In this document: one piece after another, positions 1-64,000 of the stretch
How the letters are laid out: each line of letters begins with the position of its first letter
Position numbering within the stretch: the stretch's first letter is position 1
From: Maricaulis salignorans
GTDB lineage: Bacteria; Pseudomonadota; Alphaproteobacteria; Caulobacterales; Maricaulaceae
Length of the DNA stretch: 64,000 bases
Reading direction: 5' to 3'
NCBI RefSeq assembly: GCF_900103475.1
Contig: NZ_FNHG01000001.1
Span: 186,001 to 250,000 of the forward strand
Notes under the pieces: model-generated
What the model saw: only the letters and a program-made list of their open reading frames with translations
The model's database searches: none
What the model was told of the DNA's origin: nothing
Translations under genes and position numbers: made by a program

Positions 1-1
1 G

Positions 2-196
2 CTGGGAGGTCTGAACAATCCATTTGGTGCGATTGTCGGCGGGATACTCGTCGGGGTGACCGAAAACCTCGCCTCGACCTATCTCCCCTTCATCGGCAGT
101 GACCTCAGGATCGCAGCGCCGCTCATCCTGGTCTTCATCGCGCTGCTGTTCCGGCCCCACGGCCTGTTCGGCACCGTCCAGGCGGAGCGCGTATGA
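2..196 (+). CDS. livH: LivH-type branched-chain ABC transporter permease, C-terminal fragment
   Basis: The open frame enters from the left edge and ends at a TGA overlapping the next gene's ATG (ATGATG context at 193-198). The 64 visible residues include the pattern LGGLNNPFGAIVGG, a membrane segment, and the ending LFRPHGLFGT, typical of the C-terminus of the inner-membrane permease LivH. It would pair with LivM, which follows directly, to form the channel of a high-affinity uptake system for branched-chain amino acids or related carboxylates. The N-terminus, and probably the ATPase genes, lie outside the window. Confidence 0.85.
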   Translation: MGGLNNPFGAIVGGILVGVTENLASTYLPFIGSDLRIAAPLILVFIALLFRPHGLFGTVQAERV

Positions 197-1191
197 TGAC
201 GCTGAACAACAAGACTATTGCCATGCTTCTGGCCGCCGCTTTTCTTCTCGCGCTCGCGGCCCCCTGGTTGATCCCGCAATACCGGATTGATCGCCTCACC
301 CTGGCACTGATCTACGGCGCCGCGACAATCGGCCTCGTCATCATCACCGGCCGGGCGGGGCAGCTCTCCATCGGGCATTCGGCCTTCTTCGGCATCGGGG
401 CCTATACGACGGGAATCCTGCTCGTGCGCGACATCCTGCCCTTGCCGCTGGCGCTGTTGGCCGGCGCCCTCGCCGGCGGTGTGCTGGGTCTGGTGTTTGG
501 CAAGCCGGCGCTGAAACTGCGCGGGTTTCAATTGGCGATCGTGACCGCGGCGCTGGCGATCGTCTTTCCGCTTATGCTGCCCCGGTTCTCGGACCTGACG
601 GGTGGCCATGCCGGCCTGGCCATTCCGCCACAATTCGCGCCGGAAAGCTGGGGGCTGAGCTCTGTCAGCTGGATGTATATGGTTACCGTCGTGACCATCG
701 CTATCCTCGTCTTTGTGGCCTGGGCGGTGACGCGCAACCGGCTCGGCCGGGCACTCGATGCGATCCGGCTCAGCGAGCTGACCGCCAGGTCGATGGGTAT
801 TGACGTCGCCGGCTACAAGCTCGCGGCCTTCACCGTTTCCGCCATCTGTGCGGGTTTGGCGGGAGGGCTCTATGCGGCGGCCATCGGCTTCATCGCGCCG
901 GAGGCGTTTGGCCTTTTGATCAACCTGACCTTCCTGGCTGCACTGATGGTCGGTGGCAGCCGGGTCATCGCGGGGGCGTTGATCGGTGGACTGTTCGTGC
1001 AGCTGGTTCCGGAGTTGGCGGCTGGTCTAAGTCAGGCGTGGACACAACTTCTGTTCGGTGCAATTTTGATTGCGGTTGTATTTTTCCTGCCGGGTGGCCT
1101 TGTCTCCCTGATTCCGATCATGCAGCGCAAGGTTTCACGTCCGGCCAAAACTGCGGCCACTACCAGTGCCGACACAACGGATTGCGATTGA
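193..1191 (+). CDS. livM: LivM-type branched-chain ABC transporter permease
   Basis: A 332-residue, highly hydrophobic protein with about eight to ten membrane spans. The LivM signature GQLSIGHSAFFGIGAYT lies near residues 56-72, and a cytoplasmic coupling-loop region (AIRLSELTARSMGI) near residues 193-206. It forms the inner-membrane pore with LivH. Start and stop overlap the neighbours (ATGA with livH, TGATG with the TetR gene), so the three are very likely co-transcribed. Given the surrounding acyl-CoA genes, the substrate may be an organic acid rather than an amino acid; that is inference. Confidence 0.92.
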   Translation: MMTLNNKTIAMLLAAAFLLALAAPWLIPQYRIDRLTLALIYGAATIGLVIITGRAGQLSIGHSAFFGIGAYTTGILLVRDILPLPLALLAGALAGGVLGLVFGKPALKLRGFQLAIVTAALAIVFPLMLPRFSDLTGGHAGLAIPPQFAPESWGLSSVSWMYMVTVVTIAILVFVAWAVTRNRLGRALDAIRLSELTARSMGIDVAGYKLAAFTVSAICAGLAGGLYAAAIGFIAPEAFGLLINLTFLAALMVGGSRVIAGALIGGLFVQLVPELAAGLSQAWTQLLFGAILIAVVFFLPGGLVSLIPIMQRKVSRPAKTAATTSADTTDCD

Positions 1192-1871
1192 TGAATAAGC
1201 CAGTGACCAAGAATGCAGTCAGTGATGATCAATCCGCCAAACCCGCGGCAACGTCCCGGACGCGGGCTCGGCCCAATCGCAATGAGGAAGGGCGGCTCGA
1301 GATTCTGCTCGCTGCGACCGAGGCCTTCATGCGGCTGGGATATGCCCGTGCCTCGATTGATGAAATCGCCGACCAACTAAATGCGACCAAGGGGCGTATT
1401 TACCATTACTACCGCAAGAAATCGGATATCTTGATTGATATTCACCGGCATGTTCTTGACCTGATGTTGACCCAGGTCGCGCCGCTCGCCCGGATCGAGG
1501 GCAGCGCCAGCGAGGCCATTCGGGCGATGTCATTTCGCCATGCCATGGTGATCATGGAAAACCTGGCGCTGACCCGGGTCGCCTTGCTGTCGACGACCGA
1601 CCTTCTGGTCAACGAGAAGCGTGAGCGTTTCGTGGATGAAATCAGCAATGCCAGGTCAGACTATGAGGGCCTGTTCCGGACCGTCATCGAGGCCGGCATG
1701 GCCAGCGGTGAGTTCCGGACGGTCAATCCGGGGCTTTTGACCAAGACGCTGCTGGGCTCGCTGAACTGGACCATCATGTGGTATGTCGAGCGCGGCCAGT
1801 CATCGGCCGATACGCGAGAGGAAATTGCCGACGTCATCGCCGATTTCATCCTTCACGGGGTGTCGAAATAG
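1191..1871 (+). CDS. TetR/AcrR-family transcriptional regulator
   Basis: A 226-residue regulator. The N-terminal helix-turn-helix (residues about 30-75) has the TetR pattern, with ILLAATEAFMRLGYARASID then LNATKGRIYHYYRKKSDIL. The C-terminal helical domain resembles TetR_C regulators of fatty-acid and CoA-ester pathways. The reading frame is open back to 1038, but the ATG at 1191 is preferred because it overlaps the livM stop (TGATG). The gene converges on the acyl-CoA synthetase gene with a 19-bp 3' overlap. It probably controls this catabolic island by sensing an acyl-CoA intermediate (inference). Confidence 0.88.
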   Translation: MNKPVTKNAVSDDQSAKPAATSRTRARPNRNEEGRLEILLAATEAFMRLGYARASIDEIADQLNATKGRIYHYYRKKSDILIDIHRHVLDLMLTQVAPLARIEGSASEAIRAMSFRHAMVIMENLALTRVALLSTTDLLVNEKRERFVDEISNARSDYEGLFRTVIEAGMASGEFRTVNPGLLTKTLLGSLNWTIMWYVERGQSSADTREEIADVIADFILHGVSK

Positions 1872-3418
1872 GCCAGGGCCCGTTCGCGCAGCTCCCCTTT
1901 TTTGACCTTTGTGCCATTGGCGCCGACCGTCACAGGAATAGCGTCAGTCAGGACGATCCTGTCCGGGATCTTGAAGCCGGCAATCCGCGATTTGCAGAAG
2001 GCCTTCAATGTCGGCTCGTCCAAGCCGGGAGAGGATACGCGCACGAAGGCGACGGCAACGTCGCCGCGCGATGGCAGACTGACCCCCACGACATGGACTT
2101 CTTCAACGTCCGGATGGGTGCCGATATGGTGTTCGATCTCGGCCGGGTCGATCAGATTGCCGCGTAGCCGCAAGGCGTCACCCAGGCGTGAAATGAAGAC
2201 GAGTCCGCCGGGCGTCGTGTAGCCAAGATCCCCCGTCCGGTACCATCCGTCCGGCGTCATCGCTGCAGTGCTCGCTGGGCTGTCATTGCGGTAGCCCAGC
2301 ATGATGCATGCACCTGTCAACTGGAGCTCGCCGCGTTCGCCGTGGGGCAGGTTGCTTCCATCCGGCGACACGGCCCTGGCCTGGGTCATGTCATCGAGAT
2401 AGGGACCGCCAGCCAGCAGGCGCTCCGGTTCGGGAGCATTGGGAGCGGCACCGGCCACGAAGGCCAGAGCTTCGGACGATCCATAGGCCTGTGCCGCCTG
2501 GACCTGCACCGCACCGCTTGTTGCGATCATCCTGATGGTTTCTGCCGCCGGGCTCCCGGTGAAAGCTCCGAAATAGCAGCTGCGCCAATACGGTAATTGC
2601 TCGCCCTGGAATGTCGGCGCGTTGAGAATTTCGCGAACCAGATTGTCGCCGCCATGCACATGCGCGATCTGATAGTCGTGCATGGCTTCGGCCGCGCGGC
2701 TGGCGGAGAAGACCGGCAGGAAGACACAACTCGCGCCGCGCATCAGGGCGGCGAGTGATATGCCTAGCCCCCAGACGCCGCAAAGTGGCAAGGCGCATAA
2801 CACCGCATCGCCGGAATTGATGCCGAACCGTTGTGCGGCGGCACTGAAGCGGATGACCAGCGAGGACTGTCGGTGCATCGCCAGTTTTGGCGCGCCGGTC
2901 GAACCGGATGTGGAGAAGCAGTTGAGTGCCAGATCGCCGCCAGCGGCCCTGGGTATCCCGGCCTCGGCCCCACTCGCGATTTGCGCGTCGATATCGATCC
3001 GCAGGACGTGATCGAGACCGGGCAGGGGAGAAGCCAGGGCTTCGCCCAGAAGCGCGTCGAAATCGACCATGCCGCTGGCCTCTGGAGCGACGAGGCAGCG
3101 AAGCCCGGCCCGTTCAAGCAGGGCGCGTGCATCATTGCCGCGAAGGCGCGGGTTTACCGGAACAACCAGCAGGCCGAGCGTCGATGCTGCCAGCTCGATC
3201 GCGAGCCAGGGGGCACAATTGGGAAGCCAAAGTCCGATTGCGTCGCCGGCCTCGAGGCCGAGATCGCTCAGTCTCTGTGTCCACGCCCCGGCTTCCGAGA
3301 GGAGCTGGCCATAGCTCCAGCGCGTCTCCCCGTCCGTCCCGACGGTGACCACTGCGGTCTGTGATCCCGGGATCGCGGAGATCCGGTCGAGAAGGCGAGG
3401 AGATGCGGTCTTGGTCAT
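1853..3418 (-). CDS. AMP-dependent acyl-CoA synthetase/ligase (ANL superfamily)
   Basis: A 521-residue adenylate-forming enzyme that would convert a carboxylic acid, ATP and CoA to acyl-CoA, AMP and PPi in the cytoplasm. Visible motifs in order are the P-loop-like FSTSGSTGAPK (near residue 170), the A5-type QAYGSSEA, YRTGDLG, the hinge region, FKIPDR, and a C-terminal catalytic lysine region (NGTKVKKGELRE). The start is the ATG at 3418, overlapping the acyl-CoA dehydrogenase stop as TGATG; a TTG lies one codon upstream. It is the last gene of the leftward operon. The substrate is unknown; it probably activates the imported acid. Confidence 0.88.
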   Translation of the reverse strand: MTKTASPRLLDRISAIPGSQTAVVTVGTDGETRWSYGQLLSEAGAWTQRLSDLGLEAGDAIGLWLPNCAPWLAIELAASTLGLLVVPVNPRLRGNDARALLERAGLRCLVAPEASGMVDFDALLGEALASPLPGLDHVLRIDIDAQIASGAEAGIPRAAGGDLALNCFSTSGSTGAPKLAMHRQSSLVIRFSAAAQRFGINSGDAVLCALPLCGVWGLGISLAALMRGASCVFLPVFSASRAAEAMHDYQIAHVHGGDNLVREILNAPTFQGEQLPYWRSCYFGAFTGSPAAETIRMIATSGAVQVQAAQAYGSSEALAFVAGAAPNAPEPERLLAGGPYLDDMTQARAVSPDGSNLPHGERGELQLTGACIMLGYRNDSPASTAAMTPDGWYRTGDLGYTTPGGLVFISRLGDALRLRGNLIDPAEIEHHIGTHPDVEEVHVVGVSLPSRGDVAVAFVRVSSPGLDEPTLKAFCKSRIAGFKIPDRIVLTDAIPVTVGANGTKVKKGELRERALAYFDTP

Positions 3419-4584
3419 CAATAGGAGCGTGGCAGGCCCAGCACATGTTGCGAGATATAATTCAATGCCATCTCCTGGCTGATCGGCGCAATCCGCATCA
3501 GCCGCGATTCCCGGAAATAACGTTCGACATCATATTCCTTGGCATAGCCATAGCCGCCATGGGTCTGCACGGCGCGGTCGGCGGCGAAGAAAGCCGCGTC
3601 GGCACAGAGCACCTTCGCCATGTTGGCTTCGCCGCCACACGGTTCGCCACGATCATAGAGCCAGGCGGCTTTGCGGGCGAGCAATTCAGCGGACTGGAGC
3701 TGCGCATGCGCCATGGCCAGCGGGTGCTGGATCGCCTGGTTGGCCCCGATCGGCCGGTCGAAGATCACGCGTTCATTGGCATAGCTGATGGCGCGCTTCA
3801 GCGCGACATAGCCGATGCCGATGGACTCGTGGGCCAGCAGGATGCGTTCCGGATTCAAGCCGTCGAGCAGATAGCGGAATCCCTTGCCTTCCTCGCCGAT
3901 CAGTGCGGATTTCGGTACGTGCAGGTCGTCGATGAAGACCTCATTGGTCTTCACCGCATTGCGGCCCATTTTCGGGATCGGCTTGATGTCGATTTTCGAG
4001 CGGTCAATGTCGATCAGGAAGAGGGAGATGCCGTCGGTGGACTTGGCGCATTCCTCACGCGGTGTCGTGCGTGTCACCAGCACCATTTTCTGTGATTCGA
4101 GGGCCTTGGTAATCCACACCTTGCGGCCATTGATGACGTAGCCATCATTGGTCTTGCGCGCGAAAGTCTTGATCCGCGAGGTGTCGGTTCCGGCATCAGG
4201 TTCGGTGACCGCAAAACAAACATGCAGCTTGCCGGTCGCGACCTGTGGCAGGAGGGATTGGCGCAATTCTTCCGAGCCGTGTTTCGCAATGACATTGACG
4301 CCGAAAATACTCAGATGCATCGGCGTGCAGCCATTCATTGCGGCGCCCGATGCTGCGACTTCCTGCAGCAGGATGGCGGCTTCACTGATGCCTAGTCCGG
4401 ATCCGCCATATTCTTCAGGGATGGCAATTCCGATCCAGCCGGCCTCGGCGAAGGCGTTGTAGAAATCCCAGGGGAAAGTCTCGGACTCGTCGCATTTGCG
4501 CCAGTATTCATCGCCGAATTTTCCGGCCAGACTGCGCACGGCGCGCTGGACATCCTGCTGCGTTTCGCTCAACTCGAAATTCAT
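3418..4584 (-). CDS. Acyl-CoA dehydrogenase
   Basis: A 388-residue flavoprotein with the full dehydrogenase fold: N-terminal helical domain, middle domain with CFAVTEPDAGTDTS and WITKALESQKMV, and C-terminal FAD-binding helices with QTHGGYGYAKEYDVERYFRE. It would oxidise an acyl-CoA to the 2,3-enoyl-CoA and pass electrons to ETF. The ATG at 4584 has GAGG 6 nt upstream; a GTG lies one codon earlier. The C-terminal stretch that normally carries the catalytic Glu (IYEGT) reads RIAPISQEMAL here, as in some FadE-like subfamilies, so the base may sit elsewhere. It lies between the SDR and acyl-CoA synthetase genes in the leftward operon. Confidence 0.9.
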   Translation of the reverse strand: MNFELSETQQDVQRAVRSLAGKFGDEYWRKCDESETFPWDFYNAFAEAGWIGIAIPEEYGGSGLGISEAAILLQEVAASGAAMNGCTPMHLSIFGVNVIAKHGSEELRQSLLPQVATGKLHVCFAVTEPDAGTDTSRIKTFARKTNDGYVINGRKVWITKALESQKMVLVTRTTPREECAKSTDGISLFLIDIDRSKIDIKPIPKMGRNAVKTNEVFIDDLHVPKSALIGEEGKGFRYLLDGLNPERILLAHESIGIGYVALKRAISYANERVIFDRPIGANQAIQHPLAMAHAQLQSAELLARKAAWLYDRGEPCGGEANMAKVLCADAAFFAADRAVQTHGGYGYAKEYDVERYFRESRLMRIAPISQEMALNYISQHVLGLPRSY

Positions 4585-4607
4585 CACATACCTCGGATTT
4601 GAATAGT

Positions 4608-5492
4608 TCAGTCGCCGACAAACATCTTCTGCAGCGTGTCAGGATCGAGTGGCCCGCTGGGGGCGCTCTTGTCGCCCGACACGATCTCCTCCCACCGCGC
4701 GTCCAGATCGGCCGGGCCAGGGCGGCCCTCGAAGTGAACGCCGGGCGAGAGTGAAATATGGGCGGAGGAGAACCAGCCGCCGCCGGCGACGATAATGGCG
4801 CCGGTTGTCGTGAGCGCGTCTGAGGCCAGTTTGGTCACGGCGGGCGCAACCTCGTCGGGCGACAGTTTCGCTGCAAGTTCGGGGCTCAGGAGGGCTTCAG
4901 TCATCGGTGTCGTCGCAATGGGCGCGAGGGAATTGACCAGGATATTCTTCCGTTGCCCCTCGATGGCGAGAACAGTGCCGAGCCCGATAATGCCCATCTT
5001 CGCGGCCGCGTAGGACGACTGCGCAAAATTTCCCCAAAGCCCGGAGGGTGAGCTCACGAGGATGATGCGGCCGCGCTGTTGTTCGAGCATGTGCGGCCAG
5101 GCGGCATGGCACAGATAATGGGTGCCGGTGAGGTGAACGCTGGTGACGGCCTCCCACTCTTCATCGGTCGACTTGCCGTAGGATTTGTTGCGCTCGATGC
5201 CGGCATTGCTGACCAGGATGTCTATGCTGCCGAAATGCTCGATCGCATCGCGAACCATGGCCTGGGCGCCGTCACGCTCGCTGACGCTATCCGTGTTGGC
5301 AACGGCTTTACCGCCGGCCGCCTGGATCTCGGCACAGACGGCCTCGGCGGTCGGGCGTCCATCGGGCCCGCGGCCAATATCATTGACGACGATGTTCGCA
5401 CCCGCGCGCGACAGGGCGAGCGCATAACTGCGGCCCAGCCCCTGGCCGGCGCCGGTGATGATGGCGGTGCGTCCGTTCAATTCATGCGTCAT
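4608..5492 (-). CDS. Short-chain dehydrogenase/reductase (SDR)
   Basis: A 294-residue classical SDR, extended by about 45 residues at the C-terminus. It shows the cofactor motif TGAGQGLG (near residue 12), NDIG, the NAG motif (VSNAGIERNK), the active-site serine in LVSSPSG, and the YAAAK catalytic pair. It likely oxidises a 3-hydroxyacyl-CoA or similar alcohol with NAD(P)+. The frame extends to 5561, but the ATG at 5492 gives the usual SDR N-terminus (MTHELNGRTAIITGAG) and overlaps the E2 gene by only 11 bp. Belongs to the leftward operon. Confidence 0.88.
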   Translation of the reverse strand: MTHELNGRTAIITGAGQGLGRSYALALSRAGANIVVNDIGRGPDGRPTAEAVCAEIQAAGGKAVANTDSVSERDGAQAMVRDAIEHFGSIDILVSNAGIERNKSYGKSTDEEWEAVTSVHLTGTHYLCHAAWPHMLEQQRGRIILVSSPSGLWGNFAQSSYAAAKMGIIGLGTVLAIEGQRKNILVNSLAPIATTPMTEALLSPELAAKLSPDEVAPAVTKLASDALTTTGAIIVAGGGWFSSAHISLSPGVHFEGRPGPADLDARWEEIVSGDKSAPSGPLDPDTLQKMFVGD

Positions 5493-6174
5493 TCGCCGCG
5501 CTCCTGCCGGTGAAGTGGCCAATAATCCGTTCAAGGAAGCTCGCCGCCGTGACGCCATCAATGATGCGGTGATCGCTGGCGAGCGTCAGATAGGCGGTCT
5601 TGCGGGCCACTACGGCGTCATTGATCACGAAGGGCCGTTTCTTGATGCTGCCCATGAAAAGCAGCGCGGTCTGGCGCTGATTGATGACCGGGAAACCGCT
5701 GTCGACATCAAATTTGCCGAGATTGGATACCGTCATCACAGCGCCGTCGAATTCGTCCGGTGCCAGCTTCCAGGCGCGGGCCCGGTCCGCCTTTTCGCGC
5801 AGGGCTGCGGCCATCGCGTAGATGTCATGGGTGTGCGCATCTCGGAGAACCGGCGTCATCAGCCCGTTGTCGGTGGCGATGGCGACGGCGAGATTGACTC
5901 CGTCACATTGCCTGATCGCCTTGCCGTCGAACAGGACGTTGAAGCGGGGATCCTCGGACAGGGCCCGGGTGACAGCATGGACCAGAAGGTCGTTGATCGT
6001 CACCCGCGGCGCATCGACCGGGGCCGCCTTGCGGCAGGCATCAAGCCGGTCAAGAACGGGCTCGGCATCGATCTGGGTGACTTCCGCAAAATGGGGAATC
6101 TCGTCCCAGCTCCGCTTCATCGCACCGGCCATCGCCCGCTGGATGCCGGTCAGCCTGGTCCCCTCATCGCTCAT
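5482..6174 (-). CDS. 2-oxoacid dehydrogenase E2 catalytic domain protein, no lipoyl or binding domain
   Basis: A 230-residue protein equal to just the catalytic (CAT-like) core of dihydrolipoamide acyltransferases. It starts with LTGIQRAMAGAMKRSW, includes FDVDSGFPVINQRQTALLF, and carries the active-site DHRIIDG near the C-terminus. It would transfer the acyl group from lipoamide to CoA. The ATG at 6174 overlaps the lipoyl-protein stop (ATGA). Usual E2 proteins have a lipoyl domain, a peripheral-subunit-binding domain and the core in one chain of about 400 residues or more; here the lipoyl domain is a separate gene and I see no subunit-binding domain. Confidence 0.85.
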   Translation of the reverse strand: MSDEGTRLTGIQRAMAGAMKRSWDEIPHFAEVTQIDAEPVLDRLDACRKAAPVDAPRVTINDLLVHAVTRALSEDPRFNVLFDGKAIRQCDGVNLAVAIATDNGLMTPVLRDAHTHDIYAMAAALREKADRARAWKLAPDEFDGAVMTVSNLGKFDVDSGFPVINQRQTALLFMGSIKKRPFVINDAVVARKTAYLTLASDHRIIDGVTAASFLERIIGHFTGRSAANDA

Positions 6175-6410
6175 CAGGCTTCTTCCGCACGGGCGATCAC
6201 GGTGCCAACCGGCACGATTTCGTTTTCCGCGACGACGATCTCGACCAGCTTGCCGGAGCGGGTCGCCTCGACTTCGGTGCGGGCCTTCTCGGTCTCGCAC
6301 TCATAGAGGACATCGCCCTCCTTGAAGCTGTCTCCGACGGCGATCAGCCATTCGGCGACCTCGCCCTCTTCCATGGTCTGGCCCAGCTTCGTCAGCTTGA
6401 TCTCAAACAT
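6174..6410 (-). CDS. Free-standing lipoyl (biotinyl/lipoyl-attachment) domain protein
   Basis: A 78-residue protein that is a single lipoyl domain. It begins MFEIKLTKLGQTMEEGEV and has the modification site in the turn CETEKARTEV, with the lysine at about residue 42. As in E2 proteins, this lysine should carry lipoate and shuttle the acyl group from E1 to the E2 core encoded immediately downstream (4-bp overlap). E1 beta lies 13 bp upstream. A biotin carrier is less likely, because those have an AMKM motif and none is seen. Confidence 0.87.
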   Translation of the reverse strand: MFEIKLTKLGQTMEEGEVAEWLIAVGDSFKEGDVLYECETEKARTEVEATRSGKLVEIVVAENEIVPVGTVIARAEEA

Positions 6411-6423
6411 CTATTCGACCTCT

Positions 6424-7425
6424 TTATTGGGTGGATGACTTGCCGGTCGCGGCCAATTTGCGTGCCGCGGCCAAAATGTGTTCCAGGTGCGGAACGATGA
6501 AGCGTTCCAGTTCCAGATTTTGCGGGACGTAAGTGTCAGCCCCGGCGACCCGGGCGGGCGGCGCCAATAGTTTGTCGAAACGGGTCTCGACGATCTGGGC
6601 GATCAGTTCACCGGCAAGTCCGCCCGTGACCGGGCCCTCATGGGTGACCAGCACCCGCCCGATCCGGTCGACAGAGTTAAAGATGGTCGCCGTGTCCAGC
6701 GGGCGTACGCCGCGCGGGTCGATCACTTCAGCGCTGATCCCCTCTTCGGCCAGCGCTTCGGCGGCTTTCAACGCGACCGCGACCATGCTCGACCAGGCGA
6801 TAATGGTCAGGTCAGTGCCGTTGCGAATGGTCGAGGCCTTCCCGATCGGATCGACTTCCACCTCGTCCGGGACCGGGCCGCGGCGATTGTAGAGCGCCTT
6901 GTTTTCAAGGAAGAGCACAGGGTCATCATCACGGATCGCTGCCTTCAACATCGACTTCGCGTCGGCGGGCGTTGAGGGCATCAGGGTTTTCAGTCCGAAC
7001 GCGTTCCAGAAGTATTGGCCGAAAGACTGTGAATGCTCGGGCCCCAGCCCCCCGAACATGCCTTCGGCGGCCCGGATCACAAGCGGGACGCTCTGACGGT
7101 TGCCGTGCATGTAGCGCCATTTCGCGGCCTTGTTCAGGATCTCGTCCATAGCGACCAGGGCGAAGTCGGCATATTGCAGCTCGACCACGGGGCGTGCCCC
7201 GGCGAGTGCTGCGCCGACGCCGCCGCCCACGATGAGCGTCTCGGAAATCGGCGTGTCAAAGACCCGCTTCGGGCCGAACTTGTCCTGCAAACCCTTGCTG
7301 ACAGCAAACACGCCGCCAAATTTCGCAACGTCCTGACCCATCAGGAAAACGCGCTCATCGCGCTCCATTTCCTCGACGAGGGCTTCATTCAACGCCGCCC
7401 GGTAGCTGATTATCCGTTCGCTCAC
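6424..7425 (-). CDS. 2-oxoacid dehydrogenase E1 component, beta subunit
   Basis: A 333-residue transketolase-like protein of the PDH/BCKDH/acetoin dehydrogenase E1 beta family. Visible marks are RVFLMGQDVAKFGGVF, RVFDTPISE, the LQYADFALVAMDEI region, and a C-terminal transketolase domain with AEVIDPRGVRPLDTATI and VTHEGPVTGG. With E1 alpha it decarboxylates a 2-oxoacid with thiamine diphosphate and acylates the lipoyl protein. The start is a GTG at 7425 whose bases overlap the E1 alpha stop (GTGA). Substrate choice between pyruvate, branched oxoacids and acetoin cannot be made from sequence alone. Confidence 0.9.
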   Translation of the reverse strand: MSERIISYRAALNEALVEEMERDERVFLMGQDVAKFGGVFAVSKGLQDKFGPKRVFDTPISETLIVGGGVGAALAGARPVVELQYADFALVAMDEILNKAAKWRYMHGNRQSVPLVIRAAEGMFGGLGPEHSQSFGQYFWNAFGLKTLMPSTPADAKSMLKAAIRDDDPVLFLENKALYNRRGPVPDEVEVDPIGKASTIRNGTDLTIIAWSSMVAVALKAAEALAEEGISAEVIDPRGVRPLDTATIFNSVDRIGRVLVTHEGPVTGGLAGELIAQIVETRFDKLLAPPARVAGADTYVPQNLELERFIVPHLEHILAAARKLAATGKSSTQ

Positions 7426-8393
7426 GACATGTCCCCCGCCAGCAGGCCTTGATAGATTTGCGCTTCTCCGGCCTTGGCATGCGACATGGCCGTCGCAACA
7501 GCGGCTTCCAGATGGGCGCGTTCTTCCTGGCGGATCGCCTCGAGCCGGTCTTCTCCAACTCCGCGGGCCGCCAGTCTTTCCTGAACCAGGATTTGCGGAT
7601 CCTTGAGCTTCGCTGCCGCGATCTCATCCTTGCTGCGGTAATTTTGCGGATCGCCTTCGTAATGGCCGCGAATTCGGAAGGTCTTGGCTTCGATCAGGGT
7701 TGGTCCGCAGCCGGACCGAGCCCGTTCAACGGCCTCCTTCACAGCGCCGTAGACCGCCTCGACATCCTGCCCGTCAACAATGGCCGACGGCATGTCATAG
7801 GCCTGTGCCCGCTGGGCCACGTCCTCGATACAGGTCGCCTCGCGATGGGGGACTGATACCGAATAGCCATTATTCTCGCAGAGCCAGATCATCGGGAGCT
7901 TCCAGAGCGCCGCGGCATTGGCAGCCTCATGGAATGTCCCGCGATTGGCTGAGCCTTCGCCGAAGAGGTGGATCGAGACGCGGTCATCACCCAGTTTGGC
8001 GGCACCGAGGGCCGCGCCGGCGCTGAGCACGAAGCCGCCGCCGAGTGTGCCGCTTGAACCCATCACGCCAAATTTCGGGTCCACAGCGTGCACAATGCCG
8101 GCGCCCAGCCCGCCGGTCGCGCCGCCGATACGGCCGAGGAAGTCGCCGATCAACTCGTCCAGCAAGATGCCCTTGGCGAGAATCTGCGCAACCCCGCGGT
8201 GGCTGTAGAAGAGCATGTCGTCATCACGCAGCGCCGCGCAGGCGCCAATGCCAATCGCTTCCTGGCCGCGGCCGGAGTGGAGCAAGACACGGGAATCGCC
8301 AGCCTCGATGAAGCGCAGGAGGCGCTGCTCGGCCAGAATGGAGCGCTCCATGATGCGGAAGGCGTGAAGTAGCTGGTCGACTGTCATTTCCAT
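7422..8393 (-). CDS. 2-oxoacid dehydrogenase E1 component, alpha subunit
   Basis: A 323-residue thiamine-diphosphate enzyme subunit. It has LHSGRGQEAIGIGA, YSHRGVAQILAKG, a TPP-binding region starting HLFGEGSANRGTFHEA and continuing LWKLPMIWLCENNGYSVS, and RIRGHYEGDP near residue 270. The family includes AcoA-type acetoin dehydrogenases and pyruvate dehydrogenase alpha. It is the first gene of the leftward operon, with its ATG at 8393 (a second ATG two codons on). No E3 (lipoamide dehydrogenase) gene is in the window, so the complex probably uses a shared E3. Confidence 0.9.
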   Translation of the reverse strand: MEMTVDQLLHAFRIMERSILAEQRLLRFIEAGDSRVLLHSGRGQEAIGIGACAALRDDDMLFYSHRGVAQILAKGILLDELIGDFLGRIGGATGGLGAGIVHAVDPKFGVMGSSGTLGGGFVLSAGAALGAAKLGDDRVSIHLFGEGSANRGTFHEAANAAALWKLPMIWLCENNGYSVSVPHREATCIEDVAQRAQAYDMPSAIVDGQDVEAVYGAVKEAVERARSGCGPTLIEAKTFRIRGHYEGDPQNYRSKDEIAAAKLKDPQILVQERLAARGVGEDRLEAIRQEERAHLEAAVATAMSHAKAGEAQIYQGLLAGDMS

Positions 8394-8470
8394 TGCGTAG
8401 GGCCTGTCTTGGAAATTGCGTATCTGGCCACACTAACGGCCTGCAGTGAGATCACACAAGATGTGTTGAC

Positions 8471-8504
8471 CTACCGAGTAGTATGTGACGAATATGGTTG
8501 TCAA
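8471..8504. promoter_or_regulatory. Candidate divergent promoter/operator between the two catabolic operons
   Basis: The 159 bp between the E1 alpha ATG (8393, leftward) and the acyl-CoA dehydrogenase ATG (8553, rightward) must hold both promoters. On the minus strand a TTGACA hexamer (complement of 8499-8504) is followed 15 nt later by TACTAC (8478-8483). On the plus strand TTGACC starts at 8466. An imperfect inverted repeat, CTACCGAGTAG (8471-8481), sits across these elements, where a TetR-type repressor would block both directions. The arms are only 4 bp, so this is a weak prediction. Confidence 0.3.
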
Positions 8505-8552
8505 GCGCCGGGTCGGCTCGGTGCAGTCAAAACACAGTGGGGGCGCATTTCC

Positions 8553-10061
8553 ATGCTCAAAACAACACCGACACCCGAAACTGACGCTGAGCTTCGTGAG
8601 CGAGTTGACCGGCTCTGCGCGGAACGCTTTATGCCGATTGTAAACGGCTGGAAGGATCACGGGCGTACGTGCCGCCCGCTGATCGAGGCGATCGCCGAGG
8701 AGGGACTGTTCGGCCTGACCTTGCCGGCAGAGTATGGCGGGGCGGGCAGGGTTGAACGCTATTCCGCGATCCTGTGCCTGTTGCGCGAACGCTTTGGCTA
8801 TCATGACGCACTGATTGATACGCAATTCGCCATTCAAGGTCTTGGAACCAACGCCATCCTGCGTATGGGAACCGATGATCAGCGTGATCGCTATCTCCCG
8901 GGGCTCGTCGAGGGCAAGACGCTCTTCTCCTTCGCCCTGACCGAACCCCATAGTGGATCCGATGTTCTGGGAATGCGGACCAGGGCCCGCCGCGATGGCG
9001 ATGGCTGGGTCCTCAACGGCTCGAAAATGTTCATCTCCGGTGCGCCGGACTCCGATGTCTACATCACCTTCGCCCGCACGGGCGATGATGACAAACGCTC
9101 TGTGACCGCCTTCCTGATGGAGACGGGAATGCCCGGCTTCACGGCGCGCGGCGGCATCGCGCTGCAGGCGCCCCACGCGATCGGCTACCTGGATTTCGAT
9201 GAATGCCGCATTCCCGACAGCCAGCGGCTCGGCGAAGTCGGTCAGGGCCTCAGAGCGGCCCTTGGCACGCTTGAAATCTTCCGCCCGTCAGTCGGCTCTG
9301 CAACCCTCGGCATGGCGCGCCGTGCGCTGGATCTGGCGCTCGCGTTCAGTACCAGTCGTGAGGCCTTTGGCGGCCATCTCAGCGATCTCGACGGCATCCG
9401 GCTGAAGCTCGGTATTATGGCCGCGATGGTAGAAGGCGGCGCGGCCCTGGTCGACCGTGCAGCCAATCTGCGCGACTCCGGGCAAAGCACGATTGTCGAA
9501 GGTGCTGTGTCCAAAGCTTTTGCCACGGAATCTGCGGTTGAGGTGATCTACCAATCCCAACAGATCCATGGTGGCCGTGGCGTGATCGTCGGCGAGGAAA
9601 TCGAGATGATTTCCCGCGCTGTGCGCCCGACCACGATCTATGAGGGTGCCTCCGAGGTGCAGCGTTCCATTATCGGTCGCGCCGAAGCCAAACGGGTCAA
9701 GGCCGGCGGGGCGCGTCCCGCGATTGCACTCAACACGGCACCGGCTGACCTTCGCGCCCTGCTCGAGGTCTTGCGCACCACCTATGAGAGCTGGATTGGC
9801 GCTGCCGGCGAGGCGATCGACACGCCGGCCTTCCATGTCCGGCTGGCCGAAACCGCTATGGCGGTCGAGGCGGCGGAAACCTGCCCGGCCGGTCACGCCC
9901 GTTACATTCTTGCGCTGTCAGCGGCCCGGGTCCTGTCGGGCAATATCGCCCGCACCGGTGGAACAACGGACTGTGCCCCGGTTACCCGTGCCGTCCGTGC
10001 GATCGAGCGAGGCGAGGACGCATTTGCGCTCGCCATCGCCGAGCAGTTGATTGATGGTTGA
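8553..10061 (+). CDS. Acyl-CoA dehydrogenase (long form)
   Basis: A 502-residue acyl-CoA dehydrogenase with a standard core (residues 1-380) and an extra C-terminal helical segment of about 110 residues. Core motifs include FALTEPHSGSDVLGMRT, SKMFISGAPDSD, QQIHGGRGVIVGEE and the catalytic-Glu motif TIYEGASEVQRS. It oxidises an acyl-CoA in the cytoplasm. The frame is open to 8409, but the ATG at 8553 gives a normal N-terminus and leaves room for the divergent promoter. First gene of the rightward operon; its stop overlaps the upstream part of the lipoprotein gene. Confidence 0.9.
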   Translation: MLKTTPTPETDAELRERVDRLCAERFMPIVNGWKDHGRTCRPLIEAIAEEGLFGLTLPAEYGGAGRVERYSAILCLLRERFGYHDALIDTQFAIQGLGTNAILRMGTDDQRDRYLPGLVEGKTLFSFALTEPHSGSDVLGMRTRARRDGDGWVLNGSKMFISGAPDSDVYITFARTGDDDKRSVTAFLMETGMPGFTARGGIALQAPHAIGYLDFDECRIPDSQRLGEVGQGLRAALGTLEIFRPSVGSATLGMARRALDLALAFSTSREAFGGHLSDLDGIRLKLGIMAAMVEGGAALVDRAANLRDSGQSTIVEGAVSKAFATESAVEVIYQSQQIHGGRGVIVGEEIEMISRAVRPTTIYEGASEVQRSIIGRAEAKRVKAGGARPAIALNTAPADLRALLEVLRTTYESWIGAAGEAIDTPAFHVRLAETAMAVEAAETCPAGHARYILALSAARVLSGNIARTGGTTDCAPVTRAVRAIERGEDAFALAIAEQLIDG

Positions 10062-10065
10062 TCGG

Positions 10066-11319
10066 ATGACCACGCGCACCGCAAATGGCTGGACACGCCG
10101 GGCCGCCCTGATCGGCTCGGCCGCAACGCTGGCGGCTTGCGGGGCGCCCGGTGGTGATGTCGGAGGTGGCGCCAATGGCATCACTGACGACACGATCCGC
10201 CTCGGTCAGAGCTGGCCGACCTCCGGGGCTGCGGCAGCAGTTTTCGGCCCGATGCTCGATGCCATCCGCGCATGGCAGCAGCACCTCAACGATACCGAGG
10301 GCGGGGTGATGATGACTGATGGCAGGCTGCGCCGGATCGATCTGCGCACGGCCGATGATGGTCTCGATCCGAGCCGGGCGATCCAGAATGCCCGCTATCT
10401 GGTCGAACGCGAAAATGTCTTTGCCATGATCAGCCCGGCGGGGACGGCCAATTCCACCGCGATCTCGACCTATACCGAGCGCGCCAGCATCCCCTTGCTC
10501 TATGTCCTGTCCGGTGCCCGGCACTGGACTGACACGGCGCGCTTTCGCTGGTCGGTCGGATTGCAGCCATCGAGCGCCGTCGAAGGCCGTATCTGGGCGC
10601 GTTGGCTCGCCCGTAATCACCCGGGAGCCCGTATCGGTCTCCTGCGCGACAATACCGATTTTGGCCATGACCTTGAGTATGGCTTGCAGGCAGAAATTGA
10701 TGCGGGCGCGTTGCCTGTGACCATCGCCGGCATCCAGGGTTATCAGCCGACCGACACAACATTGGCATCGCAGATTACCAATCTGAGGGCAGCGGGCTCC
10801 AATGTCTTCTTCAACGGAGCCACCCCGCAATTTGCCGCGCTGGGCTACAAGGCGCTGGTGCGCTCCGGTTGGGAACCTGAACTCAACCTGCTGACCAATG
10901 CGTCGCCCGATCCGACAACAGTGATTGAGCCGGCCGGCTATGACGCCCTGCAGGGCGTGCGCTGCCTGCTCTTCCTGAAGGACCCGGCCGACCCGCAATT
11001 CATCGATAGTCCCGATGTTGTTCTGTGGCGTGAAGTGATGGAGCGCTATTCCCCGCGCACGCCCCGGAACCAGTTGACCTTCTGGGCTTCAAGCTTGCTT
11101 CAGGCGACGGTAGAGACCTTGCGGGCCGCCGAAGCTCCGACGCGTCGCGCGGTGATGGATGCCGCCCACACGCTTGATGCGACACTGCCGGCGCTGGCTC
11201 CGGGGATCCGGATCCGCAACACGCCGCAAACCAACCGGCCGATCAGCCAGTTCGCACTGGGACAACTCAGGGGCGAGCATTTCCAGGTGGATGGCGAAGT
11301 GATTGGCCTTGATGACTGA
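10066..11319 (+). CDS. LivK-like ABC transporter substrate-binding lipoprotein
   Basis: A 417-residue periplasmic-binding protein of the Leu/Ile/Val receptor family, with a TIRLGQSWPTSG opening and type I lobes (LRTADDGLDPSRAIQNARYLVE, IGLLRDNTDFGHDLEYG). The N-terminus has a twin-arginine pair (TRRAALIG) and a lipobox LAAC with Cys at about residue 25, so it is probably a lipid-anchored, perhaps Tat-exported, receptor. The ATG at 10066 is preferred; ATG 10054 and TTG 10051 are in-frame alternatives. It likely feeds the LivHM permease encoded at the left end. Its place inside the acyl-CoA operon links transport to catabolism. Confidence 0.87.
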   Translation: MTTRTANGWTRRAALIGSAATLAACGAPGGDVGGGANGITDDTIRLGQSWPTSGAAAAVFGPMLDAIRAWQQHLNDTEGGVMMTDGRLRRIDLRTADDGLDPSRAIQNARYLVERENVFAMISPAGTANSTAISTYTERASIPLLYVLSGARHWTDTARFRWSVGLQPSSAVEGRIWARWLARNHPGARIGLLRDNTDFGHDLEYGLQAEIDAGALPVTIAGIQGYQPTDTTLASQITNLRAAGSNVFFNGATPQFAALGYKALVRSGWEPELNLLTNASPDPTTVIEPAGYDALQGVRCLLFLKDPADPQFIDSPDVVLWREVMERYSPRTPRNQLTFWASSLLQATVETLRAAEAPTRRAVMDAAHTLDATLPALAPGIRIRNTPQTNRPISQFALGQLRGEHFQVDGEVIGLDD

Positions 11320-11337
11320 CCAGAAAATGAGGACGAG

Positions 11338-11802
11338 ATGAGCGGGCTTTGGTTTGAACAGTTTACCGTGGGGCAGACATTCCACCACGCCTTGCGGCGT
11401 ACCGTGACGGAGGCCGACAATATGTTGTTCTCCAACATGACCCTGAATGTCCAGCCGCTGCATATCGATTTCGAATTCGCGAAAGGGACCGAGTTCGGCC
11501 GCCCGCTGGTCAATTCACTGTTCACTCTAGGTCTGATGATCGGCATCACCGTGAACGACACAACGCTCGGCACGACGGTTGCCAATCTGGGCATGTCGAA
11601 TGTGGGCTTTCCCAAGCCAGTTTTTCACGGCGACACGATCCATGTCGTGACCCATGTCACGTCGACGCGCGCCAGCGCGTCGCGGCCGCACCAGGGCATT
11701 ATCGGCTTCCGCCATGAAGCCTTCAATCAGCGTGACGAATTGGTGGCCGTGTGCGATCGCACCGCCCTGATGCACCGCAAGCCGGAAACCGAAGCGGCAT
11801 GA
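11338..11802 (+). CDS. MaoC-like (hot-dog fold) enoyl-CoA hydratase
   Basis: A 154-residue hot-dog fold protein of the MaoC family, related to the RipB/Ich group that hydrates itaconyl- or mesaconyl-type CoA esters. The segment TLNVQPLHIDFEFA aligns with the family active-site loop (GDxNPxHxD); the His is present, but the usual catalytic Asp position appears as Asn. It sits immediately before a CitE-like lyase (ATGA overlap) and a CoA-transferase, the same trio as in itaconate degradation operons. GAGG-like ribosome-binding bases precede the ATG. Confidence 0.82.
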   Translation: MSGLWFEQFTVGQTFHHALRRTVTEADNMLFSNMTLNVQPLHIDFEFAKGTEFGRPLVNSLFTLGLMIGITVNDTTLGTTVANLGMSNVGFPKPVFHGDTIHVVTHVTSTRASASRPHQGIIGFRHEAFNQRDELVAVCDRTALMHRKPETEAA

Positions 11803-12626
11803 TCCGCTCCATGCTCTTCGCCCCGGCGAACCGGCCGGATCTGATCGCAAAGTTTGAGCGCATTCCGGCCGATGCCTTTGTGCTGGACCTAGAAGACGGA
11901 ACGCCGCCAGGCGAACGGGCCGCCGCAAGGGCCGGTCTGCCCGAATTGTATCGCGCCGCCCGCGATGCCAAGCCCGGGGCATTGGTGATGGTCAGGGTCA
12001 ACCCGATCGGCAGTGCGGATTTCGAGGCCGATTGCCAGGCCCTGTCGGCGGCCGGTACCGAGTATGCTGTCCTGCCCAAGGTGGAGAATGAAGCCCAGGT
12101 CGCGCGACTTCATCGCCACGCGCCCTTCATTGTCGTCGGTATTGAAACACCGCTTGGTGTGTTGCGTGCGCCCGAAATCGCCGCTGCTGCCGGTGTGATG
12201 GCCCTGTATTTCGGAGCCGAGGACCTCGTCGCCGAAATGGACGGGCTTCGCACGGACGATAACCGGGAAGTGCTCCACGCCCGCTCCCATGTCGCCCTGG
12301 CCGCCAAGGCGCATAAGGTGCAGGCGCTTGATCTGGTGACCATCGCGGTGCGGGACGGGGAACAATTTGATCGCGACGTGCAGCAGGGCCGCGAGATCGG
12401 CTATTCGGGCAAGATGTGCATCGCGCCGGGCCAGGTCGCCCAGGCCAATGCGGCTTATCAGCCCACAGAAAGTCAGATCGACTTCGCTCGTCGTGTCGTC
12501 GCTGCGGCCGAGGCCGGCGCGCGCGATGGCAAGGGCGTGATCTCGGTCGACGGCCGGATGATCGATACGCCACTCGTCCGCCAGGCCCAATCCATCCTGT
12601 CCACATTTCGGGGTCAAGATGTCTGA
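11799..12626 (+). CDS. CitE-like acyl-CoA lyase (HpcH/HpaI family; citramalyl/malyl-CoA lyase type)
   Basis: A 275-residue TIM-barrel lyase. The N-terminus RSMLFAPANRPDLIAKF and the metal-binding VLDLEDGTPPGER are CitE hallmarks; further motifs are MVRVNPIG, VVGIETPLGV and YFGAEDLVAEM. Such enzymes cleave (S)-citramalyl-CoA or malyl-CoA to an acyl-CoA plus pyruvate or glyoxylate. The start overlaps the MaoC stop, and the end overlaps the CoA-transferase start by 8 bp. I infer that it produces acetyl-CoA and pyruvate from a C5 branched dicarboxyl-CoA; substrate stereochemistry is not visible. Confidence 0.87.
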   Translation: MIRSMLFAPANRPDLIAKFERIPADAFVLDLEDGTPPGERAAARAGLPELYRAARDAKPGALVMVRVNPIGSADFEADCQALSAAGTEYAVLPKVENEAQVARLHRHAPFIVVGIETPLGVLRAPEIAAAAGVMALYFGAEDLVAEMDGLRTDDNREVLHARSHVALAAKAHKVQALDLVTIAVRDGEQFDRDVQQGREIGYSGKMCIAPGQVAQANAAYQPTESQIDFARRVVAAAEAGARDGKGVISVDGRMIDTPLVRQAQSILSTFRGQDV

Positions 12627-13854
12627 AGCGAGCCGGCTGGACATCGATTTCACGGACTATATCCGCCCCGGCGACCGGGTGTTCATCAGTGAGGCTGCCG
12701 GCAGCCCGGTTGCGCTGGTCGACGCCTTGATCGAGCAGCGCCACGCCCTCGGCGGTGTGACGGTCTTCCTCGGATATGACATCCACAGCCGCTTCACCGC
12801 CGAACATGCTGACGTGCTTCGATTTGAAAGTTATGGCGCACTGGGCGGCACGGGCGCGCTGTCGAAAGCCGGTTGTCTCGAGGTCTTGCCGGTCAGCCTG
12901 GCGCAAATGTCGAACGCCATTCTGGCCGGACAATTCCGCTGTGATGTCGCCCTGCTGTCCGGAGCACTCCGCGATGGCGTGTACGGTTTTGGCCTGTCCT
13001 GCATGCTGATGGGCGCCGCGGCCGCGACGGCCCGGCATGTGATCATTGAATGTAATGCCGCCATGCCGGCCAGTGGCGGGGCCATTATTTCACGGGATCG
13101 CGTTAGCCGGGTGGTGGAGAGCGATTACCCCATTCTGGAAGTCGCCGGCCGTCCCAGTGATGTGGCCCAGCAAATTGCCGAGCATGCCGCGGCCTACATT
13201 GGCGATGGCGCGACCTTGCAACTTGGTATCGGCGCGATTGCCGATGCCATTCCGAGCCGCCTGCTTGACCGTCGCGATCTTGGTCTTCACTCCGGGATGA
13301 TCGGGGACAGCCTGGTCGAGTTGGCGCAGGCGGGGGTGCTGACCAATGCCCGCAAATCAATGCGGCCCGGCATTGGCGTCGCGTCGATGGCGGTCGGAAC
13401 CCGCAAGACCTACGATTTTGTCCACCAGAATCCAGACTTGGAAATTCATCCTGTTGCGGTGACGCATGGTGAGGCGCAGTTTCAGAAGAGACTGGTCTCG
13501 ATCAATGGTGCGATGGAAGTCGGCCTGACGGGCGAGGTGAATGCCGAAACCGCCGGTCGGCACTATTTGGGCGCGGTTGGCGGTCAGCCGGATTTCGTCC
13601 GAGCCGCGCAGATTGCGCAAGGTGGGCGGTCGATCATCGCGCTGGCATCAAGGCGCAAGGATGGTGGAAGCCGCATTGTCGCCGGCCCACTGGCCAATGT
13701 CACGACGACGCGCGGTGATGTCGACATCATCATCACCGAATACGGGGCCGCTGAACTGCGCGGACAGCCGCTTGCCGAGCGCGTCAGGCGCCTGGTCAAC
13801 ATTGCACATCCCGACCATCGAGAGGCGCTTGAGAGTGGGTTCAGAGGAGTTTGA
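12619..13854 (+). CDS. Acetyl-CoA hydrolase/transferase-family CoA-transferase
   Basis: A 411-residue protein of the Cat1 / 4-hydroxybutyrate CoA-transferase family, to which Yersinia RipA (itaconate CoA-transferase) belongs. Visible marks are RPGDRVFISEAAGSP near residue 15, DGATLQLGIGAIADA, GLHSGMIGDSLVEL, and the C-terminal GEVNAETAGRH and ITEYGAAELRGQPLAERV. It would load CoA onto a dicarboxylate from a donor acyl-CoA. It is the last gene of the rightward operon. A decayed copy of the segment around residue 305 is found at 36230-36334. Confidence 0.88.
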   Translation: MSEASRLDIDFTDYIRPGDRVFISEAAGSPVALVDALIEQRHALGGVTVFLGYDIHSRFTAEHADVLRFESYGALGGTGALSKAGCLEVLPVSLAQMSNAILAGQFRCDVALLSGALRDGVYGFGLSCMLMGAAAATARHVIIECNAAMPASGGAIISRDRVSRVVESDYPILEVAGRPSDVAQQIAEHAAAYIGDGATLQLGIGAIADAIPSRLLDRRDLGLHSGMIGDSLVELAQAGVLTNARKSMRPGIGVASMAVGTRKTYDFVHQNPDLEIHPVAVTHGEAQFQKRLVSINGAMEVGLTGEVNAETAGRHYLGAVGGQPDFVRAAQIAQGGRSIIALASRRKDGGSRIVAGPLANVTTTRGDVDIIITEYGAAELRGQPLAERVRRLVNIAHPDHREALESGFRGV

Positions 13855-13916
13855 CCTTGAGCCTTGATTCCATCTCAGCATCCTGCCTGCATGCGGGATC
13901 CCGACAAAAACTGACT

Positions 13917-13955
13917 GGGGCGGACACAGTTTACCTCGAAAGGGGCGGGGACACA
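13917..13955 (+). repeat. GGGGCGGACACA imperfect direct repeat, possible REP/RAYT relic
   Basis: GGGGCGGACACA (13917-13928) recurs as GGGGCGGGGACACA (13942-13955) in the gap after the CoA-transferase gene. The GGGG-G-GACACA wording resembles short repeats mobilised by RAYT transposases, but no transposase gene is present, and two copies are too few to be sure. The rest of 13855-14024 shows only a short imperfect hairpin near 13878-13898 without a T-run. Confidence 0.3.
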
Positions 13956-14024
13956 TAGTGAATGGCGACGGGCCCCTATCCAGAGACCGGTTCGCGTTTC
14001 TATGAATGCACCGCCGATGGCGCT

Positions 14025-14471
14025 CTATTCGGTGCTGGCGAGGCTGCGGACGCTCGCCATCAGCGTCCGTCCGATCGCCCGGTCACCGGTAACGGTGCAC
14101 AGAGTCCCATCGGTCGCCCGGTGATAGATGACGGTGTCGCTGGTCACATCATAGACCGCGCTTGCCGCTTGAAAGAAATCAGCTGCCGCAGCGTCAAGCG
14201 CCTGACGGTCTGCGTCCGGCATTTGCGCGATGGAGAATTCGAGGTTCTCGCTACGCCCTTCGACGAGGCTGGAAATGCGGACTATGCCGTCAGGGCCGCG
14301 TTCAAGCAGCGTCTGGCCAGGTTCAAGCAAGCTGGCGGGGTGTTCACTGAAACAGGCCTGCGAGGTGGCAAGATGGTCCGCGTCAAAGGCCGCTACGGCA
14401 TTATTGCCCGCCTCGGGCTGTGTGCATGCTGTGGTCAGGGTGAGTGCGAAAATCGCAAGCAGGGCTTTCAT
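14025..14471 (-). CDS. Small lipoprotein of unknown function
   Basis: A 148-residue protein with a lipoprotein signal: charged MK start, hydrophobic LLAIFALTL, and TTAC with Cys at residue 16. The following Thr-Gln (no Asp at +2) predicts outer-membrane sorting. The mature part has no domain I recognise; it contains one more cysteine pair (ACF and LCT) that could form a disulfide. The plus strand of the same interval has a long open frame, but it lacks an export signal and looks like a shadow. No clear operon partner; it lies downstream of the UrcA-like gene on the same strand, behind a terminator. Confidence 0.65.
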   Translation of the reverse strand: MKALLAIFALTLTTACTQPEAGNNAVAAFDADHLATSQACFSEHPASLLEPGQTLLERGPDGIVRISSLVEGRSENLEFSIAQMPDADRQALDAAAADFFQAASAVYDVTSDTVIYHRATDGTLCTVTGDRAIGRTLMASVRSLASTE

Positions 14472-14630
14472 AATTCGCGACTCCAGGCAGCGATGTGCCG
14501 GGAGCTATATCGAGCGGCAGGCGGGGTGTGAAATGAAGGTTTTGTGTCGCTCGCGGCCGATCCTGCCTGCGCGAACGGGGCCAGCTTGAGCAGCGCAGCA
14601 AATCGCCATCGGCCAGAGCCGGGGCCCGGC

Positions 14631-14672
14631 CAAAACTCCCCGGGAAGCAGGCGTCAGCCGCCGCCGGGGAGT
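14631..14672 (-). terminator. Rho-independent terminator after the UrcA-like gene
   Basis: A perfect 9-bp stem, ACTCCCCGG (14635-14643) with CCGGGGAGT (14664-14672), and a 20-nt loop. On the minus strand it is followed by TTTTGG, giving the usual stem plus T-run for transcription leaving the gene that ends at 14707. Confidence 0.6.
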
Positions 14673-14706
14673 AGACCAATCTTGCGATAGCAATTTGGCG
14701 GACGGG

Positions 14707-15054
14707 TTAGCTGGTGGGTGTTGCCGCATCCTGCCGGGCGCGAAGGGCCTGTTCGGCCAGCCGGGCGGCGTGCAGCGCTGCGAGGCCGGGACTGTCAACC
14801 TGGGCGACGGCGGCCGCCAGAACTTCAGTTTCGCACTGCTCGCTCATCGCGCCGAGGTCAAACTGTTCGCAATACTGTCCGGTTTGCGTGACCAGACGTT
14901 CATAGGTTTCCAGGATTCCGGTCTCTGTCCGGAGTGTGGCCTGATCGGTCTGGAAGGTGAAGACATTGGCGGACTGCGCCTGCACAGCAGGCGCGGCGCC
15001 CAGCAGCATGAAGACGGCGCCTGCGAGGGCGAACGGCCGGGTGGAATGCATCAT
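14707..15054 (-). CDS. Small exported protein, UrcA-like
   Basis: A 115-residue protein with a signal peptide (SFALAG-like hydrophobic core ending AVQAQS near residue 27). The mature part has two cysteines (QYCEQF and EQCETE) and ends in a pattern of Ala-rich residues, then V-x-S-P-x-L-x-A-L-H, that resembles UrcA-family periplasmic proteins of Caulobacterales and Sphingomonadales, whose function is unknown. The frame is open to 15111, but the ATG at 15054 is supported by a GGAG about 9 nt upstream and starts the signal peptide directly. Monocistronic, with a terminator downstream. Confidence 0.6.
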   Translation of the reverse strand: MMHSTRPFALAGAVFMLLGAAPAVQAQSANVFTFQTDQATLRTETGILETYERLVTQTGQYCEQFDLGAMSEQCETEVLAAAVAQVDSPGLAALHAARLAEQALRARQDAATPTS

Positions 15055-15531
15055 GATAATTTGCTCCGTTTCATTGATCCAAACGTCCTGTTTGACATCT
15101 AACTGTCGCAATTCTAACGCGTCCGGGTACGGATGAAAAGATGCTCTGTACTATCATTCAAAGTTTGCTATATTTTGTTCTAATTCCACATGTTATGTAT
15201 TTCAAAACAAGAATGCCAAATTTCCCGAAATAGCATAATTAGTGGCGAAATGAATATTCCAGATTTCGGGTAATTCCGAAATACTAGGAAAACTATCCTG
15301 CTTTTTAGTGCAGGTGCGCCAGTTGTCCACAGAGCGGCTTCCGGACCCGGTTGTGCCTGGTGCGGTCAGCGCATGACAGGCGGTCGTGAAGGCGCGATCG
15401 ATTCGTCTTCCTGCCCGTGAAGCGCCCGGCGGCACCAAACGCAATGACACGTCACAAAAACTTCAAGCACGTCACTCATCCGGGCATCCCTCGGAGGCGC
15501 CCGGCTCTCGCGCCATTTCTGGACGCCCTTC

Positions 15532-15555
15532 TTCCGAAATTTCCGAATTTCCGAA
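15532..15555 (+). repeat. Three close TTCCGAA direct repeats
   Basis: TTCCGAA occurs at 15532-15538, 15541-15547 and 15549-15555, at 9- and 8-bp spacing. Related palindromic forms lie 250-310 bp further upstream (ATTTCCCGAAAT at 15220, CCGAAAT at 15276). Spacing and recurrence suggest a regulator-binding cluster, but the protein is unknown. Confidence 0.45.
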
Positions 15556-15607
15556 CTCGCGGCAGAGTCGGATTTCCCCTGTGCCAGCTGGCCTGCAGGC
15601 CCGCAGC

Positions 15608-15639
15608 CCGTCACGGCACCGTCACACAGCCTCTATAGG
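15608..15639 (+). promoter_or_regulatory. Pho box and -10 element of the elpS-like gene
   Basis: Two copies of CCGTCAC (15608-15614 and 15619-15625) are separated by 4 bp, the 7-4-7 architecture with 11-bp period of PhoB sites (consensus CTGTCAT-N4-CTGTCAC; each half matches except T to C at position 2, plus one last-base variant). TATAGG follows 8 nt later (15634-15639), where a PhoB-dependent promoter has its -10. This predicts induction of the gene starting at 15706 under phosphate limitation. Confidence 0.65.
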
Positions 15640-15705
15640 GCCAAGGCCGAAACGGGTCGGTCGGGATCGGCCCACATTGCACGGTTTCTTTAGGGGGTCC
15701 CTCAA

Positions 15706-18561
15706 ATGTCGAAGCAAGAATTCCGCAAATTTCTGCTGGCCAGTACCGCATGCGTCCTGCTGGCAGCCTGTTCGGATACATCGATCTCGTCGCCCGGCGG
15801 CAATAATGTCGGAACACCCCCCGGTGGTGGTGGCGGCGGTGGCGGCACCGGTAATGTGGTGATCGATCTCGTCCCGGCTGGAGGCTGCGGCACCGGCTCG
15901 ATCCGCGAGACAAGCGTTACGCACGGTACGACCACCATCAATGCCTGTGAGATCACCGGCAATATCACTTCGAATACGACGATCGCTGCCAATGCCGGTG
16001 TGATCGTCACCGGACCGGTTTTTGTCGGTCTCGATGATGGCGCCACGGCGCAAAAACCCAATGGCGAGGCCGCTGGCGGCACGCCGGTTACCCTGACCAT
16101 CAACCCGGGCGCGACTCTGTTTGGCGCTGCCGGCTCCGACTACATCGTCGTCACCCGCGGTTCCCGCATCGAAGCAGTCGGCACCGCCGACTCGCCGATC
16201 GTGATGACCTCCCGGTCCGACATTGAAGGCACGGTGGGCGCTAACGAAATTGGTCTTTGGGGCGGTCTGGTCATCAATGGCCGCGCACCGATCAATGCCT
16301 GTATCGACGGCACAGCTGTTGGCGGTTCTGCCGATTGTGTGAAGTCCGGTGAAGGCTCTTCCGGCCTGTTCGGCGGCGACAACCCGGCCGATGATTCCGG
16401 GACGCTGCGTTACCTCCAGGTTCGCTTCGCCGGCTTCAAGGTCAATAATGAAGACGAGCTCAATGGCATTGCTTTCCAGGGTGTCGGCAGCGGCACGGAA
16501 GTCGACTATGTCCAGGTCCACAATAATGCCGATGACGGCGTTGAGATGTTCGGCGGGGCCGTCGATCTGCGCCACCTGGTGCTGACCGGCAATTCCGACG
16601 ACTCGATGGACTACACCGATGGCTGGCGTGGCCGTGCACAATATGTGCTTGTGCGTCAGTCGGCCGATGGCGACCAGGGCTTCGAGTTCGACAACCGGTC
16701 GTCGAACAACACCTTGCTGCCACGCTCCAATCCTCGCATTTCCAACTTCACCCTTGTCGGTCAGCGCGGCGGCACGGGTTCCAACGACTCCGATCAAGGC
16801 ATGCTGATCCGGGCCGGGACCGCTGGCGAGCTGTATAACGGCATCGTGGTCGACTTCGGCGACAACTGCCTCGACATCGATGACACCGAGACCTTTAACC
16901 GGATCGGCGCTACCGGCGCTTCCGGTGATGAAGACCTGGTCATGCAATCGGTCGCGCTTGACTGCGTGGTCAACTTCTCGGAAACGGCCGGCGACCCGGT
17001 CGATGTTTCCGACTGGTTCCTCGGCCAGGCGAACAATGCCGAAATCGACAACACGATGTCGGACGTCTTCCCGGGCCCGATCGAACTGGCCGTGGCCACC
17101 ACCGACGTCAACGCGCTCGACCCATGGTTCGAACCGACCACCTATATCGGTGCCTTCTCCGGTTCCGAGAATGCGGCCTCGAACTGGGCCGCGGGCTGGA
17201 CCTACAATCTCTTCGCCGATCCGGGCTGTCCGACCGGCACCACCGAATCCGCTGAAGTCATCAACAATCAGCGTATCTGCCAGATCACCGGCAATGTGAC
17301 TGCCGATCTGCACCTGACGCGTGGCTCGGTCTATGAACTGGTCGGTCCGGTGTTCGTCGGTGTTGACCGAGGTCCCGATGCCGCCAGTCCTGCGCCCTCG
17401 GGCATCGAGGTCGAGCTGACGATTGACCCGGGTGTCACAGTGTTCGGTTCGGCAGGTTCCGACTATATCGTGATCGCCCGGGGCTCGAGCATTCGCTCCA
17501 ACGGTACCCGCACCGCGCCCGTCGTATTGACGGCCCGCTCGGATGTGGAAGGCACGGTTGGCGCCACCGAGATCGGTCTTTGGGGCGGTCTGGTCATCAA
17601 TGGCCGCGCACCGATCAACGCCTGTATCGACGGTACTGCAACGGGCGGTACGGCCGATTGTCAGAAATCCGGTGAAGGCTCTTCCGGCTTGTTCGGTGGT
17701 GCCGATCCGACGGATGACTCGGGCAATATCTTCTACACCCAAGTCCGCTATGCCGGCTTCAAGGTGAATAATGAGGACGAGCTCAACGGTATCGCCTTCC
17801 AGGCTGTCGGTAGCGGTACGGAAGTCGATTACGTCCAGGTTCACAATAATGCCGATGACGGTGTTGAGATGTTCGGCGGGGCCGTCGATTTGCGCCACCT
17901 GGTGCTGACCGGCAATTCCGACGACTCGATGGACTACACCGATGGCTGGGTCGGGCGCGCCCAATACGTGATCATCCAGCAGTCGGATGATGGCGATCAA
18001 GCTTTCGAGTTTGACAACCGATCGTCGAACAACACGCTTCTGCCACGGTCCAATCCCCGCATCTCGAACTTTACCCTGATCGGTCGCCGTAATGGTGCGG
18101 GCTCGAATGACTCCGATGAAGGCATGCTGATCCGTGCCGGCACCGCGGGCGAATTCTATAACGGTATCGTGGTCGATTTCGGCAATGCCTGCCTGAATGT
18201 CGACGACGCCGAGACCTTCGACCGTATCGGTGCCACCGGCGCCGCGGGTGATGAAGACCTCATCATCCAGTCGACCGTGCTCGATTGCCTGACCAACTTC
18301 AAGGAAACCGCCGGCGATCCAGTCGATCTGTCGACCTGGTTCCTGGGGCAGGCTGATAATGCCGAGATCACGAACTCGATGAGCGGTTTCACCTTCATCC
18401 CGGGTTCCACCGGTGTTGTTCCCGGTGCCACCGAGCTGGCGGTCAACACGACCGACGTCAATGCGCTCGATAGCTGGTTCGAACCCGTGACCTATATCGG
18501 TGCCGTCGAGGACAGCAACGACACTTGGTACCAGGGCTGGACTTTCCAGGTCACTCCGTAA
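15706..18561 (+). CDS. ElpS-like extracellular lipoprotein with internal tandem duplication
   Basis: A 951-residue lipoprotein. The signal peptide ends in LLAAC (Cys at residue 22) and is followed by Ser-Asp, then a Gly-rich linker (residues about 37-47). The rest is two copies of a module of about 440 residues (about 60-500 and 506-951). Each contains GPVFVG, a glycine/aspartate-rich beta-helix-like stretch, GLWGGLVINGRAPINACIDG, DDGVEMFGGAVDLRHL and RSSNNTLLPRSNPRISNFTL, identical or nearly so between copies. It precedes a TonB-dependent receptor and a gsp operon, the arrangement of Caulobacter elpS, whose product is a phosphate-starvation lipoprotein secreted by the type II system. AGGGGG lies before the ATG. 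Role in phosphate scavenging is inferred. Confidence 0.75.
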   Translation: MSKQEFRKFLLASTACVLLAACSDTSISSPGGNNVGTPPGGGGGGGGTGNVVIDLVPAGGCGTGSIRETSVTHGTTTINACEITGNITSNTTIAANAGVIVTGPVFVGLDDGATAQKPNGEAAGGTPVTLTINPGATLFGAAGSDYIVVTRGSRIEAVGTADSPIVMTSRSDIEGTVGANEIGLWGGLVINGRAPINACIDGTAVGGSADCVKSGEGSSGLFGGDNPADDSGTLRYLQVRFAGFKVNNEDELNGIAFQGVGSGTEVDYVQVHNNADDGVEMFGGAVDLRHLVLTGNSDDSMDYTDGWRGRAQYVLVRQSADGDQGFEFDNRSSNNTLLPRSNPRISNFTLVGQRGGTGSNDSDQGMLIRAGTAGELYNGIVVDFGDNCLDIDDTETFNRIGATGASGDEDLVMQSVALDCVVNFSETAGDPVDVSDWFLGQANNAEIDNTMSDVFPGPIELAVATTDVNALDPWFEPTTYIGAFSGSENAASNWAAGWTYNLFADPGCPTGTTESAEVINNQRICQITGNVTADLHLTRGSVYELVGPVFVGVDRGPDAASPAPSGIEVELTIDPGVTVFGSAGSDYIVIARGSSIRSNGTRTAPVVLTARSDVEGTVGATEIGLWGGLVINGRAPINACIDGTATGGTADCQKSGEGSSGLFGGADPTDDSGNIFYTQVRYAGFKVNNEDELNGIAFQAVGSGTEVDYVQVHNNADDGVEMFGGAVDLRHLVLTGNSDDSMDYTDGWVGRAQYVIIQQSDDGDQAFEFDNRSSNNTLLPRSNPRISNFTLIGRRNGAGSNDSDEGMLIRAGTAGEFYNGIVVDFGNACLNVDDAETFDRIGATGAAGDEDLIIQSTVLDCLTNFKETAGDPVDLSTWFLGQADNAEITNSMSGFTFIPGSTGVVPGATELAVNTTDVNALDSWFEPVTYIGAVEDSNDTWYQGWTFQVTP

Positions 18562-18574
18562 CGCACGACCGCTC

Positions 18575-18600
18575 TCCCGGCCGGCAGATGCCGGCCGGGA
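18575..18600 (+). terminator. Strong intercistronic hairpin between elpS-like and receptor genes
   Basis: A perfect 12-bp inverted repeat, TCCCGGCCGGCA (18575-18586) and TGCCGGCCGGGA (18589-18600), separated by 2 nt. There is no T-run after it, so it is unlikely to be a full rho-independent terminator. More likely it attenuates read-through or protects the 3' end of the upstream message, giving more lipoprotein than receptor. Confidence 0.55.
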
Positions 18601-18631
18601 ACTGGTTCCGTTCAACCGAAGTCTCACGGTG

Positions 18632-21310
18632 ATGAAGATGAAAACGAATCGTATGGCATTCATGGCCGCACTCCTCGCGTCAACGACGCTGGTGCCGGCC
18701 GCTGCGTTCGCGCAGGATGCGGAAAGCCCCAGTGATGTTGAAGTCATCACGGTGCGCTATCAGTATATCCCCGAAGCTCGCCGCGTGACCTCCGAGGTTT
18801 CGGCGTCCCTTTCGATCGACGACCTGCTCACGACCGGCGATTCTGATCTCGCCGGCGCGCTTGTGCGTATCACCGGCCTGTCGACCACCCAGGGCCGGTT
18901 TGTCGTTGTTCGCGGTCTGAATGAGCGTTATTCCAACACGCTGCTCAATGGCTCGCCGATGCCATCGCCGGAACCGTTCCGGCGCGCTGCCCCGCTCGAT
19001 ATCTTCCCGACAAATATCCTGTCCAGTGTTCTGGTCCAGAAAACCTTCTCGCCGCGTTTCCCCGGTGAGTTCGGCGGTGGTGTCATCGGGATCGAGACCT
19101 CGGCCCTGCCGGAGGAAGGTTTCTTCACGGCCGGCGTCGATGGCAGTTTCAACACGATCACGACCGGAAATCACGGCCTCACCTATCACGGCTCAGACAC
19201 GGACTGGATGGGCTATGATGACGGTCTGCGTGACATCCCGGCCGAGCTGGCCTCGGTGTTCGAGACCACACGCGTTGGAAACAATCTACCGGCCGACCAG
19301 CAGCAGGCGATCGGCCGCTCGCTCGTCAATTCCGAGCTTTGGGTTATCCAGAATGTCGATACCGACGCCAATGGCGCGGTCTCGTTCAATGCCGGTGACC
19401 GTTATGATTTCCAGAATTTCTCGCTCGGCGTGATCGCGGCCTTCCAGTACAGCAATGCATGGGAGACCCGTGAGGGCCAGCGTGGCAAGGGTCGGATCGG
19501 CGCAGGCGATGAGCTGGTCTATGAAAACGGACCACCGCTCGCCGACCGTTCGGGCATCGCCCTTCCCGGCCGGGGGATCAATAATTTCCTCGGCACCGAA
19601 AACACGATCGATGTGTCCGGAATGGTGTCCGTTGGTGTCGATTTCTACACCAATCACTCGATCAATTTCCTGACCATGGCGCTGCGTTCGACCTCGAAAG
19701 AGGCGCGCATAGAGGAAGAGTTCAACGCGGGTGCCAATGGCGTTTTCCGCACCGACAGCACTGAATGGTTCGAGCGGCAGGTTCTGTTCAATCAGCTGAC
19801 CGGTGAACACTTGTTTGAAAGCCTCGGTGGCTTGTCTGTCGAATGGCGGGTGTCCGATGCGACTGCGACCCGTGACGCGCCCTATCAGCGCAATGCCGAA
19901 TACGCCCATACTGGGGCTGGCTATGTCTATGAAGGCACGGTCAACGGCAACTCGACCTCCTTCTCCGAGGTTGAAGACAACACCTCCGACTACGGGATCG
20001 ATCTCGAACTTCCCGTCGAGCTGGGATCGATGGACGTCTCGCTGACGGCCGGTTACGCCAATACCAGCCGCGAGCGTGATGCCTGGACGCGTCGCTTCTC
20101 CTTCGCACCGGGTTCGGTCGGCATCCCGTCCGAGCTTCTGAGCAGCCGTATCGACTATATTTTTGCGAACCAGAACATCACGGATGAACGCCTGCGTCTC
20201 ATCGAGACCGGTGGCCTGTCCCTGCCGGAAGCTTATCACGGCCAGCTTGACGTCGATGCCTATTATGTCGGCGCCGATCTTGAGTTGACCGACTTTGTCC
20301 GGGCTGCATTCGGGGCGCGTTTCGAAGACGGTGAGTTGAGTGTCGACACCTTCGCTTTCCCGGCCAGTGCGGCGGACAGCGGCCTGGTCGAAACCCAGCA
20401 GCAGGAAGACTATGTCCTGCCAGCACTGACGCTGACCTGGACCTTCGCTGACAATCTCCAGCTGCGCACCGGTTACTCCCAGACGATCGCCCGCCCGCAA
20501 TTCCGCGAGCTCGCCTTTGCCGAGTTCTTCAACACCGAAACCGATCAGCGTTTCCAGGGTAATCCCTATCTGGAAAACACCGAGATCACGAACTATGACG
20601 CCCGCCTCGAATACTATTTCGGCCGGGAACAATTCGTCACGGTTGGTGCCTTTTACAAGGAGCTGACCAATCCGATCGAGGAGTTCATCATCCCGATCGG
20701 TGATGGCCTCAATACCTCCTTCATCAACGCACCGAGCGCGACCCTGACAGGGGCCGAGTTCGAGTACGAGAAAACCTTCGATTTCTCGGATAGTTGGGAT
20801 CAGCCTTTCTTCAATGACCGCGAATGGTTCGTGAAGACCAACTACACCTACATCCAGTCGGAAGTGTCGGGTGAAGGTAGTGTCACTGTCGCCCAGGGTG
20901 CCTTCGGCAACCCGCAGGCGCTGGTGCTCAGCGCCGCCGGCTTCATTGAAGATGGCCGGGCCCTGCAGGGTCAGTCTGAGCATTTGTTCAACGTGCAGGT
21001 CGGCTTCGAAACCTTCGATGGCCGGGCGCGCGGTGCATTGCTCTACAATTACGTCAGTGACCGGACCCGGGCTGTGGCCAACCTGTCAGACAGTCTCCCC
21101 GAGATTGTCGAGCAGGTCCCGTCATCCCTCGACTTCGTCTACAGCCGCACGATCAATGTCGCGGAAGCAGACTGGGATGTGGGCTTCTCGGTTCGCAATA
21201 TTCTCGGTGATGGCTATAGCGCCACCCAGAATGCCGGCGGCACCGAACTGGCCGTCGATACCTATGATCTGGGTACCACGTTCAGCGTCTCGGTGAGCCG
21301 GACCTGGTAG
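18632..21310 (+). CDS. TonB-dependent outer-membrane receptor
   Basis: An 892-residue receptor with a signal peptide (MAALLAST...AAFAQ, cleaved near residue 27), a plug domain (ITGLSTTQGRFVVVRGLNERY and NGSPMPSPEPFRRAAPLDIFP, then GGGVIGIET), and a long beta-barrel ending in an aromatic C-terminus (SVSRTW). It energises uptake across the outer membrane through TonB. The ATG at 18632 is chosen because it starts the signal peptide; an ATG two codons on is possible. It follows the elpS-like gene, separated by the hairpin, and probably imports a compound released or captured with that lipoprotein (perhaps phosphorylated or metal-bound; inference). Confidence 0.9.
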   Translation: MKMKTNRMAFMAALLASTTLVPAAAFAQDAESPSDVEVITVRYQYIPEARRVTSEVSASLSIDDLLTTGDSDLAGALVRITGLSTTQGRFVVVRGLNERYSNTLLNGSPMPSPEPFRRAAPLDIFPTNILSSVLVQKTFSPRFPGEFGGGVIGIETSALPEEGFFTAGVDGSFNTITTGNHGLTYHGSDTDWMGYDDGLRDIPAELASVFETTRVGNNLPADQQQAIGRSLVNSELWVIQNVDTDANGAVSFNAGDRYDFQNFSLGVIAAFQYSNAWETREGQRGKGRIGAGDELVYENGPPLADRSGIALPGRGINNFLGTENTIDVSGMVSVGVDFYTNHSINFLTMALRSTSKEARIEEEFNAGANGVFRTDSTEWFERQVLFNQLTGEHLFESLGGLSVEWRVSDATATRDAPYQRNAEYAHTGAGYVYEGTVNGNSTSFSEVEDNTSDYGIDLELPVELGSMDVSLTAGYANTSRERDAWTRRFSFAPGSVGIPSELLSSRIDYIFANQNITDERLRLIETGGLSLPEAYHGQLDVDAYYVGADLELTDFVRAAFGARFEDGELSVDTFAFPASAADSGLVETQQQEDYVLPALTLTWTFADNLQLRTGYSQTIARPQFRELAFAEFFNTETDQRFQGNPYLENTEITNYDARLEYYFGREQFVTVGAFYKELTNPIEEFIIPIGDGLNTSFINAPSATLTGAEFEYEKTFDFSDSWDQPFFNDREWFVKTNYTYIQSEVSGEGSVTVAQGAFGNPQALVLSAAGFIEDGRALQGQSEHLFNVQVGFETFDGRARGALLYNYVSDRTRAVANLSDSLPEIVEQVPSSLDFVYSRTINVAEADWDVGFSVRNILGDGYSATQNAGGTELAVDTYDLGTTFSVSVSRTW

Positions 21311-21321
21311 CCCAAACGACC

Positions 21322-21345
21322 GGGGCGGGCCTCTGTGTCCGCCCC
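21322..21345 (+). terminator. GC-rich hairpin after the TonB receptor gene
   Basis: A 7-bp stem, GGGGCGG (21322-21328) with CCGCCCC (21339-21345), and a 10-nt loop, 11 bp past the stop codon. No T-run follows, so termination may be incomplete or Rho-assisted. It separates the receptor message from the separately promoted gsp operon. Confidence 0.45.
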
Positions 21346-21436
21346 GCACGTCGGCCCCCGGCCGGCCCTCTACCGGGCCATGGAACCCCGCCGGCTCGCC
21401 GCCTCCCATTCCCTCCCTTTGAGTCGGCTTTTCGCG

Positions 21437-21490
21437 GTGTTGCGAAACTGTCATGCGGGTGTCGCAGAACTGTCGGGAGTCACGTGTAAT
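21437..21490 (+). promoter_or_regulatory. Pho-box array and -10 element of the gsp operon
   Basis: Four 7-bp units repeat every 11 bp: GTGTTGC (21437-21443), CTGTCAT (21448-21454), GTGTCGC (21459-21465) and CTGTCGG (21470-21476), each separated by 4 bp. The second unit is an exact PhoB half-site. TGTAAT (21485-21490) follows 8 nt after the array, the same spacing as at the elpS-like promoter. This predicts PhoB-activated transcription of gspC onward, with a leader of roughly 70 nt. Confidence 0.7.
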
Positions 21491-21567
21491 CGAAAGGCCA
21501 ACAGGGGTCGGCATCGCGACCCTTTTCGCTGGTCCGTGACCCGGATCATGCTGTGGGCGAAGTCGGC

Positions 21568-22404
21568 ATGAGCAAGTTGGCACAATATCTGGTTACAGGA
21601 TCCGGTCGTCATCGGACGCTATCTGCTCTGGCGAGTGGCTTCGAGATTGTCCTCGTCGCCCTGCTCGGCCTTCTGCTGGCCCACATAATCTGGTTCATCG
21701 CCTTTGGCGCCAGTGCATCGAACATGTCGTTCGACGATGCTGTCCAGTCTGGCGGCCGCACCAGAGATGCAAGCTACGCCTCCGAAATCGGCGGCTTGCC
21801 GTCGGCGCAATTATTCGCCGATCGCACGGCCTCCCTGTCGAGCGCGGTCGAAATCGCCGCAATCCCGGAATCCCGCCTCAATCTGGTCGTGCGCGGCATC
21901 CGCACCGGGCAGACCGCTGCCGGCGGCGTCGCCTTCCTGCAAACGCCGGATGGCCGGGACGGATTATTCCGCCAGGGCGATGAAATCGTCGATGGCGTCA
22001 CACTGCATTCGCTCGACGAGGATCGCATCATCATTGACCGCCGTGGCGTGCTGGAAGCGCTCGTCTTGCGCGAAACCCGACATTCGGTCGCGGCGGCTGC
22101 CCCCGCTGCAGCCCCTGCGTCTGCCGGACGCACACGGGGACGGGCACCTGGGGACATCTTCCGCGTCGAACCGGTGTTCGAGGGGCGAGCGCTGATTGGC
22201 TATCGCATGGCGACCGAATCCGATGTCGTCCTCACCGCCCTCGGGCTGCGTCGCGACGACATCCTGCTCGCCGTTGACGGCCAGATTCTGGCCGAGGCGG
22301 GCGATGTGGCTGAGCTGTTCGAGAGCCTGCAGGGGCGCGAAACAATCTCTCTTTCAATCCGGCGCGGCGGTGTGCCGCTGACCCTCCAGGTGGATTTGTC
22401 CTGA
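21568..22404 (+). CDS. gspC: Type II secretion system protein GspC
   Basis: A 278-residue inner-membrane clamp protein linking the inner platform to the GspD secretin. It has one N-terminal membrane span (residues about 21-45: IVLVALLGLLLAHIIWFIAF), a periplasmic homology region (SRLNLVVRGIRTG ... GVAFLQTPDG), an Ala/Pro-rich linker, and a PDZ-like C-terminal domain (DVVLTALGLRRDDILLAVDG). The ATG at 21568 is preferred over an in-frame GTG at 21553. First gene of a 12-gene gsp operon behind a Pho-box array; its stop overlaps the gspD start by 1 bp. Confidence 0.88.
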   Translation: MSKLAQYLVTGSGRHRTLSALASGFEIVLVALLGLLLAHIIWFIAFGASASNMSFDDAVQSGGRTRDASYASEIGGLPSAQLFADRTASLSSAVEIAAIPESRLNLVVRGIRTGQTAAGGVAFLQTPDGRDGLFRQGDEIVDGVTLHSLDEDRIIIDRRGVLEALVLRETRHSVAAAAPAAAPASAGRTRGRAPGDIFRVEPVFEGRALIGYRMATESDVVLTALGLRRDDILLAVDGQILAEAGDVAELFESLQGRETISLSIRRGGVPLTLQVDLS

Positions 22405-24350
22405 TGCTTTCGATCTCAAAACGAGTCGCCGCCTTTATCGCGGTGATGGCTATCCTCATCTCGGGGGCCGATCAGGCCCAGGCCCAGGACAGTATCGTCA
22501 ATTTCAATCAGGCTGATATCCAGACCGTGATCGACGATGTCTCGGCGGTCACCGGTCACACTTTCATCGTCGACCCATCCGTGCGGGGGCGGGTCACTAT
22601 CACGTCGCAAAGCCCGCTGACCGCTGATGAGTATTTCCAGGTCTTCCTGTCGACGATGCGGGTGCATGGCTATGTTGTCGTGCCGACGGCCTCGGGCGCC
22701 TTCCAGATCGTGCCGGACCAGGCCGGTGCGCGTTCGGTCAGCCCGGTCAATGCGGAAATTCGCGGCGACCAATATGCCACCCAGGTAATCCATCTCCAGC
22801 ATGCCAGCGCCCAGGATGCGCTTGCCGTGTTGCGTCCGATTATTCACCCGCAGGGCAGCGTCAATGCTGCGCCGGGCAGAAACGCACTCGTCATTGTCGA
22901 CTTCGCCGAAAATATGCAGCGCATCCGGGAGGTTGTACGTGATCTCGATCGCGATACTGCCGTTTATGAAATGGTCGAGCTGGAGAATGCTTCGGCCTCG
23001 GAGATGAGTCTGATCATCCAGCGCTCGAACAGTTCGGGCGGCACGGGCGAGGGGCAAACCCGTAGCGGCGTCACCGTCGCGCCACTCTCATCGTCGAACA
23101 CATTACTGCTGCGCGGCACCGCAAATGCTGTGCGTGATATGGCCGCCTTGATCCGTCGCGTCGACGGGGCGAGCGTCTCCAACCAAGGCTTCCGCGTCGT
23201 TTATCTCAACAATGCCGACGGCGAAATGTTGCTGCCAATCCTTGAGGAAATGGTCGACGCAATGAGCGCAGGGGCGCCGGGCGACCGGCGGCCGACGGTC
23301 GCCCACCACGCGCCGACCAATGCGCTCGTCATCAATGCCAGCATCGATGTCCAGCGCGAGCTTGAGCGCGTTATCCGTCAGCTCGACGTGCGCCGCCCGC
23401 AAGTCCTTGTCGAGGGGATTATCGTCGAGATTTCTGACAGCGCGGCCCGCGAACTCGGGGTTCAGATGATGCTCGCCGGCGGCGATGACAGCAGTACGCC
23501 GCTGGCCCTTACACGTTACTCCGCGTCCAATCCCGATCTTCTCGCCCTTGCCGGCGCGGTTGCGGTGCCCGGTGACAGCGCCGATGCCACGATCGGTGAG
23601 CTCAGGGATGCGGCACTGGCCTCTCTGCTGGGCGTGCGTGGTGGCGCGTTTGGCCTGGGGGGACAATTGGGCAATGGCGGACTGTTTGGCCTGGTGCTCA
23701 ATGCCGTGGAGAATGACGTCGATTCCAACGTGCTCGCGACGCCGTCCATCCTGGCCATGGACAATGAGGAGGCGAGTTTCATCTCCGGTCAGGAAATCCC
23801 GATCACAACCGGTGAGGCCCTTGGCAACAACAATTCCAACCCCTTCCGCACCATTGAACGCGAGGAGGTCGGCGTTAAACTCCTGGTCCGGCCGCAGATC
23901 ACAGAGGGCGGAACGGTTCGGCTCTATATCGAACAGGAAGTCTCGAGTATCGCCGGAACCGTGGTGGGCGACTCCACCGATCTGGTGACAAACAAGCGCC
24001 GCGTGACAACCACTGTTCTCGCCGACAATGGCGAAATCATCGTGCTCGGCGGGCTCATACAGCAAGATGATGACGTGAATAATTCCCAGGTGCCTGTGCT
24101 CGGCAGCCTGCCCGGGATCGGCAATCTGTTCCGGTCGCGTTCGCGCTCCACGCACCGCACCAATCTCATGATCTTCATTCGTCCGACCATTATCAGAAGC
24201 GCGGCCGACATGCGGGCCGTGACCGATGGCCGGTATGATTACATCACGCGCGAGCAGCGTCTGTCCCACCCCGACGGTGCGAGCAGCCTGGAAGCCTTGA
24301 TGGGCATGATGGATGCGACCTCGACGCGCCTGCCGGAGGTTGGGGACTGA
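22404..24350 (+). CDS. gspD: Type II secretion system secretin GspD
   Basis: A 648-residue outer-membrane secretin with a signal peptide (residues 1-27), the N0 domain (IVNFNQADIQTVIDDVSAVTGH), N1-N3 repeats, and a C-terminal secretin core with VGVKLLVRPQITEGG and LGGLIQQDDDVNNSQVPVLG, then LPGIGNLFRSRSR. It forms the multimeric outer-membrane channel through which folded proteins exit. Length is typical. There is no pilotin-type S domain gene nearby unless the lipoprotein at the end of the operon serves that role. Confidence 0.95.
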   Translation: MLSISKRVAAFIAVMAILISGADQAQAQDSIVNFNQADIQTVIDDVSAVTGHTFIVDPSVRGRVTITSQSPLTADEYFQVFLSTMRVHGYVVVPTASGAFQIVPDQAGARSVSPVNAEIRGDQYATQVIHLQHASAQDALAVLRPIIHPQGSVNAAPGRNALVIVDFAENMQRIREVVRDLDRDTAVYEMVELENASASEMSLIIQRSNSSGGTGEGQTRSGVTVAPLSSSNTLLLRGTANAVRDMAALIRRVDGASVSNQGFRVVYLNNADGEMLLPILEEMVDAMSAGAPGDRRPTVAHHAPTNALVINASIDVQRELERVIRQLDVRRPQVLVEGIIVEISDSAARELGVQMMLAGGDDSSTPLALTRYSASNPDLLALAGAVAVPGDSADATIGELRDAALASLLGVRGGAFGLGGQLGNGGLFGLVLNAVENDVDSNVLATPSILAMDNEEASFISGQEIPITTGEALGNNNSNPFRTIEREEVGVKLLVRPQITEGGTVRLYIEQEVSSIAGTVVGDSTDLVTNKRRVTTTVLADNGEIIVLGGLIQQDDDVNNSQVPVLGSLPGIGNLFRSRSRSTHRTNLMIFIRPTIIRSAADMRAVTDGRYDYITREQRLSHPDGASSLEALMGMMDATSTRLPEVGD

Positions 24351-24352
24351 TC

Positions 24353-25861
24353 GTGGCCGACAGCCAGAGCTCCAACTCCCTGCCGCCGGTGCGTTACGCC
24401 TTTGCGCGCCAGGCGGGGATCGCCTTCATTCCCGGCGATGCGCCGCGATATGTGGTCAGGACGGGTGCGGACCGGCTGCGCTTGCTTGAGGTGCGCCGGG
24501 TGGTTGGAGGCAATTATCCCGTCAGCGAGCTGGGTACGGTCGAGTATGATCAGCTCCTGCGCGATATTTACGCCTATGCCGGGCTCGACGAGACCGAGCT
24601 TGAGGAAACCACACGGGGCGAGTCGCTCTCCGATCTGATTGACCAGATTCCCCAGTCGGAAGACCTGCTGGATGACTCTTCCAGCGCCCCGGTGATCCGC
24701 CTGATAAACGGACTAATCGCCGAGGCCGTGCGCATGCAGGCCTCCGATGTGCACGTCGAATCCTTCAGTGATCGCGTCGTCATCCGCTATCGTATCGACG
24801 GCGTGATGAAGGAGGCGGCCAGCGTTTCTGCGAAACTCTCGAAGCTCCTGGTGTCACGGATCAAGGTGATGGCGCGTCTGGATATCGCGGAAAAGCGGCT
24901 TCCCCAGGATGGCCGCCTGTCGCTTTCACTCGGCAGCAAGTCTGTTGATATTCGCGTCTCCACGCTGCCGTCGCGAAATGGGGAGCGGGTCGTTCTGCGG
25001 CTGCTCGACAATTCGGATGCGCGGTTCCGGCTCGATGATCTGGGCATGTCCGCAGAGGTGCTCGCCGCGTATGAGCGGGCGCTCGCGCAACCCAACGGCA
25101 TCGTCCTCGTGACGGGGCCGACCGGTGCAGGCAAGACCACGACGCTGTATTCAGGCCTCAACCAGCTCAATACGCTGGCGCGCAATATCCTTACGGTCGA
25201 GGACCCGATCGAATACGCCGTCGACGGGATCGGGCAGACCCAGGTCAACACCAAGATCGGGATGACTTTCGCCGGCGGTCTGCGCGCCATCCTGCGCCAG
25301 GATCCCGATATCGTGATGGTCGGCGAAATCCGGGATGCCGAGACGGCAGAAGTCGCCGTGCAGGCCAGCCTGACCGGGCATCTGGTGCTTTCGACCGTTC
25401 ATACAAACTCCGCCGTCGCAGCGATCGCGCGCCTGCGCGATATGGGGGCCGAATCCTATCTGCTCGCTTCGACCCTCACCGCGATCATCGCCCAGCGGCT
25501 GGTGCGCCGTCTTTGCCATGCCTGTCGCGAGCCCTATGCGCCAGATCGGGCCGAGCGGGCCATCCTCGGTCTCGACGAGGCGGAGGATGTGATGCTCTAC
25601 CGGCCCACGGGATGCTCGAACTGCAAGTCGCTGGGCTATGCGGGCCGCGTCGGGATTTACGAAATCGTCGAGGTCGACGAAGTCCTGCGCAAACTCATTC
25701 ATGAGGATGCACGCGAAAGCGAGATGGCAGCTCACGCCTTCGCGCACACTCAGACGCTGTTTGAGAATGGTGCGTGTCTGGCCTTGCGTGGCGAGACCAG
25801 CCTGGCCGAAGTGCTGCGCCTGTGCCGTGATGACGGGGGCGTACGTCATGCCAGCGTTTGA
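24353..25861 (+). CDS. gspE: Type II secretion system ATPase GspE
   Basis: A 502-residue secretion ATPase. It has the N-terminal linker and N2 domain (SDVHVESFSDRVVIRYRIDG), Walker A GPTGAGKTTT near residue 258, an Asp box (TVEDPIEY), Walker B VMVGEIRD, a His box (GHLVLSTVHTN), and a zinc-binding pair of CxxC motifs (CHAC, CSNC). It powers pseudopilus assembly from the cytoplasmic face. The start is a GTG at 24353, 2 bp after gspD. The 3' end overlaps gspF by 14 bp. Confidence 0.95.
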   Translation: MADSQSSNSLPPVRYAFARQAGIAFIPGDAPRYVVRTGADRLRLLEVRRVVGGNYPVSELGTVEYDQLLRDIYAYAGLDETELEETTRGESLSDLIDQIPQSEDLLDDSSSAPVIRLINGLIAEAVRMQASDVHVESFSDRVVIRYRIDGVMKEAASVSAKLSKLLVSRIKVMARLDIAEKRLPQDGRLSLSLGSKSVDIRVSTLPSRNGERVVLRLLDNSDARFRLDDLGMSAEVLAAYERALAQPNGIVLVTGPTGAGKTTTLYSGLNQLNTLARNILTVEDPIEYAVDGIGQTQVNTKIGMTFAGGLRAILRQDPDIVMVGEIRDAETAEVAVQASLTGHLVLSTVHTNSAVAAIARLRDMGAESYLLASTLTAIIAQRLVRRLCHACREPYAPDRAERAILGLDEAEDVMLYRPTGCSNCKSLGYAGRVGIYEIVEVDEVLRKLIHEDARESEMAAHAFAHTQTLFENGACLALRGETSLAEVLRLCRDDGGVRHASV

Positions 25862-27089
25862 ATATAGTGCGCTTGACGGCCGCGGGCACAAGAAGACCGG
25901 CCTGATCACGGCGGACTCGGAACTGGCCGCGCGGCGCGAATTGCGCCTGCAGCACCTGGCGCCGCTGGCCCTGCGCCAGGCCGATTCACGTCGTGGCGTG
26001 CAAGCGCCGGGCACTGCGGTTGGCCAATTGATCGAATACGTCTCGCGGCGCGATCTGGGAACGCGCGACCTGATGCTCATCACCCGCCAATTGGCGGCGC
26101 TGATCGAGGCCGGTATGCCGGTCGAGGAATCGCTGGACCTGGTTGGACGCCAGCTCGAAAAACATGCGATGCGGCGCATCATCATGGCAGTGCGCGCCCG
26201 CGTTACCGAGGGCAGTCGGCTGGCCGACGCGATGGCCGCTGCTCCTGGCAGTTTTCCGCCTGTCTATCGGGCCCTGATCGCTGCAGGCGAGGCCAGTGGC
26301 AGCCTCGGCATGGTGCTGTCGCGCCTGTCCGACCATCTCGAAACCGAAGATGCCGTCCGCAACAAGGTTGTCGGTGCGCTGGTCCATCCGGCGGTGCTTG
26401 CCGTGGTCGCGATCGGCGTCATCACCATGTTGATGCTTTTCGTCGTGCCCCGTCTCGCCGAACAATTCACCGGCATGGGGGTCAGTCTGCCGACTTTGAC
26501 CCGCAGCATGATCGCGATCTCCAGCTTCCTCGCGACATCCTGGCCCTGGATTGCCGCAGGTCTGGCCGGCAGTGCGATCGCCTTTATCCTGGCTTATCGT
26601 CAGCCCGGCTATCGCCGGATCCATGACGCGGTCGTCGTCCGGGTGCCCTTGATCGGCGCGTTTTTGCGCCAGGTCGAGGCGGCAGCCTTTGCCCGTACCA
26701 TGTCCATCCTCATCACCTCGGGCACGGTCTTGCCTGACGCCTTGAGGGCTGCAGGTCGGGCCGGTGCAAACCACGCATTTCGGGAGATGATCGCGGTCGT
26801 CGTCTCGGACGTGGAGAGCGGTCGCGGTCTGTCCGACGCCCTGACCCGCGGTGGCTGGATTCCGTCGCTGGTGATCTACATGGTCGCGGCGGGCGAACGC
26901 TCGGGCCGGCTCGACGAGATGTTCGGGCGTGCCGCCGACCAGCTCGGTCGGGATATCGACAGCTCGATCGCGGTCAGCCTGTCGTTATTGGAGCCGGGAA
27001 TTATCCTGGTTCTGGGGCTGATCGTCGTCCTGATCGTTCTTTCCATCCTGTTGCCGATCCTGCAACTCAACACGCTCGTCCTCGGTTAA
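25848..27089 (+). CDS. gspF: Type II secretion system inner-membrane platform protein GspF
   Basis: A 413-residue polytopic platform protein with the GspF duplication: a cytoplasmic domain at residues 60-180 (TRQLAALIEAGMPVEESLDLV) and a second copy at residues 260-390 (FARTMSILITSGTVLPDALRAA), plus three membrane spans, the last near the C-terminus. It begins MPAFEYSALDGRGHKKTG, the normal family start. The frame is open far upstream inside gspE, but the ATG at 25848 gives the conserved N-terminus and a 14-bp overlap. Confidence 0.94.
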   Translation: MPAFEYSALDGRGHKKTGLITADSELAARRELRLQHLAPLALRQADSRRGVQAPGTAVGQLIEYVSRRDLGTRDLMLITRQLAALIEAGMPVEESLDLVGRQLEKHAMRRIIMAVRARVTEGSRLADAMAAAPGSFPPVYRALIAAGEASGSLGMVLSRLSDHLETEDAVRNKVVGALVHPAVLAVVAIGVITMLMLFVVPRLAEQFTGMGVSLPTLTRSMIAISSFLATSWPWIAAGLAGSAIAFILAYRQPGYRRIHDAVVVRVPLIGAFLRQVEAAAFARTMSILITSGTVLPDALRAAGRAGANHAFREMIAVVVSDVESGRGLSDALTRGGWIPSLVIYMVAAGERSGRLDEMFGRAADQLGRDIDSSIAVSLSLLEPGIILVLGLIVVLIVLSILLPILQLNTLVLG

Positions 27090-27099
27090 GGAGGCCCTC

Positions 27100-27552
27100 A
27101 TGACCCCGTATGATGAAGACACTGATACGACCGGCAGCGAAGCCGGTTTCTCCCTGCTCGAGATCATGATTTCCATCTCGATCCTTGGTCTGCTGGCCAC
27201 GATTGTGGTGATCAATGTCATGCCAGCTCAGGATCAGGCGATGGTCCAGAAGGCCTCCGCCGATATCGCAGTGCTGGAGCAGGCGCTCGACGCATTCCGG
27301 CTCGACGCGCGCCGCTATCCGTCAGTGGAAGAGGGGCTTCAGGCTCTCGTTGAAGTGCCTGCGGGACCCGGCGCGGCCTATCGTGAACAGGGTTATATCC
27401 GTCGCCTCCCGGCCGACCCGTGGGGCCATGCCTATCAATATGTCTATCCCGGCCAATACGGCGTGTTTGACGTGTTTTCGCTCGGCCGCGATGGCCGCGA
27501 AGGCGGCGAGGGGCTCGATGCCGATATTGGCAACTGGGAGCGCGAATCATGA
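27100..27552 (+). CDS. gspG: Major pseudopilin GspG
   Basis: A 150-residue type IV-pilin-like protein. The prepilin peptidase site is SEAG/FSLLE, with cleavage after Gly16 and Glu at mature position 5, followed by the hydrophobic helix. The C-terminal part has the GspG pattern (RYPSVEEGLQALVEVP, RLPADPWGHAYQYVYPG, FDVFSLGRDG) including the calcium-site Asp residues. It forms the main shaft of the pseudopilus. The GGAGG just before the ATG is a good ribosome-binding site. Confidence 0.95.
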   Translation: MTPYDEDTDTTGSEAGFSLLEIMISISILGLLATIVVINVMPAQDQAMVQKASADIAVLEQALDAFRLDARRYPSVEEGLQALVEVPAGPGAAYREQGYIRRLPADPWGHAYQYVYPGQYGVFDVFSLGRDGREGGEGLDADIGNWERES

Positions 27553-28043
27553 GCATGAATGCCGAGAAGGAGTCAGGTTTTTCCTTGCTTGAAGTGCTGG
27601 TCGCGGTCTCGATCATGGCACTGATGGCGACCACGATCGCGCTCGCCGCCAGTCCCGAGCGCACACCGCTGCGCCGCGAAGCGGAGCGCCTGGTTGTGCG
27701 GCTTCACGATGCCGAGCAGGAAGCCGTGATCTCCGGTCAACCGGTTGGGCTGACGCTCACAGATGGTGGCTATGCCTTCACCAATTATGTCGACGGCGAG
27801 TGGCGACCGCTGCGCAACCACCCGACCCTGCAGCCGCGCGGCTTTGCCTCTGAGATGACACTGCGCAGCGATACCATCGCCCTGGCCTGGCACCCCGAGG
27901 GTGTGGCCGTGTATCCCGCGGCATTCTTCGACCCTGCCGGTTTCAACGATCCGTTCCGGCTCCTGTTGGAGGAGCGGGGTCAGACTTACGCGATCCTGCT
28001 CGACGATGCCGGACGCCTGCGTGTGGAAGCCGTCGCGGGATGA
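27549..28043 (+). CDS. gspH: Minor pseudopilin GspH
   Basis: A 164-residue minor pseudopilin with prepilin site KESG/FSLLE (Gly10, Glu at mature +5) and a GspH-type globular domain (LRREAERLVVRLHDAEQEAVISGQPVGL). The GspG stop overlaps its start by 4 bp. It is part of the pseudopilus tip-adjacent complex. No prepilin peptidase gene (gspO/pilD) is present in the operon or the window, so processing must rely on a peptidase encoded elsewhere. Confidence 0.9.
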   Translation: MSMNAEKESGFSLLEVLVAVSIMALMATTIALAASPERTPLRREAERLVVRLHDAEQEAVISGQPVGLTLTDGGYAFTNYVDGEWRPLRNHPTLQPRGFASEMTLRSDTIALAWHPEGVAVYPAAFFDPAGFNDPFRLLLEERGQTYAILLDDAGRLRVEAVAG

Positions 28044-28417
28044 AGCCTTGCAGCTCCCATAGCGAGGCCGGTTTCTCCCTGATCGAGGTCATGATGGCGC
28101 TGGTGGTCCTGGCGTTGGGCGGGATTGGTATGCTCAGTCTGATGCAGAGCTCGACCCGTAATGCGGCCGTCATCCAGGAGCGCGCCCTGGCGGTGATGGC
28201 TGCCGAAAATCTACTCAACCAGGCTCTGCTGGAACCTCGGCTGCGCGGCGGCGATGCGGGAACGTATGAGCTGGCCGGTGGCAGCTATGCCTGGCAGCTC
28301 CTGGTCGAGCCGACCACCGACCGCGATCTGCAGCGCCTGATCTTGCTCGTCAATGCGGGCGGCACGGGCAGCGAACTGGCCCGGCTCGAGACCTTTCGGC
28401 GCGGGAGCGGCGGATGA
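28040..28417 (+). CDS. gspI: Minor pseudopilin GspI
   Basis: A 125-residue minor pseudopilin with cleavage site SEAG/FSLIE (Gly11) and a long hydrophobic helix, MMALVVLALGGIGMLSLM. The soluble part is short and carries the GspI pattern GGSYAWQLLVEPTTDRDLQRLILLV. It nucleates the pseudopilus tip together with GspJ and GspK. It overlaps both neighbours by 4 bp (ATGA), typical of translational coupling in this operon. Confidence 0.92.
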   Translation: MKPCSSHSEAGFSLIEVMMALVVLALGGIGMLSLMQSSTRNAAVIQERALAVMAAENLLNQALLEPRLRGGDAGTYELAGGSYAWQLLVEPTTDRDLQRLILLVNAGGTGSELARLETFRRGSGG

Positions 28418-29076
28418 GCACTCCCACCAACCAGGCCGGCTTCTCTTTGCTCGAAATCCTGGTCGCGTCTTTTGTCTTTGCCCTGATGGCCAGCATGGCG
28501 GTGACCTTGCTTTCGGCCAGCGTGCAGGGTTCGGAACAGGTTGATGGCGCGCTCGACCGTGTGGGTTCGCTCGACCGGTTTCGGGTGATGCTGCGGGACG
28601 ATATGGGACAGCTGGCGCTACGGCCGGTGCGTGAAGCCGATGGGATGCGCGACCCGGTCGTGTTTGCTGCTGCAACCAATGGCGTCCCGGATCGTCACAA
28701 GGCGGTGCCGACCGATCTAGTCTTGCTCGTCTTTACGCGCGGAGGTGCCACCGATACGAGCGTGGGCCGGAGACGCAGCTCCCTGATACGTGTGGAATAC
28801 GTCCTGCGGGGCGACCGCATCGTGCGGCGGGTGCGAGGTCATCCTGATGCCGGTCTGACAAACGGGTTTCGCGAACAGATCCTGATCGAGGGTGTCAGCG
28901 AGGTCGGGCTCGAAGCTCTCGTCGGAGCGGCCTGGGTCGATACGATATGGGTGCCGGCTGGTCCTGCCAACCAGGCCGCCGAACTGCCGCGCGCTGTGCG
29001 TTTGCACTACAGCCTCGCCGGTCTGGGCCGGCTGGAGCACTTTGTCCTGACCTCGACTACGAGGGTTGTGGCGTGA
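28414..29076 (+). CDS. gspJ: Minor pseudopilin GspJ
   Basis: A 220-residue minor pseudopilin with site NQAG/FSLLE (Gly9) and helix ILVASFVFALMASMAV. The C-terminal domain has GspJ-like features (FRVMLRDDMGQLALRPV, LIRVEYVLRGDRIVRRV). It forms the tip complex with GspI and GspK. Its end overlaps the GTG start of gspK (GTGA). Confidence 0.92.
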   Translation: MSTPTNQAGFSLLEILVASFVFALMASMAVTLLSASVQGSEQVDGALDRVGSLDRFRVMLRDDMGQLALRPVREADGMRDPVVFAAATNGVPDRHKAVPTDLVLLVFTRGGATDTSVGRRRSSLIRVEYVLRGDRIVRRVRGHPDAGLTNGFREQILIEGVSEVGLEALVGAAWVDTIWVPAGPANQAAELPRAVRLHYSLAGLGRLEHFVLTSTTRVVA

Positions 29077-30062
29077 TCGGGCGCGCGGACAAGCAGGCTG
29101 GTGCGGCGTTGATCACGGCGATCCTATTGGTGGCGCTGATGTCGAGCCTGGCGCTGGCCATGACCTCCGGGATGCGTTTCTCGCTGCGCCAGGCCGCCAA
29201 TATGGAGGTGCGGGATCAGGCGCACTGGTATGTGCTCGGCGCGCGCGATTATGCCGAGGCCTTGCTGCTACGGGCCCTCGACGATCCCAGTCAGGCCTTC
29301 CGACCCGATGCCGGCTGGCTCAACACACCGCGCGTTTTCCCGATAGAGGGCGGCCAGATTACCGGCGAGATCCGTGATGCCCATAATTGCTTCAACCCCA
29401 ACGCGCTGGTGACCGCTGATGCCCAGGGCAGGCTTGCGATCAACGCTGATCAGCAACCCCAGTTCGAGCGCCTTCTGAGAGAGACCGGGATCCCAGCCGG
29501 GCAGGCAGTCCAGATTGCCGCGGCGACGGCTGATTGGCTCGATAGCGATCTGCGACCGGTCACGTCCGGCGCCGAGGACGATATCTATCTGCGCGACGGG
29601 CGCGCCTACCGCACCGGCAATACCTATCTGTCGGAAGCGGGGGAGTTGCGTGCGGTCGCCGGTGTCACGACCGACGCCTATTCGCGTGTGGCGCCGTTGA
29701 TCTGCGCCTTCCCCGGCGCTGTACCCCTGGCGCTCGATATCAATACATTGCGGCTCGATCAGGCCCCCTTGCTGATGGCAGCACTGAATGGCGCCCTTAC
29801 CCGGGCCGAGGCCGAGACCGTTCTGCTACAGCGGCCGGCGGCCGGCTATGCCGATATCGAGGCATTCTGGGCCACAGACATCATGCGCGCGCTCGAGCTC
29901 GATGCCGCAGAGCGGCCTGAATTGGGAGTGAGCTCGCGGTATTTCGAGATCGACATCACGGTGCAATACGCGGGCATTCGATACGCGTTGCGCGAGCAGA
30001 TCGAAGTGAGCGGCGGGCGGCAGATCACGCGTGTGACGCAGCGACATGGAATGTTCCAATGA
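29073..30062 (+). CDS. gspK: Minor pseudopilin GspK
   Basis: A 329-residue large minor pseudopilin that caps the pseudopilus. The N-terminus has QAG/AALITAILLVALMSSLAL (cleavage after Gly10); as usual for GspK there is no Glu at mature +5. Two SAM-like helical regions follow (LVTADAQGRLAINADQQPQF; AETVLLQRPAAGYADIEAFW). The GTG at 29073 is chosen because it overlaps the GspJ stop and starts the signal directly, although the frame is open upstream to 28947. Confidence 0.9.
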   Translation: MIGRADKQAGAALITAILLVALMSSLALAMTSGMRFSLRQAANMEVRDQAHWYVLGARDYAEALLLRALDDPSQAFRPDAGWLNTPRVFPIEGGQITGEIRDAHNCFNPNALVTADAQGRLAINADQQPQFERLLRETGIPAGQAVQIAAATADWLDSDLRPVTSGAEDDIYLRDGRAYRTGNTYLSEAGELRAVAGVTTDAYSRVAPLICAFPGAVPLALDINTLRLDQAPLLMAALNGALTRAEAETVLLQRPAAGYADIEAFWATDIMRALELDAAERPELGVSSRYFEIDITVQYAGIRYALREQIEVSGGRQITRVTQRHGMFQ

Positions 30063-31282
30063 GTCAGACCCTCGTCCTGTTCCCATCACCGCCGGATGGC
30101 CTGCAATGGTCAATCCTTGAAGGCGGCCACGAGGCCGTGGTGCAGGTCTCCTCCGGCGACAATTCGGCTTCGCTCGATACGGCGCTGCTGCAAGCAATCA
30201 GGTCCACCATTGTCATCCTTCCGTCCGACGATGTCTTTGTGAGCCAGGCCGTGTTGCCGACCCGGTCGGAGCATGATGCCCGGCAGGCCGCGCCATTCCT
30301 CATCGAGGAAGAGCTCGCCTCCCGGCTGGAGGAGGTCGATGTCGCCATCGGTGCTCCGGATGAGGATGGGCAGCGATGGGTGTTCGCCGCGGCCAAATCA
30401 GCGGTTGAGGCCTGGCGTGATACCTGCCGGCCCTACCTGCGCGGGAGTGTGTCGACGGTCCCCGATTGCCTGCTTATTGCCGAAGGCGACGCGGCGCTGA
30501 CCCTTCGCCACGAGCAGGGCCGGGTCATCTATTTCTACGGGGAGGCGTTGCGGCAGCCTGGCCGGGCGATTGGCGGTGCCTGCAGCGGGCGCATGTTCGA
30601 CTCCTTGCTTCACAGCCTGACAGCATCGGCGAGCGAGGGACGGCTCGCGGTCTCTCCAGCGCTTGGCCTCGCTGGGGAGAGCATACGGCCCCTGCGTGAC
30701 CGGCCGCTGGATCAGGCGGCTTGCGGCTTGTCGGAGGGGGTGTTGAAACGGATGCCGGCGCTGTTCGGTCAGAGGCTTGGCGCCGGTATAGACTGGTCGC
30801 GGACCCTTGGCCTGTTTGCACGCAGCGCTGCCCTCGCGGCCAGCCTTCTGCTTGGCCTGGGGCTCTTCATGATCGGCGAGAGTGTCTATCTGATGCAACG
30901 GGCCGACCGTTATGATGCGGCCAGCGTTGAGCTTGTACAGGCGGCTTTCCCTGCTATTTCCGGCTCGCTCGACCCAGTGCGTGCCCGCAGGATTCTCGAC
31001 GAGCGGCTTGCCGAGCGTCACGGGCGCGAGCGAAGCGGCGAATTCCTGCCACTGCTCGCTGCGCTGGCGAATCTGTCAGACGGGCATGATTCCGTCGTGA
31101 TCCAGGCGATCCGCTATGATCAGTCTCGTCAGGAACTCAGCGTCTCGGCCCGCTATGACGTTTTCTCCGATTTCGATGCGCTGAGTGAAGATGCGCAGGC
31201 GCGCAATATCGAGCTTGTCGATCAGGGCGCGCGCGATGGCCCCGCCGGGATAGACGGCGATTTCACGCTGAGGATCCCATGA
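30059..31282 (+). CDS. gspL: Type II secretion system assembly-platform protein GspL
   Basis: A 407-residue bitopic protein. The N-terminal cytoplasmic actin-like domain (residues 1-245; LPTRSEHDARQAAPFLIEEEL is the conserved GspL segment) recruits GspE. One membrane span lies near residues 256-280 (ALAASLLLGLGLFMIGESVYL), and the periplasmic ferredoxin-like domain follows. It overlaps gspK and gspM by 4 bp each. Confidence 0.9.
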   Translation: MSQTLVLFPSPPDGLQWSILEGGHEAVVQVSSGDNSASLDTALLQAIRSTIVILPSDDVFVSQAVLPTRSEHDARQAAPFLIEEELASRLEEVDVAIGAPDEDGQRWVFAAAKSAVEAWRDTCRPYLRGSVSTVPDCLLIAEGDAALTLRHEQGRVIYFYGEALRQPGRAIGGACSGRMFDSLLHSLTASASEGRLAVSPALGLAGESIRPLRDRPLDQAACGLSEGVLKRMPALFGQRLGAGIDWSRTLGLFARSAALAASLLLGLGLFMIGESVYLMQRADRYDAASVELVQAAFPAISGSLDPVRARRILDERLAERHGRERSGEFLPLLAALANLSDGHDSVVIQAIRYDQSRQELSVSARYDVFSDFDALSEDAQARNIELVDQGARDGPAGIDGDFTLRIP

Positions 31283-31776
31283 CCGCCCTTTTGTCGAGCA
31301 TTCCTGCGCTCTGGGCCGCCCGCACGGGCCGCGAGCAAGTGATGACCCTGGCCCTCGCCGGCCTCTTGCTGGCCTGGCTGGTCCAGACCCTTTTGGTCGG
31401 GCCGCTGCTTGATGTTCACGAGCGGGCCCGCCGCGAATACGCAGCGGCTGTCGAACAGCACCGCGAGATTCGGGAAGGCCTGGCCGATTATGCCGTCCTG
31501 CCAGCGGCAAATCCCGGCTCGAACGAGGCATCGCGGCCGCTGCGCACAATAGTTGGCGCGGCCGCGACTTCGCGGCGTATCGCCATTGCCGGCATTGTCC
31601 CGGGCGTCGACGGACGACTGAGCGTACATATCGACCGCGCTGACTACGGAGCCGCGATGGGTTGGCTGATCGAGATGGAGCGCCGCTATGGCATTGAGGT
31701 GATGTCGATCACCATGGCCCGGCTGGGCCGTGACCAGGTCGAACTCAATCTCGTTCTGACCAGGGCAGGGAATTAG
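31279..31776 (+). CDS. gspM: Type II secretion system assembly-platform protein GspM
   Basis: A 165-residue protein with a short cytoplasmic N-terminus, one membrane span (MTLALAGLLLAWLVQTLLV, residues about 22-40), and a coiled-coil plus ferredoxin-like periplasmic domain. This is the standard GspM layout. It dimerises with GspL in the inner membrane. Sequence conservation in this family is low, so operon position is part of the evidence. Confidence 0.87.
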   Translation: MTALLSSIPALWAARTGREQVMTLALAGLLLAWLVQTLLVGPLLDVHERARREYAAAVEQHREIREGLADYAVLPAANPGSNEASRPLRTIVGAAATSRRIAIAGIVPGVDGRLSVHIDRADYGAAMGWLIEMERRYGIEVMSITMARLGRDQVELNLVLTRAGN

Positions 31777-31780
31777 GCAA

Positions 31781-32512
31781 ATGCTGCGATTATTGGCTGT
31801 TTTCATCATCGCATTGCTGATCGGGCTGATTGCCACGCTGCCGCTGAAGCTGGTGCTCGGACTGACCACCAATGGGGTCGATCTGAGCCGGGCCGAGATA
31901 CATGGCTCGATCTGGAATGGCACGATCCGGGGCGCGCGCCTCGGTCAGGTCTCCATGCGCCGGGCGCAAATTCACACCCGGCCGTGGACCCTGCCAGGTG
32001 GCCGGCCCGCAATCGACTGGGTGCTGGCCGATGCCGGGTTGCGCGGCAGTGGGCTTGCGCGGGTCGATCTGCACGGTAACTGGCAAGTGCTCGATGCCCA
32101 GCTCGTCGGCGTACCGGTTCGAATGGGCCTGCAGGAGATCCCCGGCCTCACGGAAGCGGCGGTCATCACGGTCAGCCTCGACCGGCTGGATTTCACCGGT
32201 GGCCATTGTGCCGCCGCCAGTGGCGTGATGACTGCGGCTTTCTCGGCCGATCTGTCGCAGGAATTCGGCCTTGCTGTACCCGAATTGAACGGCGCTCTGG
32301 AGTGCCGCGGCGGCGAGCTCGTGGCCGCACTATCCGGGGAGACTGCGGATATGACGGTCGCGGCAGACATGATTTTTGGCTCGGCTGCTGTCGCGTGGAC
32401 GATCGACATCGCAACGACGAATGCCGATCTGGGCAATGCGCTGTCCTATTCAGGCTTCCAGCTCTCGGATGGGATCTGGCGGCAAAACGGGGAGATGGGT
32501 CATGCGGATTAA
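31781..32512 (+). CDS. gspN: Type II secretion system protein GspN
   Basis: A 243-residue protein with an N-terminal membrane anchor (LLAVFIIALLIGLIATLPL) and a periplasmic domain typical of GspN (LSRAEIHGSIWNGTIRGARLG). GspN occurs in only some type II systems and its role is poorly defined. It begins 4 bp after gspM. The downstream lipoprotein gene overlaps its end by 11 bp. Confidence 0.85.
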   Translation: MLRLLAVFIIALLIGLIATLPLKLVLGLTTNGVDLSRAEIHGSIWNGTIRGARLGQVSMRRAQIHTRPWTLPGGRPAIDWVLADAGLRGSGLARVDLHGNWQVLDAQLVGVPVRMGLQEIPGLTEAAVITVSLDRLDFTGGHCAAASGVMTAAFSADLSQEFGLAVPELNGALECRGGELVAALSGETADMTVAADMIFGSAAVAWTIDIATTNADLGNALSYSGFQLSDGIWRQNGEMGHAD

Positions 32513-32993
32513 GGCAATCATCGCCCTGGCCGGTTTGAGTCTGTCTGCGACGGCCTGTCAGTCCCTACCGATACCGTCTCCGGCGACCGCGGCCCCGCTG
32601 GCCGGGGAGAGGGGCGTGCTGGAGCCGACGACGTCGCTGGGGCCGCAAAGACTTGATTCCGGGGAGTGCGGCGTTTTCCTGTGGCGCGCCGGTGGACCCC
32701 ACGATTTGCTGGCTTTCGAAAACCTCACGCGCGGTGAAATCAGGTTTCTGGTGGACGCGGAAGCGCTGCGCCGGGTCAGCCCGGGGCTTGCGGGCATGAT
32801 CGCGGTGGGCGACCTCTATGAGCGCCGCTTTCCTGGTGCCGGCAATGTCCGCGAGATCCTGGTCTCAGGCCGTTTTGACGAAGTCGTTGCGGATGGGTTG
32901 CGGATGAACCGTGCTGTTTTGCGCCTGGAAGGCGTTGATGGAAGCCGCAGGGTTATCCCGGTTCTCGGTCACTATTCCTGCCGTCGGGACTAG
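32502..32993 (+). CDS. Lipoprotein encoded at the end of the gsp operon
   Basis: A 163-residue predicted lipoprotein with lipobox ATAC (Cys19). The mature protein is small, with two further cysteines (GECGVFLWR and YSCRRD). I recognise no named domain. The start at ATG 32502 lies inside gspN (11-bp overlap), so it is translationally coupled to the secretion operon. By position it could be a pilotin, a secretin accessory factor or a substrate, but nothing in the sequence decides this. Confidence 0.7.
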   Translation: MRIKAIIALAGLSLSATACQSLPIPSPATAAPLAGERGVLEPTTSLGPQRLDSGECGVFLWRAGGPHDLLAFENLTRGEIRFLVDAEALRRVSPGLAGMIAVGDLYERRFPGAGNVREILVSGRFDEVVADGLRMNRAVLRLEGVDGSRRVIPVLGHYSCRRD

Positions 32994-33082
32994 CCGGTGC
33001 CGGGCTGTGCCGAATTCGCGTCGTCGCAAAACATTCACGAAAATTCGATGTGCTGGTCATGCTCGTACCGCAACTTGCCGGC

Positions 33083-33406
33083 ATGACAAATCGAAGAACC
33101 GTTACCGCGCTGGCCGGCCTTTCACACCCGGTGCGCCTGGACCTTTTTCGGCGGCTGTGCGCGCGATATCCGATCTCGGTATCCGCGGGTGATCTGGCTG
33201 CGCACTATGAAGTGCCGCGATCGACCATGACCGGCCACCTGCAGACCCTGGAACGGGCCGGCTTGATCCGCGCTGAACGACGCTCACAATTCATGTTCTA
33301 CGCTGCAGACACCGATGGAACGCGCTGGCTTGCCGAGGCGATAATATCGGACATTCTCGGCGATTCTGCCGAACTTACAGGCCGCGCTGAAACAAATTTG
33401 CCCTGA
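33083..33406 (+). CDS. ArsR-type winged-helix transcriptional regulator
   Basis: A 107-residue regulator with an ArsR-like helix-turn-helix: TALAGLSHPVRLDLFRRLC, then AGDLAAHYEVPRSTMTGHLQ and LERAGLIRAERRSQFMFYAA. No metal-binding CxC motif is seen, so it probably is not a metal sensor. In-frame earlier starts (GTG 33050, ATG 33059) exist; 33083 gives the usual family length, but no start has a clear ribosome-binding site. It lies about 90 bp after the gsp operon, so whether it belongs to that unit is open. Confidence 0.75.
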   Translation: MTNRRTVTALAGLSHPVRLDLFRRLCARYPISVSAGDLAAHYEVPRSTMTGHLQTLERAGLIRAERRSQFMFYAADTDGTRWLAEAIISDILGDSAELTGRAETNLP

Positions 33407-33956
33407 GCCTTGAGGGGCGATTTCGATTCAGAGACCGGCCCGCATTGGCCTGACAGCACCGTCACCCCTGTCTGGTCATCGATTTGCCGCTGTCGCGCTC
33501 GTCCGGATTTCCTGCGCCAATTCTGATCCATGTCCGCGCAAAACTCATGCCTTGCGTTGTGCGCGGCATTGGCCGCTTTCAACGCGCGGCCGGGTTTGAG
33601 TGCGCCATCAATCCGATCATAGCGCGCTGACCCAGGCGGGATAGGGCTGCCTCGATCTGCTGCTCGCTCGCACGTGCCCGACGATCCGCGCGGGTGCGGA
33701 TCCGGACGGGATCAACGTTGAACTTAAGCGCGGCCGATGATGGAGAGCGGCGCGACGGGCCCCGCTCAGCTCATGGCGCCGTTTTCACGCCTGCGCAGAG
33801 GGATCGACTATCTTTGAGTAAATTGGGGCGTTTCGCTGCAGCAACAATCTGTAAATAGTGTAACTTTATAGTTTTGAACTAGATCTGCATGACACAGGTC
33901 ATGCAAGATCCAATTATAAGCAAGCATTTCCCTAGTCGGTTGGCAGTGGATTTTGG
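33407..33956. other. Non-coding region upstream of the autotransporter locus
   Basis: About 550 bp with no gene I can support. An open minus-strand stretch at 33579-33770 has plausible codons but no start. The last 150 bp are AT-rich and contain a perfect 20-bp inverted repeat (33886-33905) followed by TATAAG (33915-33920), so the promoter of the next gene is probably here. Confidence 0.55.
33886..33905 (+). promoter_or_regulatory. 20-bp inverted-repeat operator candidate
   Basis: TGCATGAC (33886-33893), 4-bp spacer ACAG, and GTCATGCA (33898-33905) form a perfect 8-bp dyad. It covers the expected -35 zone of a promoter with -10 TATAAG at 33915-33920 and precedes the autotransporter gene by about 50 bp. 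An activator or repressor dimer could bind here; which one is unknown. Confidence 0.45.
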
Positions 33957-35501
33957 GTGCACACATACGCGCAGTTTGTGATTTGCTCCGGGGGGACGCA
34001 AAATGACGAGACTTGTCGCTATAAGACTGTGGGTTCATCAGCTCTCAGGAATCCCTCAATTTTGAGTTCAGCCGAGCGCGGCCGCAAGGATTCGCTGCTC
34101 TCGCACACAATACTGAACCGGCTGAGTTCGCTGGGGACGGTTCTGGCGGTCTCCGGGGCGCTGCTGGCGGCCGGAGCCGGACAGGCGTTGGCGCAGAGCC
34201 AGGTGGGCGATCAGATCTTTGTCCGCGGCATTGGCTTTCTCACGATCACCGAAGTCCTGGCCGACGGCGGATTTTTGGCCGGCAACCCACTGAACCTGTT
34301 TAGTGACAGCGAATACATCATCCTCGGGACCACGGATGCCGGCGTCGTTGCCGTTGGTGACATGATGATCGACCCGACGACGGGTGTGATCGCTGAAGTT
34401 ACGGCTGTTGTGCTCAACGGTTATGGCGAGCTTGAGAGCGTCACTTTCGATACGGGCAGCATGGTCAATCTTGCCAGCGAACTGGATGTCCGCGGCACCG
34501 GGCTCGCCTACTCACTGAATACGCCGACGCGCGGGCCGGGTGATTTCAATTCCGTCGCGGTGCACCGTTTCGGCGCGTCCGGCGGCAATGGGCGCCACGG
34601 CTATCCTTTCCGTGAAGCCAATAACGGTGCTGGCGGACAATCTCGCACCGCCAATACCTGGGAAGTGCCGGACACGCATGGCGATTTCGTCACGCACACC
34701 GATCTTCTGGCCGGCGTGATCGCGACCAGCCTGGGCGGCAATAGCGGCAATGGTGGTGACGGCTATGCCGGGGCGAGTGCGGCGGCGGGCGGCGCCGGCG
34801 GCGCAGGCGGCACGGTCATCCTGACCACGCGGGTCGGAAATCTCACGACCTATGACGTTCAGGCTCATGGTGTCGTGGCACAGAGCCACAGCGGCATCGG
34901 CGGCACGGGCGGCGATGTCATTTTGAGCCTGGGCTCTGGCGGAACCGGCGGAGTCGGCAATAGCGGCGGCTCGGCGACGGTCAATAATTACAGCACGATC
35001 ATCACCCATGGTGAGGGCTCGATCAGTGTGTTCGCCCAAAGCCTCGGCGGTGGCGGCGGCGTGGCCGGCAGCAGTTATGGCCTGCTCGGGGCGGCTGGCG
35101 ACGGCCATGTTGGCGGCGATAACGCCAAGGGCGCAGAGCTTGTCGTCATGGCCATGCTTGACCCGGGTGTGTCTACAGCCCTGCTCGACGGCGGAGTCGC
35201 AGCATGCAGGCTGGCGAGCTTGACGCCTATCAGGCGGTCTTCAGCGAACTCAATCCGGAGGCCCACGTCGCGGCGCTACATGGGCAGCTCACCGCGGCCA
35301 ATACGATGGCAAGCGATCTGTTCAATTGCGGCACGGTGGTCAGATCACACGATGATCAATGCGTCTGGACCCGCCTTGAGCAATCCACGCGCGACCGCGC
35401 GGCCGGCACCGAGGATTTGGGCGTGGGCTCCAATTCCACTCGCTTTAGCGGTGGGTTCCAGCAACCACTCGGCCAGGATTGGTCGCTGGCGTTCGCAATA
35501 G
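33957..35501 (+). pseudogene. Autotransporter passenger region, frameshifted away from its barrel
   Basis: The meaningful part runs to about 35203. It encodes a long charged N-terminus, a signal peptide core (TVLAVSGALLAAGAGQALAQS), and a Gly/Ala/Ser-rich passenger with repeats such as SLGGNSGNGGDGYAG, GGAGGAGGTV and SLGGGGGVAGSSYG. Near 35203 the frame is lost: the text after GGVAA turns into nonsense, while the expected beta-barrel begins in another frame at the same place. Restoring one A (GCAGCATG to GCAGCAATG) would join the two into a protein of about 744 residues. The GTG start at 33957 is uncertain; an ATG at 34003 with a strong GGGGGG ribosome site is in a different frame and stops quickly, hinting at a second lesion. 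Confidence 0.65.
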
Positions 35502-36190
35502 CGTATGAGGAAATTAGCCAGACCCCGATTGATGGCAACAGGGCGCGATCCAGTGGTCAGGGGTTCACGGCCGGTCTGGGCATGGAACGCCAGAATGCCG
35601 ACGGGTATAATTGCGGCTTCTCGATTTCCGGTGGCTGGACCTGGCTGGAAACGGCGCGCTCGGTGGCGGTCTTCGAGACCGGCAGGGGCTTGTCGGAACC
35701 CCAGACCGGGCACCTCCGGTTTGACGGGCATGTCGGAAATGTTTTCCGCAATGGCGCTTTCTTCGCCGCACCATCTCTAAACGCAGGTCTGACGGCCTTG
35801 CGCCATTATGGCCTGACGGAGACCGGTCTGGACGGACTCGGCGTCCAGGTGGTTCGCGACACCCAACTCATCGCTTCGCTCAATCCAGTCTTGCGTCTGG
35901 GTCATGTTTTCCATGAGAGTGAAACGCGCACCGGTACCGTCTCGCTGACGATGGGCGCGCGGCTCAGCTCGACCGGTCGGGTGGACATCCCGGTTCGTTT
36001 CGCTGGCGCCAGCGTCAATTCGGATGCGGCAATGATCAGTACTGTTCTCGACCGACGCGTCTATCAGCTCGGTGCTGACATCAATATCGTCGGCAATGAG
36101 AGGGTCAGCGTCAGCTTTGGCTACAATGCGGAACTCGGCGACCAAGCCAAGCATCACCGCACCGGCCCGGACCTGCGTCTGCGCTTCTGA
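35204..36190 (+). pseudogene. Autotransporter beta-barrel domain, downstream half of the frameshifted gene
   Basis: A 328-residue frame that begins ELDAYQAVFSELNPEAHVAAL, the helix-linker typical just before autotransporter barrels, and ends in alternating beta-strands with terminal Phe (GPDLRLRF). In an intact gene this barrel would insert in the outer membrane and export the passenger. There is no ribosome-binding site or signal peptide at the ATG 35204, so it is unlikely to be made as a separate protein. It should be joined to the passenger frame ending near 35203, unless the frameshift is a sequencing error. Confidence 0.7.
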
Positions 36191-36229
36191 TCACCTGGCT
36201 TTTGCTCGCGATGCCGCCGCGGCCGGGCG

Positions 36230-36334
36230 GGCGAGGTGAATGCCGAAACCGCAGGACGACATTGTCTGGGCGCGGTCGACGGTCAGCCGAACTTCGTTCG
36301 AGTCGTGCGGATCGTGCAGGGCGGGCGTCCGAGC
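36230..36334 (+). pseudogene. Fragment of a CoA-transferase gene (acetyl-CoA hydrolase/transferase family)
   Basis: About 105 bp closely resemble positions 13531-13635 inside the intact CoA-transferase gene. The frame reads GEVNAETAGRHCLGAVDGQP and then NFVRVVRIVQGGR, compared with GEVNAETAGRHYLGAVGGQP and DFVRAAQIAQGGR. Similarity stops abruptly on both sides, so this is a relic of a second copy or of a related gene. The rest of the 36191-36494 gap holds nothing else I recognise. Confidence 0.75.
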
Positions 36335-36494
36335 GAATCGATCTGGGCCGTGGAGACCGGGTTCCGTCGCCGCTTCAGGCGCATATTCTGCGCAAACGGC
36401 CATGCGACCCCTCAGTCTAGCGAGACGGGTCAAGACAGGACGCGGATCCGGTCTGCCTCGGAAGTCAGCGCCGTGGGCCCCACTCATGCGCGGC

Positions 36495-37919
36495 TCAGCT
36501 GGCGTCCTCTTCCCGAAAGCCGGTGCGCCCGACATCGCCCCACTGCGCGGGCGTGGAGCTGAAATGCTTGATGAGCCCCGTCAGACGCCAGAAATTGTTG
36601 AGCTGGCGATAGCCAAAATTTTCGAGCACGGCCGTCCAGGCCAGACTGAGCAATTGCCTGGCTGTGGTGGGGCGTTCGATTGAGCCCTGTTCAAGCACGA
36701 TGCTCGCCGTGCTGAGAAAAATCCCGAATCCGAACGTCAAAGCCAGATAGGCAAGGAGGAAATCGAGGTCGAGAATGCCCCATAGCGCCAGCGCCGGGAC
36801 CAGGAAATAGCCCAGGACCTCGACCACCGGTCCGAGGACATCGATGACAATCATGCTCGGCAGGGCCACCAGGCCGATCCGGCCATAGCGGGGGTTGAGG
36901 ATCATGCCGCGATGTCGCGACAGACTTTCCATCGCTCCGCGCTGCCAGCGAATACGCTGACGGGACAGGCCGCGCAGGGTCGAGGGCACTTCGGTCCAGC
37001 ACACCGGTTCGGGCAGATAGCGCATTGAATAGGGTATGCCGTCCTGCCGCAGCCGGTGGTGCAGGCGCATGATCAATTCCATATCCTCACCGACCGTCGT
37101 GACGTCGAAGCCACCAATTCCAATCACCACGCGGGTCGAGAAAACACCAAAGGCGCCCGATACGAGGGTAAGCGTGTTGGTGCGGCTCAGCGCCAGGCGG
37201 GCGAGCAGGAAGGCGCGCGTATACTCCACCGCCTGGACCCGGGCGATGAACTCCTGCGGCAGGTCGTATTGGTCGATCTGTCCGTGCTTGACCAGACAGC
37301 CATTGGCGACGCCGACCGTACCGCCGACCGCAACGACATTCTCCGACGGATCCTGGAAGGGCTGAACGGCCCGGACCAGTGCCTCGGGCTGGAGAATGGA
37401 ATCGGCATCAATGACGCAGAACAATTCGGTGCGGGTGCAGGCGAGACCGGCATTGATCGCGTCGGCCTTTCCGCCATTCTCCTTGTCGACAACACAGAGA
37501 TTGGGGTAGATCGCCGAGCGATGAATGGCGCGGATCTCGGCATGGACCAATCCGGGGATCGGCGCCCGCGGGATCTCGACCAATTCGAGCGCATCGGCCA
37601 GGCGCGTCATGGTTTCGTCGGTCGAGCCGTCATTGACGATGATGACCTGAAAGCCGGAATAGCGCAGCGACAGCAGGGAATGGGCGTTGGCGACGATGGA
37701 TTTGTCTTCGTTATAGGCGGGCACGATCAGGGTGATCGGCGGCTGATCGCCGCGCCTCAGGGCCTGCCAGGTGGCCTCGTCGTCATGGGCGTTGGCGCGG
37801 TCGCGCAATTCGCGCCACGCCGGAATCAGATAGCTGGCATAGATCAGATTCTGGATCAGGCCGACCAGAAGGACGAGCCAGGCCAGAACCAGAAGCGGGA
37901 TTTCGACCAGACCGATCAT
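36495..37919 (-). CDS. Processive family 2 glycosyltransferase (exopolysaccharide synthase)
   Basis: A 474-residue membrane glycosyltransferase. Membrane spans lie at residues about 5-30 and in three or four segments after residue 345. The GT2 core shows PAYNEDKS, NDGST (Asp97), DADS (Asp171/Asp173), GEDMEL (Asp279), and the processivity motif QRIRW (321-325). This layout resembles PgaC, HasA and NdvB-like synthases that polymerise and extrude a polysaccharide. It is the last gene of a leftward group after the HEAT-repeat, YaiO-like and Hpt-REC genes; its start overlaps the HEAT-repeat gene by 4 bp. Confidence 0.88.
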   Translation of the reverse strand: MIGLVEIPLLVLAWLVLLVGLIQNLIYASYLIPAWRELRDRANAHDDEATWQALRRGDQPPITLIVPAYNEDKSIVANAHSLLSLRYSGFQVIIVNDGSTDETMTRLADALELVEIPRAPIPGLVHAEIRAIHRSAIYPNLCVVDKENGGKADAINAGLACTRTELFCVIDADSILQPEALVRAVQPFQDPSENVVAVGGTVGVANGCLVKHGQIDQYDLPQEFIARVQAVEYTRAFLLARLALSRTNTLTLVSGAFGVFSTRVVIGIGGFDVTTVGEDMELIMRLHHRLRQDGIPYSMRYLPEPVCWTEVPSTLRGLSRQRIRWQRGAMESLSRHRGMILNPRYGRIGLVALPSMIVIDVLGPVVEVLGYFLVPALALWGILDLDFLLAYLALTFGFGIFLSTASIVLEQGSIERPTTARQLLSLAWTAVLENFGYRQLNNFWRLTGLIKHFSSTPAQWGDVGRTGFREEDAS

Positions 37920-38992
37920 GTCGCACGACCTGAAGCGTACAGAACTTCTTCGACAATACGAATTGTCCCCGGGCCCGGATCGGGCAGGTGCCGCAGGACG
38001 GCGCGGCCGGGCGGGCCCAGTTCCGCCAGGGCCTGGGCAGCCCGGAACCTCACCGACCAGACCCGGTCGGTGATCAATGCTGTCAGGATTTCGATCAGGT
38101 CAGCGCGACGCCGCAGGCCAATCGCAAGGGCCGCACTTTCGCGCACAGCCGGCTCGGGATCTTCGGCCAGCCGCAGCAGGGCCGTTGCTCCGGCCGGGCT
38201 CACAATGCCGGCGGCGAGCAGGGCGACGCTGGACCGCACCCGTGGGGAAGCGTGGTTTGCCAGCGTTGTCAGATCGAGCCGTGTCTCCGCAGCACCGATC
38301 GCAGCGAGGCCTTCAAGGGCGCTGCGCAAACAACCTTCCATCGCTCCGGCGCCGGCGAGCGCCTCGAGCGCCGATATCGCCCGCGGCCCCTGTCGCCGCA
38401 GCGTGGTGGCGAGCAATTGCATGTCGCGAGCACGTGAGCGGTTTGTCAGGTCGACGAGATTTTCTAGCGCGATTTCGGGGTCTCGCCGGACCATTGTCCG
38501 CAGAGCGGCCAGGCGAATATGTTGATCCTCGGAGGAGAGTTGCTGACGCACCAGATCCAGTGATGACGGGGTGTCGAGATGCGAGAAAATTGCCAGGATC
38601 TGAAGTTTCTGAAGGCGCGGTGACTTGCGGTAGAGGCGCGCCAGGGCGGGTTCGATTTCCCAAACCTCCAGGAGCTGTTTCAAGCGTTGGCGCGCCTCGC
38701 CTTCGAGATTGCGGAAATAGCCGATGAGCACTGCGATGCTGGCCCGCACGACGCGATGCTGGAGTTTGGGCAGCATGGCTGGCGCAATCTCCACCCGTGA
38801 GGCAAGGAGATTGCGTATGTTGGCGCTGAGCGCATCGGCACAAGCCTGTTCGCGCTCGCGGCCGAGGTCGCGCAGACTGCGCAGAGCCGCCAACGCCAGC
38901 AGGGCCAACACGGAAAGGCTCACGAGAACAAGGCTGGCGACCCAGATTGCGGTCAGCAGAACCGTGTCAGAATTGGTAGCTGATTGAAACAC
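37916..38992 (-). CDS. Membrane-anchored HEAT-repeat protein
   Basis: A 358-residue protein with one N-terminal membrane span (LLTAIWVASLVLVSLSVLALL) and then helical HEAT/armadillo-type repeats through the rest (HLDTPSSLDLVRQQLSSED, LAALRTMVRRDPEIALENLV, LLRLAEDPEPAVRESAALAIG). Such solenoids usually bind partner proteins. The frame is open to 39229, but the GTG at 38992 has GGAAGG 6 nt upstream and overlaps the YaiO-like gene by 26 bp. By position it may act as an accessory or scaffold of the adjacent glycosyltransferase; no known Pga or Bcs subunit matches. Confidence 0.75.
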   Translation of the reverse strand: MFQSATNSDTVLLTAIWVASLVLVSLSVLALLALAALRSLRDLGREREQACADALSANIRNLLASRVEIAPAMLPKLQHRVVRASIAVLIGYFRNLEGEARQRLKQLLEVWEIEPALARLYRKSPRLQKLQILAIFSHLDTPSSLDLVRQQLSSEDQHIRLAALRTMVRRDPEIALENLVDLTNRSRARDMQLLATTLRRQGPRAISALEALAGAGAMEGCLRSALEGLAAIGAAETRLDLTTLANHASPRVRSSVALLAAGIVSPAGATALLRLAEDPEPAVRESAALAIGLRRRADLIEILTALITDRVWSVRFRAAQALAELGPPGRAVLRHLPDPGPGTIRIVEEVLYASGRAT

Positions 38993-40070
38993 TGCACGCC
39001 TTCCGGATGTAGGAATTCTCACGGTCATCGCGTGCGCAGTCGAGACGGATTTGCCGGTTCTCGTCGAAGCGGTAACGGACGCCAGCAAACAGGCTGCGTG
39101 TGTTGACGGTAACACCGGCATCGGTCTCAGGCGCATCGGCCATGCCGAGGCTGAAAGTGGCGCGCTCGCCAAGCTCGTAGGATCCGCGCAGCAAGGCGCC
39201 GTAACTGGCGTCCTCGCCCGCATCCGCAATGGCGATGACCTGGGTTTCCAGACTATAGCCCTCCCAGAACATCCCGATCCCTAGCGAAGCGGATTCCACG
39301 GTGACCGCGTTGTACTGATCGCGTCGAAGCCCCAGCGTGGTCCGAACGGCCGGGAGGTCCGTTGAAGGAGGCACCCAGCGCCGGCCTATGGTTATTCCGA
39401 GGCTCTGTTCGGGACGGAAAACATTGCCTGGACCCAGATCAGCACTGCCTTCCACATCCCAATCCTCATCGATGCGGTAGGTGAAGCGAAGGCCCAGGCT
39501 GTCATTGCGCAGACCAAAACGGTCATAGGTATCGGTGCGAATGCCGGCAGAGAACCGCGGCGCAATCCAGGTCAGCTGCGAGAAAGCCTGGGTCCAGTTA
39601 CTGTTGGCAGAGCGTGAGAAGCTGCTGACACCCATTCCCATATCAAGACGGAGCCGCATTTCGGTTCCGGTGGTGCCGGCGTCGAGCCGCGCAAGCCCGT
39701 CCCGAGCCTCCGCCAGATCCGGGTCCAGCGCCAGCGCGGCGCGAAATGCGGTTTCAGCGTCGTCATTCCGGCCCTGATAATAGGCCAGGGATCCACGTAC
39801 CGCTTCCAGTTCAGGATTGCCTGGAAAGGCTCGCTCCAATTCGGCGAGTTCGCGTTCGGCACTCTGATAATCATGGCTCCAGGCGAGGACACGAACGCGC
39901 ATCACCCGGGCCTCATACCCGGACGGTTCCGGTGAGGTTCCAACACGTGCCAGAGCGGCGGAATAGTCGCCTTGATCGGAAAGCCGCCAGACATCGGCAC
40001 GCCAATCCCCGGTCTCCGCGGGTACGGCCTGCAGGGCCAGCAGGATGGCTGTTACTGTCTCAACGAGCAT
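38967..40070 (-). CDS. YaiO/PgaA-like TPR plus outer-membrane beta-barrel protein
   Basis: A 367-residue exported protein: a signal peptide (MLVETVTAILLALQAVPA), TPR-like helices at residues 20-130 (DYQSAERELAELERAFPGNP; YYQGRNDDAETAFRAALALD), then a beta-barrel with a terminal Phe (ACSVSISYQF), as in the YaiO family. It could be the outer-membrane exit pore for the polysaccharide made by the adjacent synthase, like PgaA. The ATG at 40070 is used because it starts the signal peptide; it overlaps the regulator gene by 11 bp. Confidence 0.8.
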   Translation of the reverse strand: MLVETVTAILLALQAVPAETGDWRADVWRLSDQGDYSAALARVGTSPEPSGYEARVMRVRVLAWSHDYQSAERELAELERAFPGNPELEAVRGSLAYYQGRNDDAETAFRAALALDPDLAEARDGLARLDAGTTGTEMRLRLDMGMGVSSFSRSANSNWTQAFSQLTWIAPRFSAGIRTDTYDRFGLRNDSLGLRFTYRIDEDWDVEGSADLGPGNVFRPEQSLGITIGRRWVPPSTDLPAVRTTLGLRRDQYNAVTVESASLGIGMFWEGYSLETQVIAIADAGEDASYGALLRGSYELGERATFSLGMADAPETDAGVTVNTRSLFAGVRYRFDENRQIRLDCARDDRENSYIRKACSVSISYQF

Positions 40071-41211
40071 CGGCGCGCTCCAGAATTCGCAGCCCGCGCA
40101 GAACAACTTCGTCCGGATTGAACGGTTTGGTGATGAAGTCGGTCACGCCCCGTCGCAGAAAAGCAAGAGATTCATCGGCCCCGCCCCGCGCCGTCAGAAT
40201 AATGACCGGAATACTCCGGGTTTGCGGATTGCTCTTGAGGCGGTGGAGCACGGCACTGCCATCAAGGCCCGGCATCATCCGGTCGAGCACGAGCAGGTCG
40301 AATTTCTCATTGGCGACCATCTCCAGCGCGGTTTCGCCGTCTGCGGCCTCCGACACCAGACACCCGGAATTGCGAAATCCGTCGCGGAGCAATTGCAGGA
40401 CCAGAGGGTCGTCATCGATCAGCAAGACGGAGGTGCGCGAATTGTCCAGCCGTTCGCGGATTGTCCGGACGAGCGCGACCGGATCGACCGGCTTGACGAG
40501 GTAATCCACCGCGCCGGCCTGAATCGCCCGCAGGACGGAATCCGGGGCGGCATTGGCCGTCAGCATCACCACGCCCATATCCCGTGTCATGCCATCGCGA
40601 TGCAAGGCTTCGATCAAATCAAGTCCGCGCAGATTCGGAAGTCCGTCATCAAGGAGAAGAACATCGGGGGTCAGGCGGCGCACGGCCGCGACGACTTCGT
40701 CGCCGTCATGCACTGTGTGGACATCGATCTCATCGCCGAACATGTCACCGATCAGGGCCGCGAATACGACGTCATCCTCGGCAATCAGGACGCGCCGTTG
40801 GCGGGGGGCATGTCTGGCTGGCGCAGATGCTTCGACGGGCGCTGCGTTGCTGAAATCGGGTGTCGTTTGGCTGGCGTGCTTGCCTGCGACGACTTCGCCC
40901 AGATAAAGGCTCAGCACCTGTACGGCGTTGATCGACTCCGTGATCGCCTCGGGACCGGCGAGCAGCAGTCTCTCCGCTGTCTTGGCCAGCCGGCTGATTT
41001 CTGGAAACCCGAAGGTGCCACCTGACCCGGCCAACTGGTGCGTGTCGTGCGTGAGCGCATCGAGCTGGGTCTGATCGGCATTGCCGCCGGCAAGGTCGGC
41101 AATATTGCGATCCAGCTCAAGCCGGGTCGCAGCTGCACGCTCGAGGAATTCCGACAGGGCATGCTGCCACCGCTCGTGCAGCGGTGATAAATCTGGCTTG
41201 CCATTGGCCAA
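40060..41211 (-). CDS. Hpt-REC-REC phosphorelay protein
   Basis: A 383-residue signalling protein. Residues about 15-115 are an Hpt domain with phospho-acceptor His58 (THQLAGSGG). Two receiver domains follow: one with IAEDD and DVLLLDDGLPN (near residues 141-255), and one with LIDDDP, LLVLDRMMPGLDG and TKPF (near 265-380). There is no DNA-binding or enzyme output domain. The start is a TTG at 41211 supported by GGAG 8 nt upstream; an ATG nearby is out of frame. It heads the leftward group with the YaiO-like, HEAT and GT2 genes, so it probably passes a signal to that machine. Confidence 0.85.
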   Translation of the reverse strand: MANGKPDLSPLHERWQHALSEFLERAAATRLELDRNIADLAGGNADQTQLDALTHDTHQLAGSGGTFGFPEISRLAKTAERLLLAGPEAITESINAVQVLSLYLGEVVAGKHASQTTPDFSNAAPVEASAPARHAPRQRRVLIAEDDVVFAALIGDMFGDEIDVHTVHDGDEVVAAVRRLTPDVLLLDDGLPNLRGLDLIEALHRDGMTRDMGVVMLTANAAPDSVLRAIQAGAVDYLVKPVDPVALVRTIRERLDNSRTSVLLIDDDPLVLQLLRDGFRNSGCLVSEAADGETALEMVANEKFDLLVLDRMMPGLDGSAVLHRLKSNPQTRSIPVIILTARGGADESLAFLRRGVTDFITKPFNPDEVVLRGLRILERADAR

Positions 41212-41443
41212 TGAGAAATCTCCAACATTTGACCTGCCACATGGATGGCCGGGCGATCATGCTTCAGGCTTGGTCTAGCTGACCGCGGGTTGTCGCCGGG
41301 GAGTGCGACAATCTCCCGGGTCACCACTCGCATTGCGTGTAATTATGGACTTGCGGGAAGTCTTATCCTGTCAGGGGGCAGGCACAAGGTCTTACTTTGA
41401 GATGTCGTGTGTCTGCAAGACTGCTAACCGGGTTGGATGCGAC

Positions 41444-42664
41444 TCAGGGCTCATTCCTTATGAGCGCCGGGTCTGCTTGCTGGAACAATCCGTGGATCGC
41501 GGCACCGTCATAACTGTCATAGCCATTGAGCATCGGCTCCACCTCGTCCAGCGTCAGGAATAATGCCGGCAGGTCACCACGAAAACTGACCCGTGATGCC
41601 GGCGCGGTCACCGTGTGGCTGTAACGGAAGGCGGGCTCATCTACCGTGCCGGCCACGGTCTCGGCGCGCAAGTGTACTTCCTGAACGGAACCAGATTGTG
41701 AAATCTGAAGCTGGCCCTGCGGTGCGGGCCGGTAGACCTGAAGGTGCTCATCCTCAAGCGGCCCGGTTTCAAGTGCGATGACGACCGGCAACTCGTGCGC
41801 CTCGCCCCAGATCAGGGATGGTTGAGCTGCAGACAGGATAGACGCCGGCGCCGTCCTATACGCCATGACCGTGAGACGCGCGGCTCGTTCGCGAACGCTG
41901 CTCAGGGCCTCCGGTCCGCCGGGGACCAGCGGGAGCCAGAACGGTATGACGATGTCGACATCGGCACCATAAGTCTCGCTCAAAGCAATCACGGATTGTG
42001 CCCAGCGCTCGAGCATGTCCTCCGGCGCCAGCGCATAATCGGGTAGAAGATAGGGTTCGATATCGTATTGCAGCCCGTCCAGCGGTGTTGCTGGGTGGTC
42101 GAGATTGTATTGCCGGATCGCGAGAGCGCGACCGCGCGCGTACTGCAGGCCGGCGGCTGTGACCATTTCCGGGTCGCCCTCGACCGCTGACACGCCAATT
42201 CCGCTGGCATGGGCAATGCTGATCAGGCGTTCCAGCGCGGGCGACGCGTCGACCCGACCCTCCACGATCGGTATCGAAATAAAGACGTGATCAATCCCCT
42301 GGGCCATCGCCGACAGAACAAAGGCTTCAGGGTCCTGGCGCCAGGATCCGCTATGCCAGGCCCAGGCGCCACGTTGGAGATCCCGGTCGACTGGTCGGGC
42401 GTCGCGCGTGAGATCGAGGTCCGGCGCCGAGCTGCCGGGAGGTGTTTGCGAGACGCAGCCGTCTTGAATGGCGTCGGCGCGCAGATACTCGACAGCATTC
42501 TCCCCGACCGGACGCACATAGACATGGATGGCCGATACGCAAGCGGGCCGGGAGCTGGACAGTGGCGAGGTCCAGATTGGCTCTTCCGCATACGCCGGTG
42601 CGACCGCTGCGAGACACAGGCCGAGCAGGATACGGAGCGCGACTGGGGGATGGGGGGAGAGCAT
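41444..42664 (-). CDS. Exported TIM-barrel-like (glycoside hydrolase-like) protein
   Basis: A 406-residue protein with a signal peptide (ALRILLGLCLAAVAPAYA). The middle suggests a (beta/alpha)8 fold of a glycoside-hydrolase-like group: GAWAWHSGSWRQDPEAFV, IDHVFISIPIVEG, a candidate acid pair in DGLQYDIEPYLLPDY, and VDIVIPFWLPLV. I do not recognise a named family. Just downstream is the Hpt-REC operon, and the divergent neighbour is a polysaccharide deacetylase, recalling the hydrolase plus deacetylase pairing in PgaB or PelA. It likely trims or anchors an exopolysaccharide (inference). Confidence 0.6.
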   Translation of the reverse strand: MLSPHPPVALRILLGLCLAAVAPAYAEEPIWTSPLSSSRPACVSAIHVYVRPVGENAVEYLRADAIQDGCVSQTPPGSSAPDLDLTRDARPVDRDLQRGAWAWHSGSWRQDPEAFVLSAMAQGIDHVFISIPIVEGRVDASPALERLISIAHASGIGVSAVEGDPEMVTAAGLQYARGRALAIRQYNLDHPATPLDGLQYDIEPYLLPDYALAPEDMLERWAQSVIALSETYGADVDIVIPFWLPLVPGGPEALSSVRERAARLTVMAYRTAPASILSAAQPSLIWGEAHELPVVIALETGPLEDEHLQVYRPAPQGQLQISQSGSVQEVHLRAETVAGTVDEPAFRYSHTVTAPASRVSFRGDLPALFLTLDEVEPMLNGYDSYDGAAIHGLFQQADPALIRNEP

Positions 42665-42814
42665 TGCGGGAAATCTGTCCTTGGTCCTTGGCAGCGGTGG
42701 CCGTAACGAAAATGGATTGCGGATCGGATGGGCGTCACCGTGCGCTGCCATCAAAACTGCAAAGTAAGGTCTTGCGGGCCTATTAAAGGACGCGCGAGGA
42801 TATCGAGGGACGTT

Positions 42815-44662
42815 ATGAACCGAAGTTGGGGTGTAATTGGGGCCATCCTGACCATAGGCCTGATAATCGCGGCAAGTATATGGCTGAGCCGCCCGCCCGC
42901 TTTCCTGCGTGGGCTGAATGGACCCGCTGCCGTGAGCGCAGATATCGAAGCCGAGCTGGCGGACTGGCGCGACTACGAGACCGGTAGCGCGTCGCGGTTA
43001 GCGATTCTCCTGACCGACGAGGATTCTGCCTGGCTGGGCCTGGTGCACGGGCTGCGCACGATCGGTGTGCCTTTTATCATCACCCGCGATGCTGCGCGTG
43101 CCGTTCAGCATTCCACAATTCTGGCCTATCCGATTATTTCTGGCGCCCTCCTCGAGCCGGTCGAGCTCGACAGCTTGCGTCAATATGTGGCCGGCGGGGG
43201 CACGCTGATCGCGACCCAGGTACTCGGCGGCGGGTTGCAGGATGTGTTTGGCTTCGAGCGTCTGGAGGAGGGACGTGATCACTATGAGGTCAGCTTCGGG
43301 TCGGGTCAGGTCCTCACCGGCTTTCTCACCGGCCCGCGCGAACAGGTTGTCAGGCTGGGCAATCCGGAACGGCCGGAGGGCTGGATCGGCACCCAATCCT
43401 TCGTTGGCGCGCAAACCGTGCTCGGTCGTTACCAGGATGGCGCAGCGGCTTTCATCGCCCGGTCCCATGCCGGCGGTGGCCAGGCCTATGCATTGGGTTT
43501 TGACCTTGGCTTCTTCATTCTGCGCGCCAATTCGGGTCGCGACGAGGGTGCCGGGCGCGATTATGCCAATGGCTATGAGCCATCAGTGGATGTCTGGTTG
43601 CGTCTGGTGCGTGCCATTTACCGGGACGCGCCCGACGCGGTGACCCTGGCGACAGTGCCCGACGGGCAAGCGCTGGCCAGCATCATAACCTTTGATGTCG
43701 ACTACCAGTACTCCGTGGCGAATATGGCAGCCTATGCCGATGTACTCACGGACCACGGCGTGCATGGCACCTTCTTCATCCAAACCAAGTATTTTCGCGA
43801 CTATCTCGACCGCAGTTTCTTTGATCAGTCCGCCTTTGCCGCCATTCGGGAATTGCAGCGCCAGGGCATGGAGATCGGCAGCCACTCCGTTAGTCATACC
43901 GATGTTTTCTCCGATCTACCGCTGGGGAGTGGCGAGGAGCGATACCCTGGGTATCAGCCGCGGGTTGGCGGCGTCGGCGATACGCGCCATGCTTCGGTGC
44001 TTGGAGAACTCCGCGTCAGCCGGTTCCTTCTCGAAGCTCTGACGGGGGAGACCGTCACGTCCTTCAGGCCGGGCTATCTAGCGACGCCGGACAGCTTGCC
44101 TGAGGCGCTGGAGGCCAGTGGATACCGCTTTTCGACCTCGATCAGCTCCGGGACAGCGCTCACGCATCTGCCGTACAGGGCAAATTTCGGCCGTCGCTAT
44201 GCCAGCGAAACCGCGATCTTTGAATTCCCGATTTCCCTAGAGGACGAGCAGCCCGTTCTCGATGGTGACAGGTTGGCGGCCGGGATCGACCTTGCTGCGT
44301 CGCTGGCCAGGTATGGCGGGGTCAATGTCGTCCTGATTCACCCCAATGAGACAGGTGAAAAACTGGCCATGCTCGATGGACTGCTAACGGCAATCGGCCC
44401 CAATTCATGGATCGGCACTCTCCAGGCATTTGGCGACTGGTGGGCGGTGCGCGACACGGTCCAAGTGGATGTCAGCCTGGGGGAGCAGACGATTGCGCTG
44501 GTCATGACGACGGATGCGCCGATCGAGGGCCTTACCGTTCAGATTCCAGAGACCTGGCGGCCGGTCACGCCCCTGCGCGAAGGGGCCAGCCTGGAGGCTG
44601 GTGTACTGGTCTTGCCGGCGTTCAATGACCGGCTCGAAATCGAGTTTCGCGACAGCGAATAG
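42815..44662 (+). CDS. Membrane-anchored polysaccharide deacetylase (NodB-like) with N-terminal extension
   Basis: A 615-residue protein. A membrane span (residues 7-26) precedes a periplasmic N-terminal region of about 260 residues that includes a Rossmann-like stretch (SRLAILLTDEDSAWLGLVHG, TLIATQVLGGG). The catalytic NodB domain has TFDVDY (first Asp near residue 294), the metal His pair in GSHSVSHTD (near residue 360), and FRPGYLATPDS. It would remove N-acetyl groups from a polysaccharide in the periplasm. The ATG has GAGGGA 4 nt upstream; the open frame to 42728 is ignored. Divergent from the exported TIM-barrel gene. Confidence 0.82.
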   Translation: MNRSWGVIGAILTIGLIIAASIWLSRPPAFLRGLNGPAAVSADIEAELADWRDYETGSASRLAILLTDEDSAWLGLVHGLRTIGVPFIITRDAARAVQHSTILAYPIISGALLEPVELDSLRQYVAGGGTLIATQVLGGGLQDVFGFERLEEGRDHYEVSFGSGQVLTGFLTGPREQVVRLGNPERPEGWIGTQSFVGAQTVLGRYQDGAAAFIARSHAGGGQAYALGFDLGFFILRANSGRDEGAGRDYANGYEPSVDVWLRLVRAIYRDAPDAVTLATVPDGQALASIITFDVDYQYSVANMAAYADVLTDHGVHGTFFIQTKYFRDYLDRSFFDQSAFAAIRELQRQGMEIGSHSVSHTDVFSDLPLGSGEERYPGYQPRVGGVGDTRHASVLGELRVSRFLLEALTGETVTSFRPGYLATPDSLPEALEASGYRFSTSISSGTALTHLPYRANFGRRYASETAIFEFPISLEDEQPVLDGDRLAAGIDLAASLARYGGVNVVLIHPNETGEKLAMLDGLLTAIGPNSWIGTLQAFGDWWAVRDTVQVDVSLGEQTIALVMTTDAPIEGLTVQIPETWRPVTPLREGASLEAGVLVLPAFNDRLEIEFRDSE

Positions 44663-44839
44663 GGGATACGGCATTCTGTTCGGTCCAGATTGTGATCTGA
44701 AACGCGGCACGGACCGCAGCGCATGCGTCTGATGCTCCGGTTGGTGTCTCCCTGGAGCATGCGATAGGGTTCCGGGCGTGCTGGAGAGCGCAGTGTGGAG
44801 CCTGTCAGGTGGCACTCCGCAGGATGGAGCCGGTAGAAA

Positions 44840-45496
44840 ATGCTTGCGAGCCTTCGAATTGCGCTTGTCGATGATCACCGGATGTTTGCCGACGGCTTCA
44901 GCGCGCTGCTGTCGAGCATGCGCGAGGATTATACGGTCGAGGTTTTTAGCGAGCCGGTCGAGTTCCTGAAGACGTTCGGCGCGGCCCCAACCTATGATCT
45001 GATCATTCTCGATCTGGTGATGCGTTCGATGAACGGGCTCGTCGTGCTCGCCGCGGTCCGCGAGCAAAAACCGCGTACGCCGGTGTTGATGCTTTCCGGC
45101 ATCGGTGCGGAACCGCCGCTGGCGGAGATGAGAAGGCTGGGCGCGCGGGGTTTCGTCCATAAATCGGCTGACACCGGAGAGTTGATCGCTGCCGTCGATG
45201 TCATCCTGGCGGGCGGCACGTGTTTCGACGGGCCGCAAACCCGCGTTATGGCTCGCGCCGGCGAGGCGGCGGATGTCTGGCAATCGAAGTCCGAACGGCA
45301 ATTGCCCAAGCTTGGGCCGAGGCAGCTGGAAATACTCGATCTCATGGGGCAGGGGGCGACCAACAAGGATATCGCCGGCCGGCTCAATATCAGCGAGAAC
45401 ACGGTGAAGTCCCATATGCGCTCGATCTTCCAGGCGCTGGATTCGCATACGCGGACGGCCTGTATGAGAAAGGCGCAGGCGCTTGGGCTGATCTAG
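44840..45496 (+). CDS. NarL/LuxR-family response regulator
   Basis: A 218-residue response regulator: a receiver domain (LRIALVDDHRMFADGF, phospho-Asp in DLIILDLVMRSMNG near residue 56, conserved Lys in FVHKSAD) and a LuxR-type HTH (LGPRQLEILDLMGQGATNKD then SENTVKSHMRSIF). It is convergent with the hybrid histidine kinase gene, overlapping by 4 bp at the 3' ends, and lies 177 bp after the deacetylase gene. It could be the output of the local phosphorelay and regulate the polysaccharide genes; this is inferred from position. Confidence 0.9.
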   Translation: MLASLRIALVDDHRMFADGFSALLSSMREDYTVEVFSEPVEFLKTFGAAPTYDLIILDLVMRSMNGLVVLAAVREQKPRTPVLMLSGIGAEPPLAEMRRLGARGFVHKSADTGELIAAVDVILAGGTCFDGPQTRVMARAGEAADVWQSKSERQLPKLGPRQLEILDLMGQGATNKDIAGRLNISENTVKSHMRSIFQALDSHTRTACMRKAQALGLI

Positions 45497-47274
45497 CCTG
45501 CCGATGGGCGCAGGATGTCGAGCAGGACGCCATGAAGCTGGTCAGCCTCGGTCGGCTTGGGCAGGACCGTGATGTGCTCCATGCCGGCGATGGCCTCGAA
45601 TTGATAGATGTCGCCAGTCAGGAGAATGGCCGGGATATCAGCCACAACCTCGGAACGCAGGGCCTTGACCGTCTCCACCCCGTCCTCACCGGCGGCGAGA
45701 CGCTTGTCGACGATCAACACGTCAGGCTCGGCATCAGCCCAGGATAGTAATTCCAGCGCTTCGCGGCCGGACATGGCGGCGATGACGCGGCAACCCCAAT
45801 CGGTGAGGAGCATGGTCAGGCTCTCGCGCACGCTGGCCTCATCCTCGACCAGCACGACCAGCGGGCTTTCGGGTATCTTGCCACGCGGTTGCGGATCGCC
45901 CGGCGCGTCGGGGAGCGAAGCGGCGAGGGCCAGCACGATGCCGGCGCATGTCCCCTCGCCCGGCGTCGAGTCGAACCGCAGCTCGATATCAAGCTTGCGC
46001 GCCAACTGGCGCACGATGGTCAGGCCGAGCCCGAGCCCCACTTCATTGCCGGTATGGCTCGCGTCGAGCTGGACATATTCATCGAAGATGCGGTCTCGCT
46101 CGGTTGTCGAAACGCCAGGTCCGTCATCGCAGACCTCTACGAAAAGCGCGCCGTCCTGCAGGGCATGGCGCAGCACCACTTGGCCGCCAGCGGGGGTGAA
46201 TTTGATAGCGTTGGACAAGAGATTGCGCAGGATGCGGGTGACCAGGAGCGGATCGCTATTCACCGCCAACTTCGCAGGGATAATGGCGAGTTCAACCCGG
46301 TTGGCGCGCGCCATGCCCGTAAACTCGGCACGCAAATCCTGCAGGACTTCCTCTAGCGGAAAACCGCGCGTGCGAGCGACAATGGCGCCGCTATCCAGTC
46401 GGGCCGTTTCCACGAGCGCCTGCAAGAGCTGCTGCTGGCTGCGCCAACAGGCCTCGATTTTGTCAAGCAGTTCGAGCTGGGTGGGCTGGTCGAGGGTGCG
46501 GCGCATGGCGCCGATGAAAAAGCCTTGCGCCTGGAGTGGCTGCGACATGTCATGGCTGGTCGCGGCAAGAAAGCGCGACTTGCTGGCGCTGGCGCGTTCG
46601 ATGATGCGGTTCTGCTCCTGTAATTGCCGCGTCAGGTCCCGGGTGCGCTCGGCGGCGAGACTGGCGATTGTCTGCACTTCGGCGCGGGCGCTGACCAGCA
46701 GGCCGAAGGCGTAATAGATCAGCAGTCCGATCCCGATCAGCCGCAAGGGACCATCGACCGTCAGCAGCCAATAGCCCGCGAAAGGCAGGAGCGTGGCCGA
46801 GGCGAGGCTGATGAAGGTGCGCCGGTATTCCGAACTTGGCATCATGCCGCCGACGGTGATCGAGAACACCATATTGGTGGCGATGAACATGTTGAGCAGC
46901 GAGCTCGGGTCAAGATAGGCGCTGGCCAGACCGCCCCAGACCAGACCGGTGAGGCCGGAGATGATCGTGTGCCCGGTCAGATAGCGCCGGTAATTGCCGG
47001 CATTGATGCCGTGCGGGGCCATCAGTCTCGCATAGGCATAGACCACGCCGATCATGGCGCCGGTGCAGGCCAGCCAGATCGCCGCGAAGCGCAAATCACC
47101 GGTCAGGCTGACCAGGACGGCGAGATAGAGCGTCACGCCCGAGACGATCAGGCAGGACAGGCCGGTGCGGGCGTGCAGCAATTGCGCCTGGCCGAGATGG
47201 ACCTGGCTGAGACCATCGCTCTCATCCGCCATCGAGCGGAGTTTGGCCGGTTGCTCCTGGATTGTCTCGCTCAT
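45493..47274 (-). CDS. Hybrid sensor histidine kinase (membrane sensor, HisKA, HATPase, REC)
   Basis: A 593-residue kinase. About six membrane spans occupy residues 40-190. A coiled linker leads to HisKA (SKSRFLAATSHDMSQPL; His near residue 241), then HATPase_c (NLLSNAIKFTPAGG; CDDGPGVSTTERDRIFDEY; GLGLGLTIV), and a C-terminal receiver (LVEDEASVRESLTMLL; LIVDKRLAAGEDG, Asp near residue 518). The ATG at 47274 is taken, after a GGAAGG. The internal receiver suits a relay through the Hpt protein encoded at 40060-41211. No periplasmic sensor domain of note is seen. Confidence 0.9.
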   Translation of the reverse strand: MSETIQEQPAKLRSMADESDGLSQVHLGQAQLLHARTGLSCLIVSGVTLYLAVLVSLTGDLRFAAIWLACTGAMIGVVYAYARLMAPHGINAGNYRRYLTGHTIISGLTGLVWGGLASAYLDPSSLLNMFIATNMVFSITVGGMMPSSEYRRTFISLASATLLPFAGYWLLTVDGPLRLIGIGLLIYYAFGLLVSARAEVQTIASLAAERTRDLTRQLQEQNRIIERASASKSRFLAATSHDMSQPLQAQGFFIGAMRRTLDQPTQLELLDKIEACWRSQQQLLQALVETARLDSGAIVARTRGFPLEEVLQDLRAEFTGMARANRVELAIIPAKLAVNSDPLLVTRILRNLLSNAIKFTPAGGQVVLRHALQDGALFVEVCDDGPGVSTTERDRIFDEYVQLDASHTGNEVGLGLGLTIVRQLARKLDIELRFDSTPGEGTCAGIVLALAASLPDAPGDPQPRGKIPESPLVVLVEDEASVRESLTMLLTDWGCRVIAAMSGREALELLSWADAEPDVLIVDKRLAAGEDGVETVKALRSEVVADIPAILLTGDIYQFEAIAGMEHITVLPKPTEADQLHGVLLDILRPSAG

Positions 47275-47376
47275 CTGGGGCCTTCCAGGAGGGATGGGGC
47301 GAGCGCTCCCGCCCGTGCAAACTGCGACAATGCCAGCCTGTGCTGCGGCGCTCAACCGCCCGAACGGGTGATGCGC

Positions 47377-48774
47377 TCAGCTCCCGGTACGGGGCCTGGC
47401 CAGATCGGCGACAATTTCACGATGCCGCTCGCGGCTGAGCGGATAGCCCCAGACAATGGCGATCATCGCAGCCATCAGGCCGGCGGGCAGCCAGGAGATC
47501 ATCGCGATGATCGTCGATTGCGCCACCGGGGTCTGGACGGCATCCGCTGTGTAACCCGACCAGGCGAGCAAGCCACCGGCCAGCAGGGCCGCCAGTCCGG
47601 CCGCGCATTTCTGGACGAAGGTGGTCAGCCCGAAAGTGCGTGCCTCGACCCGCACCCCGGTCTTGAGTTCACCGAAATCGATCACATCGGGCACCATCGA
47701 CCAGAACATGACCGGCAGGGCGGCGCTGCCTATGCCGACCAGGCCGACGCTGACGAGGATCAGGGCCGGACCGGCGGTCGGCGCGATGGCGATCAGCAGA
47801 TAGCCGGCCAGGGCGGTGATGATGCCGGCCAGCATGGCAAAACGTTTCGAGCTTCGCGCCGAAAGCATCATCCATAGGGGGGCGGTGACGATCATCGCCA
47901 GGGCCGGTGTGGCCAGGACGGGCAAGGCGAGCTCGGGCCGGGCCAGTACATGATTGAGGAAATACAGCATATTCTGGGTGAACAGGCCGAAACCGATTGT
48001 CGCCAGCAGCATCAGGGCCAGCAGGCGCTGCAGCGGCGGATTGCGCAGCATGCCTGACCAGAGATCCCCCAGATCGCCCAGATATCCTGTTGCCGGCGGC
48101 GGTGGTGAGGCGGTCGGGGTTTCGCGAATGCCGAGGCTGGAGAGCAGCAACACGGCGGCGGCGAGCGCTCCGGTGGCGATGGCGGCGAGGCGATAGCCGG
48201 CACCTTCGCCGGATTCGGCCGCCATCTGCACGATCAGCGGCGTCGCGATTGCAACAGCCAGCCCGCCAATGGCCGCGCCGACCACGCGCACGGCCGACAG
48301 GGCGGTGCGGACATCGCCATCGCGGGTCAGGCGTGCGGGCAGGGCGCTATAGGGCATGGCGGCGCAGGTGAAGGCGGTGCGGAAGGCCAGATGGCTGACC
48401 AGGGCCCCGATCGCGGTAACCGCCGCGCCGCCGGCCGGGATCGCAAACATCGCAGCATAGGTGAGCCCGACCGGCAGGGCGGCCCAGCCGATGATGCGGC
48501 CATAGCGACCGGTGCGGGCGGCGTGGCGCTCGGCCCAGGTGGCGATCAGCGGGTCGGAGACGGCATCCCAGACCATCCCTGCCAGATAGATCGCGCCCGC
48601 GACCCACGGCGCCAGGTGCAGGATGTCGGTATAGAAATAGAGCAGGAAAAGCGCCGCCCCCTGCCAGACCAGCACGAAGCCCAGATCGCCGGCGCCATAG
48701 CTCGCGCGGGTCACAATGCTCACCCTGTTTGCGGTCTCGGCTGCCGTTTCAGACGCAGGATCAAGCTCGGACAT
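47377..48774 (-). CDS. GPH/MFS-type glycoside-cation symporter family transporter
   Basis: A 465-residue transporter with twelve predicted membrane spans. Family marks are SYGAGDLGFVLVWQGAALFL and FYTD near the N-terminus, IYLAGMVWDAVSDPLIATW (the GPH D-x-x-x-DP motif) and RTGRYGRIIGWAALPVG. Members carry sugars or glycosides with Na+ or H+. The ATG at 48774 is chosen; the track's TTG two codons upstream is less likely. Same strand as the histidine kinase, 102 bp upstream. Substrate unknown. Confidence 0.85.
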   Translation of the reverse strand: MSELDPASETAAETANRVSIVTRASYGAGDLGFVLVWQGAALFLLYFYTDILHLAPWVAGAIYLAGMVWDAVSDPLIATWAERHAARTGRYGRIIGWAALPVGLTYAAMFAIPAGGAAVTAIGALVSHLAFRTAFTCAAMPYSALPARLTRDGDVRTALSAVRVVGAAIGGLAVAIATPLIVQMAAESGEGAGYRLAAIATGALAAAVLLLSSLGIRETPTASPPPPATGYLGDLGDLWSGMLRNPPLQRLLALMLLATIGFGLFTQNMLYFLNHVLARPELALPVLATPALAMIVTAPLWMMLSARSSKRFAMLAGIITALAGYLLIAIAPTAGPALILVSVGLVGIGSAALPVMFWSMVPDVIDFGELKTGVRVEARTFGLTTFVQKCAAGLAALLAGGLLAWSGYTADAVQTPVAQSTIIAMISWLPAGLMAAMIAIVWGYPLSRERHREIVADLARPRTGS

Positions 48775-48820
48775 GGGCAAATCTCTGGGGGACAGGTTTT
48801 TTCAGGAAAGCGGTGAGAAC

Positions 48821-48834
48821 CACCCATATGGGTG
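48821..48834. promoter_or_regulatory. Perfect 14-bp palindrome in a divergent intergenic region
   Basis: CACCCATATGGGTG reads the same on both strands. It lies 47 bp upstream of the transporter gene (leftward) and about 190 bp upstream of the giant autotransporter gene (rightward). Palindromes of this size are typical operators for LacI- or TetR-type dimers; no such regulator gene is adjacent. Confidence 0.45.
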
Positions 48835-49022
48835 ATTGATGCTGGTGCCAATACATCGCCCAATCAAGTTGAAATCCAACCCTTATTTACGCTCAACCCC
48901 AAATTGGGCGTGGAGCCGGGTTGGGGGTGCGCGCGAAGCCCGCAGGGCATTGCGACAGGCGGGTGGCGGCTTCGGGGGGGAGTCGCCGTCCGTCGCGCGC
49001 CGGGATTAGAGGGAGTGGCAAG

Positions 49023-52000
49023 ATGATCGGTTTTGGTTCGGCTGCATTTGGCAGGCTCGTCCGCATGTGTCGCGGCACTGGTGCGAAAACGGCGGGGCTG
49101 GTGACGGCCATGCTCGCCGCTGCCCTCGTTGCGGGCGCAGGCCTGACGCCCGGCGCCGAGGCAAGCGATCCCGCGCCGCGCCTCTTGTCCACGGGGGGGC
49201 CGACCTACACCAATGCCGATTCGTTCACCGCCTCGCTCCAATTCAATGCGAATGTGCGCAATGTCGATCCGTCCGACTTCGAGGTGATCGGTTCGACCGC
49301 TACCATCACTGGCTGGACCGCCGTCAGCGCCTCGTATTATTGGGCTGAAGTCTCCGGTGGCGACTTGGCGGATATGAACGGGGAGGTCTGGGTCCGACTC
49401 AAGGCAGGTCAGGATATCGAGAGTCTGACCGGGGTTGCGCTGACCGACCTGGCTGCCGTGTCTGAATCGCCCATCACGATCGACAATACCGTGCCGGAGT
49501 GCGCCTTTGCCACGACGGCGGCTGCGCCGGTGACCGATGTATTTACCGTGACCATGACCTGTACGCCGCAGGCCGGATGGTCCGACATTATTGTCGCGTT
49601 CACCCAATCCGATCTCGTGGTGGGTAATGCCGTGGTAGAGAGTTTTTCCTTTGGGGGGGCGTACACCGCCTCCTTCACCCTCCGGCCGTCCGCCACCGGC
49701 ACCGTAACGGTCGATCTTCCCGCTGGCAGCCTGTATGATGATGCCAGCAACCCGAATCCGGCCGCGCCGCAATTTTCGATCGCGGCCGATTTGAGCCCGC
49801 CAACCATACTCTCGATCGAACGCGCCGACCCTTTGAGCGAGACGACAAACGAGGATTACCTCTGGTGGCTTGTTGCGTTTTCCAAGCCTGTGACCGGAGT
49901 GGATGAGACTGATTTCAGCGTGACCGGCAGCACTGCCACGGTTCTCACCGCACAGTCGGCCGGCGGAAATGCCTGGCAAGTCCGGATAGGCGGCGGCGAC
50001 CTCGCCGGGCTGGAGGGGATCGTGTCCCTCGGCGTCTCTGCTTCACAGGATATCGAAGACACCGACGGCCGCGCCTTGGTCGATGTGACCCCGTCAGGGG
50101 CCAATGAAAACTATTTCGATGTTTCGAATACCGCGCCGGTTCTGGCCCATATTCGCCGAGTGACTTCGACATCGGAGCTGACAAACGCAACGGAATTGAC
50201 GTGGGACTTCCAGTTCTCGAGCATTTCGTCTGGCTACAGTCTTCCACCTGAAGCCTTCAGGGTGCGGAATGTGAACGTGGGGACGATCGAGGTGGAGCGT
50301 TATTCGGTCGGCTTCTATGTCACGGCATCCGGCGGCGATCTGCTGACGTATGAGGGCGGCCTCTATATCAGTATTGAGGGTGGCCCCTATCCCGACGAGT
50401 ATGGCAACAACCTGGGGAGCTATGTTGCCACCGGCACCAAGGAAACTGCCTATACGCTTGATCGCACAGCGCCCGTCGTGGAGTTCATCATCGACACGGA
50501 TGAGGTTGAGGAGACGGGTCAGCTTACGCTCATTATGTTGTCCAGCGAGCGATTGACCGGGCTTGAGCTGGATGAATTCATAGTCGGAAATGGCACGGCC
50601 TCAGACCTCAGGACCTTCGGGAACGGGTATGTCGCCACGATTACGCCAGCAGGCGACGGACTGGTGACGGTTGATCTCGCCGCGGGCGCGGCGACCGATA
50701 TCGCGGGCAATGGCCATGCGGCGCCGGAGCAGGCCTCCTACCTGTATGACTTTACGCCGCCCAGCGTGACGTCTGTCGAATTTGTCACCACTGGTGGCTC
50801 TCCGACCAATTCCGATACCTTGACATGGGCCGTCAGCTTTTCGGAACAGCTCGACAATGTCTCCGAAGACGATTTTCGTGTGGCCGGGACCACGGCGACC
50901 ATCACTTCTGTGACGCAGTCACAGCCCACGGTCTATGTCGTGGAAGCGGCCGGTGGAGATCTCGCCTCGCTCAATGGACCGGTCGAACTCGAACTGGGCT
51001 ATGATTCTGACGCCACGGATGCCGGTGGGTTTTGGCTCGAAACGCTCGCTCCGAGCGGCGGGACGGATGAGCGCATCGTCACGGTCGACAATCTCGGCCC
51101 GACGCCGCAGCTGTCGCTGGACGACTCGAGTGGCTATTCGAGCGGCGATTTTGTGGTGAACGTCACATTCGACGAGGTGGTCACCGGCTTCACGGCGGCC
51201 GATCTGACCCTCACCAATGCCACGGCGGCCATTCTGGCCCAGGACGGCGACTCCTTCTCCTTCACCATCTCGCCGCTGGCCGAGGGCGAGGTGACGATCG
51301 CCATCGCCGCGGGCGTGATGACCGATATTGCGGGGAATGACAGTCTGGCCGGGGATGAAACCTTGAGCGTGGCCCATGATCTCTCGGTGCCAGAGCTCGT
51401 TTCGATCGAACGCGCCGGGCCCACCGAAATAACCGATTCCGACACTCTCGCATGGATCGTCACGTTCTCGGAACCCGTCATCAACCTGGAAGAATCGGAT
51501 TTCGCGCTCGATGGCACGACGGCAAGCTTCTACGTCAGGCCTTACGGCTCTGGTGGATTCGCCGGACCTGCGAGAGCCGTCGCGGCGGAGACGGGCCCCG
51601 AGGCCTACCGAGTGGTGGCCTATGGCGGTGATTTGCCGTCCCTGAACGGTGTGGTGACGCTGTCACTTCTGGCCGGAAATGATATTGCCGACTATAGCGG
51701 GCAATCCTTGGCCAGTCTGACGCCGACCGGCGCCAATGAGACGACATACACGCTCGTCAATGACGTGATCGCGCCGACGGTGGTTCTGTCCTCGGCAGAA
51801 ACCGGACCGGTTGCCGGCGCATTCACGCTCGACATTGTCTTCTCTGAGTCCGTGAGCCGCCTGGCTCTACAGGACATCGTCGTCAGCAATGGCACCGCCT
51901 CGGATTTCTCCGGCACGGCTCTGCCTGAGGAGAACGCGCCCCGTGACGGAACGGTGCACGCCGGCGTCGAACCGAGCCAGGCTGAATATACGGTCACGAT

Positions 52001-54701
52001 CACACCGTCGGCCGACGGCGATGTCACAGTGGATCTCGCGGCAGGCGCCGCGCAGGACCCGAGCGGCAATTCAAGCCTGGCCGCGGCCCAATTTGTCATC
52101 GCGGCCGATGTGACCGCGCCGACAGTGGTGCTTTCGACCGAGTCCGCAGACCCGGTCTCGGGTGCCTTCGCGCTGACCGTGACTTTCTCTGAAGCTGTGA
52201 CCGGCCTGGCCCTCGAGGATCTCGTCGTCGGAAATGGTGCCGCGTCCGAGCTGACCGGTTCCGGCGCGGAATACGCGGTCACGGTCACGCCGGCCGCCGA
52301 CGGTGATGTCACCGTCGACCTTGCCGCCGGTGCCGCCCAGGATGCGGCGGGCAATGACAACACAGCCGCGACGCAGTTCACCATCAGCACCGATGGCACT
52401 GCGCCGACCGTGGTGCTGAGCAGCGATGCCGCCGAGCCGGCGATCGGAGCCTTCACGCTGACGGTAACCTTCTCTGAAGAGGTAACGGATCTGGCGCTCG
52501 AAGACTTCGTCGTCGCCAATGCCGAACTCTCCGATCTGAGTGGCAGCGGCGCGGCCTATGAACTCACGGTGACGCCCACGGCCGGCAGCCCCGTCACGGT
52601 GGATCTGCCCGCGGAGACAGTCATTGATGCGGCGGGCAATGCCAATCTGGCCGCGGAGCAATTCTCCATCATCACCGACAATATCCCGCCAACCCTGGCG
52701 ATTACCTTGCCCGGTGAGGAGACAGAGGGACCCTTCACCGCGAGCTTCACCTTCTCCGAGGATGTCACCGGCTTCGAGGTCGATGACATCACAGCCTCCA
52801 ATGCCGATCTGTCCGAATTCGTGGCGGTCAGTGCGCTGGAATACACCGTGCTGGTCACACCACAGACGATCGGCATGATCGAGATCACGGTCGATGCCGA
52901 ACTCGCGGAAGATGCCGCCGGCAACGGCAATGTGGCAGCGTACGCCTCGATCGACGCCGTGGCGCAGCCGATTGAAGTCGAAGTGGTTCTGGGCAGCGAT
53001 GTCGAGGATCCGACGGACGTCACTGCCACAGCCGCGGTGACCAATCCCGGCAGCCAGCCGGTTCAGTTCCGGACCGAGGCCGATGTGGACTGGCTTGATG
53101 TCGATCCGCTGACCGGCACGATCCCGGCCTTCGGCGAGGTGGAGCTGACCATCACGGTCAATGAACTGGCCAATGACCTGCCGGCCGGCACCTATACCGG
53201 CACGGTAACCGTCATCAATCTCAGCGGCGGCGGTGCCGCGGCCAAGGGGCCCAATGCCGAGACGCGCGCCAGCGGTGACACCATCGTCGTCGCCATCCCG
53301 CTCACCGTCTCGATCGCGGAACGCCGTGGCACGATCCAGCTGGTTTCGACCACGCCGGGCGGTCTCCAGCGTGACGAGACCTTCGTCTTCACCTCAAGCG
53401 ACACCGATCTGGACGCTCTCAGCCTGACCACCCAGGCCGGCTACGCCGCCAGCCCACCGGTGCGCAAACTGCTGGGCACCTATGACGTGATGCAATCAGT
53501 ACCCGCCGGCTGGCGTCTCGATACCATCAGCTGCGTTGGTGACACAGATGGCGGCAGCGTCATCGATCCCGCTGCGGGCCGGGTCGACATCGATCTGGAC
53601 GCCAATGAGGTCATTGTCTGCACCTTCGCCAACACCCGTGATGAGGCAGAGGTCCAGCTGGCGACCCAACGCGCCATCCGCAACTTCATGGTCCGGCGCG
53701 GCGATCGCATTCTCCAGGCCGCACCGGATCTGACCCGGCGCGTCCAGGATCGCGATACGCGCTCGCCCGGCCAGTTTGCCGCTGACATCAATGGCGGAAC
53801 GCGCAATGTGTCGATGGTCGCCAGCCTGTCCGGCATGCGCCACGCCGCCCGCGATGCGGCACCGCAGATGGAGGGTGAGGAGGCTCGTATCGACGAAGCC
53901 GATAACGGCATCGATATCTGGTTCTCGGCGAATTACTCGTCGATCTCCGATGACCGGGCCGGCGACGCTGCCGATAGCGCCTTCGGCCTGGTGCAGCTCG
54001 GGGCTGACTGGATGCTCGGCGAGCAGACGATTATCGGTGTCATGTTCCAGCACGACTGGATGGACGACACAGCCGACGATATCGCCGAACGGGCAGGGGC
54101 CATTCGTGGCGCCCGGATTGAAGGCAGCGGCTGGCTCGCCGGACCCTATCTGGTCCGCGAGATCGGTGACGGCCTCTGGTTCGACGCGACTGCAATGTAT
54201 GGCGAATCCGACAACACGGTCGATCCGCTCGGTCTCTATGAGGATGAATTCACGACTACGCGTTCGCTGGTCCGGATGAACCTCACCGGCGAGTGGCGCT
54301 CGGGTAACTGGCGGGTCCGTCCGACCGCTGGTGTGGCGCATTTCGAAGAGAGCCAGGCGGCCTATACCGACAGTCTCGGCATCGATATCCCGGAACAGAC
54401 CATCGCCATCGGCCGTTTCCAGGCCGGTCCGCAGATATCCTACCGTTTCAACACGCCTTCGGGCGGTTGGTGGGAGCCGAGCGTGGAGCTCACCGGTGTG
54501 TGGGATTATGACGCCGCGCGATTGATGGATGAGGACGGTGGTCTGGTTGGCACAGGCGGAGTTCGCGCCGATGCCCGGCTTGGTCTGCGCGGCCAGCTGA
54601 TGCCGGGAGCCAGCCTTAGCATCGAATCGACCTTCTCGGGTCTGGGCGATGGTGATTTCTCGGCCAATACGGTCCGCGTGGAGCTGCGCTCCAGCTTCTA
54701 G
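49023..54701 (+). CDS. Giant autotransporter adhesin with Ig-like repeats
   Basis: An 1892-residue exported protein. Signal peptide (TAGLVTAMLAAALVAGAG), then bacterial Ig-like repeats from about residue 48 to 1310 of two alternating types: one with ADSFTASLQFNANVRNVDPS and TLTWAVSFSEQL wording, one with APTVVLSS, LTVTFSE and VTVDLAAGAA. A domain resembling BACON (about 1318-1403), a transthyretin-like fold with one Cys pair (about 1433-1540), a linker, and an autotransporter beta-barrel (about 1633-1892, ending VELRSSF) follow. It likely mediates surface attachment. GGGAG 8 nt before the ATG sets the start; the open frame to 48921 is ignored. A rho-independent terminator follows. Confidence 0.85.
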   Translation: MIGFGSAAFGRLVRMCRGTGAKTAGLVTAMLAAALVAGAGLTPGAEASDPAPRLLSTGGPTYTNADSFTASLQFNANVRNVDPSDFEVIGSTATITGWTAVSASYYWAEVSGGDLADMNGEVWVRLKAGQDIESLTGVALTDLAAVSESPITIDNTVPECAFATTAAAPVTDVFTVTMTCTPQAGWSDIIVAFTQSDLVVGNAVVESFSFGGAYTASFTLRPSATGTVTVDLPAGSLYDDASNPNPAAPQFSIAADLSPPTILSIERADPLSETTNEDYLWWLVAFSKPVTGVDETDFSVTGSTATVLTAQSAGGNAWQVRIGGGDLAGLEGIVSLGVSASQDIEDTDGRALVDVTPSGANENYFDVSNTAPVLAHIRRVTSTSELTNATELTWDFQFSSISSGYSLPPEAFRVRNVNVGTIEVERYSVGFYVTASGGDLLTYEGGLYISIEGGPYPDEYGNNLGSYVATGTKETAYTLDRTAPVVEFIIDTDEVEETGQLTLIMLSSERLTGLELDEFIVGNGTASDLRTFGNGYVATITPAGDGLVTVDLAAGAATDIAGNGHAAPEQASYLYDFTPPSVTSVEFVTTGGSPTNSDTLTWAVSFSEQLDNVSEDDFRVAGTTATITSVTQSQPTVYVVEAAGGDLASLNGPVELELGYDSDATDAGGFWLETLAPSGGTDERIVTVDNLGPTPQLSLDDSSGYSSGDFVVNVTFDEVVTGFTAADLTLTNATAAILAQDGDSFSFTISPLAEGEVTIAIAAGVMTDIAGNDSLAGDETLSVAHDLSVPELVSIERAGPTEITDSDTLAWIVTFSEPVINLEESDFALDGTTASFYVRPYGSGGFAGPARAVAAETGPEAYRVVAYGGDLPSLNGVVTLSLLAGNDIADYSGQSLASLTPTGANETTYTLVNDVIAPTVVLSSAETGPVAGAFTLDIVFSESVSRLALQDIVVSNGTASDFSGTALPEENAPRDGTVHAGVEPSQAEYTVTITPSADGDVTVDLAAGAAQDPSGNSSLAAAQFVIAADVTAPTVVLSTESADPVSGAFALTVTFSEAVTGLALEDLVVGNGAASELTGSGAEYAVTVTPAADGDVTVDLAAGAAQDAAGNDNTAATQFTISTDGTAPTVVLSSDAAEPAIGAFTLTVTFSEEVTDLALEDFVVANAELSDLSGSGAAYELTVTPTAGSPVTVDLPAETVIDAAGNANLAAEQFSIITDNIPPTLAITLPGEETEGPFTASFTFSEDVTGFEVDDITASNADLSEFVAVSALEYTVLVTPQTIGMIEITVDAELAEDAAGNGNVAAYASIDAVAQPIEVEVVLGSDVEDPTDVTATAAVTNPGSQPVQFRTEADVDWLDVDPLTGTIPAFGEVELTITVNELANDLPAGTYTGTVTVINLSGGGAAAKGPNAETRASGDTIVVAIPLTVSIAERRGTIQLVSTTPGGLQRDETFVFTSSDTDLDALSLTTQAGYAASPPVRKLLGTYDVMQSVPAGWRLDTISCVGDTDGGSVIDPAAGRVDIDLDANEVIVCTFANTRDEAEVQLATQRAIRNFMVRRGDRILQAAPDLTRRVQDRDTRSPGQFAADINGGTRNVSMVASLSGMRHAARDAAPQMEGEEARIDEADNGIDIWFSANYSSISDDRAGDAADSAFGLVQLGADWMLGEQTIIGVMFQHDWMDDTADDIAERAGAIRGARIEGSGWLAGPYLVREIGDGLWFDATAMYGESDNTVDPLGLYEDEFTTTRSLVRMNLTGEWRSGNWRVRPTAGVAHFEESQAAYTDSLGIDIPEQTIAIGRFQAGPQISYRFNTPSGGWWEPSVELTGVWDYDAARLMDEDGGLVGTGGVRADARLGLRGQLMPGASLSIESTFSGLGDGDFSANTVRVELRSSF

Positions 54702-54734
54702 CGCCGCGTCGCTCGGCGAAGCTGGAACAGAGAG

Positions 54735-54764
54735 AACGGGCGGGCCTGCCGGTCCGCCCGTTTT
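54735..54764 (+). terminator. Rho-independent terminator after the Ig-repeat autotransporter
   Basis: Stem AACGGGCGG (54735-54743) pairs with CCGCCCGTT (54754-54762), with a 10-nt loop and a short T-run (TTTT from 54761). It lies 33 bp after the stop codon and closes a monocistronic unit. Confidence 0.75.
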
Positions 54765-54938
54765 CCTGTGTGCGCCTGTGTGCGCACGTCCGTGGGACGA
54801 TAGCCGAATGCTCCATCGTGGCCGGTCCAGCGTCGACTCCGCGAGCGCAGGCGGGGCCTTTTACCCACCCGCCTTGCCTCCAGTCGCTCACAGCGTGGAG
54901 TTCCTGGCGTCAGCTGATCCGGTGGGCAAGGGTGCCGC

Positions 54939-56537
<1,599 letters not shown>

Positions 56538-56546
56538 CCTGTCTCC

Positions 56547-58538
56547 TCAGACTTCGGCGAGTTCATTTCCCAGAGCCGTTTTCAACGGCTCCAGCCAGGG
56601 TTCAAAACGGCGCCATTGGGCGACGCCTTGCTTGTAGATCGGCTGGCGGACCTGCTCGGAAGAGGCCGTACGCACCGCACGTTTGGTATGGTGGAAATCA
56701 AGGCAGGCCTGCTCGAAGGGCAGGCCGCAGAAATCCAGTATCCGCCGGACCTGGGCTTCGACATCGTCGACGACATCTTCGTGATGCACGCGCAGGATCT
56801 GGCCAGGCAGGACCGCGTCCCAATGGTCCATCAAGCGGACATAGGCCTTGTAGTAACGGCCGACTTCCTCGAGCCCGTAGGTGAACTCCTGGCCTTCGGC
56901 GAATAATTGCTTGAAGCCGGAGAAACAGCACGCCATGGCCCCGCGGCGTGCATCGATGATTTTCGCATTCGGCAGGATCAGCTTGATCAGGCCGATATGC
57001 CGGAAATTATTCGGCATCTTGTCGGTGAAGAACGGGGCACCCTGGCGATGGATGCGCGTATTCTCGATATAATCCTCACCAAGCGCGCGCAGCTTGTCGG
57101 CCTCGAGATCATTCAGGACACGCGGATAGAGAGTCCGGTCACTGACCCGCTTGCGGCCGCGCAACCTGTGCGAAAGGGCTAGAATATTGGGCAGTTCCAG
57201 CGTGCCATCGACCTGGCTGTGCGAGGCAAGGATTTGTTCGATCAGGGTCGAGCCGGCCCGCGGCAATCCGACAATGAAGATCGGGTCTGGCGCCGGGCAC
57301 CCGTTGCCGGCCTGTTTCTCGAACATTTCCGATGTGCAGATGCTGGCCTGGGCCTCCAGCTCTTCTTCCATCTGATCTGATTTATAGCGGGTCTGGGCGC
57401 GCTTGAGGTCATTGCCGCGCTCATAATACTCGAATGCCGCAGCGTAATCCTTGCGGTCCTCGAGCGCCTTTCCAAGGGCAAAACACAGATAGATCCGGTC
57501 CTGAAACCCCAGATCAGGACTGGTTTCCTGCGACCGTAATCTGGCCAGTTCATCATCGGAAAAACGGTAGGTCTTGAGATTGGCGAGCGCATACCAGGCA
57601 TCGCCCTGGTCAGGCTTGATCCGCGCCGCCGACTGGTAGGAGGCGATTGCCTCATCCTGCTGGCCCAGCGTCTTCAGGGCATGGCCGCGCGAGGTGAGCG
57701 TAGCGGGGTCTTCCGGCAAGGCTTGAAGGATTGTTTCGAACAGCGCCAGCGCCTTGTCGAAATCACCCGTCTGCATCGATTCAATCGCCAGATGGGACTG
57801 GAATAGCGGATTGTCCGGTTCGCGTTCATGCAGCGCCTTGGCCTGCGCCAGGGCGGCCTCGAACTTCTGTCGTTTGCGCAGCACATCGATGAAGTCCAGC
57901 CGGAGCTGGATATTGTCCGGGTCGAGTTCAAGCGCGGTCTCGAGCAGGAAGTCGGCGTCTTCGAGCACGCCGAACCGTTTCCCGATTTCTGCCAGCAGGC
58001 GCATGCCTTCAATGTTGTGTGGGTGCTTTTGCATGTAGGCGCGGCAGAGTTGCTCGGCTTTCAGCAGTTTGCCTTCGTAAAGAAGGTGGGTGACGGAAAC
58101 GAGGTCCTTGGGCAAACTCTCGAGTCGCCGGGCCTGGGCCTCAACCTGATCGGCTTCTGCGGCGCGGCCGAGTGATCGCAATGCGGCCGCCTGGGCTTTC
58201 CAGCTGGCCAGCAGGGCGGGATTGAACTGGCAGGCCCGTTGGTAGGCCAGCAGCGCGCGTTTGGAATTGCCGCTATCGCGATGCAGGTGTCCCTCTTCCT
58301 GATAGGCGCGGCCAAAATCCGGCGCCATTTGCTTGAGCGCCGCAAGATCGGCAGCGGCGGCAGGAGCGTCTTTCAGATAGCGATGGCAGACCGCGCGCAT
58401 ATAGCGCGCCTCGACGGAAACCGGGTCGGAGTTGATCGCCTCATCCAGCAGGGTGACAGCGTCGCGAAACTCGCCCGCATACATGCGGGCCTGCACGGCC
58501 TGCAGCAGATCGGACTGGGTTTCAGTTTCGTCGGGCAA
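56547..58538 (-). CDS. TPR-containing sulfotransferase family protein
   Basis: A 663-residue cytoplasmic protein. Residues 1-350 are TPR helices (AYQRACQFNPALLASWKAQA; ALFETILQALPEDPATLTSR). The C-terminal half is a PAPS-dependent sulfotransferase fold with the 5'-phosphosulfate loop IFIVGLPRAGSTLIEQIL near residue 418, DKMPNNFRHIG, and the 3'-phosphate site region KIIDARRGAMACC. The start is a TTG at 58538 without a clear Shine-Dalgarno, so it is uncertain. Genes of this type often sit next to TonB-dependent receptors in marine alphaproteobacteria, as here; the acceptor is unknown. Confidence 0.85.
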   Translation of the reverse strand: MPDETETQSDLLQAVQARMYAGEFRDAVTLLDEAINSDPVSVEARYMRAVCHRYLKDAPAAAADLAALKQMAPDFGRAYQEEGHLHRDSGNSKRALLAYQRACQFNPALLASWKAQAAALRSLGRAAEADQVEAQARRLESLPKDLVSVTHLLYEGKLLKAEQLCRAYMQKHPHNIEGMRLLAEIGKRFGVLEDADFLLETALELDPDNIQLRLDFIDVLRKRQKFEAALAQAKALHEREPDNPLFQSHLAIESMQTGDFDKALALFETILQALPEDPATLTSRGHALKTLGQQDEAIASYQSAARIKPDQGDAWYALANLKTYRFSDDELARLRSQETSPDLGFQDRIYLCFALGKALEDRKDYAAAFEYYERGNDLKRAQTRYKSDQMEEELEAQASICTSEMFEKQAGNGCPAPDPIFIVGLPRAGSTLIEQILASHSQVDGTLELPNILALSHRLRGRKRVSDRTLYPRVLNDLEADKLRALGEDYIENTRIHRQGAPFFTDKMPNNFRHIGLIKLILPNAKIIDARRGAMACCFSGFKQLFAEGQEFTYGLEEVGRYYKAYVRLMDHWDAVLPGQILRVHHEDVVDDVEAQVRRILDFCGLPFEQACLDFHHTKRAVRTASSEQVRQPIYKQGVAQWRRFEPWLEPLKTALGNELAEV

Positions 58539-58552
58539 ATTGGTATCCGTGG

Positions 58553-58591
58553 ATAAAACTGGGCGTCCCGCAAGAACACAGGACGCCCAGT
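58553..58591 (-). terminator. Terminator/attenuator between the TonB receptor and sulfotransferase genes
   Basis: A perfect 11-bp stem, ACTGGGCGTCC (58558-58568) with GGACGCCCAGT (58581-58591), and a 12-nt loop. Read on the minus strand it is followed by TTTTATCC. It lies just past the receptor stop and before the sulfotransferase start, so it should reduce sulfotransferase and BCCT expression relative to the receptor. Confidence 0.7.
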
Positions 58592-58624
58592 CTAGGTATT
58601 AGCTAAGCTCAGCCAAGGGCGGGG

Positions 58625-61213
58625 TCAGTACTGGACCCGCACCCGCATGCCCCATGTCCGCGGACGGGCGACGGTGACCCGCTCCCGGTCATAGACAAAG
58701 TTGTTGCTCAACTGGGCGCGTTCGTCGGTCAGATTGTTGACGAAGGCTTCGATGCTCCAGCCATCACTGGTCAGGCCGGTTGAGAAGCTGGCCATGGTGT
58801 AGGCATCGAGCTCAATCTTGTTGATCTCGATGACGTCACTGACGGAGTCACCGGAATAGATCAGCTGTGGCATGACGTGTGCCGTCAGACCATTGTCCAG
58901 CTCCCATTCGTAACGAGCCCGGATATTACCCTGAAAACCCGGAGCAAAGGCCAGTTCCGAGCCGACAAGCACGTCATCGGTGGGGGTCAGGACTTCCGTG
59001 ATCTCGGTGTCGAGCATCGAGAAGGCCCCGGTGACCGTGAGGCCCGGAATATCCCTCGGCGCCCAGGTCACATCGCCTTCAAAACCCCGGATCTCGGCAT
59101 TCGCCGCATTGTCCGAGAAGAAGAGATTGACGATGGACGGATCGAAAATCGTGGTTTGCAGCTTCTCGACATCGACGAAGAAGACATTGCCGTTGAAGCG
59201 CAGCTGGTTGTCCGCCAGGTCGAGCTTCCAGCCGAACTCATAATTGGTCACCTCGTCGCTCTCGAGCGCAAAGGGAACGGTATATCCGCCCGGGCCGGCT
59301 GCGCCGCCTGGACGATTGAGCAGACCGGGGCGGAAGCCCTCGGAATAGGTGGCGTAAAACAGCATGCCATCGCGCGGCGTCCATTGACCGGTCGCCTTGA
59401 AGATGAAGCCATCCGTGCGCGCTGCATCGGGAGCGGCGAGGGCCGCAGCCACCGATGCCGGAATGCCGGCAGCATTCGGATCGGTATAGGTGATGTGATC
59501 CGCCGTGTTGCAGGAGCCGTGGAAGGTCACGGCGCCATCGCCATTATACAGATCGGAAATATCGGTTCCGAATGCATTGGCGTCCGGTTGGAAGCCGTTA
59601 CAGAAGGAGGAGTTGGCGCTGCCCTCGAGATCGACTTCGATATCGTAATAGCGCGTTCCCACGGTGATCGAGAACTGATCGTTCAGATCGAAGCTGGCTT
59701 CACCGAACACGCCCGATTGAACATCGGTTCTCAGAACATCATTGCGGAAAATGACGCCCGCCGGGAATGGGCCCGGATCGGAAATATATCCGGTTGTGAA
59801 GGGATAATTCGGTGAGAAGCCGGTTTGGCCGAACAGCACCGCATTGACCGAGCCAGGATAGGTGAAGTCATTGCGCTCCGCCAGTTCCAGCTCGCTGTAG
59901 AAGCCGCCGAATGTTGCGCGGAACCGGCGATCTTCCGGGGTGTTGAAGCGCAGTTCTTGCGTGAAGACCGTAGTGTCCGTTGATGAATCCACAAACAGAT
60001 TCGGTGCCTGACACGTGCCCGATGGCCCGCCGGCGCCGGGATAGGAGACCGAACCGTCACAGATATAATAGGGCAGGTACTGGCCGACGAAGAGATAGTC
60101 GGAATAATCGACCCGCTGGTTGGTCTGGCGGTCGGTATAGGCGCCCGTATAAACCGCATCGAGCATGCCGAGGCGGCCTTCCAGCGTCCAGGCCGTGTTG
60201 TGGAAGGAGTCTTCCATTTCATCGGCTTCGTAGCGCTGGATTTCCAGATCGCCGAGCTCCGGGTCAGAGAAGAAGACGCCATCACTATCCAGCTCTTGCC
60301 GGGTGTGAGTTACCTGAAGACTGAAATCGGAGTTGATGTCCCACAAGCCGCTGACACGGAAACCCTGATAGGTGGTGTCATTGAAGTCGTCTTCGACCAG
60401 TGCGGCGTTATCCGCGTCGATATAGGTGACGTTCGTCGTGTAATCGGCTCCGGCCTGGAAACCGGCGCGGTTGGCGCTCACTGGAACACCGTTCGCGCGC
60501 ATGGTTCCGGCGGAACGGAAGCGGGCACTTTCAATCGCCGAGCGAGTCCCGGCGACATTGTCGATATATCCACCCTGGTTGTCGTAATAGACCACGCCGC
60601 GCAAGGCAAAGTTCTCGGAGACCGGCAGGTTGATGACGGCTTCGACATTATTGCTCATCTCACCGCCTTCGGTGAATGACATGCCGAAGCTGGCAGATGC
60701 CTCAAACTCACCGATGACAGGGGCATTGGTGATCATCCGGACGGTGCCGGCCTGCGAGCTGGCACCGTAAAGCGTGCCCTGTGGTCCCGGCAGGACCTCG
60801 ACGCGATTGATGTCGGCTGCGTAGACATCGAGATTGCGCCCGGGCTGACCCAGAGGCTGTTCATCGAGATAGAAGGCCACATTCGGAGCCAGACCGGCCA
60901 CGCCGGCTGTGGTGAGGTTTGGCGTCGTCGAAGCAAGGCCGCGAATGTAAATCGTGTTCTGGCCGGGGCCGGAGCCACCGGCGGTCACGCCTGGAAGCTG
61001 CATGAGATAGTCGGTGAAAACATTGACGCGAAGTTCTTCGAGCGTGCTTTCTCCCATCGCGTTGACTGCGATCGGGATCGACTGGGTGCTGGCTTCCCGT
61101 TTTGTCGCGGTCACCGTGATGGTTTCCACTTGCGCCGCAGCAATGCCGGTCGCAACGGCCGCAAGCAGGGCGGATGACAAAATGGTCGTCGTAAGCGCGC
61201 GCTTTTTGAGCAT
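58625..61213 (-). CDS. TonB-dependent outer-membrane receptor
   Basis: An 862-residue receptor: a signal peptide (TTTILSSALLAAVATGIAAAQ), a TonB-box-like ETITVTATKRE near residue 31, plug domain with ITVTATKREASTQSIPIAVN, LPGVTAGGSGPGQNTIYIRG and LPGPQGTLYGASSQAGTVR, and a beta-barrel ending RPRTWGMRVRVQY. The KREASTQSIPIAV wording is typical of Caulobacterales and Sphingomonadales receptors for plant-derived or complex carbon compounds. It is probably co-regulated with the downstream sulfotransferase, separated by the hairpin at 58558-58591. Confidence 0.9.
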   Translation of the reverse strand: MLKKRALTTTILSSALLAAVATGIAAAQVETITVTATKREASTQSIPIAVNAMGESTLEELRVNVFTDYLMQLPGVTAGGSGPGQNTIYIRGLASTTPNLTTAGVAGLAPNVAFYLDEQPLGQPGRNLDVYAADINRVEVLPGPQGTLYGASSQAGTVRMITNAPVIGEFEASASFGMSFTEGGEMSNNVEAVINLPVSENFALRGVVYYDNQGGYIDNVAGTRSAIESARFRSAGTMRANGVPVSANRAGFQAGADYTTNVTYIDADNAALVEDDFNDTTYQGFRVSGLWDINSDFSLQVTHTRQELDSDGVFFSDPELGDLEIQRYEADEMEDSFHNTAWTLEGRLGMLDAVYTGAYTDRQTNQRVDYSDYLFVGQYLPYYICDGSVSYPGAGGPSGTCQAPNLFVDSSTDTTVFTQELRFNTPEDRRFRATFGGFYSELELAERNDFTYPGSVNAVLFGQTGFSPNYPFTTGYISDPGPFPAGVIFRNDVLRTDVQSGVFGEASFDLNDQFSITVGTRYYDIEVDLEGSANSSFCNGFQPDANAFGTDISDLYNGDGAVTFHGSCNTADHITYTDPNAAGIPASVAAALAAPDAARTDGFIFKATGQWTPRDGMLFYATYSEGFRPGLLNRPGGAAGPGGYTVPFALESDEVTNYEFGWKLDLADNQLRFNGNVFFVDVEKLQTTIFDPSIVNLFFSDNAANAEIRGFEGDVTWAPRDIPGLTVTGAFSMLDTEITEVLTPTDDVLVGSELAFAPGFQGNIRARYEWELDNGLTAHVMPQLIYSGDSVSDVIEINKIELDAYTMASFSTGLTSDGWSIEAFVNNLTDERAQLSNNFVYDRERVTVARPRTWGMRVRVQY

Positions 61214-61536
61214 GGCTCTCAGTTACCTCATGATTTTTCTGATTTGAGCTGTTTAGGCGATCCGTCCCGAAATAGCCATATGTATATAGACGTCTAACGA
61301 CCTTCCGAAGTGGCCGTTCGTCACTTGGTGGCCCCCCGAAGCGAAGATAGGCGTTACATTCCGGTAAGATATGGTTCGCGTTGCATTTTTGAGACGAATT
61401 CTGGTGATGATTTCGGGTGCCTCTTTGCTAGTTGAAGGGCTTGGAAAATTCGTTCTCTAAAGACCAGAATGACGAGTTGCGACCGGGGAAAAGGCGGTTA
61501 GGTTTAGGGGCTGGCGGCGGTTGATGGAGACACCGG
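61214..61536. other. Divergent intergenic region between TonB receptor and MarR gene
   Basis: About 320 bp that must hold the leftward receptor promoter and the MarR promoter. A perfect 10-bp palindrome, TAGACGTCTA (61287-61296), lies in a TATATA-containing stretch about 75 bp upstream of the receptor ATG and might be a MarR/TetR operator. Apart from this and an AT-rich patch I see no gene or strong signal. Confidence 0.45.
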
Positions 61537-62043
61537 ATGAGCAGGCAGGATGATGTGCTGATCGCCGTACGCCGGATCGTCCGGGCCGTTGACCTTCATT
61601 CGAAAAAACTGATGAAAGCCAGCGGGCTGACATCGTCACAACGGATTGTGTTGCAGACGCTCTCCCAGAAGGGTTCGGTGACGCCCGGCGTCATCGCACG
61701 GGAGGTTTCGCTCAGCCAGCCGACCGTGACGGTGATCCTCGACCGGCTTGAGCAACGGGGCCTCATCTCCCGGAAGCGTAGCCAGACGGACCGTCGAAGT
61801 GTCCATATCGAGATATGTGATGCCGGTCGGCAAAGCCTGGCCGATGCACCGCCCGCCCTTCAATCCGGTTTCCTGAAATCATTTGGTGAGCTCGCCGACT
61901 GGGAGCAGCAAATGTTGATCGCTTCGCTCCAGCGGCTTGCGGAATTGATGAGCGCGGAAGACGTGGATGCGGCGCCAATTCTCGATGTCGGTGATGTCCG
62001 CCGGACCGGGGCGGGTGAATCCGGTTCCGATCCAAGGGTCTGA
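61537..62043 (+). CDS. MarR-family transcriptional regulator
   Basis: A 168-residue regulator with a MarR winged helix: SGLTSSQRIVLQTLSQKGSV, then IAREVSLSQPTVTVILDRLEQ, RGLISRKRSQTDRRSVHI. The ligand-binding dimer helices flank it, and the C-terminal 25 residues are disordered-looking. GGAG 7 nt before the ATG fixes the start. It is divergent from the TonB receptor gene and could control it (inference). It is separate from nnrS, which follows 141 bp later with its own FNR-type site. Confidence 0.88.
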   Translation: MSRQDDVLIAVRRIVRAVDLHSKKLMKASGLTSSQRIVLQTLSQKGSVTPGVIAREVSLSQPTVTVILDRLEQRGLISRKRSQTDRRSVHIEICDAGRQSLADAPPALQSGFLKSFGELADWEQQMLIASLQRLAELMSAEDVDAAPILDVGDVRRTGAGESGSDPRV

Positions 62044-62145
62044 AACTCAGGTCAGCGAGGGAATCCTGACGCGGCGAACTCCCGTCCAAAGATGCGCGCT
62101 CCGTGACAATGCGTCTCATCGGCATTGTGGTGGTTTTGGCTAGGC

Positions 62146-62186
62146 TTGAGAAATATCAAGTTCACCTGGATCAGAGACACGATAAT
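62146..62186 (+). promoter_or_regulatory. FNR/CRP-type box and -10 element upstream of nnrS
   Basis: TTGAG-AAAT-ATCAA (62146-62159) matches the FNR/DNR consensus TTGAT-N4-ATCAA with one change. GATAAT (62181-62186) lies about 29 nt from the box centre, the geometry of a class II promoter with the box at -41.5. This predicts activation under low oxygen or by nitric oxide, which suits nnrS. The -10 overlaps the annotated ATG, so the true start may lie downstream or the message may be nearly leaderless. Confidence 0.6.
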
Positions 62187-63375
62187 GGAACGAACCGCCG
62201 ACCGGGGCGCGCAACGGCGCGCCGCCCCGCCCTTGCTGCAAAACGCTTTCCGCCCCTTCTTCCTGGCCGGGGCGTTCTGGGCTGCAGCCCTGGTTCCCAT
62301 CTGGGTCTGGGAATTTTCTGGCGGCGGATCAGGCCCCTTCGCATCGCTGGGGCTGACGGGGCACGCCCATGAAATGCTCTATGGCTATCTTGCCGCGATT
62401 ATCTGCGGCTTCTCTCTGACGGCGATCCCGAACTGGACCGGCCGCGCACCTGTTGCCGGCAATGGGCTTGCGGCGCTCTTCGGGTTGTGGGTCGCCGGGC
62501 GAATTGCGGTGTTGGCCGTTGACGGGATGATCGCCGCCTTGGTGGATATCGCCTTCCTCTTCGTTCTCGCGGCGGTCGCCTTCCGGGAGGTCATGGCCGG
62601 AAAGAACTGGCGCAATCTGCCCGTCGTTGCACTGCTCACCCTGTTCGCGCTGTCTCACCTTCTGTTTCACGCCCCCGAATACTATCTCGCCGCCATTCGC
62701 GGGACATTTGCGGTCGCGGCCTTGTTGATCGCCCTGATCGGTGGCCGCATCGTTCCGAGCTTTACCCGTAACTGGCTCGCATCGGTCACCAGCCCCCACA
62801 CGGCCACGATGCCTGGCCCGATGAAGGCCTATGACAAAGCCTCCATTGGCGTGCTGGCTCTCGCGCTGCTGGGATGGGTTATCGCGCCGGCCCATCTGTT
62901 GACGGGCGGTTTGCTGGTGTTCGCCGGGTTGACGCAGCTGGTGCGGCTGGCCCGGTGGAAAGGGCAGGCCACCCTGGCCGAACCGCTCGTCTGGTCGCTG
63001 CATGCCGGATATGCCTGGCTCGGGATTTCGGTTGTCCTGATCGGGGCGGCGATTGCCTGGCCCGCAGCCATTACGGCTTCCGCCGGTCTGCATGCCATGG
63101 CGGCCGGCCTGATCGGCACCATGACGCTGGCAGTGATGACCCGTGCGAGCCTGGGCCATACCGGACGCGCCCGGAAGGCCGACACGGTGACGACGCTGAT
63201 CTATATCCTCGCCCATCTCGGGGCGATTATTCGCGTATGTGCCGCATTGCACGCAAATGACACGCTCCTGCTGGCCGCCGGTGCGACGCTGTGGAGCGGG
63301 GCCTTCCTGCTGTTCTGTATCGGCTATGCGCCGATGTTGTTCGGATCGAAGCCGACCAGCCCGGTCAGCGGCTGA
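62185..63375 (+). CDS. nnrS: NnrS family protein (nitrosative-stress/denitrification membrane protein)
   Basis: A 396-residue inner-membrane protein with about twelve spans. It shows the NnrS start FRPFFLAGAFWAA, HAHEMLYGYLAAIICGFSLTA, NWTGRAPVAGN and the C-terminal MTLAVMTRASLGHTGR. NnrS is a heme- and copper-associated protein linked to nitric-oxide metabolism. The FNR box upstream agrees. The ATG at 62185 overlaps a likely -10, so a TTG at 62233 (start of LLQNAFRPFFL) or a leaderless message is possible. Its 3' end overlaps mobA by 11 bp, convergently. Confidence 0.88.
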   Translation: MERTADRGAQRRAAPPLLQNAFRPFFLAGAFWAAALVPIWVWEFSGGGSGPFASLGLTGHAHEMLYGYLAAIICGFSLTAIPNWTGRAPVAGNGLAALFGLWVAGRIAVLAVDGMIAALVDIAFLFVLAAVAFREVMAGKNWRNLPVVALLTLFALSHLLFHAPEYYLAAIRGTFAVAALLIALIGGRIVPSFTRNWLASVTSPHTATMPGPMKAYDKASIGVLALALLGWVIAPAHLLTGGLLVFAGLTQLVRLARWKGQATLAEPLVWSLHAGYAWLGISVVLIGAAIAWPAAITASAGLHAMAAGLIGTMTLAVMTRASLGHTGRARKADTVTTLIYILAHLGAIIRVCAALHANDTLLLAAGATLWSGAFLLFCIGYAPMLFGSKPTSPVSG

Positions 63376-63913
63376 TCGCGTCCAGGCTGGCGAGGGCCTC
63401 CGGTGTGTTGATATTGCTGAACGGGTCGGGCTGGCCAGCGAGTATGGGCGCGACGGCAAGGGGGTTTGCGTCGAGCGTGGTGAGCAAGCGCTTGATGGAA
63501 TAAATGGCATCGTTCGCCAGGCCATCGCAGGCCGCGACAGGGATTAACGCCGGCAAGGGGTGGCCCTGCCAGCAGTGCGCCCGGCCCGGATGACCTCCGA
63601 GCAGCGGGCTGAGCTGGTCCGGGCCCAGGAGTGGCATGTCGACCGGGATGACCAGCATCTGATCGCACCGGTCTCGCAACAGGCCGGCCGCATCGAGAAT
63701 GGCGCGTGCCGGCCCGGCATGGGGCTCGCTGTCGGGCAGGCCGTCGGGCTGATCCGGGCGGCCGCCGACAAAGATCATATCGACCCCGGCATTGCGCAGC
63801 AGGGTGCGTGCGCGAGACAGAAGGGTTTCGCCCTGCCATGTGAGCAGGGCCTTGTCCCGGCCCATCCGACTCGACTGGCCGCCGGCGAGGATCAATCCGG
63901 CGATCCGTCCCAT
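63365..63913 (-). CDS. mobA: Molybdenum cofactor guanylyltransferase MobA
   Basis: A 182-residue nucleotidyltransferase that links GMP to molybdopterin for DMSO-reductase-type enzymes such as nitrate reductase. It has the GTP-binding start GLILAGGQSSRMGRDKALL, the ILDAAG region, IPVDMPLLGPDQL, and a C-terminal FSNINTPEAL, the MobA hallmark. The ATG at 63913 follows the upstream gene's stop by 1 nt (TGATATG); the frame is open to 63934 and an ATG at 63931 is possible. Confidence 0.88.
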   Translation of the reverse strand: MGRIAGLILAGGQSSRMGRDKALLTWQGETLLSRARTLLRNAGVDMIFVGGRPDQPDGLPDSEPHAGPARAILDAAGLLRDRCDQMLVIPVDMPLLGPDQLSPLLGGHPGRAHCWQGHPLPALIPVAACDGLANDAIYSIKRLLTTLDANPLAVAPILAGQPDPFSNINTPEALASLDAISR

Positions 63914-63914
63914 A

Positions 63915-64000
63915 TCAACAGCTTGGATCATCAATCAGCGGGGATGGTTTGGCGTAGCGGATGAGGCGTTCCGTGTCTTCAATCGTGATCTGGCGGCCAT
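63915..64000 (-). CDS. C-terminal fragment of an unidentified gene
   Basis: An open frame enters from the right edge on the minus strand and ends at a TGA (63915-63917) one base before the mobA ATG. Its last residues include ITIEDTERLIRYAKPSPL. I do not recognise the family. The tight junction suggests co-transcription with mobA, so a molybdenum-related role is possible but not shown. Confidence 0.4.
   Translation of the reverse strand, partial: GRQITIEDTERLIRYAKPSPLIDDPSC

Follow-up and report, generated by a model that had tools for sequence, protein, structure and literature searches.

The window analysed here, a 64,000-nt stretch of the Maricaulis salignorans genome (contig NZ_FNHG01000001.1, positions 186,001 to 250,000 of the forward strand), carries a type II secretion (gsp) operon in which genes for GspC to GspN follow one another in order (Table 1). 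GspC, GspE, GspF and GspJ scored under the NCBIfam cut-offs yet were top-ranked for their part of the operon, and GspM and GspN were assigned by Pfam only. Among 17 named loci, the eight with the GspD nearest to that of the window are Maricaulis assemblies, at 65-69% identity. Two genes on the same strand precede the operon, encoding an elpS-like lipoprotein and a TonB-dependent receptor. This arrangement recalls that of Caulobacter crescentus, in which elpS (cc0170) and the TonB-receptor gene cc0171 adjoin gsp upstream, as described in the available part of PMC2996285. The elpS-like lipoprotein contains an internal tandem duplication, with halves that are 71% identical over 439 aligned positions. 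Full-length double forms of the protein were also seen in relatives, and distant elpS-like relatives (<60% identity) were present on 21 plasmid records, 12 of them from Pseudoalteromonas.

Table 1. Features of the gsp locus and its upstream neighbours, in window coordinates.
Feature	Position	Strand	Description
Two-unit Pho box (putative)	15608..15625	+	CCGTCAC ggca CCGTCAC; starts 98 bp upstream of the elpS-like gene
elpS-like lipoprotein gene	15706..18561	+	Position and neighbours as Caulobacter cc0170; assigned by gene order
TonB-dependent receptor gene	18629..21310	+	Position as Caulobacter cc0171; Pfam TonB_dep_Rec 1e-24, Plug 1.8e-7
G+C-rich hairpin	21321..21346	+	Just past the TonB-receptor stop codon; without T run here, T run in several relatives
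Four-unit Pho-box array (putative)	21437..21476	+	GTGTTGC gaaa CTGTCAT gcgg GTGTCGC agaa CTGTCGG; 11-bp period; read directly
-10 element (putative)	21485..21490	+	TGTAAT, 8 nt past the last unit; exact hexamer uncertain, an alternative begins at 10 nt
gspC, first operon gene	21568..22404	+	Pfam T2SSC 4.6e-20; NCBIfam TIGR01713 2.8e-17, below model cut-off
gspD, E, F, G, H, I, J, K, L, M, N, in order	22404..32512	+	NCBIfam for D-L; Pfam T2SSM 7.2e-26, T2SSN 4.7e-18

The intergenic region ahead of gspC contains a putative Pho-box array, with units starting at positions 21437 (GTGTTGC), 21448 (CTGTCAT), 21459 (GTGTCGC) and 21470 (CTGTCGG) and separated by 4-bp spacers. Pho boxes have been described as direct repeats of 11-bp units, each combining 7 conserved and 4 less conserved bases, with CTGTCAT as the E. 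coli motif, and PhoB binds these direct repeats as a head-to-tail tandem (PMC4415409, available text). The array has the same layout of 11-bp direct repeats with 7 conserved and 4 variable bases. A first-pass annotation of the window had reported four 7-bp units at exact 11-bp spacing with 4-bp spacers, TGTAAT 8 nt after the last unit and a location upstream of the entire gsp operon. Direct reading of the coordinates bears out all three statements, with TGTAAT beginning at 21485 and gspC, at 21568, opening the plus-strand series gspC-gspN. When periods of 7-18 bp were scored over the whole window, the four-unit score peaked at period 11 and position 21437, reaching 25.2 against a maximum of 18.1 for all other periods.

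We then considered how often such an array would be expected. Base composition predicts about 0.00004 occurrences of the core TGTY-N7-TGTC-N7-TGTC-N7-TGTC per window and 0.002 per genome, the genome being an assembly of 3.1 Mb in 37 contigs. The array is the single match in the genome to a four-unit pattern modelled on it (reversed-pattern control, 0) and also the single match to TGTC-N7-TGTC-N7-TGTC without mismatch; with up to one mismatch, this three-unit TGTC core occurs at six places in the genome, two of them within the array, versus nine in the reversed control. The array could in principle be a functionless TGTC-rich stretch that arose by chance, and two-unit words are indeed common: the E. 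coli consensus CTGTCAY-N4-CTGTCAY matched 58 places in the genome with up to two mismatches, versus 19 for the reversed control. Against a chance origin stand the four-unit core itself, present once where 0.002 copies per genome are expected, and the way in which the period of 11 stands out.

Since the E. coli consensus proved too loose, it was set aside in favor of matrices trained on the genus's own promoters. The training set comprised 31 Pho boxes, 14 of them from pstC, 12 from pstS or the gene preceding pstS (a porin, identified by Pfam in genome G065 and by eye elsewhere) and five from phoX-family genes. It included no gsp site, and its boxes had initially been chosen with a hand matrix built on the E. 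coli consensus. With the 31-box matrix the gsp array scored 20.9 bits and ranked first in the window. After removal of the two boxes contributed by this genome, the resulting 29-box matrix again placed it first, at 20.2 bits, with the next site at 16.0 bits, and none of 300 column-permuted matrices reached the array score in the 80-nt region. Training on single promoter classes gave a graded outcome: the array ranked first at 22.4 bits with pstS-class boxes alone, ranked first with pstC boxes alone yet at 11.1 bits, barely exceeding unrelated sites, and was not found with a phoX-only matrix. The box upstream of the pstS region in this genome, CTGTCATgcagGCGTCGCaaaaGCGTCAT, is a close match to the gsp array, CTGTCATgcggGTGTCGCagaaCTGTCGG. 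Even with its own genome left out, the array resembles operators found at pst and further phosphate loci of the genus.

A sequence model (R1) built from 26 of the 31 training boxes, again without any gsp site, likewise ranked the array first in the window (E 0.034, ahead of 0.64 for the runner-up). Run over 19 genus genomes at E up to 10, with 150 of 373 first-look candidates scored, R1 matched four places in this genome: the pst operon (E 5e-5) and the pstS region (0.003), both of which are training sites, followed by the gsp array (1.5) and a fourth place (6.1). The genome-wide E value of the array is not significant alone, a point in favor of chance occurrence, and within the same run and the same 150 of 373 scored candidates the gsp site was listed in five of the 17 genomes with GspC (this one, G063, G065, G068 and G078). 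The length of the array was a further point of the first-pass annotation, which had remarked that it exceeds a single Pho box. The four units agree with this and differ from the two units of the classical Pho box, although multiple PHO boxes are known, as at E. coli ugp (PMC4415409, available text). Long arrays are not peculiar to gsp, since the pstC promoter has a three-unit box in 14 of the 18 genus genomes inspected.

Contig C27 of this genome carries, in a row, a histidine kinase gene in the phoR position, pstC, a second permease gene, pstB (read from its open reading frame only), phoU and phoB. The PhoB product matches the PhoB equivalog model at 356 bits versus a cut-off of 296, and genes of phoB and phoR type are both present.

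The comparison of orthologous promoters reveals that an aligned element precedes gspC in 14 of the 17 genus members having GspC, and a two-unit matrix recovered it in the same proportion of intergenic regions (14/17; shuffle p <=0.012). The window array aligns to this genus element with no gap inside the array. The element has up to four units, G065 and G078 being examples, and at its shortest is a two-unit core, ACGTCGT-aaaa-CTGACGT; in the 14-genome intergenic alignment the 18 most conserved columns fall within units 3-4, with a conservation of 0.93 versus a mean of 0.47. Conservation of the array in 14 of 17 genomes makes chance very unlikely as its origin, and, weighing it with the rarity of the four-unit core, we regard a functionless stretch as extremely improbable. 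The reading of the array as a Pho box, which the first-pass annotation had put forward as a signature of tandem PhoB sites, is well supported by these comparisons, combining the first rank under a genus matrix free of gsp sites, the matching box in the genome's own pstS region and the conservation across the genus. We also considered whether the core of the relatives (ACGTC...GACGT) is better read as an inverted repeat, but dropped this by eye because the window version keeps the 11-bp direct repeats without that inverted repeat. The array is absent from G070, G071 and G072, the remaining three of the 17 genus members with GspC. In these three genomes the pstS-like gene lies directly upstream of pstC and not downstream of gsp, and G070 and G071 retain a Pho box at elpS.

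The units of the element have nevertheless diverged within the genus and, in this respect, also from the classical Pho box. The 13 relatives carry CGTCGT or CGTCGC together with CTGACG instead of TGTC units, and 11 of their 13 gsp elements score below 13 bits with the three-unit matrix. A search of 19 genomes for the core ACGTCGTNAAACTGACG, allowing up to one mismatch, placed it at gsp in 13 of them, the array of this genome being too diverged to count under that pattern, and away from gsp in G072 and G073. The array might instead be bound by another response regulator of the OmpR/PhoB family that also reads 11-bp direct repeats, with the match to Pho boxes reflecting family resemblance. The units of the 13 relatives are indeed unlike pst boxes, ACGTCGTNAAACTGACG is nearly confined to gsp, and training on phoX boxes alone misses the array. 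We nonetheless hold this alternative to be quite improbable, because the window array has TGTC units close to those of its own genome's pstS-region box, CGTCGT units occur in phoX boxes too, and the genes that follow gsp in G065 are phosphate and phosphonate genes (see below).

In the 13 relatives a putative -10 hexamer stands at the same 8-nt distance from the element, reading TGTATC in 11 of them and TATATC in two, and no sigma-70 promoter-like site or -35 match was found on the plus strand between positions 20400 and 22600 of the window. A Pho box placed 8-10 nt before a -10 element that lacks a -35 element is the activating geometry of PhoB promoters. Upstream of the array, the segment 21308-21436 folds with -57.3 kcal/mol (z -2.45), and a G+C-rich inverted repeat occupies the hairpin position in the 17 genus intergenic regions, as judged by eye, with the fold computed for the window. 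The hairpin likely separates the elpS-tonB unit from gsp, and its location after the TonB-receptor stop codon, together with the similar repeats in the genus, indicates that gsp probably has its own promoter.

It is conceivable that PhoB binds the array to little effect, with gsp owing its expression mainly to some other promoter, constitutive or not, or to transcripts reading through from elpS-tonB, and with weak phosphate tuning or none. Many PhoB sites of E. coli are reported to be inert, most of them intragenic (PMC10294691, available part). The three genus members that do without the array, and the lack of a T run after the hairpin in the window, fit a minor role of this kind. On the other hand, across 14 genomes nothing else in the intergenic region is as well conserved as the array, tonB and gsp are separated by the G+C-rich hairpin, and PMC11208175 (available text) counts type II secretion of Caulobacter among the members of the PhoB regulon; on balance we consider a minor role unlikely.

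Our preferred interpretation, which we consider probable on the strength of the sequence comparisons, is that the array is a true Pho box of several units, serving as operator for a PhoB-dependent promoter from which gspC-N is transcribed at low phosphate. Under this interpretation PhoR would phosphorylate PhoB, and PhoB molecules would sit head to tail on the 11-bp units, replacing the missing -35 element and recruiting RNA polymerase to the -10 element 8-10 nt downstream of the array, with gsp transcription expected to start near position 21497. From these features we infer that PhoB binds here, that it activates and does not repress, where transcription starts and that phosphate limitation induces the operon. 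Going solely by the number of units, two PhoB dimers might occupy the array. The array is a candidate for the cis-acting site through which phosphate would control type II secretion. Literature searches returned no published cis-acting site for such control in this group, nor any work on a pho box with T2SS or on Maricaulis type II secretion with phosphate.

The putative Pho box ahead of the elpS-like gene scored 12.0 bits with the 31-box matrix, as the third site in the window, and is followed after 8 nt by TATAGG, the same spacing as that between the gsp array and TGTAAT. Among relatives, all 12 loci that reach that far have an elpS box of 13.6-22.7 bits, which begins 115-120 bp ahead of residue 3 or 4 of the ElpS match; four more loci start within elpS itself. 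Because the elpS-like gene, located 5.7 kb upstream, has a Pho box of its own, the secretion machine and its partner may be co-induced; the export machine and the presumed phosphate-scavenging elpS-like lipoprotein would then appear jointly. A further Pho-box-like site (15.8 bits) lies at 15092-15120, some 600 bp before elpS and roughly 40 bp away from an apparent minus-strand gene start, as judged by eye. It was not assigned to elpS, since the conserved box of the relatives is far closer, at 115-120 bp before the ElpS match.

Phosphorus-related genes also lie downstream of gsp in the genus. Twelve of the 16 other GspC-bearing genus members have a pstS-like match on the strand of gspC and 15-17 kb downstream of it; M. 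salignorans has its pstS-like gene on a different contig from gsp. The G065 locus (L263:13604-19029) continues from gsp through an opposite-strand gene to phnC, a phnD-phnE fusion, a phosphate-selective Porin_O_P porin and a pstS-like gene. That the secretion machine is linked with ElpS-like, phosphate and phosphonate genes points to the scavenging of phosphorus as a main task of the type II system in these bacteria. We tentatively extend this to a broader proposal, somewhat doubtful as it stands, in which the genus would have an island for acquiring phosphorus (elpS, tonB, gsp, phnCDE, porin and pstS), gsp would be a core member of the direct PhoB targets in it, and the gsp operator would keep the phased half-sites while drifting to the gsp-specific CGTCGT/CTGACG form, with a threshold differing from that of the pst promoters. 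If this were true, secretion and uptake would switch on at different stages of starvation.

To place the element in a wider context, we extended the comparison to the rest of the family, in which 97 genomes have a GspC match, 17 within the genus and 80 outside it. Outside the genus, 67 regions were scored, and five more (L108, L130, L131, L133 and L138) were scored later, L130 being an additional locus from a previously counted genome; nine family genomes (G007, G014, G016, G017, G021, G043, G053, G055 and G057) were left out. Using 250-bp regions upstream of gspC, 12 of the 67 reach 13 bits on the coding strand, versus none of the 67 on the opposite strand and none within the gspC body on either strand, and with 500-bp regions the count is 13 of 67. 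Five of the 12 positive regions come from a single genus, g8. Among the five later regions one (L131) reaches 13 bits, with none on the opposite strand, bringing the rest of the family to 13 clear sites (13 bits) in 72 scored regions. Two other families of the order, f2 and f5, sampled by top-ranked GspC matches and not by random draw, yielded no site of 13 bits before gspC in 20 regions each (0/40). Lowering the threshold to 10 bits added one f5 region, plus one f5 region on the wrong strand. A weaker, faintly Pho-box-like element resembling CGTYGC-ggac-CTGTTGG was noticed in some f2 members (L328, L329, L330 and L346), roughly 30-47 bp ahead of where gspC is predicted to begin.

Maricaulis and Caulobacter both belong to the order Caulobacterales. 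Caulobacter PhoB has reportedly been studied by ChIP-seq, so a PhoB site at the gsp genes of Caulobacter may have been published before. The two systems share, besides the adjoining elpS and TonB-receptor genes, a link of type II secretion with phosphate (PMC2996285 and PMC11208175, available parts). The Caulobacter precedent invoked by the first-pass annotation turns out to be stronger than that annotation implied, as a 2024 study assigns type II secretion of Caulobacter to the PhoB regulon (PMC11208175, available text), although in the 2010 study gspE and gspL mRNA rose only 1.7-fold in poor medium and GspL protein was similar in both media (PMC2996285, available text). PhoB-dependent type II secretion is already known in Caulobacter, and the Maricaulis array adds to it. 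The evidence differs in kind, consisting here of an operator conserved across the genus and there of expression data. Moreover, f2, possibly the family of Caulobacter, has no site at 13 bits in any of its 20 genomes, so the operator seems not to be shared in this form. A more distant parallel is offered by the Hxc and Xcp systems of Pseudomonas aeruginosa, the type II proteins of which accumulate at low phosphate (PMC9769906, available text). Hxc differs in exporting its own phosphatases, LapA and LapB, according to the same source.
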